DNA of 36,653 bases, taken from assembly GCA_030652215.1 (NCBI GenBank), contig JAUSBC010000044.1, positions 1 to 36,653 on the forward strand, written 5' to 3'. How positions within the stretch are numbered: the first letter of the stretch is position 1; each line of letters begins with the position of its first letter. Below are positions 1-36,653 of the stretch, piece by piece. The translations under genes and the position numbers were made by a program. Source of the DNA: Sideroxyarcus sp. (GTDB lineage Bacteria > Pseudomonadota > Gammaproteobacteria > Burkholderiales > Gallionellaceae). The notes under the pieces are model-generated. The model ran no database searches. It was not told where the DNA came from and was given only the letters and a program-made list of their open reading frames with translations.

Positions 1-58
1 AGTATTGCGACGAAATTTGGATTTATAGAGGTGCCCTTAATCTTTCTCTGGAGTTACC

Positions 59-832
59 TTGTTCAAGCTGATCGGTGTCGTTGCGGGTTATTACTTTCTG
101 GGATTCTGGGGCGCGCTCCTGGGATTTTTCATCGGGTCGGCCATCGACCGCGTGCGGGTGTACGGCTCGGGCGGGGTGAACCCGATGCAGAATGTGCTGC
201 GCCAGACGGTGTTCCTGGAGACGGTGTTCATCTCGATGGGCAAACTGGCGAAGGCGGACGGGCAGGTATCGCAGGACGAGATCGACCATGTCGAACAGTT
301 CATGCAGAAACTGGGCATGTCGCCGGAGCACCGCACGCAGGCCATCGCGCTGTTCAAGCAGGGAGCCGATCCCGCGTTCGATATCGAGCCGACGCTGGCC
401 CGATTCATGGCCGTTTGCGGACAAACGAAAAACCTGAAAGAAATGCTGCTGGTGTACCTGATCGTGATGGCGCTGGCCGACGGTCATTTCCACCCGGCGG
501 AACAGGAACTGCTAACCGGCATCGCGGGGCGTCTCGGCTACGGCAGGGAAGCGTTCAAGCGTCTGCTGGACATGGTGCTGAACCAGTCTCACTTCGGCGG
601 CGGACAAGTTACGACCGAAGCTGCGCTGGACGACGCCTACAAGGCATTGGGCGTGAGCAAGGACAGCACCGATGCGGAAGTGAAGCGCGCCTACCGCAAG
701 CTCATGAGCCAATACCATCCGGACAAACTGATCGGCCAAGGCATGCCGGAAGACATGGTTGCCATGGCGACCGAGCAGGCGAAAGAGATCCAGGTTGCCT
801 ACGACCTGATCAAGAAAAGCCGCAATCTCTGA
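59..832 (+). CDS. djlA: DjlA-type membrane-anchored J-domain co-chaperone
   Basis: The 257-residue product has the DjlA layout. A glycine-rich hydrophobic segment lies at about residues 4-27. A TerB-like helical domain spans about 50-180 (the KADGQVSQDEI and ALADGHFHPAEQE acidic motifs are visible). A J domain at the C-terminus carries the HPD tripeptide at 220-222. In this family the J domain stimulates DnaK ATPase, and the protein sits in the inner membrane facing the cytoplasm. The start is a TTG, chosen because it puts the membrane segment at the very N-terminus as in known DjlA and has a GGAG-like site just upstream. The next gene begins 19 bases downstream and may be co-transcribed. The upstream promoter lies at or beyond the window edge. 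Confidence 0.9.
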   Translation: MFKLIGVVAGYYFLGFWGALLGFFIGSAIDRVRVYGSGGVNPMQNVLRQTVFLETVFISMGKLAKADGQVSQDEIDHVEQFMQKLGMSPEHRTQAIALFKQGADPAFDIEPTLARFMAVCGQTKNLKEMLLVYLIVMALADGHFHPAEQELLTGIAGRLGYGREAFKRLLDMVLNQSHFGGGQVTTEAALDDAYKALGVSKDSTDAEVKRAYRKLMSQYHPDKLIGQGMPEDMVAMATEQAKEIQVAYDLIKKSRNL

Positions 833-851
833 GCGCCAAGGTATTTCGACC

Positions 852-1391
852 ATGAAGATCGTTCTGGTACGGCATGGCGAGAGCGAGGGCAACGTCGCCC
901 ACCTCATCAACGACAACCCGGCGCGGATTGTGAATCTGACCCAGCGCGGCAGGGCGCAGGCGGAGACTGCGGCAGACAGTCTGCGCGGCATGAATTTCAC
1001 GCAAGCCTACGCCTCCGAGTTTCCGCGCGCGCAGCAGACTGCGGCCATCCTGTTGCGCCACCATGCCTGCAAGCTCAACATTGATGCGCGCCTCAACGAG
1101 CGCCGCTCCGGCATGGATGGATTGCCGGTGCAGGTGTTCAATGATCGGGTGCACGACGATCCGCTGCACATCAAGCCCGAACGGGGAGAATCGTTTCTGG
1201 AGCAGATGGAGCGCTTGCGCGGTTTTCTGGACGAGATTGCCGCGCGCCACCCGGAGGCCGTCGTGCTGGCTGTTTCGCATGAGAACCCGATACTGGCGGC
1301 GCTGGCCTTGAAGTCTGACGATCTCGAAGCGGTGGTTCGCAGCCATATCGACAATTGCGGCCGGGTGGAGATGGTCTGGCCTGTTGTGTGA
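852..1391 (+). CDS. Histidine phosphatase family protein (phosphoglycerate mutase-like)
   Basis: The 179-residue protein opens with MKIVLVRHGESEGN, the RHG signature of the histidine phosphatase superfamily, so His8 is the expected phospho-acceptor. A second conserved histidine appears at His143 (AVSHENP), and an acidic residue at Glu83 (LNERRSG) matches the usual proton donor region. Members are phosphomutases, small-molecule phosphatases or protein phosphatases. The sequence does not tell which substrate is used. It follows djlA by 19 bases on the same strand, but no functional link is obvious. There is no signal peptide, so the protein is probably cytoplasmic. Confidence 0.85.
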   Translation: MKIVLVRHGESEGNVAHLINDNPARIVNLTQRGRAQAETAADSLRGMNFTQAYASEFPRAQQTAAILLRHHACKLNIDARLNERRSGMDGLPVQVFNDRVHDDPLHIKPERGESFLEQMERLRGFLDEIAARHPEAVVLAVSHENPILAALALKSDDLEAVVRSHIDNCGRVEMVWPVV

Positions 1392-1410
1392 CTTCCGGTG
1401 AGAAAAACCA

Positions 1411-1594
1411 CGTCATTCCGGCGAAGGCCGGAATCCAGATGATCAAATATTTCCCACGCAGCGTGTGTTGTTGGGGCTTCAGCCCCGTACAACCACGGCG
1501 TACCCCTTGCGGGTGCATGTGGGACAACATCGTGGCTTTGTCCGCTTCGCGGGATATTTTTCATCGCTGGATACCGGCCTTCGCCGGTATGACG
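1411..1594. repeat. Palindromic interspersed element with 27-bp inverted ends
   Basis: Two 27-base copies of a GTCATNCCGGCGAAGGCCGG-type sequence face each other at 1412-1438 and 1567-1593 and differ at two positions. Just inside them a second imperfect inverted pair can be seen (CAAATATTTCCC against GGGATATTTTT). The centre contains a GGGGCTTCAGCCCC hairpin. No open frame looks real inside it. Such end sequences are widespread short repeats in proteobacteria, and the structure resembles a non-autonomous MITE. It occupies the gap between the convergent histidine phosphatase and pldA genes. Confidence 0.75.
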
Positions 1595-1614
1595 GCCTAA
1601 TGAACAATCCAGGC

Positions 1615-2613
1615 TTATTCAAACGGCATGGAAATGCCCAGCCCGTAGCTCCGGTGCCGCTGGTTGTAGTCCATCAGGCTTTCGCCATTTCCGTTGAAGT
1701 ACTGCAGATGGAAGTTCGCGTTCTGTATCAGGACGCCCAGCACGCGCGGCGCCGGTAGCGCCAGATCCAACTGCAGGGAATGTATTCTGGCAATGGCGGA
1801 CAGCACGCCTTGCCGGTAGTAATAGCGCGCTTCGAATTCGCCATTCCCGAGTTGTTGAATGATGTCGGGATTATCGTCATCGACCGCATTGCCGCCCAGT
1901 CGCCGCCACCAGCGCGGTTGCAAGGCCAGCTTTCCGTATTCTCCGAAATCTCTTTCTATACCGACCTGGACGTAGAAGCGGTTCCAGTTGCGTGATCTGG
2001 GGATGGCTTGTCCGTTCGACTGGTGTACCAGCCCGGCATTCAGGAAGCTGGCGGTGAATCCGGCCAGTCCGACATTTTCCGGGCGGAAAGAATAGATAAG
2101 CTCGGGCTCATAGTCGTTTTCCCGGAACGGGGAGGAGTGCTCGCGATCATAAGCTTGCCAGAACGACAACTGCGTATAGCCGAACCACAGAGCATGCCGT
2201 CCGCTGCCTGCCAGATGAGCTTTCAGGCTGATCTGGAATTTGATTTCCTTGTTGTCCAGGGCATAGGTAAAAGGTACCTGATTGTCGGGATTGGGGCTGG
2301 TCGGTGTATTGTTGGGGTTGGATGAGTGCGCAAAAATCAGAAAGTAATTCTGCTTGTAGACGCGTACGGGTTCATCCGATGGCACCCACTCTTCGGCGAT
2401 TCCCCTGTCGCGTGCGATCCGGAACGACTTGGGATGTTTCTTGGTGAGGAGATCCTGCGATGTCCGGTTATAGCATTCGAGTGTATCTTCGGACGCAGCC
2501 TGTCCCTGCATATCCAGGCATTTTTGCAGGCTTTCTGCACCGGTAGCCGCAATTGCGATGCCGGCCAGAAAGAATTGAAGCGCGAACAGGGTGCAGCGGC
2601 CGACGTTTTTCAT
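1615..2613 (-). CDS. pldA: Outer-membrane phospholipase A (OMPLA)
   Basis: The 332-residue precursor begins with a signal peptide (basic start, then a hydrophobic run ending near Ala-Thr-Gly-Ala). It contains the OMPLA active-site block HQSNGQ followed by SRNWNRF. Numbered from the chosen ATG, His197, Ser199 and Asn211 keep the spacing of E. coli His142, Ser144 and Asn156. The family forms a 12-stranded outer-membrane barrel that hydrolyses phospholipids misplaced in the outer leaflet, as a calcium-dependent dimer. I placed the start at 2613 because a GGGA site lies seven bases upstream. An in-frame ATG at 2643 would add ten residues ahead of the signal peptide and has no ribosome site. It is divergent from fumC. 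Confidence 0.88.
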
Positions 2614-2870
2614 ATTGTTCCCGCAGTGACAAGGCGTTGTCATGTTGTATTAGGGCGTGTTGCATGCCCCGGTACCGAAGATACAGGTTTAATGGAATTG
2701 GCCATCGCTTTTCTTTTTCAGGCAGCAGACTGGCGGTTGGTGCGGCCTGCCGTCTGTACGTAAGCGTACACAAGAGCCCGGATATCGGGGCCGGTTGTGG
2801 GTCTGCTCGATCCCTCTTGCAGCTTCATTTTAGGTATAGTCGGACATATGGACATCCAGGGGCGGTCATC
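2614..2870. other. Divergent intergenic region between pldA and fumC
   Basis: This 257-base gap must hold the promoters of both divergent genes. A TATAGT hexamer at 2835-2840, about 30 bases before the fumC ATG, is a possible -10 element, but I see no well-spaced -35. No repeat or small gene is apparent. Confidence 0.35.
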
Positions 2871-4259
2871 ATGAAAACCAGAACTGAACATGATTCATTC
2901 GGCAATATTGAAGTCTTGGCATCCCGTCTCTGGGGCGCGCAAACGCAACGCTCCCTCGAACACTTTCACATATCCACCGAACGCATGCCGCAGGAGATCG
3001 TCTTGGCGCTGGCCGAAATCAAGCGCGCCTGTGCCGCGGTCAACCGCGATCTCGGCCTGCTCAAGGCCGACAAGGCGGAAGCCATCATGCGTGCCGCCGA
3101 AGAAGTGCTGAACGGTCAGCACGAAGAAGAGTTTCCGCTGGCCGTGTGGCAAACCGGCTCGGGCACACAGAGCAATATGAACATGAACGAAGTGCTGGCC
3201 AACCGCGCTTCCGAATTGCTGGGCGGCGAGCGCGGCAGCAAGCGGCTGGTGCACCCGAACGACGAGGTCAATCTCGGCCAGTCGTCGAACGACATGTTCC
3301 CGACGGCCATGCATCTGGCCGCGGCGACCGGCATCACGCGCAAGCTGCTGCCCACCTTGCAGAACTTGCGCACGACCTTCGCCGTCAAGTCGAAGGAGTA
3401 TTCGGACATTCTTAAAGTCGGCCGCACGCATTTGCAGGATGCCACCCCGCTGACGCTGGGCCAGGAATTCTCCGCTTACGTTTCGCAACTGGAGCACGCC
3501 GAAGGCGCAATCACGGCCACGCTGGCTGCGATCTTCGAATTGGCAGCAGGCGGAACCGCGGTAGGCACCGGCCTGAACACGCATCTCGAATTTGGAATGC
3601 GCGTGGCGGCCGAACTGGCCAGCAGGACGCAATTGCCGTTTCGCAGTGCCGCCAACAAATTTGCCGCGCTCGCCGCGCACGATGCGCTGGTCGGTGCGCA
3701 CGGGGCGCTCAAGGTGCTGGCCGTCGCGCTGATCAAGATCGCCAACGATATTCGCTGGATGGCGTCCGGGCCGCGCTCGGGGCTGGGCGAGATCCGTATT
3801 CCCGAGAATGAACCGGGCAGTTCCATCATGCCGGGCAAAGTGAACCCGACGCAATGCGAGGCGCTGACCATGCTGTGCTGCCAGGTCGTGGGCAACGATA
3901 TGGCGATCACCATGGGCGGCGCGTCGGGCAATTTCGAGTTGAACGTGTTCAAGCCGCTCATCGCCCACAATTTTGCGCAAAGCGTGCGATTGCTGGCCGA
4001 CGGCATGAAGAGTTTCGAGCAGCACTGCGTGCGCGGCATCGAGCCGAATCGCGAGAGGCTGATTGAGCTGATGGAGCAGTCGCTGATGCTGGTGACCGCG
4101 TTGGTGCCGCATATCGGCTATGACCGCGCAGCCGAAATCGCCAAGCGCGCGCAACACGATGCCTGCACACTCAAACAAGCCGCGCTTGCGTTGGGCTATG
4201 TCAGCGCGGAAGAGTATGACCGGTGGGTGGTGGCGGGTGAGATGACGCATCCTTCATAG
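2871..4259 (+). CDS. fumC: Class II fumarate hydratase
   Basis: The 462-residue product matches the usual length of iron-independent fumarase, which interconverts fumarate and malate in the TCA cycle. It carries the superfamily signature [10 protein letters not shown], with Ser317/Ser318 aligned to the catalytic serine loop. It also has [16 protein letters not shown], with His187 in the catalytic histidine region, and the N-terminal [12 protein letters not shown] substrate loop. The start at 2871 gives the normal N-terminus ([11 protein letters not shown]). The open frame continues about 320 bases upstream, but that extension is not homologous to fumarase. Argininosuccinate lyase and aspartase share the fold, but the loop sequences fit fumarase best. 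It is followed by a palindromic repeat. Confidence 0.95.
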
Positions 4260-4279
4260 AGCCGGTAATCTACTAGACC

Positions 4280-4456
4280 CAAACCCCTCCCAGCCTCCCC
4301 TTGCACCCGCAAGGAGTACGCCGGTGGGTTCCCCGCTGCTACGCAGCGACCCTACCGCAGTCAGGGGAGGAGCAGGTTGGCTCTCCCCCTGAAGCGGGGT
4401 AAGCAGGCAATCCGCGTAGCGGATGCTCGCACAAGGGGGAGTTGGAGGGGGGTTGA
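4280..4456. repeat. Palindromic repeat element, long copy
   Basis: The element starts with AACCCCTCCCAGCCTCCCC and ends with the approximate reverse complement (GGGGGAGTTGGAGGGGGG). Between them are smaller hairpins and in-frame-looking but non-coding sequence. A shorter relative with the same ends lies at 21482-21560. It sits directly after fumC and before the suf promoter, where it may also act as a transcription barrier. Confidence 0.65.
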
Positions 4457-4488
4457 ACCCCATGAACCATTCCATCTAAAGCATTCCA

Positions 4489-4513
4489 TTACTTGACTAT
4501 CACACTCAGTTAT
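4489..4513 (+). promoter_or_regulatory. IscR type-1-like operator
   Basis: Aligned to the published E. coli IscR type 1 consensus (GACT and AGTC half-sites in a 25-base imperfect palindrome), this stretch matches at 21 of 25 positions by my hand count. The left half reads TACTTGACTAT and the right half ACTCAGTTAT. It overlaps the -35 hexamer of the putative suf promoter, which suits repression by [2Fe-2S]-IscR. No iscR gene is in the window, so the regulator would act in trans. Confidence 0.55.
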
Positions 4514-4520
4514 GTATAGT
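4493..4520 (+). promoter_or_regulatory. Putative sigma70 promoter of the suf operon
   Basis: TTGACT at 4493-4498 and TATAGT at 4515-4520 are separated by 16 bases. Transcription would begin near 4527, leaving a leader of about 160 bases before the first gene. The leader contains a small ATGGCG/CGCCAT hairpin (4539-4557). This is the best promoter-like sequence in the 430-base gap from 4260 to 4689; the remainder of that gap is the palindromic repeat. Confidence 0.5.
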
Positions 4521-4689
4521 GGAATCGCACGGCCCGCGATGGCGTTCCACCCGCCATTGATTTCATAACTTCTTGTTTTTATGCATGTAGTTTTGAGGTG
4601 GTGACGCAAAATCAGCAAGTTGGGTTTGCCTGATGTGCTAGTAACTCCATGCGGGTGTCGTAACAAAACACAACGTAACGGAGGTTGCC

Positions 4690-5085
4690 ATGGCTGCCTT
4701 TTTCGGAATAGATGAACGCAATGCGCAAGGTTTCATCGACAACAACATAGTGTGTCTGCCCCACCAGCCGGACGGCAATTTTGAATTGCACGGCGTGGTT
4801 TCGCCCATCCAGAATCAGGACCTCGTTTTCATCAAGCGTTGCACGCCGCAATCTACGCTGCATATCAAGGCGGTGGGGGTGGTGAAATCCAGTTTCCCGA
4901 TCGAAGCCGATGCCGAAGTGTGCCTCCCGGTGGACTGGGTATGGCAGGGCGAAAAGGAAGTGGAGAACGTGGAAGAGGTGCTGGCTTCGTGCGGCGACCC
5001 GTTGTACGAAGAGCACAACATCATGGTGCAACGCGAAATCATCGACCTGCTGCCGAAGCGGTATCAATTGGCGCCGGAGTGGTGA
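4690..5085 (+). CDS. Unknown protein, first gene of the suf operon
   Basis: I do not recognise this 131-residue protein. The start is secure, with GGAGG seven bases before the ATG. It has no signal peptide or membrane segment, is rich in beta-type sequence, and has four cysteines (about 22, 50, 79 and 101). The central run KAVGVVKSSFPIEAD followed by LPVDWVWQGE faintly recalls PUA/EVE-like beta barrels, where a G-V motif precedes a conserved W. This is only a suspicion. It lies between the IscR-like promoter and sufB (45-base gap, same strand), so it is probably co-expressed with the Fe-S assembly genes. A role in cluster assembly or its regulation is inferred from position only. Confidence 0.7.
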   Translation: MAAFFGIDERNAQGFIDNNIVCLPHQPDGNFELHGVVSPIQNQDLVFIKRCTPQSTLHIKAVGVVKSSFPIEADAEVCLPVDWVWQGEKEVENVEEVLASCGDPLYEEHNIMVQREIIDLLPKRYQLAPEW

Positions 5086-5130
5086 GACCGGACAGGCGCA
5101 TAGCGCGCAACGGATGCGTAGGAGGCGAAC

Positions 5131-6579
5131 ATGCCTGCTGCAACCAGACAACTGGACGAACTGATAGGACGCGAATACCGGCACGGCTTCGTGACGGCGC
5201 TGGAAAGCGACACGGTGCCGCGCGGGCTGAGCGAGGAAACCGTGCGCCTGATTTCCGCCCTCAAGCACGAGCCGGAATTCATGCTGGAATGGCGCCTCAA
5301 AGCATACCGGCACTGGCTGACCATGACCGAGCCGCACTGGGCCAACATTCGCCATCCGGCGATTGATTACCAGGACATTTTTTACTACTCCGCGCCCAAG
5401 TCGGAAAAAGACGGGCCGCGCAGCCTGTCCGAGATCGACCCCGAGTTGCTGCGCACTTACGCCAAGCTCGGCATTCCGCTCAAGGAGCAGGAATTGCTGG
5501 CGGGCGTGGCGGTGGATGCGGTGTTCGACAGCGTTTCCGTGGCGACCACCTTCAAGGCCAAGCTGGCCGAACTCGGCATCATCTTCTGCCCGTTCTCCGA
5601 AGCCGTGCAACAGCATCCGGAGTTGGTGAAACAATATCTCGGCTCGGTGGTGCCCTATACCGACAACTATTTCGCCAGCCTCAACTCGGCCGTGTTCAGC
5701 GACGGCTCATTCTGCTACATCCCGCCGGGCGTGCGTTGCCCGATGGAGTTGTCCACTTACTTCCGCATCAACGCCCGAAATACCGGGCAGTTCGAGCGCA
5801 CCCTGATCATCGCCGACAAGGATGCCTACGTCAGCTATCTGGAAGGCTGCACCGCGCCTATGCGCGACGAGAACCAGCTGCATGCGGCGGTGGTTGAGCT
5901 GGTCGCGCTGGAAAACGCGCAGATCAAGTACGCGACCGTGCAGAACTGGTATCCGGGCGACAAGGAAGGCCGTGGCGGCATTTATAACTTCGTCACCAAA
6001 CGCGGCGAATGCCGGGGCGCGAATTCGCACATTTCCTGGACGCAGGTGGAAACCGGCTCGGCCATCACCTGGAAATATCCCAGCGTGGTGCTGCGCGGCG
6101 ACAACTCGGTGGGCGAGTTCTATTCGGTCGCGCTCACCAACCATTACCAGCAGGCCGACACCGGCACCAAGATGACGCATGTCGGACGCAATACCACGAG
6201 CACGGTACTGTCCAAAGGCATCAGTGCGGGACACGGACAAAATACGTACCGCGGCCTGATCAAGGTGCTGCCCGGTGCCGAGAACGCGCACAACTACACA
6301 CAGTGCGATTCGCTGCTGCTGGGCAACCAGTGCGGCGCGCATACCTTCCCCTACATCGAAGTGAAGAACCCCACGGCCCGCGTGGAGCACGAGGCTTCCA
6401 CTTCGCGCATCGGCGAGGAGCAGTTGTTTTACTGCACGCAACGCGGTATCGCGCCGGAGGAAGCGGTTTCGATGATCGTCAACGGATTCTGCAAGGCGGT
6501 GTTCCAGAATTTGCCGATGGAGTTTGCGGTGGAAGCGCAAAAGCTGCTCGGTGTGAGCCTGGAAGGCAGCACCGGCTGA
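5131..6579 (+). CDS. sufB: Fe-S cluster assembly scaffold subunit SufB
   Basis: The 482-residue product is a full-length SufB, the core of the SufBC2D complex on which Fe-S clusters are assembled in the cytoplasm. The C-terminal half shows the family blocks [16 protein letters not shown] and VNGFCKAVF. Cys435 in FYCTQRG corresponds to the cluster-related cysteine of E. coli SufB (Cys405). The middle holds the repeated beta-helix core (for example YLEGCTAP). The ATG has an AGGAGG site. The neighbours sufC, sufD, sufS and sufU follow in order with gaps under 20 bases or four-base overlaps, so they form one transcription unit. Confidence 0.97.
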
Positions 6580-6597
6580 CCGGAAAAGGAGAAAAGC

Positions 6598-7362
6598 ATG
6601 CTCAGCGTAAAGAACCTACATGCAGGCATCGCGGGCAAGGAGATTCTGCGCGGCATCGACCTGGAAGTGCGCAGCGGCGAAGTACATGCCGTCATGGGGC
6701 CGAACGGCTCCGGCAAGAGCACGCTGGCGCAACTGCTGGCCGGGCGCGATGGCTACCAGGTGACGGCCGGCACGGTGCGCTATCTGGACATGGATCTGCT
6801 GGCGATGGCGCCGGAAGAAAGGGCGCGCGCGGGCGTTTTCCTGGCATTCCAGTATCCGGTCGAGATTCCCGGCGTGAGCAATGCGCTGTTTCTCAAGACT
6901 GCCCTGAACGGCGTGCGCAAGCAGCGCGGGCTGCCCGAACTCGACGCAATGGATTTCCTGCAGTTACTGCGCGACAAGATGAAACTGCTGGGCATGGACG
7001 ACAAGCTGCTGGCGCGCTCCGTCAACGAGGGGTTTTCCGGCGGCGAGAAGAAACGCAACGAGATACTGCAAATGGCCGTACTGGAACCCAGGCTGGCGAT
7101 ACTCGACGAGACCGATTCCGGCCTGGACATCGACGCGCTCAAGCTGGTGGCGGACGGCGTGAACCGCATGCGCAACGCGGACCGCGCCATCGTGCTGGTC
7201 ACCCATTACCAGCGGCTGCTGAATTACATCGTGCCCGACTTCGTGCATGTGCTGTCGCAGGGCCGCATCGTGAAATCGGGCGGCGCCGCATTGGCGGTCG
7301 AACTGGAGCAGTACGGCTATGCCGGTGTCGAGTCGGAAAACGAGGTGTCGCACGTTTCTTAG
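6598..7362 (+). CDS. sufC: Fe-S assembly ATPase SufC
   Basis: The 254-residue protein is an ABC-type ATPase. Walker A is GPNGSGKST at residues 34-42, the ABC signature region is FSGGEKKRNEI, and Walker B is LAILDETDSGLD. SufC has no membrane domain. It powers conformational change of the SufB-SufD heterodimer during cluster assembly, and the DSGLD sequence after Walker B is typical of SufC. It starts 18 bases after sufB with an AGGAG site and ends ten bases before sufD. Confidence 0.97.
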   Translation: MLSVKNLHAGIAGKEILRGIDLEVRSGEVHAVMGPNGSGKSTLAQLLAGRDGYQVTAGTVRYLDMDLLAMAPEERARAGVFLAFQYPVEIPGVSNALFLKTALNGVRKQRGLPELDAMDFLQLLRDKMKLLGMDDKLLARSVNEGFSGGEKKRNEILQMAVLEPRLAILDETDSGLDIDALKLVADGVNRMRNADRAIVLVTHYQRLLNYIVPDFVHVLSQGRIVKSGGAALAVELEQYGYAGVESENEVSHVS

Positions 7363-7372
7363 CGAGGATGAG

Positions 7373-8701
7373 ATGAACGCGCAAATCGAATCGTGGGAAG
7401 ACATCGCGCTGGAACGCATACCGCTGTTCCTGGCCGGTCATGACGTGCCCTGGGTGACCAGGGCGCGCCAGTCCGCGTTCGCGCGTTTTGCCGAGTGCGG
7501 CTTCCCCACGCGGCGCGACGAGGAGTGGAAATATACCGACGTGGCGGCTATCGCCAAACGCACTTCGCTGGCGCCGGACAACATCCCTCCCGATCCTTCT
7601 TCCGAGGCGGCATTGTTTGCCTGGACGCTGGCGCAGAAGGGCACGCACCTGATGGTGTTCGTGAACGGACACTATTCGGACGAATTGTCTGCCCTGGGTG
7701 AACTGCCGAAGGGCGTGCGCGCGGAGAGTCTGGCCGAGGTGCTGGACGGAAGCGCGGACTTGTCGGAAGCGTTCTTCGACCGCGAGCATGAACACGGCGT
7801 ATTTGCCGCACTCAACAATGCATTGATGACGGACGGCGCGGTGCTGGAACTGGCGCCGGGAGCGGTGCTGGAAAAGCCGCTGTACCTGCTGTTCATTTCG
7901 AGCGGAAACGGCACGGCCGATTATCCGCGCAACATCATCATGGCGGGCGAGGGCGCGCGCGCCACGGTCATCGAGCATTACTTCGGCATGATGGAGGCGC
8001 ACAACTTCACCAACGCGCTGACGCAAATCAGCCTGGCCGCCCGTGCCGATTTGCAGCACTGCAAGCTGCTGCAGGAAGGCAATGCTTCCTACCATATCGC
8101 CGGCATTCACGCGGAGCAGGCGGCGGGCAGCCGTTTCGTGTCGCAATCGTTCGCGCTGGGCGGCCGCCTGGCGCGCAACGACATCACGTCGCGCCTGGAC
8201 GGCCCGGAATGCCGGTGCAATTTCGACGGCTTGTATTTGCTCGACGGCAGGCAGCATGCGGACCACCACACGCGCATCGACCACTGCGCGCCGTCCTGCA
8301 CCAGTCGCGAATATTACCGGGGCATACTCGACGGCGAGTCGCACGGCGTGTTCAACGGCAAAGTGGTTGTCCACCCCGGCGCAATCAAGACCGATGCGCA
8401 CCAATCCAACCGCAACCTGTTGCTGTCGCGGCAGGCCGAAATTGACACCAAACCGCAACTGGAAATATTCGCCGACGACGTGAAGTGCACGCACGGCGCG
8501 ACCGTCGGCCACCTGGACGATGATGCCCTGTTCTACTTGCGCACGCGCGGCGTGGATGAAGAGTCGGCACGCTCGCTGCTGATCTACGGTTTCGCCAACG
8601 ACATCGTCGCCCGGGTCGAGGCGCCGGATATGCGCGCGCGCATCGAGCATCTGGTGCTGGATCGCTTGCCGCAGGGCGACCAGATCAAGGAGCTGTTATG
8701 A
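7373..8701 (+). CDS. sufD: Fe-S cluster assembly protein SufD
   Basis: The 442-residue protein is the SufB paralogue that pairs with SufB in SufBC2D. The C-terminal block VKCTHGATVGHLDDDALFY contains the conserved CxHGAT motif, whose histidine is important in E. coli SufD (His360). I start it at ATG 7373, just downstream of the sufC stop with GAGGATGAG as ribosome site. An earlier in-frame start would overlap sufC and add 18 unrelated residues. Its TGA overlaps the sufS ATG by four bases, suggesting translational coupling. Confidence 0.95.
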   Translation: MNAQIESWEDIALERIPLFLAGHDVPWVTRARQSAFARFAECGFPTRRDEEWKYTDVAAIAKRTSLAPDNIPPDPSSEAALFAWTLAQKGTHLMVFVNGHYSDELSALGELPKGVRAESLAEVLDGSADLSEAFFDREHEHGVFAALNNALMTDGAVLELAPGAVLEKPLYLLFISSGNGTADYPRNIIMAGEGARATVIEHYFGMMEAHNFTNALTQISLAARADLQHCKLLQEGNASYHIAGIHAEQAAGSRFVSQSFALGGRLARNDITSRLDGPECRCNFDGLYLLDGRQHADHHTRIDHCAPSCTSREYYRGILDGESHGVFNGKVVVHPGAIKTDAHQSNRNLLLSRQAEIDTKPQLEIFADDVKCTHGATVGHLDDDALFYLRTRGVDEESARSLLIYGFANDIVARVEAPDMRARIEHLVLDRLPQGDQIKELL

Positions 8702-9951
8702 AGATACTCGACAAGCTCATGCATCACGACGATGTGCAGGCGCAATTCTGGCGCACGGATTTCCCGGTCCTGAAATCGCGGGTGCACGGCAAGCCGCTGG
8801 TCTATCTGGACAACGCGGCCACCACCCAGAAGCCGCTGGCGGTGATCGAGGCAGAGAGCGACTATTACCTCAACTACAACGCCAACGTGCACCGCGGCGT
8901 TCACGCGCTTAGCCTGCGCGCCACGGAAGCCTACGAAGAAGTGCGGGTCAAGGTGCAGCACCTGATCAACGCGGTCAGCCCGGACGAGATCATTTTCGTG
9001 CGCGGCACCACCGAGGCGATCAATCTGGTCGCGCAAAGCTACGGCCGCAGCCGCCTGCAGGCCGGAGACGAGATCGTGCTGAGCGAAATGGAGCACCATT
9101 CCAATATCGTTCCCTGGCAGATCCTGTGCCAGCAAACCGGCGCCAAGCTGCGCATTATTCCGGTCAACGATCTGGGAGAGCTGCAGATGGAGGCGTATGC
9201 GGACCTGCTGAACGAGCACACGCGACTGGTGGCGGTGACGCATGTTTCCAATTCGCTGGGCACGATCAATCCGGTCAAGGCCATCGTCGCGCTGGCGCAT
9301 GAGCATGGCGTGCCGGTGCTGGTCGACGGTGCGCAGGCCATTGCGCACCTGCCGGTGGACGTGCGGGATATGGATTGCGATTTCTATGCGTTTTCCGCGC
9401 ACAAGCTGTACGGCCCCACCGGCGTGGGCGTGCTGTACGGCAAAGCAGCGCTGCTTGAAGCCATGCCCGTGTATCAGGGCGGCGGCGACATGATCAATTC
9501 CGTCAGTTTCGGGGAGACCACCTTCAATGTCCTGCCGTTCAAGTTCGAGGCCGGCACACCCAACATCGCGGGCGTCATCGGCCTGGGCGCCGCAATCGAC
9601 TATCTGGGCAGCATCGAGTGGGATGAGCTGGTCGCGCATGATCGTGCATTGCTGGCCTATGCCACGCCCCTGCTTGCCTCGGTATCCGGATTGCGCATCA
9701 TCGGTAACGCGCGCGACAAGATCGGCATTCTGTCCTTCGTGCTGGAGGGCATGCATGCGCACGACATCGGCACCCTGCTCGACAGCGAGGGCGTGGCGAT
9801 CCGCACCGGCCACCATTGCACCATGCCGCTGATGCAGCGCTTCGGCGTACCGGCCACGGCGCGCGCCTCGTTTGCGCTGTACAACACGCGGCAGGAGGTG
9901 GACGCGCTGGTGGAAGCGGTCTACAAGGCAAAGGAGGTGTTTCGGCCATGA
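8698..9951 (+). CDS. sufS: Cysteine desulfurase SufS
   Basis: The 417-residue protein is a group II PLP-dependent cysteine desulfurase that supplies sulfur as a persulfide. The PLP lysine is Lys236 in FSAHKLYGPTGVG, and the persulfide cysteine is Cys374 in RTGHHCTMPLM. The short loop before this cysteine is the RxGxHC form typical of SufS rather than IscS. The gene overlaps sufD and sufU by four bases each (ATGA). The likely sulfur acceptor is the adjacent SufU, since no sufE is present in the window. Confidence 0.96.
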   Translation: MKILDKLMHHDDVQAQFWRTDFPVLKSRVHGKPLVYLDNAATTQKPLAVIEAESDYYLNYNANVHRGVHALSLRATEAYEEVRVKVQHLINAVSPDEIIFVRGTTEAINLVAQSYGRSRLQAGDEIVLSEMEHHSNIVPWQILCQQTGAKLRIIPVNDLGELQMEAYADLLNEHTRLVAVTHVSNSLGTINPVKAIVALAHEHGVPVLVDGAQAIAHLPVDVRDMDCDFYAFSAHKLYGPTGVGVLYGKAALLEAMPVYQGGGDMINSVSFGETTFNVLPFKFEAGTPNIAGVIGLGAAIDYLGSIEWDELVAHDRALLAYATPLLASVSGLRIIGNARDKIGILSFVLEGMHAHDIGTLLDSEGVAIRTGHHCTMPLMQRFGVPATARASFALYNTRQEVDALVEAVYKAKEVFRP

Positions 9952-10385
9952 ACGATCTGCGCGAGCTTTATCAGGAAACCATCCTCGACCACTACCGCCA
10001 GCCGCGCAACGCGGGCCGGCTGGTCGGCGCCAACCGCACGGCCGAAGGCTACAACCCGTTGTGCGGCGACAAGGTGAAGCTGTACCTGAAAGTGGAAGAC
10101 GGCGTGATACGCGACGTGCGCTTCGAAGGTTACGGCTGCGCCATTGCGACCGCCTCCGCCTCGCTGATGACGGAATGCATCAAGGGCAAGAGCGAAGCCG
10201 AGGCGCTGCAGTTGATGGAAAGTGTCCACGCCATGGTGGCCGGCGGCGGTACAAGCGCCGAGGGGAAGCTGGCGGTGCTGGCCGGCGTGCGCGAATTCCC
10301 GCAACGCGTGAAGTGTGCAACGCTGGCCTGGCACACCATGAAGGCCGCGCTGGATAACGTCGAGGAAGCGGTGACGACGCAATAG
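9948..10385 (+). CDS. sufU: SufU-type sulfur acceptor / IscU-fold protein
   Basis: The 145-residue protein has the IscU/SufU fold with Cys39-x-Asp41, Cys64 and Cys123. The 59-residue distance between the second and third cysteines, and a lysine instead of histidine before Cys123 (VKCATLAW), are features of SufU rather than IscU. In Bacillus subtilis SufU is a zinc protein that takes sulfur from SufS, and that role is expected here. The start at 9948 overlaps the sufS stop. The open frame extends upstream in another reading of sufS, but that part is not family-like. SufU is better known from Gram-positive bacteria. Confidence 0.9.
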   Translation: MNDLRELYQETILDHYRQPRNAGRLVGANRTAEGYNPLCGDKVKLYLKVEDGVIRDVRFEGYGCAIATASASLMTECIKGKSEAEALQLMESVHAMVAGGGTSAEGKLAVLAGVREFPQRVKCATLAWHTMKAALDNVEEAVTTQ

Positions 10386-10387
10386 CT

Positions 10388-10408
10388 TATTGATCCGGCC
10401 AGGTGAAG
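10388..10408 (+). repeat. 21-base interspersed motif, copy 1
   Basis: This motif (TTGATCCGGCCAG core) recurs with one mismatch in the opposite orientation at 21574-21594. A weaker relative (TTGGACCGGCCAAGTG) is at 21448-21463. Function is unknown; it is probably the end of a short repeat element. Confidence 0.55.
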
Positions 10409-10413
10409 CCATG

Positions 10414-10472
10414 TAGGTTGGGCAAAGCGCAGCGTGCCCAACATGTTTGCATCGACAATTGTTGGGCACGCT
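10414..10472. repeat. GTTGGGC-family palindromic repeat between sufU and sufT
   Basis: TAGGTTGGGCAAAGCGCAGC continues into GTGCCCAAC at 10432-10442. The 12-base arm AGCGTGCCCAAC (10431-10442) is repeated inverted at 10461-10472, giving a long stem-loop. The same family appears three times at 27485-27700. It splits the suf operon and could dampen or stabilise the distal transcript. Confidence 0.75.
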
Positions 10473-10542
10473 ACGCCCTTCGACCAAGCTCTGTAGCTTG
10501 AATTGAGGTTTTCAGAATGAATCGGATTGCACGAGGTGACAC

Positions 10543-10899
10543 ATGGTCGACTTCGAAAAACTGAGCGAGCACCTGCAGGAAAAACCGTCCGACCGGGAGG
10601 AGCTGGAGGCGCGCGTCATCGCGGCGCTACGCACCATTCGCGATCCGGAAATCCCGCTCAACATCTACGACCTCGGCCTGATCTACGAACTCGACGTGCA
10701 GGAGTCGGGCGAGGTGAGCGTGCGCATGACCCTGACCACGCCCAACTGTCCGGTGGCGGAGAGCTTCCCGACTGTCGTGCAGACCGCGCTCTGGTTCGTG
10801 GACGGCGTCAGCGACGTGAACGTGGAACTGGTGTGGGAGCCGCCGTGGAGCAGCGAGCAGATGTCGGAAGCGGCACGCCTGCAACTCGGCTTGTTGTGA
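10543..10899 (+). CDS. sufT: SufT / MIP18-family (DUF59) Fe-S maturation factor
   Basis: The 118-residue protein has the DUF59 pattern: DPEIPLNIYDLGLIYEL at about 34-50 and the TTPNCP motif with the conserved Cys69. Related proteins (SufT, PaaD, eukaryotic CIA2) help mature Fe-S proteins and are often the last genes of suf operons. The start has a GAGGTG site. It lies 157 bases after sufU, across a palindromic repeat, and 15 bases before a Rieske protein gene. A PaaD-like role in a ring oxygenase system is less likely given the suf context. Confidence 0.9.
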   Translation: MVDFEKLSEHLQEKPSDREELEARVIAALRTIRDPEIPLNIYDLGLIYELDVQESGEVSVRMTLTTPNCPVAESFPTVVQTALWFVDGVSDVNVELVWEPPWSSEQMSEAARLQLGLL

Positions 10900-10914
10900 G
10901 GAAAGGGACCGGCG

Positions 10915-11226
10915 ATGGGCAACTGGCTGGATGTCGCAAGCACGGACGAACTGGCACCGGGCATGCGCCGCGTCGTCGACGCGGACGGCTTGGCGGTGGC
11001 GGTGTTCAATCTCGGCGGCGAATATTTCGCTATCCAGGACATCTGCCCCCACGACGGGGGTGAACTGGCCAAAGGTGTGCTGGAAGGCGAAGTAATCGTC
11101 TGCCCGCGCCACGGCGCACGATTCTCCGTTAAATCCGGCAGCGTGCTGGGGCCGCCCGCTTATGAAGACATACGAACGTTTTCGGTGCGGGTTGTGGATG
11201 GCAGGGTGCAGGTTGAGGCGGGTTGA
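10915..11226 (+). CDS. Rieske-type [2Fe-2S] ferredoxin
   Basis: The 103-residue protein is a complete single Rieske domain. CPHDG (Cys44, His46) and CPRHGARF (Cys63, His66) are the cluster ligands, so two cysteines and two histidines are present. It has no signal or membrane anchor, so it resembles soluble ferredoxins that pass electrons to oxygenases or nitrite-reductase-like partners. Rieske ferredoxins are often found at the end of suf operons, where they may serve as electron donor or cluster user; that role is inferred. A tandem heptamer repeat runs over its stop codon. Confidence 0.9.
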   Translation: MGNWLDVASTDELAPGMRRVVDADGLAVAVFNLGGEYFAIQDICPHDGGELAKGVLEGEVIVCPRHGARFSVKSGSVLGPPAYEDIRTFSVRVVDGRVQVEAG

Positions 11227-11251
11227 GGGTTGAGGGTTGAGGCGGGTTGAG
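11211..11251 (+). repeat. Tandem GGTTGAG heptamers
   Basis: Copies of GGTTGAG occur at 11211-11217, 11221-11227, 11228-11234, 11235-11241 and 11245-11251, two of the junctions carrying an extra GCG. The array includes the last codons and stop of the Rieske gene. Confidence 0.8.
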
Positions 11252-11532
11252 GATGGAAGGGGGAGGTGTTGGCTATTTGTCAGTTGAAACAGATGTGGCG
11301 AAGGGGGCGAGAGGGGGGCAGGTTTCACATACCATTGCTTTAAAGGCAATAGTCTGGGTTTGAAGTAACAGGCATTGTCTGATGATCGGCCATAGCGTCT
11401 GTTTGCTATAACCCCTTAAATCTTGCCAGCGTCGGCTTCCATGAATAACGACAAATGCCTAGCTGGGTGGTCCAGAGTTGGCCGGGTCGAGTATCATCTG
11501 CAACCATTATCATACCCCCCCAAGAGAAATAG
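11252..11532. other. Intergenic region before the large nuclease-ATPase gene
   Basis: Between the heptamer array and the ATG at 11533 the sequence turns more AT-rich. A near palindrome (ATTGCTTTAAAGGCAAT, 11334-11350) could be a protein site. A TATAAC at 11407-11412 is -10-like, but I see no -35 at normal spacing. No small gene is convincing. Confidence 0.4.
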
Positions 11533-14500
11533 ATGAGCATCGCAGGAATACGCTCCAACCGCGGTGACGGCTACCAGACATTGGTGGCATTTGATTGGGC
11601 ATTGACAGTCCTGTACAACCCCGACTATCTATGGCTTGAAATAGATTCGGTTACGTATTCGGTGGACGATGTGGTAGTCGGCAAAGCCGACGGCACTCAG
11701 ATTGCTTGTCAGTGCAAAAAGAATCAAATCGATTTCAAGGCATGGACGATAGCCGACCTCGCGGATGAATTGGGCAAAGCATGCAATTTGCTGACCAATA
11801 ACCAGAATGCAGAAGTTCGCTTCTATTCACGCAACAACTTTGGCGGTCTTGCAAAATTGAGAGAGCACAGCACGACTGAGCATGATGAAACTAGCTACCG
11901 GACGAGTTTAGGCAAAGAGCACCAAGAAACAGATGCAGCTTTGTTGGCACGACTTGCCACTTCAATCCCCTGTCTTTCAACTTACGAATTCCTGCGCCGC
12001 ACAAAATTTGTGACCAGCGATGAACTGGATCGTATGGTGGAGCTGTTGCGCGAACGCTTGCGTAACATGGCGAGCAATCCAGATGCCGCATTCAATGCAC
12101 TCTGGACACGCCTCGATCAACTCGGGGCGCGCATGGGCGGCAATAGCGCATCTGCCACCACTCAGCACCGATTAACCAAAGACGACCTCAAGGCCATTCT
12201 CCAAGAGGCTGGCGCAATGCTGGTCCCGCCCATGAATCTTGCTGAGGTACGTTTATCGTTTTCCGGCACCTCAGCCATCGGAAGATCGTGGCGGCGAGAC
12301 ATTGCGGGTCAACACTTTTTCAACCCGACCGTAAACGAACTACTCGCAGCCATTGATGCCAAGAAGCGCGCCATCTTGCTCACAGGTATGCCGGGTTCTG
12401 GAAAAACCTGTGTGATGCTTGCGTTTCAAGAGTTATTGGAGGAACGCGCACAAACCCGCTTAGACGTCGTTCCACTCTTCATCCAGTCGCGCGAGTTCGC
12501 CGACTTGGCTACATCACAAGACCGACAAGCCCAGGGCCTGTCGGAGCAATGGGTGGAAAAAGCTGCTCGGATGGCTGAATACGCGCATGTGATTGTGGTC
12601 ATGGACTCCTTGGATGTGCTGTCCATCGCCCGCGATCATCGCGTACTAACGTACTTTTTGGCGCAAATAGACCGTTTGCTATTGATTCCAAATGTCACTG
12701 TGGTTACTGCTTGTCGCGACTTTGACAGACATTACGACCGAAGAATTGCCGAAAGGAAATGGGATTGCGAATTGAAGTGCCAGCCCTTGGACTGGGATGC
12801 TGAGATCGCACCTTTATTGGATACGCTAGGGATTGCGACTGCCACCATCGATGCACTTACCCGCGAGTTGATCAAGAATCCTCGCGAACTGGCATTATTT
12901 GTCGAGTTGGCCCAGCGAGAAGGCAGCTTCAACGTTGTGACTAGTCAAGCCTTGGCACAGCGTTATCTTGATACCATCGTGCGGGCCAACGGCGCACTGG
13001 GTGATGCGGCGATACGAGCGATTGAAGATATTGCCACAGAAATGCTGAAATCACGCAGCCTGGTGGTGCCACGCCAGCGCTTCACTGCCACGCAGGATAT
13101 TCAGCGGGCACTTTGCAGCCTCAACGTGCTGCAAGAAACCCAAGATGGGAAGCTGACGTTCGGGCATCAAACCTTGCTGGATGTGCTGGTCATCAGCGGG
13201 GCCGTGCGTAATGGCGTTACGCTGAATGAGTTCATACAGGGCTTGCCCCCCGTTCCTTTTGTCCGCCCCAGCATCCGCAGTTTTGTCTCACAGTTGGCGC
13301 TAGGGGAGCGCCGAGAATTCAGAAAGCAACTGCGTGCGGTATTGACTGGTAGTGCTGCCTTCCACATCAGGCGCTTGGTTGCAGAATCATTTGCTGAACA
13401 GATACCCCAGGAAGACGACTGGCCATTGTTACGTGACTTGCGCGAAAAACACCGCGATGTTTTTCAGGTGATCTACGCCTTGGCTGCGGCGATTGAGTGG
13501 CATCGATTCTGGCTCAAGCATCTGGTTCCCGTTTTGAAAACTGCGCAGGATGCCGAAGGATTGACGGGACATGCTCATCGCATTGCGCAATGGAGCAATG
13601 AAGATACCGCAGGTGCGCTGTCATTCTGGATGGAGGCGCTGTCACTAGATTGGCTTGATGGCAATGGTATTGCAGATCAACTGGGATTTCATCTGTCTGA
13701 GATCAAGAAGGAGAATTTGGCAGTGGCTGTTCCATTGCTTAAGCGGCTGCTCGATATGCCGCGACCGGAACACAGCTCTTTGGGGCGAGTCATCGCCCGT
13801 TGTGTGGCGACAGACGTAGCAGATGACACCCTGCTCTGGCGTTATATCGCAGATGGCATCAGCGACGAGGATTTGCTTGAGTACCGATTCGATAGGAAGT
13901 TGCGCTGCCATGCCCATGAGTTTGGAGACCAAGAGGGAAATTTTGTCCGGCAACGCATGGAGCAATCCACCGCACTACTGGATTTAGCCTTGGAATCGGT
14001 TGAGCGCTGGAGCTATGTTCATACATCGCGCAATGGCGAAACCCGCATAGGCTACCGATATGGCTTTTTGGGCGAAACCTCTTACGAAAATGCGCATAGT
14101 CAGAGAGAGATTCGACACGCAGACAGTATGGTCGACCTGCTTGATGCGGTTGAAGCTGCCATTCTTTACCACGCAAAAACAGACTCTGACTGGTGGAAAA
14201 ACAACCGCGAGCGCCTGTGTTTCAATTACGAAGGTGCGTTGCTCTACTTCGCCATCCTCGCTTGCACTGCAGCACCGGTTGGCAACATTGATTTGATCGG
14301 GCGCATGTTGTGCGATAGAAATTTGTTGGAGTTCAAGCTTACCTACGAACTGGGGGGGCTAATACAGTCGGCTTTCCAGTTCCTAGATACCTCAAAGCAA
14401 GATGCTGTGATGGCGAACATCTTGACTGTATGGGAAGAAGAGATTGCCGATGAACGCGGCCGTTTCTGGATACTGAAGAAACGAGCCGAATTGATCGCCA

Positions 14501-16110
14501 CGATCCCTTGCCACCTGCGTTCGCCCGAAGTGCAAGCAGTGGTGGATGCATATGAGAGAAAAGCAGGGGTGTTGATTCGTCAACCGGATATCCGTTCGCA
14601 TGGCGGCACGGTCAGCGCGCCATTTTCGTTTGAAGTATTCCTCGCCGCCAGCGATAGCGGGGTGATGAGCTTACTAGCACACTACAACGGCCACTCAGAT
14701 TGGCATGGTGGTGGGGCTGATTTTTTGGTTGGCGGTGAGCGCGAGGTTGGCTGGCAACTACGCGAGGCTTCATCTCGCCACCCCACTCGATTTTTGGGCT
14801 TGTTACCAATCCACTGGGCTGAAATTCCTGAAAAGTTTCGGGATGACATCATGGACGGTGCCGCTGGTTACCTGTCTCATCGTTATGGCAACTTGCAAAC
14901 CAACGAAACATGGCTACCTGTCGAGGAGCCAGATGCCCCCACATTGGCAAGCCATATTCTTGATGAACTAGAAAGGCATTCACAACACTGGAAGCTAAGG
15001 CGTTCCACTGCCAACGCACTAGAAGCCTGCGCCAATGTCATACAGGATGCACAAAATGCTGAACGGCTGATATTTTTAGCCATAGGCTTTGAACGGCTTC
15101 ATGAAGTCGATCCAACTAAGGGTGACAACGTAGGTTTGATCTCTCTGGGTATTAATATGGTAAAGGGAGACGTTGCCGAAGCCTTGATGATCTTGGCCAA
15201 TAACTTTCGAGAACGCGGCAGCGTATTTCCTGAATTGCTGGCACCCACGTTGCGCCGTTTTGCGGGTGACGAACACCCGGCGGTTCGTGCTTTGATCCTG
15301 CGTCGTTTACCCTATTTTCAGAGCAAGATTTTCGATCTGGGCTGGGATTTGTTCCACCTCGCAATGCAAGATGCAGATGGGCTTTGGCAAATCGCCGAAC
15401 CATGCCTTTATTACGCCTACCACAATCAGTTTGAAGTAGTGGAACCCTTGCTGGCGCGTCTTCGTAACGAGGGAGTCGATAAAGATTTAGAAACATGGGG
15501 GCGCATTATGGCCTTGGCAACCATGGCCCGGCACATCGATTTTGCTGAATTTTTGGAGGACTTGAATGCTCTGGATAACACTGAGGCTTGGCAGGGCGCG
15601 GCAACCGTTTGGACAAACTCTGAAAATATTCGACAACATCGGGAGCAGTGCCTTGCTGGCATGGATTCTGGACTAAATGCAGGTGCTACACATGCCGTAG
15701 AAGTAGCGGGGCAGATGGATCATCTTTTCGGCGATAAGTCAGCCGTAATTTCTGTTCCGATTGAACTGATTCGCCGCTGCTTTTCTGTTTTCGAAAGCGA
15801 TAGCGAGAACAAACATCATCGCCTCTTCCGGTTTCATGAATGGCTCAACGCGACTTCGCAACATGATCCAGAGCAAGCCTTGGCTGCAACTGAGATTTAT
15901 CTGGCCTATGTCCGCCATAGCAAGCCGTATCTATATGACCATGAGAATAGCCTTACCCAACTAATGACTCGTCTTTTTGCTGAGGCAGAAGAACGAGAAG
16001 AGTCTGACTGTGGCGCGATGCTGCAACGCGTGGTGGTGATACAAGACACGCTACTTTCACTGGGAGTCAATGGCGTAGTCGATTGGCTGAAGGCAGCCGA
16101 GCGACCGTGA
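11533..16110 (+). CDS. Putative antiphage STAND/NACHT ATPase with N-terminal DUF4297/Cap4-like nuclease
   Basis: The 1525-residue protein has three parts. Residues about 1-200 look like a PD-(D/E)XK nuclease of the DUF4297/Cap4 type: GDGYQ near the start, then VDDVVV (Asp45/Asp46) and QCK at 60-62 as candidate metal and catalytic residues. Residues about 270-560 form a P-loop ATPase: Walker A GMPGSGKT at 285-292, Walker B HVIVVMDSLD with Asp358, then TACRDFDRHY, a NACHT/STAND-like sensor position. Residues about 560-1525 are long, Trp-rich and probably helical repeats, which in Avs proteins recognise phage proteins. The ATG has only a weak AAGAG site. Sample G+C is lower than in the suf genes (29 of 60 at 15181-15240 against 40 of 60 at 6661-6720), which suggests transfer. 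It stands alone. An antiphage role is inferred from architecture; the exact family is not settled. Confidence 0.7.
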   Translation: MSIAGIRSNRGDGYQTLVAFDWALTVLYNPDYLWLEIDSVTYSVDDVVVGKADGTQIACQCKKNQIDFKAWTIADLADELGKACNLLTNNQNAEVRFYSRNNFGGLAKLREHSTTEHDETSYRTSLGKEHQETDAALLARLATSIPCLSTYEFLRRTKFVTSDELDRMVELLRERLRNMASNPDAAFNALWTRLDQLGARMGGNSASATTQHRLTKDDLKAILQEAGAMLVPPMNLAEVRLSFSGTSAIGRSWRRDIAGQHFFNPTVNELLAAIDAKKRAILLTGMPGSGKTCVMLAFQELLEERAQTRLDVVPLFIQSREFADLATSQDRQAQGLSEQWVEKAARMAEYAHVIVVMDSLDVLSIARDHRVLTYFLAQIDRLLLIPNVTVVTACRDFDRHYDRRIAERKWDCELKCQPLDWDAEIAPLLDTLGIATATIDALTRELIKNPRELALFVELAQREGSFNVVTSQALAQRYLDTIVRANGALGDAAIRAIEDIATEMLKSRSLVVPRQRFTATQDIQRALCSLNVLQETQDGKLTFGHQTLLDVLVISGAVRNGVTLNEFIQGLPPVPFVRPSIRSFVSQLALGERREFRKQLRAVLTGSAAFHIRRLVAESFAEQIPQEDDWPLLRDLREKHRDVFQVIYALAAAIEWHRFWLKHLVPVLKTAQDAEGLTGHAHRIAQWSNEDTAGALSFWMEALSLDWLDGNGIADQLGFHLSEIKKENLAVAVPLLKRLLDMPRPEHSSLGRVIARCVATDVADDTLLWRYIADGISDEDLLEYRFDRKLRCHAHEFGDQEGNFVRQRMEQSTALLDLALESVERWSYVHTSRNGETRIGYRYGFLGETSYENAHSQREIRHADSMVDLLDAVEAAILYHAKTDSDWWKNNRERLCFNYEGALLYFAILACTAAPVGNIDLIGRMLCDRNLLEFKLTYELGGLIQSAFQFLDTSKQDAVMANILTVWEEEIADERGRFWILKKRAELIATIPCHLRSPEVQAVVDAYERKAGVLIRQPDIRSHGGTVSAPFSFEVFLAASDSGVMSLLAHYNGHSDWHGGGADFLVGGEREVGWQLREASSRHPTRFLGLLPIHWAEIPEKFRDDIMDGAAGYLSHRYGNLQTNETWLPVEEPDAPTLASHILDELERHSQHWKLRRSTANALEACANVIQDAQNAERLIFLAIGFERLHEVDPTKGDNVGLISLGINMVKGDVAEALMILANNFRERGSVFPELLAPTLRRFAGDEHPAVRALILRRLPYFQSKIFDLGWDLFHLAMQDADGLWQIAEPCLYYAYHNQFEVVEPLLARLRNEGVDKDLETWGRIMALATMARHIDFAEFLEDLNALDNTEAWQGAATVWTNSENIRQHREQCLAGMDSGLNAGATHAVEVAGQMDHLFGDKSAVISVPIELIRRCFSVFESDSENKHHRLFRFHEWLNATSQHDPEQALAATEIYLAYVRHSKPYLYDHENSLTQLMTRLFAEAEEREESDCGAMLQRVVVIQDTLLSLGVNGVVDWLKAAERP

Positions 16111-16143
16111 TCTATCCAAGATATGCCACAATTTCTCAGTAAT

Positions 16144-16875
16144 TCATTCCATTGAGCTTCGTGTTTCGTAGTGCGTGCAATAATTTCTTCGAAGGTACTT
16201 ATCAAGTCTCGGTTCATCATTCTTCTTAGTGCTTTCGTCTAATGCCCATATTTTGCAACGCGATCTTTTGATTTGCTCATCGGGTGCCTCAACCAATATG
16301 GCGAATTGAGGTTCGAGTATCCATTTCGAAAGTAAATAGAAGTGATACTCCCAAGCGCAGCAACTGGCCCTGCCACTTGCGACAAAATAGCCACGTTTAT
16401 CTTTAAAGAAATCAACGAAACCTTCTTCCAGAACTTTTTGAAAAAGACGTTGGCTGGGGTCATAAAACCAAATTGAATGCCAAGAATTGACGTTGCCAGT
16501 GTAAACAGGAAACATTAGGTCTGGATACCCATCCAGATTTACATCCTGCGTTTTAGTGGGAAATAAGTTGGCATTCTCTTCTTCTACTTGGAATGTTTGG
16601 AGTGACATATTTGTTGACTGGTCGATTACATTCACTTCTAAGTATGATTTGCCTAATGGGCATGTTTGTTTGATTAAAAGAGAACTGCCATCTCTTGCAG
16701 CGAGTGTTATATCTATCGAATACGGTATGCCGTTTTCTCCTGCGCGCATGTCACAAATAGCGTTGCCATCGACGGCGTTGGCATACGACATAAATGAGAG
16801 GCAGATTGAAGTCACAAGCACATTCACAAAGAGATGCCGTGAGCCAATGCTATATAGCCTAAGTAGGTTTGCCAT
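16144..16875 (-). CDS. Putative periplasmic immunity protein, XAC2610-like
   Basis: The 243-residue protein starts with a signal peptide (basic residues, hydrophobic core, cleavage near SYANA). It contains DVNLDGYPDLMFPV and a downstream WFYDPSQRLF, a pattern I associate with XAC2610-like proteins. XAC2610 of Xanthomonas inhibits XAC2609, a GH19-type peptidoglycan hydrolase effector of a killing type IV system. Here the gene begins directly after the stop codon of an effector with a GH19 domain (TAG then ATG), with GGGA as ribosome site. Together these support an immunity role in the periplasm. It is strikingly AT-rich (21 G+C in 60 bases at 16561-16620). Calcium binding by the DxNxDG-like loop is possible. 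Confidence 0.7.
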   Translation of the reverse strand: MANLLRLYSIGSRHLFVNVLVTSICLSFMSYANAVDGNAICDMRAGENGIPYSIDITLAARDGSSLLIKQTCPLGKSYLEVNVIDQSTNMSLQTFQVEEENANLFPTKTQDVNLDGYPDLMFPVYTGNVNSWHSIWFYDPSQRLFQKVLEEGFVDFFKDKRGYFVASGRASCCAWEYHFYLLSKWILEPQFAILVEAPDEQIKRSRCKIWALDESTKKNDEPRLDKYLRRNYCTHYETRSSME

Positions 16876-19017
16876 CTAATTCCCAATCAATTCAGTTTTC
16901 GCACTGATAAAGGCCTGCTTACGTTCTGCCAGACCATTGGCGCCACCGTTAACCAAACGAGTAATCTTCTTCACAACATCTTCTGAATCGCCGGTATCAG
17001 CAATGATATTGCCGTTACCTCTACCGCTACCCATTGTCCAATACCATCCTGATGAATCGCAAGCATCAACTGCATTGATCGAAATCTGTTGGGGATTGTC
17101 AATCACTGCAGCTTTCTCATCGTTATTGTCCCACCAGTATTTTTTGAAGGTCTTTTCATCAAGCCAGCCTCGATATACCCAATACTTTGCGTAGTTGGCA
17201 CGACCAGTCAGATGCAATAAGCCACGCCCACGAAACTTGACTGCATCTTTACGTGATGGATCATCAGCTTCATTAGCAATTTTGCTGCGGACATTACCAA
17301 TGTTGCCGATGTACTGCTGAAAGTATGTATCTTCAATATCGCAGTAGTAGGTAGTAGCATTCTCAAGATTTACATTTCTACTGGCACTCTTGTTTCCCTT
17401 TTCTATAGCGTACATTAGGCCGCCTGTCTCTACTGCCACCTGCGCCAAGAAATGGCACTGCCTCAACCTGTTCTCATTAATCCCGTATTTCTCCATCGTC
17501 TCGTTGAGAGGCATGAGATATTTTTCAATATTCTCATCGGTGATTCCCGGCATGATCGCCCGCAACTGCTCCTTCGTAATCCCACGCAAGCCCTTCAAAT
17601 GAGCAATAAACGCTACCGGATGCAAATGCCACACCGTTGAAGAGGCGGGTTTCTGTGTCACTTGCTCCCAGAAGGTAAGCTGTTTGATGTGTGTCAGTTG
17701 CTGTTGGTATTGAGCCTCTTTGAGTTTCCATGGCACGCCCTGCAGGCGTGCAAACTTGGTTTCGAGGCCGGTTGCACTCCATTCGGTCGGGTGGCGGCAG
17801 ACGAGGTGGCGCAGTTGCTTGGCAGTGTCGGCGTTACGCAACGCGGCCTTGATCTCGTCAATCGAGATGTCGCCATCATGGTCGGTATCGAGTTGTGCGA
17901 CCAGTGCGACCACGTCTACAAAGCCGTCCTGGCTGAAGCCGCTCGGGTCTTCGATGCGTTTGAAATCGGGCCAGGTGTAGGCATTGATCTCGCCTTCTTT
18001 GGCACCCCAGGTCTCTTGCTTGGGGTTGTCGAGCAGGCCGATATTGTCGGTAAACACTTCCACATGAGCCACTGCTTCGCGCCTGCAGTACGGGCCGGTG
18101 TATCCCAGCAGCTCACCCGCCTTGACCGGCAACGGCGTTTCGAGATTGATGACACTGTCCCACTGAATGGGCTCCACGACATCTTTTGCACTGACCGATT
18201 GTGCGGTGGTGTGGACAAATACGCCGCCGGGTTCAAGTTCGCGATAGGCGGGGGTTTTAAGGAAACCCTTGTCGTGAACGGCTTGTTCCTTGAAGTGCAG
18301 TACTTTGCCCTTGGGGGCAAAGTCGACGACCTTTCCTTTGGAGGCGGCATTACGCAGGTTGGTGCCTCGTTCTGCAGCGTTTGCGTTTGCACTTGTTAGC
18401 GTGGCGGTGTAACTGTTGGCAGCGGGGCGAGCTTGGCGGGCGCGCGCGCGACCGGTGTCCACGCAGCCTTCAATTCCGTTGAAGCTGACGTGACGCCACT
18501 CGCCGTGCATAGCCGGGTCGATGATGACTTCGAACGGGCTGCCATTGGGAATATAGCCAAGCACGGTGTTTGAATTGACAAGATCGCAGATTGATAGTCC
18601 GAAATCGGTGTCCAGAGCTACCGTGTAACGTTTCTGGTGGAAGATCGACGGCGCTTTGGCAAGTTGCGCTGCGCTGTATTCGCCGATGGGCAGCAGATGC
18701 ATGTACAGCGAATGAAATTTGATCTGTGCGCCTTTGGGTGTTTCGTAAGTGTGGCGAAGCAGAACGAAGCTGTGCGAGAAGGTTTGTTCCCTGTCTTCGA
18801 GTGTGGCAGACAACTTCAGGTTGCTGACGCGATAGGCGACGATCTCGCCGTCCCACATGGCGCGCACCGGTTCATTACCATGCAGATGTATGCCGCCGTG
18901 CCAGAAACGGTTGGTGCCGACCGGATAGAAACCGGCCGGGCCACCCTCGGCGATGGCAAAGAGTTGTTCGGGCGTTTTGTTGGTTAGAGAGAATAAGGGC
19001 AACAACATGAGTGGCAT
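16876..19017 (-). CDS. VgrG-linked peptidoglycan-hydrolase effector (M23-like, SH3-like, EF-hand, GH19)
   Basis: The 713-residue protein is multidomain. Residues about 25-65 hold FWHGGIHLHG and DGEIVAY, and HVEVF occurs further on, resembling a degenerate M23 peptidase fold (HxxxH and HxE instead of the HxxxD and HxH metal motifs). An SH3-like stretch follows at about 155-190. A textbook EF-hand loop, DTDHDGDISIDE, lies at 377-388. The C-terminal about 215 residues are a GH19-type lysozyme domain: AVETGG with Glu530 as candidate catalytic acid, then GRGLLHLTGRANY. No signal peptide is seen, which fits delivery on a VgrG spike. The ATG is preceded by GGAG inside the end of vgrG. The GH19 part is poorer in G+C than the N-terminal part, suggesting a swapped toxin tip. 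Confidence 0.82.
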   Translation of the reverse strand: MPLMLLPLFSLTNKTPEQLFAIAEGGPAGFYPVGTNRFWHGGIHLHGNEPVRAMWDGEIVAYRVSNLKLSATLEDREQTFSHSFVLLRHTYETPKGAQIKFHSLYMHLLPIGEYSAAQLAKAPSIFHQKRYTVALDTDFGLSICDLVNSNTVLGYIPNGSPFEVIIDPAMHGEWRHVSFNGIEGCVDTGRARARQARPAANSYTATLTSANANAAERGTNLRNAASKGKVVDFAPKGKVLHFKEQAVHDKGFLKTPAYRELEPGGVFVHTTAQSVSAKDVVEPIQWDSVINLETPLPVKAGELLGYTGPYCRREAVAHVEVFTDNIGLLDNPKQETWGAKEGEINAYTWPDFKRIEDPSGFSQDGFVDVVALVAQLDTDHDGDISIDEIKAALRNADTAKQLRHLVCRHPTEWSATGLETKFARLQGVPWKLKEAQYQQQLTHIKQLTFWEQVTQKPASSTVWHLHPVAFIAHLKGLRGITKEQLRAIMPGITDENIEKYLMPLNETMEKYGINENRLRQCHFLAQVAVETGGLMYAIEKGNKSASRNVNLENATTYYCDIEDTYFQQYIGNIGNVRSKIANEADDPSRKDAVKFRGRGLLHLTGRANYAKYWVYRGWLDEKTFKKYWWDNNDEKAAVIDNPQQISINAVDACDSSGWYWTMGSGRGNGNIIADTGDSEDVVKKITRLVNGGANGLAERKQAFISAKTELIGN

Positions 19018-19022
19018 TTGAT

Positions 19023-21215
19023 TTACTCCGAGAAACCGAAACCGGCGACCATTGACTCAATTGCGCTCACGGTGAGCGGCTTCAACGCTTCCAAACTCAA
19101 CTCGCCCCCCGCCCCAATCGAATAACTCACATTGCCCTTGAACTTCACCCCGCCGTTTCCGGCGAGCGTCACTGCCTTACCGAAGAGCTTCACATTCCCG
19201 CCCGCATCAATCTCAATCCCGCCGCCGTTCTGTCCGATCTTGATACTGCCCATCCCTGTGCCCTTGATGCTGATGCCCTGGGCAGCCTGAATACGGATGC
19301 TGCCGTTGTCGATTTTGACGATCTGGTCGCCCTGCTTGATGGTGACGATGTGATCGCGGCTCACGCGCCATTGGGTGGCTGCGCCGGATTTGTGTTCGAT
19401 GTTCTGGTCAGCCTTGTGGGTGATGTTGTCCTGGGCGCTGTGGGTCTGGTCGGTGGCGGCTTGGTAATGAATGTCCTTTTTGTTTGTGGTGAGCTTGTGG
19501 CTGTTTTCAACGGTTTCGCTGCGGTCGTTGCCGTGGGTTTGGGTGATGGAGTCGCCAGCTTCGGTTTTCATGGTCTGTTTGGCGTAGACCTCCATGGCGC
19601 CCAGGGTGGTGGCGAATTTGATGGCGTGTCCGGCGCTGTTTGCGTCCAGCCGCATCAGGTTGAAGGGGCGGTCGTAGTCGCCTTGTTTGAGTTCGATGTG
19701 TTCTTCGCCCTTGATGTCGTGCATCAGCAGCTCGTTCTTGCCTTTGGTGCGGATGATGTTGTCGCCGAAGTTGCGGCTGGTGACGGGCGATTGGGTGGCG
19801 GGATCGGGCAGGGTGCCGAGGATGATGGGGCGGTTGCGATCTCCGTCCACGCTCGCCCAGACAACTTCCACGCCGTCGCGATACGGGAAGGCCGCCCCTA
19901 CTGTGTTGCCGCTGCCCGGCCCGCCGTGGAAACTCAGGGTGCGCATGGGCAGGCTGGCTTCGGTGTGGGCGGTTTCATCCTTGTCGCGGGTGTCGAACAG
20001 CTTGCGCACCCGGAAACGGCCATGTTCGTCCAGCAGGGCATAAGTGCCGTTCGATTCGATGCGTGCACTATATATAGTAGGCAATACCTGCGCTTGTTTT
20101 GGCTCGGGGCGGAAGGGCAGTGCGCGCGGGATCAGGCGGGCGTGCTGGGTGTAGGCGAGGTTGCCCAGGTCGCTTTCATGTTCGACTGCGGCTTGTTGCT
20201 GGAGGGAGTGGGTCATGCTCATGACGAGGTAATCGCCGTTGTACTTGGCATGCGCCGGATGCTCGAAGCTGAATACGGCTCCCGGATGCAGGCCCGCTAC
20301 AGGGCCGAATATCTCGACGCGCAAGCCGTCAACGGCATGGCGTTCGTTGATGATGCGGGAACGCAGTTCGGCTTCGTCCGGCCCGTTGGTGCCGAGGCCG
20401 TAGTGGACGTGGGCGGGGTCGTTTGCGGCGGGGCCGATACCGGCTTTGATGACGTTGTCGGGGGCCATGGGGTTGAAATCCACGACTTGCACGTTGGGGG
20501 GAACCAAGCGACTGCCTTTGATGAATTTGTTGAAACAGGCTTGCGGTTTGTCCAGGCCCGCATCGGCGATGAAAGGGATGTTGCCCAGTTGCAGTGTGGT
20601 GAATTTTTCGTTGTTGTCGGTGAAATTCAAGATGTCTTTGCCATCTTTGACTGTGAACCAATAGCTGATGCCGACCTCGGTTAGCAGGCGTTCGACATAT
20701 TCCAGGTCGGTTTCGCCGAACTGGACGTTGTAGGGTAACGCGGGATAGGTTTTGCTGAGGTGCCACAGGGCGCTGTCGCTGTCGATGTTGTGTTGTTTCA
20801 GGACGGTCGTGACGATGTCGGGGATGGTCAAGCCTTGAAACACCCTGTTGTCGGTGCTTTGCGATAGTTCCCATAGTCGGGGGCGTAGCAGGATTTCTAC
20901 ACGGGGTTGCTTGTTGGCATTCAGGCCTCGATCGCGTTGCTGAGTGACGATTCCGGCAAGGGTGCGTTCGTGGCAGGAGGAATCGGTAAGAGTGACGACG
21001 CCCGGTTGACCCAGCCACGCCGAATTCAACTCAGCCAATACGTAAAGTGTCGCGCTGAACGGGGTGGAGATGCCTTCTGTGCCGTCGAATGAAATCGCAT
21101 CGTGGCTTTGCCCGGTGATGGTGAAACGCAGGCGGGCGGAGTTGGCGGCGAGGGATTTTATTGCGGAGAGGGCGGTGGCGGGGTCGGTGGGGAGTTGCGA
21201 GAAGGGTAGGGTCAT
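19023..21215 (-). CDS. vgrG: Type VI secretion spike protein VgrG (TssI)
   Basis: The 730-residue protein follows the VgrG plan. A gp27-like N-terminal part comes first, including YVERLLTEVGISYWF. A gp5-type OB-fold follows with RVRKLFD and PYRDGVEVVWASVDGD, and next the NNIIRTK-like segment that introduces the beta-helix (here FGDNIIRTKGKNELLMHD). Last come repeated short strands rich in G, K and I. A trimer would form the puncturing tip and carry the effector encoded six bases downstream. The start at 21215 has GAGG ten bases upstream; an earlier in-frame start at 21311 adds 32 atypical residues. No other type VI genes are in the window, so this is an orphan vgrG island. Confidence 0.93.
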   Translation of the reverse strand: MTLPFSQLPTDPATALSAIKSLAANSARLRFTITGQSHDAISFDGTEGISTPFSATLYVLAELNSAWLGQPGVVTLTDSSCHERTLAGIVTQQRDRGLNANKQPRVEILLRPRLWELSQSTDNRVFQGLTIPDIVTTVLKQHNIDSDSALWHLSKTYPALPYNVQFGETDLEYVERLLTEVGISYWFTVKDGKDILNFTDNNEKFTTLQLGNIPFIADAGLDKPQACFNKFIKGSRLVPPNVQVVDFNPMAPDNVIKAGIGPAANDPAHVHYGLGTNGPDEAELRSRIINERHAVDGLRVEIFGPVAGLHPGAVFSFEHPAHAKYNGDYLVMSMTHSLQQQAAVEHESDLGNLAYTQHARLIPRALPFRPEPKQAQVLPTIYSARIESNGTYALLDEHGRFRVRKLFDTRDKDETAHTEASLPMRTLSFHGGPGSGNTVGAAFPYRDGVEVVWASVDGDRNRPIILGTLPDPATQSPVTSRNFGDNIIRTKGKNELLMHDIKGEEHIELKQGDYDRPFNLMRLDANSAGHAIKFATTLGAMEVYAKQTMKTEAGDSITQTHGNDRSETVENSHKLTTNKKDIHYQAATDQTHSAQDNITHKADQNIEHKSGAATQWRVSRDHIVTIKQGDQIVKIDNGSIRIQAAQGISIKGTGMGSIKIGQNGGGIEIDAGGNVKLFGKAVTLAGNGGVKFKGNVSYSIGAGGELSLEALKPLTVSAIESMVAGFGFSE

Positions 21216-21357
21216 GAGGTGCCTCGTTTCGGCTGAGTTGGCGATAGCTTCAAACTGAAGGCAACATCGGCAAGCGCGATGCGGCCTCAAAATCGGGGGC
21301 AAATATAGCATGCTGAGGAAGTGGTTATTTTGTCGTGACGGACTATGGGTATTGGGA

Positions 21358-21403
21358 AAAGTACTAGGCAGATATCTAGTACTTTGCGGCGGGAACTAGT
21401 ACT
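21358..21403. promoter_or_regulatory. AGTACTAG inverted repeat with third half-site
   Basis: AAAGTACTAG (21358-21367) and CTAGTACTTT (21376-21385) form a perfect 10-base inverted repeat with an 8-base loop. A third CTAGTACT lies at 21396-21403. The arrangement looks like a dimer operator with an extra half-site, about 145-190 bases upstream of the vgrG start. A cruciform or weak terminator is the alternative. Confidence 0.45.
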
Positions 21404-21481
21404 GCGGGGTGTGGGCGGGCAATGGTTCAAGGCAGGCGCATGTTCAATTGGACCGGCCAAGTGTAATTTGAAGTATGAACC

Positions 21482-21560
21482 CAACCCCTCCCAGCCTCCC
21501 CTTGTCAGGGGAGGAGCAGACTCTGCTCTCCCTCTGACAAGGGGGAGATGGAGGGGGGGC
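21482..21560. repeat. Palindromic repeat element, short copy
   Basis: The left end AACCCCTCCCAGCCTCCCC and the right end GGGGGAGATGGAGGGGGGG match those of the element at 4280-4456, but the interior is much shorter (CAGGGGAGGAGCAGACTCTG and a following hairpin). Confidence 0.7.
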
Positions 21561-21573
21561 TTCTGAGTTCAAA

Positions 21574-21594
21574 CTTCATCTGGCCGGATCAATA
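21574..21594 (-). repeat. 21-base interspersed motif, copy 2
   Basis: Reverse complement of the motif at 10388-10408 with a single mismatch. A degenerate copy at 21448-21463 faces it across the palindromic repeat, so the pair may be the outer ends of that element. Confidence 0.55.
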
Positions 21595-21696
21595 GTGTAG
21601 GCCGTGGTTGGTGGAGGGGCGGCCGGAGCAAGTGATACCTCCCGAATGCCCGGTCCCGGACAGAAGAATAATCAACCTTATGGTATCCTCCGAATC

Positions 21697-21710
21697 GTTA
21701 GCTAACTAAC
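21697..21710. promoter_or_regulatory. Candidate operator of the efflux operon
   Basis: GTTAGCTAAC is a perfect 10-base palindrome, immediately followed by another TAAC. It lies about 75 bases before the adaptor gene, where TetR- or MarR-type repressors of RND pumps commonly bind. No such regulator is encoded next to it, so the assignment is tentative. Confidence 0.35.
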
Positions 21711-21781
21711 TATTACCCCGCAGACTCGTGCGTTGTTCAGTTTATTATTGGAATTCAAGAATTCCGGCCGGAGATTTTTCG

Positions 21782-22927
21782 ATGAAAACAAGTACCTACT
21801 CCCTGATTGCCATTGCAATCCTGACGCTTGCCGCTTGCGGTCCCAAGGGCGCGGGTGCGCCGCCTGCGGCTGCCGCCGGGGCTGCGCCGCCGCCGCTGGA
21901 AGTGGATGTGGTGACGGTTGCCACCGGCTCGGTGGTGATTACGCAGGATCTTCCCGGACGCCTGGAGGCATACCGGAGTGCGCAGGTGCGGGCGCGGGTG
22001 GAGGGTGTGGTCGAGAAGCGCCTGTTCGTCGAAGGCAGCGACGTGAAGGCGGGCGACATGCTGTACAAGATCGATGCGCGCAACTACGCCGCCGCATACG
22101 AATCCGCCAAATCCGATCTGGCGGTTGCGCGCCAAACCGTGGAGCGCTACAAGCCGCTGCTGGAGGCGCGGGCCGTCAGCCAGCAGGAATACGATCTGGC
22201 CGAGGCCAGACTCAAGCAGTCCGAGACTGCCATGGCTAGGGCCCAACTGGATTTCGATAGCACGCATGTGCCCGCACCCATCGCCGGTCGTATCGGCCGC
22301 GCGATGGTGACCGAGGGCGCGCTGGTCGGCCGTGGCGAGGCCACCTTGCTCGCCACCATCGAGCAGATCAATCCCATCTATGCCAATTTCACACAGTCCG
22401 GTTTCGATGCGTTGCGCCTGCACCAGGCGTTCAAGTCCGGCAAGCTGAGCCGCACCGGCGAGACGAAGGTTGAGCTGTTGCTGGACGACGGGAGCGTTTA
22501 TGCGCAGCCGGGCAAATTGCTGTTCACCAATCTGGCGGTCGATCCGGGCACGGGCAGCGTCCTGATGCGCGCCGAATTCCCCAATGCGAAATACGAACTG
22601 CTGCCCGGCATGTTCGCGCGTATCCGCTTTCCGGAGGGTTCCGTTAACAACAGCATCAGGGTGCCGCAGCGTGCCGTGCAGATGACGCCGCAGGGCCAGT
22701 TCGTTACGGTGGTGGATGGCGAAGGCAAAGCGGCCATGCGTCCGATCCGGACCGGTGGCATGACGGGGAGCGACTTCGTGATTGAGGAAGGCCTGCAGGC
22801 CGGCGACAAGGTGATCGTTAACGGTTTGCAGAAGGCACGCCCCGGCACGCCGGTGAAAGCCGTGGAGTGGAGTCCCGAAGGAAACTCGCCAACACAGAAT
22901 GCTCTTGCAGCGACTGAGAAGAAATAG
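21782..22927 (+). CDS. RND efflux periplasmic adaptor (AcrA/MexA family lipoprotein)
   Basis: The 381-residue protein is a membrane fusion protein of the HlyD/AcrA class. A lipoprotein signal ends in LAAC with the lipidated Cys19. It is followed by a Pro/Ala-rich stretch, the beta-barrel and lipoyl halves (LEAYRSAQVRARVEGVV and APIAGRIGR), and a coiled-coil hairpin between them. It would sit in the periplasm, anchored to the inner membrane, linking pump and outer-membrane channel. The start at 21782 has GGAG upstream and gives the proper signal peptide. It is the first gene of a three-gene operon, eight bases before the pump gene. Substrates cannot be told from sequence. Confidence 0.93.
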   Translation: MKTSTYSLIAIAILTLAACGPKGAGAPPAAAAGAAPPPLEVDVVTVATGSVVITQDLPGRLEAYRSAQVRARVEGVVEKRLFVEGSDVKAGDMLYKIDARNYAAAYESAKSDLAVARQTVERYKPLLEARAVSQQEYDLAEARLKQSETAMARAQLDFDSTHVPAPIAGRIGRAMVTEGALVGRGEATLLATIEQINPIYANFTQSGFDALRLHQAFKSGKLSRTGETKVELLLDDGSVYAQPGKLLFTNLAVDPGTGSVLMRAEFPNAKYELLPGMFARIRFPEGSVNNSIRVPQRAVQMTPQGQFVTVVDGEGKAAMRPIRTGGMTGSDFVIEEGLQAGDKVIVNGLQKARPGTPVKAVEWSPEGNSPTQNALAATEKK

Positions 22928-22935
22928 AGGGCATC

Positions 22936-25900
22936 GTGCTAGCAAAATTCTTCATCGACCGCCCCATCTTCGCATGGGTCATCGCCATCATCATTCTGCT
23001 CTCCGGCGTCTTGGCACTGCGCAATCTGCCGGTTGCTTCCTATCCGGCAGTGGCGCCGCCCGCGCTGGGCATCACGCTCAATTACCCCGGCGCATCGGCG
23101 CAGGTGGTGGAAGAGACCGCCGTCGCGCTGGTGGAACAGGAACTCAACGGCATCGAGAATCTGCTTTATATGGAGTCGTCCTCCGAACAGGGCGTTGGCA
23201 CCATCACATTGACTTTTGCGGCGGGCACCAATCTGGATGTGGCTTCCGTCGAAACGCAGAACCGCGTCAAGCGTGCCGAAGCGCGTTTGCCGGAAGACGT
23301 GCGCCGTGTGGGCGTGAGCGTGAACAAATCGGCACGCAATTTTCTGATGATCGTCTCGCTGATCTCGCCGGACAAGAGCCGCGACAACGTGGCGCTGGGC
23401 AGCTATGCCGCCGCCAACGTGCTGGAAAGTATTCGCCGTGTGCCCGGCGTGGGCGAGGCGCTGATGTTCGGCACCGAATATTCGATGCGCCTGTGGCTCA
23501 AGCCGGAAAAGCTGCACGCCTATAACCTGACGCCCGGCGACGTGAGCCGTGCCGTGCGCGCGCAGAACACGCAGCTTGCCACCGGCGAACTCGGGCAGTT
23601 GCCCGCCGCACCCGGCCAGCAACTGAATGCGGTGATCGTCACCAGGAGTCGTCTGGCCACGCCGCAGGAATTCGGCAACGTCATCGTGCGCGCGAATCCG
23701 GACGGCACTTCGGTGCGCGTCAGGGATGTGGCGAAGGTGGAACTGGGGGCGCAGGACTATTCCATCGCCGCGCGCATCGACGGGCAGCCGGCCTCGGCCA
23801 TTGCCATCCGCCTGTCGCCTACGGCCAACGCGCTGGATACCGCCAAGGCGGTGAAGGCCAAGATGGAGGAATTGTCGAAGTTCTTCCCCAAGGGCGTGGA
23901 CTGGCTGGTGCCCTACGACACTTCCAAGTTCGTCGAGATATCGATCAGCGAAGTGGTGAAGACGCTGGCGGAAGCGGTGGTGCTGGTGTTCCTCGTCATC
24001 TGGCTGTTCCTCGGCAACCTGCGTGCGACTTTCATTCCCGCCATCGTGGTGCCGGTCGCGCTGATCGGCGCGCTGGTGGGTCTGTACCTGGTCGGCTATT
24101 CGATCAACACGCTGACGCTGTTCGCCATGGTGCTGGCGGTGGGCATTGTAGTGGACGATGCCATCGTGGTGGTGGAGAACGTCGAGCGCATCATGACCGA
24201 AGAAAATCTCTCGCCGCGCGATGCGACGCGCAAGGCGATGGACCAGATCTTCGGCGCCATCATCGCGATCACGCTGGTGCTGTGCTCGGTGTTCGTGCCG
24301 ATGATGTTCTTCGGCGGCTCCGTGGGCGCGATCTACCGCCAGTTCTCGGTGACGCTGATCCTGACTATTTTGTTCTCGGTGCTGATGGCGCTGACGCTGA
24401 CGCCCGCTTTGTGCGCGGCACTGCTGCGCAACGATCCCGGTCACGAGATGGTGCCGAAGTCGGGTCTGCTCGGCTGGTTCAACCGCGTCTTCAACCGCAC
24501 CACGGTGCGCTACCGCTCCGGCGTGATCGGCGTGCTGAAGCGCTCCGGCCGCGCTTTGATTGTTTATGCTGTGTTGCTGGTCGGCATGGGCTGGCTGTTC
24601 CTGACGCTGCCCAACAGTTTCCTGCCCGAAGAGGACCAGGGCTATTTCATCAACGTCATCCAGTTGCCGCCGGGCGCCACGCGCGAGCGCTCGCAGGAAG
24701 TGATTTCGCAGGTGGAACAGTTCTACCTCAAGCAGCCCGAGGTGGATCATGTGATCGGCGTGCTCGGCTTCTCCTTCTTCGGACGCGGCCAGAATTCGGC
24801 AATCGCTTTCGTGCGTTTGAAAGACTGGGATGATCGCCCCGGCGCGGACAGCTCGGCTTCCGCACTGGTGAGGAAGGCCAACATGGCGCTGTTCCGCATC
24901 AAGGAGGCGTTCATTTTTGCCATCAATGTGCCGCCCATTCCCGAGTTGGCGGCGGTGGGCGGTTTCGATTTCCGCTTGCAGGACCGTACCGGACAGGGAC
25001 GCGACAAGCTGATGGACGCGCGCAACATGGCGCTGGGCATCGCGGGCAAGCATCCGATGCTGGTCGGCGTGCGCCCGGAAGGACAGGAGCCCGCACCGCA
25101 GTTGCTACTCAACATCGACCGCCTGAAGGCGCGCGCGCTGGGTATCGAGATGGCCGATCTCAACGAGACGTTGCAGTCGACGCTGGGCGTCGCCTACATC
25201 AACGACTTCGTGCGCGAGGGGCGCATCCTGCGCGTGCAGATGCAGGCCGAACCGGGCACCCGTACTTCGCCGCAGCGGATATTGCAGATTCCGGTGCGCA
25301 ACGCGCAGGGCGGTATGGTGCCGCTGGCGGAGATCGCCACGGTGCGCTGGGAAGCCAGCCTGCCCAAGCTGGACCGATATAACGGCATCCCGTCGATGAA
25401 GATATCGGGCAGTCCCGCGCCGGGCCGCAGCAGCGGCGATGCGCTGGCGGCGATGGAAGAAGTGGCGGCGCAGTTGCCGCCCGGCTTCGGCTTCGAATGG
25501 TCGGGCTCGTCGAGCGAGGAGCGGCTTTCCGGCGCCCAGGCGAAGTTCCTGTTCGGCCTGTCGGTGGTCGCGGTGTTCCTGGTGCTGGCTGCGCTGTATG
25601 AGAGTTGGTCTGTGCCGGTCGCCGTGGTCATGGTCGTGCCCATCGGCATTCTGGGTGCGCTCGCTGCCGTCCATTTGCGCGGCTTGCCCAACGATGTGTA
25701 TTTCAAGGTGGGACTGATTGTCATCATCGGCCTGGCGGCGAAGAACGCGATTCTGATCATCCAGTTCGCGCGCGACCTGCAGCACAAGGGGCATGACCTG
25801 GTCGAGGCCACGGTGGAAGCGTGCCGCCTGCGCTTCCGTCCCATCCTGATGACCTCCATCGCCTTCATCCTCGGCGTGCTGCCGCTGGCCATCTCCACCG

Positions 25901-26058
25901 GCGCGGGCGCCAATGGACGCCACGCCATCGGCACCGGCGTGATGGGCGGCATGATTGCGGCGACGGTGCTGGCGGTGTTTTTGGTGCCGGTGTTCTATGT
26001 GGTCGTCCGCCGTTTCTTCCCCAGCCATGTGCAGCCGCAGGAGATCAAACATGATTAA
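22936..26058 (+). CDS. RND multidrug efflux pump, HAE-1 family inner-membrane transporter
   Basis: The 1040-residue protein has the AcrB/MexB size and begins with FFIDRPIFAWVIAI, the usual first membrane helix. Proton-relay aspartates Asp407 and Asp408 in GIVVDDAIVVVENVE fall at the same numbers as in E. coli AcrB. Two large periplasmic loops and twelve membrane helices are expected. It uses the proton gradient to export small hydrophobic compounds through the tripartite complex. The start codon is GTG at 22936 with GAGGG just upstream. Its end overlaps the next gene by eight bases. The drug or metabolite exported is unknown. Confidence 0.96.
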   Translation: MLAKFFIDRPIFAWVIAIIILLSGVLALRNLPVASYPAVAPPALGITLNYPGASAQVVEETAVALVEQELNGIENLLYMESSSEQGVGTITLTFAAGTNLDVASVETQNRVKRAEARLPEDVRRVGVSVNKSARNFLMIVSLISPDKSRDNVALGSYAAANVLESIRRVPGVGEALMFGTEYSMRLWLKPEKLHAYNLTPGDVSRAVRAQNTQLATGELGQLPAAPGQQLNAVIVTRSRLATPQEFGNVIVRANPDGTSVRVRDVAKVELGAQDYSIAARIDGQPASAIAIRLSPTANALDTAKAVKAKMEELSKFFPKGVDWLVPYDTSKFVEISISEVVKTLAEAVVLVFLVIWLFLGNLRATFIPAIVVPVALIGALVGLYLVGYSINTLTLFAMVLAVGIVVDDAIVVVENVERIMTEENLSPRDATRKAMDQIFGAIIAITLVLCSVFVPMMFFGGSVGAIYRQFSVTLILTILFSVLMALTLTPALCAALLRNDPGHEMVPKSGLLGWFNRVFNRTTVRYRSGVIGVLKRSGRALIVYAVLLVGMGWLFLTLPNSFLPEEDQGYFINVIQLPPGATRERSQEVISQVEQFYLKQPEVDHVIGVLGFSFFGRGQNSAIAFVRLKDWDDRPGADSSASALVRKANMALFRIKEAFIFAINVPPIPELAAVGGFDFRLQDRTGQGRDKLMDARNMALGIAGKHPMLVGVRPEGQEPAPQLLLNIDRLKARALGIEMADLNETLQSTLGVAYINDFVREGRILRVQMQAEPGTRTSPQRILQIPVRNAQGGMVPLAEIATVRWEASLPKLDRYNGIPSMKISGSPAPGRSSGDALAAMEEVAAQLPPGFGFEWSGSSSEERLSGAQAKFLFGLSVVAVFLVLAALYESWSVPVAVVMVVPIGILGALAAVHLRGLPNDVYFKVGLIVIIGLAAKNAILIIQFARDLQHKGHDLVEATVEACRLRFRPILMTSIAFILGVLPLAISTGAGANGRHAIGTGVMGGMIAATVLAVFLVPVFYVVVRRFFPSHVQPQEIKHD

Positions 26059-27478
26059 GTTGAAAACAAAGCTGAATGCAGCGGCCATTCTGTTTCAGGC
26101 CTGCCTGCTGGCCGCCTGCGCTGCCGGCCCGGATTACAAAAGTCCGGATCTGGTTCTGCCCGAAACCTGGGCGGCCGTACAGGACGACGGTGCCATCAAG
26201 GCGAGTGCAGCCGAAGCGCAATGGTGGCGCCTCTATGCCGATGCGGCCTTGGACACGCTCGAAGAAGAAGCGCTCGCGCACAACTCGGACATTCAGGTGG
26301 CGGCGGCGCGGGTACTGGAAGTGCGCGCTCAACTGGGTATCTCCGGAGCGGACCAGTATCCGACGGTCAGCGCGCATGTGATGCAGAGCCGCACCAAGAG
26401 CACGCTGGCCGGTGCGGCTCCGCGTCCGGCGAACCTGGCGCGCATACAGGATTTGTCGCACACCTCGCTCGATGCCAGTTACGAGCTCGACCTGTGGGGC
26501 AAATTCAGGCGTGCCAGCGAAGCGGCGCGCGCCGACCTGCTGGCTGCGGAATCGGCGCAGGAAACGGTGCGGCTGACGCTGACCACACAAGTGGCGCAGC
26601 AATACTTCGCGCTCGTGGCGCTGGATGCACAGGAGGTGGCCGTACGCCGTCTGCTGGAGAGTCGCCAGGAGAGGATAGGTATCAACCGCAAGCAGGTTGA
26701 AGTCGGCATTCTTTCCGAATACGACCTGCACCAGGCCGAAGCCGATGTGGCGGCGGTGCAATCGCAACTCGTCTCGATCGCGCTGGCGCGCAGCAAGCAG
26801 GAAACCGCGCTGACCCTGTTGCTGGGACGTTCGCCGCGCGACGTGATGGCTGCCGGCGTGCAACGCGGCACGCCGGCGCTGCCGCTGGCCACGGTGCCGG
26901 AGGGTTTGCCTTCCGACATGCTGTTGCGCCGGCCCGACCTGCGCGATGCCGAGCAGCGCCTGGTGGCGCTCAACGCGCGCATCGGTGTGGCGCGCGCGCA
27001 GTATTTCCCGTCGATTTCGCTCACCGGCTATGTGGGCGGCGAAAGCGTCGCGTTCTCCGACCTGTTCACCGGTCCGGCGCGCATTTTCCAGTTCGCCGGA
27101 AATATCGCGCAGCCCATCTTCAATGCGGGTCGTGTGGGCTACATGGTGGATGCGGCGGAAGCGCGCCGCGATCAGGCTTTGCTCCTGTACAAGCAGGCGG
27201 TCGCCAATGCCTTCGGCGATGTGCGCAACGCGCTGTCGGCGCAGGACTCGGCCAGACAGGTGCTGTCTTTCGAAAGTGCACGCAGCACTGCGCTGGCGTC
27301 GGCCTACAAACAGGCCGAGTTGCGTTACCAGTCCGGTATCGCCAGTCGTCTGGAATTGCTGGATGTGGAACGCAATTATCTGCAGGCCCAGTTGAATCGT
27401 CTGGATGCCGAGCGCGCACAACGCAGTGCGGTAGCCGACCTGTTCAAGGCGCTGGGCGGGGGCTGGAAAACGCAGTAA
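26051..27478 (+). CDS. RND efflux outer-membrane channel lipoprotein (OprM/NodT family)
   Basis: The 475-residue protein has a lipoprotein signal ending in LLAAC (Cys23), then AGPDYKSPDLVLPETW, typical of OprM-family N-termini. Two homologous halves rich in long helices follow, with SLDASYELDLWGKFRR in the first and the second ending in QSGIASRLELLDVERNYL. Trimers form the TolC-like outer-membrane tunnel. The ATG overlaps the end of the pump gene (ATGATTAA), indicating coupled translation. The gene is followed by a palindromic repeat cluster that probably helps end the transcript. Confidence 0.95.
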   Translation: MIKLKTKLNAAAILFQACLLAACAAGPDYKSPDLVLPETWAAVQDDGAIKASAAEAQWWRLYADAALDTLEEEALAHNSDIQVAAARVLEVRAQLGISGADQYPTVSAHVMQSRTKSTLAGAAPRPANLARIQDLSHTSLDASYELDLWGKFRRASEAARADLLAAESAQETVRLTLTTQVAQQYFALVALDAQEVAVRRLLESRQERIGINRKQVEVGILSEYDLHQAEADVAAVQSQLVSIALARSKQETALTLLLGRSPRDVMAAGVQRGTPALPLATVPEGLPSDMLLRRPDLRDAEQRLVALNARIGVARAQYFPSISLTGYVGGESVAFSDLFTGPARIFQFAGNIAQPIFNAGRVGYMVDAAEARRDQALLLYKQAVANAFGDVRNALSAQDSARQVLSFESARSTALASAYKQAELRYQSGIASRLELLDVERNYLQAQLNRLDAERAQRSAVADLFKALGGGWKTQ

Positions 27479-27484
27479 GTCTGG

Positions 27485-27616
27485 TAGGTTGGGCAGTGCG
27501 AATGGGTAACGGCGAAGCCGTTGGGACCCATCGGCCTCCCCCTTGCGGGGGAAGCGTAGCGTGCCCAACAAATGAGCGCATCACTTTTTAGCTTGGTAGG
27601 TTGGGCAGTGCGCAGC
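27485..27616. repeat. Composite and partial GTTGGGC-family repeats
   Basis: At 27485-27569 a repeat of the same family as 10414-10442 is interrupted: its left part (TAGGTTGGGCAGTGCG) and right part (AAGCGTAGCGTGCCCAAC) are separated by about 50 bases containing an ACGGCGAAGCCGT hairpin. A left arm alone recurs at 27597-27616. Confidence 0.65.
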
Positions 27617-27620
27617 TTGG

Positions 27621-27700
27621 TAGGTTGGGCAAAGCGCAGCGTGCCCAACTCAAAAAATGATGCTTTCATTTGTTGGGCACGCTGCGCTTTGCCCAACCTA
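27621..27700. repeat. Perfect 29-bp inverted repeat, possible bidirectional terminator
   Basis: The left arm 27621-27649 and the right arm 27672-27700 are exact reverse complements (core GTTGGGCA / TGCCCAAC). The 22-base spacer itself contains AAATGA and TCATTT, extending the stem. It lies between the convergent efflux operon and the GGDEF-EAL gene. Its position suits termination from both sides, although there is no long T run. Confidence 0.75.
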
Positions 27701-27710
27701 CATGCCTGAA

Positions 27711-30700
27711 TTATTCCGCCAGTTTCTTCCCGCTGCGCAACAATCTCGCGAACTCGTCAGCGGGCAGGGGTTTGCTGAAGTAGTAACCCTGGATTTCATC
27801 GCAGTGGTTGGCGCGCAGGTAATGGAGCTGGTCGGCCGTTTCCACGCCTTCGGCGATGACGTGCAGTTTCATGCGCTGCGCCAGGCCGATGATGGAGTCG
27901 ACGATCATTGCGTCTTCCGCTCTGGTGGCGACGCCGCGCACGAAGGACTGGTCTATTTTCAGGCTGTCTATCGGGAAACGCCTCAGGTAGCCGAAGTTGG
28001 AATAGCCGGTGCCGAAGTCGTCGAGCGAGAGTTTTACGCCGACCTTCTTCAGTTTGTGCATGGTGTCGATGGCGCGTTCCGGTTCGTGCATCAGCATGCT
28101 CTCGGTCAGTTCCAGTTCCAGTTGGTGCGGCGCGACCGCGTATTTCTCCAGCGCTTCCTTCACCAGCTTGTCCAGATGTCCGCTGCGGAATTGCCGCGCC
28201 GAGACGTTCACGGCGACGCAAATTCCCGGCAGTCCCGCATCCATCCAGTCGCGTATCTGCACGCAGGCCTGTTCGATCACCCAGTTGCCTATGGTCAGGA
28301 TAACGCCTGACTTTTCCGCAATCGGGATGAACTCACCGGGTGATACCCAAGTGCCGTCGGGCTTTTTCCAGCGCACCAGGGCTTCGGCGCCCAGAATCGA
28401 GCCAGAGGCGATATCCACTTTGGCCTGGTAGTGCAGGCGCAACTCGTTGTGCATGACGGCGCGGCGCAGGTCGTTTTCCATTTCCAGTTTGTTGCGCGCA
28501 TCGGCATTCAATTCCGGCGTGTAGAACGAGAACTGGTTGCGGCCGTTTTCCTTGGCCAGGTACATCGCGGCATCCGCGTTCCGGGTCAGCTCGGCGACGC
28601 TGGAGCCGTTGTCCGGATACAGGCTGATGCCGATGCTGGCGCCGATGAATACTTCGTGCCCGGTGGAAAGATTGAAGGGTTCATTCAGGGACGCGATGAT
28701 GTCGCGCGCGATCACTGCGGCATCGTGTTTTTCCTGCAGCGGGGTGGCGAGCAGCACGAATTCGTCGCCGCCCAGGCGGCCCAGCGTGTCGCCCTCGCGC
28801 AAACGGGCGCGCAGGCGCCCGGCCACGTTGCACAGCAGTTCGTCGCCGATCAGGTGGCCGAAACTGTCGTTCACCTGTTTGAAACGGTCCAGGTCGATGA
28901 ACAGCACGCTCAGTTGCTGCTGGTGTCGTTCGGCCTGTTCCAACTCCTGTTCCATGCGCGATTCGACGGCGGAACGGTTGAAGAGCCGGGTCAAGGGGTC
29001 GTGGTGCGCCATGAATTCCAGTTGCGACTGGCTTTCTTTCAGTCTCGAAATATCCGAGAACACGCCGATGTAGCGTATGGGTTGCCGGCGCTCGTCGAGG
29101 ACGGCGCTGATGCTCATCCATTGCGGGTAGGTCTCGCCGTTTTTGCGCCGATTCCACATTTCGCCCTGCCAATAACCGTTCTTCGACAGTTCGTCCCACA
29201 TGGATTCGTAGAACGAATGATCCTGTCTGCCGGAGTTGAGCAGGCTCGGGTCTTTGCCCAGCACCTCTTCGCGCGTGTAGCCGGTGATGGCGGTATAGGC
29301 ATCGTTGACGGCGAGGATGCGCGGCGTAGTGTCGGTGATGACCACGCCTTCGTGCGTGTTTTGCATCACGGCGGCCGCTTCCCGCAATTGTTCCTCGGCT
29401 TTCTTGCGCAGGGTGACGTCGACCAGCGCGGCGACATGCGAGGGTCTGCCGTCGAATGCGATGTTGGCGGCCGTCATGAGCGTCCAGATATGCTTGCCGG
29501 TGGCGGTGATGAATTCGACTTCCTCGCCCCTGACGACCTCCCCGGCCTCCAGGCGGGCGATGATCTTCTCCCGGTTGGAGGGGTTGGCGTAGAAGCTCAC
29601 CACCTTGCGTTCCTTGCTCTGTTCGGCGGTGCTTTCGAAAAGCTGCAAAGCGGGGCGGTTGGTAAAAACCAGCGTCTTGTTTTCCGCGTCGGTGATGACG
29701 ACCGGGAACGGGGCCGACTCGACCAGATTGCGGTAGTTTGCTTCGCTGGTGCGCAGCAGGGCTTCCGCCTTGGCGCGCTTGATCTTGTTGTGCTCCTTGT
29801 CGACCGCAATGCCGGTCATGCGCGCAAAATCGACGACCAGTTCAAGCTCGACCGGGCTGGGCAGGTGCGGCACGGGGTAGTAGACGGCAAAGGTGCCGAG
29901 CACCGCGCCTGCCTCGTTCATGAACGGAACCGAGGTGCAGGCCGCCAGCCCCGCCCGTTGTGCCAGCTCGCGGTAGTCGCGCCAGTATTCGTGGGTCTGT
30001 ATGTCCTCGACGATCACCGTTTCGCCCGTGTGGGCGGCGGTGCCGCACGATCCGACACCGGGGCCGGGATGCACGCCGTTGATGGCATCGTTGTAGAAGG
30101 CGGGCAGGCGGGGCGCAATGCCCTGTCCCAGACAGCCGGTTTCCATGTCGACCTGCAGCACGGAAGCGCGCATGGCGGGAAACAGTTCCTCCAACTGCAG
30201 GATGGCGTCCAGCAGGATGTCGCGCAGCGGCTGGTTGGTGGCAATTTTTTCCAGCATCGCGTTGCGGGCCGCCTGCATCTGCTCGTGCAGCTTGCGTTCG
30301 CTCACGTTCTGTTTGATGGCGATGAAATGCGTGAGCGTGTTGCTTTCCGTGTACACCGGGGTAATGGTCATTTCCTCGGTGTAGAGCGTGCCGTCCTTGC
30401 GCCGGTTGACCAGTTCGCCGCGCCAGACCTGGCCGCTGCGGATGGTTTTCCAGAGCGCATCGTAGAATTCGCGGGTCTGGATGCCGGAACTCACCAGATC
30501 CTTGGGGTATTTACCGATTGCTTCTTCGGGTGTGTAGCCGGTCATTTCCGCAAACGCCGGATTCGCCCACTGGATGACGGCGTCCCTGTCGGTGATGACG
30601 ATGGCATTGGCGGTCGAGTTGAGCGCGGTGTCCTGCAGATGCAACTGGGTCTGGGTTCGCTTGCGTTCACTCAGGTCGCGGGCGACGGCGACGATGTAGC

Positions 30701-31859
30701 GTTCCTGGTCTTTCCGGATGAGGCGGGCGTGGATTTCGACCGGAAACAGAGTTCCGTCGCGGCGCCGGTGTTTGGTCTCGGTCAGGCGCTGCCCTTCGCG
30801 GTTGAAGATTTCCAGTTCCGCCTGCCAGAGCGGACCGGCCACCATGCGCGTCGTGAAGTCGAAGATGCTCAGATGCAGCAACTCGTCGCGCGTGTAACCC
30901 AGATCCCGGCAGGCCTGCTCGTTGCAATCTACAATCGCGCCGCTTTCGGCACGCAGCACGACGATGGCGTCGTTCACCTGTTCCATCAGGCTGTGGTACA
31001 GCAACTGCTGGCGCGTCTGCTCGATCTGCCTGCGCGCAAGGTGCAGGTCCTCGCGCTGGTGTTCCAGCGTATCGTGCAGAAACTCGATATAGCGGCCCTG
31101 CATGGTCTTGACGATGTCGTGGCGGGTGACGATGCCCGCCAGAGTGTCGCCCTCGACCACCACCAGGCGGCGTATGCCCGACAATTCCATCAGCGCCATT
31201 GCCTCGGGCATGGGCAGCGAGGCTTCAATGGTTTGCACGGGCGCTTTCATCACCTTCACGATGGAAACCCCGGTCGGATCGCTGACGGTGCGTGCCAGTC
31301 CGGCGGCGTCGCGTTCGGTGAGGATGCCCACGGGTTTGTTGTCGCGGGTGATGACCACGCAACTGATCTTGTTCTTGCTCATCAGGTCGACCGCGTCCGC
31401 CAGCGTGGAGTCTTCCTGCAGGCTGATGAGCTCGCGCGTCATGGCGTTGCTGACGGTCTTGATTCCGACCAGGTATTCCACGCCTATGTGCTGCAGGAAA
31501 TCCCCTTCGCTGACCACGCCGATCACCTGCTGCGCGTCGTTTACCACGATCAGATGGCGGAAACCTTTTTCGGAAATGAGGCGGTATGCATCGCGGAAAT
31601 CCACGCTGGAAAGCGCGGTGAGAGGGGACGTGCTCATCACGTCGGACATGCGCAGGCGGGCCACGGCGCGGCGTTCCGCCATCAGGCGAATTGCGTCCTG
31701 CTCGGTGAAGATGCCCACCGGGCGCTGTGCGTCGTCCACGGCAACCACGCAACTGATGCGCTGCGATTCCATGCCGGCAAGCACATCGGAAAGAGACGTC
31801 TCCGGCGCTACCGTGTACACCGACGGGGATAGAATAGCCTGCAGGGTGAGTTTGTTCAT
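27711..31859 (-). CDS. CBS-PAS-GAF sensory diguanylate cyclase / phosphodiesterase
   Basis: The 1382-residue protein has four CBS domains (about 1-255), a short coiled coil, two PAS domains (about 285-525), one GAF (about 535-690), two more PAS (about 700-940), GGDEF (about 945-1115) and EAL (about 1125-1375). GGDEF is intact at 1030-1034, and an inhibitory-site RxxD (REGD) lies five residues before it. The EAL domain keeps EALVRW (1159-1161), LTESML, DDFGTGYSN and AEGVET, so both synthesis and breakdown of cyclic di-GMP look possible. No membrane segments are evident, so it is probably cytoplasmic. CBS pairs usually bind adenine nucleotides and PAS/GAF sense small ligands, redox or light. 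It is transcribed alone. Confidence 0.93.
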   Translation of the reverse strand: MNKLTLQAILSPSVYTVAPETSLSDVLAGMESQRISCVVAVDDAQRPVGIFTEQDAIRLMAERRAVARLRMSDVMSTSPLTALSSVDFRDAYRLISEKGFRHLIVVNDAQQVIGVVSEGDFLQHIGVEYLVGIKTVSNAMTRELISLQEDSTLADAVDLMSKNKISCVVITRDNKPVGILTERDAAGLARTVSDPTGVSIVKVMKAPVQTIEASLPMPEAMALMELSGIRRLVVVEGDTLAGIVTRHDIVKTMQGRYIEFLHDTLEHQREDLHLARRQIEQTRQQLLYHSLMEQVNDAIVVLRAESGAIVDCNEQACRDLGYTRDELLHLSIFDFTTRMVAGPLWQAELEIFNREGQRLTETKHRRRDGTLFPVEIHARLIRKDQERYIVAVARDLSERKRTQTQLHLQDTALNSTANAIVITDRDAVIQWANPAFAEMTGYTPEEAIGKYPKDLVSSGIQTREFYDALWKTIRSGQVWRGELVNRRKDGTLYTEEMTITPVYTESNTLTHFIAIKQNVSERKLHEQMQAARNAMLEKIATNQPLRDILLDAILQLEELFPAMRASVLQVDMETGCLGQGIAPRLPAFYNDAINGVHPGPGVGSCGTAAHTGETVIVEDIQTHEYWRDYRELAQRAGLAACTSVPFMNEAGAVLGTFAVYYPVPHLPSPVELELVVDFARMTGIAVDKEHNKIKRAKAEALLRTSEANYRNLVESAPFPVVITDAENKTLVFTNRPALQLFESTAEQSKERKVVSFYANPSNREKIIARLEAGEVVRGEEVEFITATGKHIWTLMTAANIAFDGRPSHVAALVDVTLRKKAEEQLREAAAVMQNTHEGVVITDTTPRILAVNDAYTAITGYTREEVLGKDPSLLNSGRQDHSFYESMWDELSKNGYWQGEMWNRRKNGETYPQWMSISAVLDERRQPIRYIGVFSDISRLKESQSQLEFMAHHDPLTRLFNRSAVESRMEQELEQAERHQQQLSVLFIDLDRFKQVNDSFGHLIGDELLCNVAGRLRARLREGDTLGRLGGDEFVLLATPLQEKHDAAVIARDIIASLNEPFNLSTGHEVFIGASIGISLYPDNGSSVAELTRNADAAMYLAKENGRNQFSFYTPELNADARNKLEMENDLRRAVMHNELRLHYQAKVDIASGSILGAEALVRWKKPDGTWVSPGEFIPIAEKSGVILTIGNWVIEQACVQIRDWMDAGLPGICVAVNVSARQFRSGHLDKLVKEALEKYAVAPHQLELELTESMLMHEPERAIDTMHKLKKVGVKLSLDDFGTGYSNFGYLRRFPIDSLKIDQSFVRGVATRAEDAMIVDSIIGLAQRMKLHVIAEGVETADQLHYLRANHCDEIQGYYFSKPLPADEFARLLRSGKKLAE

Positions 31860-31946
31860 CAGCTCAATATCCGTTGATCTGCGGACATTGTAACTTGGGC
31901 TGCGGCGGGGGATTGGGCATTCGATGGCCGGTGCGGTTGGCCAAAA

Positions 31947-31973
31947 AAAAGGACATCGCGCGGATGTCCTTTT
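31947..31973 (-). terminator. Intrinsic terminator of the parvulin gene
   Basis: AAAAGGACATC (31947-31957) pairs perfectly with GATGTCCTTTT (31963-31973) around a 5-base loop. On the minus strand the stem is followed by a run of eight T residues. It lies 19 bases after the stop of the parvulin gene. Confidence 0.9.
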
Positions 31974-31991
31974 GGGTTTTGAAGTGTTTGA

Positions 31992-32780
31992 TTATTCGAT
32001 CTTCGCTTTGGTGCGCAATTCCTCGATGGCCTTCTGGATGGCTTGCTGCTGTTGGCGTTTTTCGATGTTCGGCTTCAGTTCTTCAAATGGCGGCACCTTC
32101 AATTCGCGCGTGTCTTCCAGTTTGATGATGTGCCAACCGTATTGGGTTTGCACCGGGGCGCTGACCTGGCCTTTGTTCAGGGTCAGCACGGCTTCGCCGA
32201 AGGGTTGCACGAAGTTGGAAGGAACGGCCCAGCCCAGATCGCCGCCGTTATCCTTGGAGCCGGGATCTTTGGTGTGTGTTTTTGCAACTTTGGCAAACTT
32301 GCTGCCTTTCTTCTTCAGCTCGGCCGCGACTTTCTTGGCTGCCTCTTCGCTCTCGACCAGGATGTGCGACAGCTTGTATTCCTTGTTGCCCACGCGAGTC
32401 TTCAGCTCTTCATATTCCTTTTTCAGCACTTCGTCAGTGATGGGATGGCTCTTTGCATAGTCCTGCACAAAGGCGCCCGCCAGCACGGATTGCCGGGCCA
32501 GTTCGAGCTGCTGGGCGATTTCCGGCTGCTTGTCCAGGCCGTTTTTGACGGCAGCCTGTGAGATCACTTCCAGATTGACCAGGTCGTCGCGGATCGCCTT
32601 GCGCATTTCCGGGCTGTCCGGCTGGCCTTGCTGGGTGGCGGCCTTGATGCGCATATCCAGGCGAGACTGCGGAATGGAGACGCCATTTACCAGCGCTGCG
32701 GATTTGTCATCGGCAGCCTGTACTACTGCGGCAACTGCCAGCAGAGCGGACAACAGTGCAAATCTGGAAAATTTGTGCAT
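31992..32780 (-). CDS. Periplasmic parvulin-type peptidyl-prolyl isomerase (PpiC/SurA-like)
   Basis: The 262-residue precursor has a signal peptide (MHKFSRFALLSALLAVAA, cleaved near VQAA), a helical SurA-N-like region at about 25-130 and a parvulin domain at about 135-230. The parvulin marks are SHILVESEEAAKK, DPGSKDNGGDLGW and TQYGWHIIKLED. The C-terminus is a charged helix rich in Gln. Such proteins isomerise prolyl bonds or act as chaperones for exported proteins. It is the last gene in a minus-strand run, 95 bases after yciI. A promoter in that gap is possible, but I cannot identify a convincing one. A strong terminator follows. Confidence 0.92.
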   Translation of the reverse strand: MHKFSRFALLSALLAVAAVVQAADDKSAALVNGVSIPQSRLDMRIKAATQQGQPDSPEMRKAIRDDLVNLEVISQAAVKNGLDKQPEIAQQLELARQSVLAGAFVQDYAKSHPITDEVLKKEYEELKTRVGNKEYKLSHILVESEEAAKKVAAELKKKGSKFAKVAKTHTKDPGSKDNGGDLGWAVPSNFVQPFGEAVLTLNKGQVSAPVQTQYGWHIIKLEDTRELKVPPFEELKPNIEKRQQQQAIQKAIEELRTKAKIE

Positions 32781-32875
32781 GTTTTTTCCTTATTAAAGTT
32801 GAATTTGAGGTTTGTAAGTTGAAGTAGAGGGTGCTTCGAAATAATACCCGACGCGCAATATATCACGCCTTCAGT

Positions 32876-33178
32876 CTAGGCCGGAAAGACCTTCTTGAAA
32901 GGCCTTATCGCGACCTGGGCGTATACGCCTGCGGCAACGTAGGGGTCGGCATCGGCCCATGCCTGAGCCTCAGCCAGCGAGGCGAATTCGGCCACGATAA
33001 GGCTGCCACTGAAACCCGCCGCGCCGGGATCGGCCGCATCCACGGTGGGAAACGGGCCGGCCAGCAGCAGGCGTCCCGCGTCCTGCAATGCCTGCAGGCG
33101 CGCCAGATGCGCAGGGCGTGCTGCCAAGCGTTTTTGCAGGCTGTCGGGAATGTCGTTTCCGAAAATGGCGTAGAGCAT
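32876..33178 (-). CDS. yciI: YciI family protein
   Basis: The 100-residue protein is a YciI-like alpha/beta barrel (dimeric ferredoxin-like fold). The family pattern is visible: [22 protein letters not shown], then [24 protein letters not shown] conserved His-Asp pair is proposed to be catalytic in the family, and the His in RPAHL is present. The reaction is unknown. The ATG overlaps the stop of yciB by one base (TAATG), which fits the common yciB-yciI pairing. Confidence 0.88.
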
Positions 33179-33723
33179 TACTGCCCCTCTTTCTCGTCTT
33201 CTTCGACGTACTTAGACAGCATCGCGGCCTGCGCGATGACAAACAGCAGCATCAGGCCGGTGGCGCCGAACAGCTTGAAATTGACCCAGGTGTCCGTGGA
33301 GTAATTCAACGCGACATACAGGTTGAGCACGCCGAGCACGGCGAAGAATGCGCTCCAGGCAAGGTTCACGTTGCCCCACACCGGATCGGACAGGGTGATT
33401 TTTTCCTGCATCAGGGCGCGCATCAGATTCTTCTTGAACAGGATGGGGGAGAGTATCAACGTGGCGGAAAAGAGCCAGTACAACACGCTTGGTTTCCATT
33501 TGATGAAGGTCTCGTCGTGCAGCAGTAGCGTCGCACCGCCGAACACGGTAATGATGCCCAGGCTGATCCACAGCATGGTGTCGACCTTGCCGTGGCGGTA
33601 TTTGACCCAGGCGACCTGGGCGAAGGTCGCCAGAATGGCGGTGGCGGTGGCGGCGAAGACGCCCGCGAATTTGAAGACGCCGAAAAACAGGATGACGGGG
33701 AAGAGATCGAACAGCAGTTTCAT
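33178..33723 (-). CDS. yciB: Inner-membrane protein YciB (IspZ/septation protein A family)
   Basis: The 181-residue protein has about five to six hydrophobic membrane segments. It carries the family blocks [10 protein letters not shown] at the start, [14 protein letters not shown], and [17 protein letters not shown] near the end. YciB is needed in some bacteria for normal envelope growth and division, and its molecular activity is not known. It starts two bases after the msrB stop and overlaps yciI, so the genes are co-transcribed. Confidence 0.93.
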
Positions 33724-33725
33724 GA

Positions 33726-34118
33726 TTACTTTCTATCGAGAGCGAGTGACGCGGAATTAATGCAAAAACGCAGTCCCGTGGGCTCGGGACCGTCCTCGAA
33801 CACATGGCCGAGATGGGCATCGCATTGGGCGCAGCAGACTTCGATGCGATCCATGCCGAGCTTGTCTTCGTCGCGGTATTCGAGCACATGTTCGTTGATC
33901 GGTTGCCAGAAGCTCGGCCAGCCGGTGCCGGATTCGTACTTGGTTTCCGAATCGAACAGCGGGGCGCCGCAGCATACGCAGCGGTAGATGCCGATGTCGT
34001 GGCAATCCCAGTATTCACCGCTGAACGCCGGCTCGGTGCCGCATTCGCGGCACACTTCGTATTGCTCAGGCGTCAGCTCTTCGCGCCATTCGTCGTCAGA
34101 TTTTTCGTTTTCGCTCAT
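33726..34118 (-). CDS. msrB: Peptide methionine (R)-S-oxide reductase
   Basis: The 130-residue protein is a complete MsrB, reducing methionine-R-sulfoxide in proteins. Zinc ligands Cys47/Cys50 and Cys96/Cys99 are present, as is the catalytic Cys119 in RFCINSASL. The loop that often holds the resolving cysteine reads SGTGWPSF, so Thr65 replaces it and another cysteine or thiol must regenerate the enzyme. I start it at ATG 34118, which overlaps the gst stop (ATGA). A longer in-frame start at 34175 would lie inside gst and adds 19 unrelated residues. Confidence 0.94.
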
Positions 34119-34729
34119 TTGTTGTCTGCCAGAGAAATTTGCGCGCCGGGGCGCAAACTCATGCGCAAGTACCATTTTGCCAGATCGGGATGCGTCCCGC
34201 GCCAGTCACGTTCCGCTTGGCGCAAATCCAGATACGCCAGCGCGCTCAGCAGCGCCAGGTCACCCAGTGTGATGCTGTTGCCCTCGCACCATTCACGTTG
34301 TCCGAGTTGTCCGGCGACATGCGCCAGCGTGCGCGTGATGGCTCCGTTATGCAGTTCCAGTGTGGCGGCGAGTTGCAATTCTTTCGGTCGTAACACTTCG
34401 TTGCGCACCACGATGGCCGAATCCATGATGCCGTCGGCCAGCGCTTCCCAGCGTTTGACTCGCATGCGCGCCAGCGCATCACCGCGCGGAATCAGGATGG
34501 GTGTGTCGTTGAGGGTGTCCGCGTATTCGACAATCACCGGCGAATCGAACACGCAGGTACCGTCGTCCAGAATGAGCGCGGGGATGCGCCCCAGCGGATT
34601 GACGCGATTGACCTCGCTGTTCGGGTCACTGGGCGGATCGACGATATATTGGTGCGGGATGTTCTTTTCCAGCAGCACCAGACGTGCTTTGCGCACGTAG
34701 GGGCTGGTGTTGGAACCGAGCAGCTTCAC
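34115..34729 (-). CDS. Glutathione S-transferase family protein
   Basis: The 204-residue protein has a thioredoxin-like N-terminal half, with [14 protein letters not shown] (Ser9 as likely glutathione-activating residue) and the cis-proline region [11 protein letters not shown] followed by [10 protein letters not shown] helical C-terminal half includes [18 protein letters not shown]. It resembles the YibF-like class and would bind glutathione in the cytoplasm; the substrate is unknown. Its start overlaps the phoH stop and its stop overlaps the msrB start, each by four bases, so translation is coupled. Confidence 0.9.
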
Positions 34730-36138
34730 AGCACTTCCGCAGCGTGATCAGCCAGACGCGAACGTTCGCCGCGCTGCAGCGTGACGTGGCCGCTGTGCGC
34801 CCAACCCTTGAAGCGGTCCACCACGTAAGTCAAACCGGAACTGCCCTCGGTGAGGTAGGGCGTGTCGATCTGCGCGATGTTGCCCATGCACACCACCTTG
34901 GTACCTGGACCGGCGCGGGTGATGAGCGTCTTCATCTGCTTGGGCGTCAGGTTCTGCGCTTCGTCGATGATCAGGTACTTGTTGAGGAAGGTGCGGCCGC
35001 GCATGAAGTTGAGCGACTTGATCTTGATGCGGCTGCGGATCAGGTCGCGCGTGGCGGCGCGGCCCCATTCGCCGCCTTCTTCCGTCGACTGGTTGAGCAC
35101 GTCGAGGTTGTCATCCAGCGCGCCCATCCACGGCGACATCTTCTCTTCTTCCGTTCCCGGCAGGAAGCCGATGTCTTCGCCCACCGGCACGGTGACGCGG
35201 GTCATGATGATTTCGGAATAGAGCTTGGTTTCCAGCGTCTGCATCAGGCCGGCAGCCAGCGTGAGCAGGGTCTTGCCGGTGCCGGCCTGGCCCAGCAGCG
35301 TGACGAAGTCGATCTCGGGATTCATCAGCAGGTTGAGCACAAAATTCTGCTCGCGGTTACGCGCGGTGATGCCCCAGATGGCATTTTTGCTGTGCGTGTA
35401 GTCGGTGAGCGTGAGCAGCGTGGCGGCCTGGTCGCTCTGTGAGGCGACCACCGCATAAAACGGTTTTTCCGCATCGTCCTGGAACACGAATTCGTTCACC
35501 AGCATGTCGCGGCACATTGGCCCCTTGATGTTGTAGAACGTGTGTCCGCCCTGCGAGCCGGACTTCATGTCCTTGCCGTTCTTCTCCCAGAAATCGGCGG
35601 GCAATTCACGCACGCCGGTGTAGAGCAGGTCGGTGTCTTCCAGCACCTTGTCGTTGAAGTAGTCCTGCGCCGACAGGCCAAGCGCGCGCGCCTTGATGCG
35701 CATGTTGATGTCTTTGCTGACCAGCGCGATCTGGCGCTTGCTGTGCTGCCGGTGCAGATGGCTGACCACGCCGAGGATGGCGTTGTCGGCCTTGCCGTTC
35801 GCCAGCGTGGACGGCAGCGGGTCGCTGATGAACTCGGTCTGCAGGTACAGGCGTCCGGTCGCGTTCTTGTTGCCCAGCGCGTCCAGCGGTGCGCCCTCGT
35901 CTATGCTTTCCTCGCTCGCGCTGACGAGGTTATCCAGGAAGCGGCTGGCCTGACGCGCGTTGCGTGCGACTTCGGTCATGCCCTTCTTGTTGTTGTCCAG
36001 CTCTTCCAGCACGAACATCGGCAGGTAGACATCGTGTTCCTCGAAACGGAACAGGCTGGTCGGGTCGTGCATCAGCACGTTGGTATCCAGCACGAAGAGT
36101 TTGGTGTCTTTGGCCGCTGTTGCTTTACGTGCGTTCAT
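34726..36138 (-). CDS. PIN domain-PhoH ATPase fusion (PhoH2/YlaK type)
   Basis: The 470-residue protein joins an N-terminal PIN RNase fold (about 12-165, with FVLDTNVLMHDP giving Asp18, plus Glu/Asp pairs downstream) to a PhoH P-loop ATPase (Walker A GQAGTGKT at 283-290, Walker B LIIDEAQNL later). Mycobacterial PhoH2 of this arrangement unwinds and cleaves RNA, so an RNA-processing role is likely but not proven here. No antitoxin gene precedes it; the upstream gene is bcp, eight bases away. It overlaps gst by four bases. Confidence 0.93.
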   Translation of the reverse strand: MNARKATAAKDTKLFVLDTNVLMHDPTSLFRFEEHDVYLPMFVLEELDNNKKGMTEVARNARQASRFLDNLVSASEESIDEGAPLDALGNKNATGRLYLQTEFISDPLPSTLANGKADNAILGVVSHLHRQHSKRQIALVSKDINMRIKARALGLSAQDYFNDKVLEDTDLLYTGVRELPADFWEKNGKDMKSGSQGGHTFYNIKGPMCRDMLVNEFVFQDDAEKPFYAVVASQSDQAATLLTLTDYTHSKNAIWGITARNREQNFVLNLLMNPEIDFVTLLGQAGTGKTLLTLAAGLMQTLETKLYSEIIMTRVTVPVGEDIGFLPGTEEEKMSPWMGALDDNLDVLNQSTEEGGEWGRAATRDLIRSRIKIKSLNFMRGRTFLNKYLIIDEAQNLTPKQMKTLITRAGPGTKVVCMGNIAQIDTPYLTEGSSGLTYVVDRFKGWAHSGHVTLQRGERSRLADHAAEVL

Positions 36139-36146
36139 ATCTTTCC

Positions 36147-36602
36147 TTACAGGGTTTGAACAAAGTTAAGTACTTCTGCTGCATGGCCGTCTGCCTTGAG
36201 GCCGCGCCATTCCTTGCGGATGATGCCTTTATTGTCCAGCACAAAAGTGCTGCGCTCGATGCCGCGCACCTGCTTGCCGTACATCATTTTCTGCTTCATC
36301 ACCCCGAACTGGGTGCAGAGCTTCTCTTCCGCGTCCGACAGCAATGCAAACGGCAGGGTGAAAGTGGTTTTGAACTTCTCGTGAGATTTGATGCTATCGC
36401 GCGAGACGCCCACGATCTCGCTACCCGCTTCCAGAAATCCCGCATAGAGATCGCGAAACTGCTGCGCCTCGGTGGTGCAGCCCGGCGTGCTGTCCTTGGG
36501 ATAGAAATAGATCACCAACGATTTGCTGCGGATGGGGTGGAGCGTGAAATCGACACCGCCGGTGGCGGGTAGGGTGAAATCGGCTACAACTTGGTTTGGC
36601 AT
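36147..36602 (-). CDS. bcp: Bacterioferritin comigratory protein / thioredoxin-dependent peroxiredoxin
   Basis: The 151-residue protein is a PrxQ/BCP peroxiredoxin that reduces peroxides. The peroxidatic Cys42 lies in the signature YPKDSTPGCTTEA. The resolving cysteine found five residues later in E. coli BCP (CxxxxC) is absent here, where the sequence continues CTTEAQQFR. Cys97-region LCTQFG may serve instead, or the enzyme works as a 1-Cys type. I chose the ATG at 36602 over the TTG three bases before it because GGAG is six bases upstream. It heads the minus-strand run leading into phoH. Confidence 0.93.
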   Translation of the reverse strand: MPNQVVADFTLPATGGVDFTLHPIRSKSLVIYFYPKDSTPGCTTEAQQFRDLYAGFLEAGSEIVGVSRDSIKSHEKFKTTFTLPFALLSDAEEKLCTQFGVMKQKMMYGKQVRGIERSTFVLDNKGIIRKEWRGLKADGHAAEVLNFVQTL

Positions 36603-36653
36603 CAATGGCTCCGGTTACTGGCTCCCATTGTTGTCAAAATCGGCGGGTAAGGC

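Follow-up and report, generated by a model that had tools for sequence, protein, structure and literature searches.

In the Avs proteins, a nuclease, a STAND ATPase and a repeat tail of TPR-like type are combined within one protein, and control over the Cap4, HerA-associated DUF4297, Hachiman and LmuA nucleases is exerted by a SAVED domain or by a partner that is a distinct protein. As set out in the passages of PMC12931631 that concern them, STAND proteins follow a tripartite plan with an N-terminal effector, a central NTPase and a C-terminal sensor region, the nuclease effectors of Avs1-4 cut phage as well as host DNA upon recognising the terminase, the portal or another phage protein, and the repeats of Avs5 are of the TPR, Sel1 and PPR types. 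Here we analysed a gene of Sideroxyarcus sp. lying in a stretch of 36,653 nucleotides (contig JAUSBC010000044.1, called the window below), which a first-pass annotation had taken for a candidate new Avs-like antiphage sensor. This earlier interpretation is broadly right, and other workers have already determined a structure from this family. We put at roughly 0.78 the probability that the gene is a single-gene antiphage alarm: considering that it has the same build as the known antiphage alarm proteins, its product likely senses a phage and would then cut DNA. More specifically, the tail would bind a phage protein, this binding would lead to an ATP-driven assembly (with oligomerisation assumed from Avs3/Avs4 and the NLR relatives), the assembled nuclease would cut DNA, and the infection would be aborted, with death or arrest of the cell as the outcome. 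The phage protein as trigger, the oligomerisation, DNA as the substrate and the death or arrest are all what we infer, and the order of events is modelled on Avs1-4.

The open reading frame, with its length and coordinates, is exactly as first annotated, and the VDDVVV...QCK, Walker A/B and TACRDF motifs claimed for it are all present in the protein (Table 1), whose start, MSIAGIRSNRGD, is largely conserved among 15 aligned homologues. For the N-terminal part, structure prediction gives the PD-(D/E)XK-type fold of the proposed nuclease, together with the D...QxK residues of DUF4297/Cap4/LmuA-type nucleases, here in the pattern D-D-x13-Q-C-K, and the predicted fold matches HerA-DUF4297, Cap4, Hachiman and LmuA. 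In the ATPase module, Pfam AAA scores above its cutoff and NACHT and AAA_16 below theirs, and the fold matches include Avs4, EfAvs5, NLRC4 and NLRP3 along with AAA+ proteins of a general kind (NSF and ORC, for example); the P-loop ATPase that characterises the STAND superfamily is found at the centre of the protein, Walker A and B included. Over residues 1-575 as a whole the predicted fold matches Avs3/Avs4. The C-terminus, described before as very long and repeat-like, is predicted to be a helical solenoid, with 57 helices within residues 545-1525 of the AF2 model. Altogether the tripartite STAND plan is recovered in the AF2 models and in the differing effector domains of the relatives, and we infer that the tail of the window protein is the sensor of this plan.

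Table 1. Features of the gene and of its surroundings, in positions of the window
Feature	Residues	Positions	Strand	Remark
Whole gene (P0001)		11533..16110	+	1,525 codons plus stop; uninterrupted single ORF; full-length homologue in PDB 9n00
Shine-Dalgarno-like AAGAGA 5' of ATG		11522..11527	+	read from sequence
PD-(D/E)XK-type nuclease domain (predicted)	1-205	11533..12147	+	
Nuclease motif D45-D46...Q60-C61-K62		11665..11718	+	D45, D46, Q60 and K62 kept in 212/213 nuclease-form homologues
STAND/AAA-type ATPase module	236-575	12238..13257	+	Pfam AAA and fold matches
Walker A GMPGSGKT (K291, T292)	285-292	12385..12408	+	230/230 homologues
Walker B region (D358)	355-361	12595..12615	+	230/230 homologues
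TACRDF (R395), sensor-like motif	392-397	12706..12723	+	R395 and F397 in 230/230 homologues
Helical HEAT/ARM-like solenoid (predicted), presumed sensor	576-1525	13258..16107	+	
Phospholipase A1 gene		1615-2643	-	Pfam PLA1, 2.4e-66
T6SS module		16144-21311	-	
XAC2610-family protein		16144-16875	-	
713-aa protein, EF-hand-like stretch, endolysin-like C-terminus		16876-19017	-	EF-hand-like stretch below Pfam cutoff
VgrG		19023-21311	-	T6SS module
RND permease		22936-26058		right of VgrG module

The sequence comparisons revealed that the protein is not alone in the structural databases. In fact, a phmmer search of the PDB up to E 10 gave one match, 9n00 (also 9n01 and 9yix), an "AAA family ATPase" of 1,523 aa, of which residues 1-1523 align to residues 1-1525 of the window protein with 2,488 bits, and 9n00 was again the top PDB match when the search was run with a profile of the N-terminal part, of the tail or of the entire family, none of which matched a chain named Avs at E<=10. 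The two are nevertheless different proteins: in residues 1-300 they share about 69% identity, and among the best 120 homologues it is a protein of Brenneria goodwinii that comes closest to 9n00, with 87% over this part. With a full-length homologue in three PDB entries, the family is not unseen, and the first description is not supported in this respect. The entries 9n00, 9n01 and 9yix are absent from the fold matches, whose library ends on 8 April 2026, and a literature search found no paper on them.

The proposal of an Avs-like protein with a DUF4297-type nuclease is borne out by the predicted fold, which resembles Avs3/Avs4 and the DUF4297 type respectively, and by sequence the window protein (P0001) itself matches no Avs model or Avs PDB chain, nor Pfam DUF4297 at E<=0.1. 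The suggested PADLOC run, with a library that includes Avs1b and Avs2 models, gave for P0001 neither an Avs nor an LmuA match at E<=0.1, a point against the antiphage alarm; likewise no Avs-named PDB chain was matched at E<=10 by P0001, profile A1 or profile A3, though 8dgc, 8dgf and 9jap are PDB entries. As for the relatives, P0110 and P0225 match PADLOC LmuA at 1.2e-6 and 6.1e-5, the trypsin domain of P0175 accounts for a match to Avs1b (1.7e-7), and part of L003 matches Avs2 weakly (0.0048).

The N-terminal domain varies in kind across the family. For example, nine plasmid records gave a match, and in four of them (Nostoc carneum, Microchaete and two Tolypothrix) the relatives align only from residue 210 on and are annotated as caspase-family or pentapeptide-repeat proteins. 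A search from one of these relatives gave 154 matches, the best 120 of which made up, with the first search, a set of 240 proteins; the 230 having at least 1,400 residues were aligned, while 10 shorter ones, one of them with a caspase domain, were left out. According to precomputed Pfam domains, the N-terminal domain is a caspase in 12 of the 230, a trypsin in 4 and a SEFIR in 1, and the remaining 213 were classed as nuclease forms. Some of the caspase forms, at least, are cyanobacterial (Nostocales), and the records behind the trypsin and SEFIR forms name no organism. On a Tolypothrix plasmid (L022:763-13345), the caspase-STAND relative has as neighbours the genes of a trypsin-like peptidase and of a second caspase-family protein.

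Among the nuclease forms, Q60, K62, K63 and N64 are kept in 213/213 and D45 and D46 in 212/213, where the sole exception (P0108) has an alignment gap at D45/D46. By reading the aligned strings, a nuclease remnant can be recognised in 9 of the 12 caspase forms and none in the other 3; all nine remnants have lost one or both aspartates (NN, DN or ND), eight have lost K62, and the best-kept one (P0125) differs by one aspartate only and therefore may not be fully inactive. Meanwhile K291, T292, D358 and R395 are intact in every effector form. Such loss of motif residues in the caspase fusions suggests that the nuclease is the effector and the rest of the protein the sensor and switch. A tree of residues 236-1525 was built by a quick method, with long-branch warnings, from 71 rows of the 230-protein alignment, comprising every one of the 17 non-nuclease forms plus 54 nuclease forms; on it at least 7 changes of the effector label are needed, where the lowest possible number is 3 and shuffled labels give a mean of 16.2, and the starred branches require no fewer than 4 changes for caspase and 2 for trypsin. 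The loss of the nuclease motif accompanies the caspase in all three independent pairs on supported branches, a number of pairs with which significance is unreachable (sign test p 0.25). This effector exchange is a new observation here. A conserved ATPase and tail, an exchangeable N-terminus and a motif decaying only in company with another effector fit a STAND switch with a nuclease effector, and the sequence comparisons as a whole support a protein whose sensor and switch stay fixed while its effector can be replaced. A point against the antiphage alarm is that the solenoid is not hypervariable, the mean entropy amounting to 0.83 bits in the solenoid, 0.74 in the nuclease and 0.54 in the STAND part, so that the signature of an arms race is weak; such a moderately variable tail agrees better with a conserved trigger than with an arms race.

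The protein search gave 912 homologues, and the best 120 of them comprise the window's own protein and 119 others, which are 74-89% identical and 1,474-1,537 residues long. At the level of whole genomes, with counts that include partial or distant matches and the own genome, the gene is found in 3/100 relatives and 5/369 genomes of the class (E<=0.001), and the family profile matches 4/398 genomes of the phylum (E<=1e-30). The scan of genome contigs found 18 loci, in Proteobacteria, Chlorobium, Ignavibacteria and Geobacteraceae. The identity is high even across phyla (64% in Chlorobium and 68% in Ignavibacteria), for which lateral transfer is the simplest reading; the records of Chlorobium, Ignavibacteria and Geobacteraceae are metagenome-assembled, thus wrong binning is possible. 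The first-pass interpretation is supported here by a solitary gene, contexts that are not conserved and a sporadic distribution. In Stutzerimonas (L011:10001-14562) the frame of the relative is lost directly behind the QCK motif, and barring an assembly error this copy looks inactivated; and on a plasmid of Nostoc sp. MS1 (L023:5001-10826) the relative is interrupted by an IS630-type transposase gene.

In the window, the SUF operon lies to the left of the gene, and to the right, on the opposite strand, come the XAC2610-family gene, the EF-hand-like/endolysin-like gene and VgrG, followed by the RND permease; the XAC2610-family protein may be the immunity partner of the 713-aa endolysin-like protein. 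The lower G+C noted before is real (0.49-0.54 in the gene versus 0.60-0.63 in the SUF region on its left), but the picture of two core operons as flanks is not: the gene has SUF on its left and a VgrG module of the T6SS on its right. Four relatives (G003, G004, G023 and G028) have the left end of the window at about 3 kb from the RND genes or, in G004, joined to them through the window's 4.7-5.1 kb stretch, so that positions 5.1-21.7 kb of the window cannot be present in between; with this part missing between conserved flanks, the flanks are not two core operons. G010, G021 and G023, all without the window gene, have the SUF operon, and the 7.6-8.7 kb beyond its end are dissimilar to the window (blastn E<=1e-10). 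The missing stretch and the dissimilar DNA past SUF place the gene in a strain-variable region, at about 5100-21700 of the window. The NifU-like gene of the SUF operon has a close homologue (71% or more) in only 5/34 genus genomes, the own one included.

Alternatively, the gene could be an exclusion factor borne by a prophage or a transposon and directed against competing mobile elements such as plasmids or other prophages, with the same sense-and-cut chemistry; this explanation, which overlaps with the antiphage alarm except in the target, seems to us unlikely. Several relatives do sit in mobile or viral contexts. In L010, TnsA and a TnsB-like transposase adjoin the relative beside gyrB/dnaN, forming a Tn7-like locus, and the family profile matched four IMG/VR viral contigs, three with full-length genes. 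In L035 (2184-16847) a full-length relative stands between the terminase/portal/head-protease genes and a replication-initiation gene, in L036 the relative follows tape-measure, tail and phage DNA-polymerase genes, and in L037 a tail-fibre gene is near it, 2 of the 10 neighbour proteins scanned on the IMG/VR contigs having no match. In L035, where the relative lies close to portal and terminase genes of the very element that carries it, neither of these two phage proteins is likely to act as its trigger. Against an exclusion factor, most scanned neighbours in genome contigs are not phage-like, and the scanned subset of window ORFs holds no phage structural gene besides the T6SS VgrG. The 30 neighbour proteins chosen at 12 homologue loci are mostly housekeeping or unassigned, with TnsA and the TnsB-like transposase of L010 and a UmuC-like polymerase (L008) as exceptions; that they do not form a defence island speaks against the antiphage alarm too. 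PADLOC on 18 neighbour proteins from 10 loci gave three strong matches, a DrmMI/type IIG methyltransferase (L009), a helicase (L018) and TnsB (L010), and a weak one in L015 to a protein that is a histidine kinase by Pfam.

Quite unlikely in our estimation is a restriction-like enzyme which recognises DNA directly, by its ends, modified bases or structures, and whose ATPase is a DNA-remodelling motor, so that no protein is sensed at all. The N-terminal fold is of the Cap4/Hachiman/LmuA kind, some nucleases of this kind act beside DNA-sensing ATPases (Hachiman, Lamassu), and HEAT solenoids can bind DNA; however, the ATPase region matches STAND/NLR and Avs folds, with no helicase or SMC motor among the 50 fold matches listed, and a chassis that can carry a caspase, a trypsin or a SEFIR domain in one and the same place argues for a general signalling switch. 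It is very unlikely, finally, that the protein senses stress or damage in order to regulate cell death without being specific for phage. The caspase-bearing relatives of filamentous cyanobacteria indeed resemble the programmed-death modules discussed in part of the literature on these organisms, but a sporadic spread moving laterally across phyla is typical of defence and not of housekeeping stress responses.

Beyond the antiphage alarm itself, a more extended reading is tentative and, in our judgement, falls somewhat short of even odds: the family may form a bacterial NLR-like lineage of its own, set apart from Avs1-5 and with a HEAT-type sensor, in which the window protein belongs to the nuclease branch, in which one chassis has been repeatedly refitted (nuclease, caspase, trypsin, SEFIR) with most caspase versions keeping the disabled nuclease as a fossil, and in which the chassis reads a single, widely conserved phage signal, unchanged through all exchanges of the weapon. 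If so, it would extend the short list of NLR-like immune proteins known from bacteria by one sensor type, and it would provide a natural experiment where one sensor is found with four effectors and the old nuclease is damaged where the caspase took over. It could then be tested which single phage feature so conserved a sensor reads, and whether effectors can be exchanged without retuning the sensor.

To sum up in terms of known systems, the window protein belongs to the nuclease-STAND kind, and its sequence gave no match to the Avs types. Its best full-model fold matches are Avs3 and Avs4 (PDB 8dgc and 8dgf), with 13-14% identity in the structure alignments and no sequence match at E<=10. Cap4, the HerA-associated DUF4297, Hachiman and LmuA share the nuclease fold but, unlike the window protein, have no fused STAND module, while Avs5 (SIR2-STAND) has an NADase effector in place of the nuclease; and the tail, which is HEAT/ARM-like in the model, differs from the tails of Avs.
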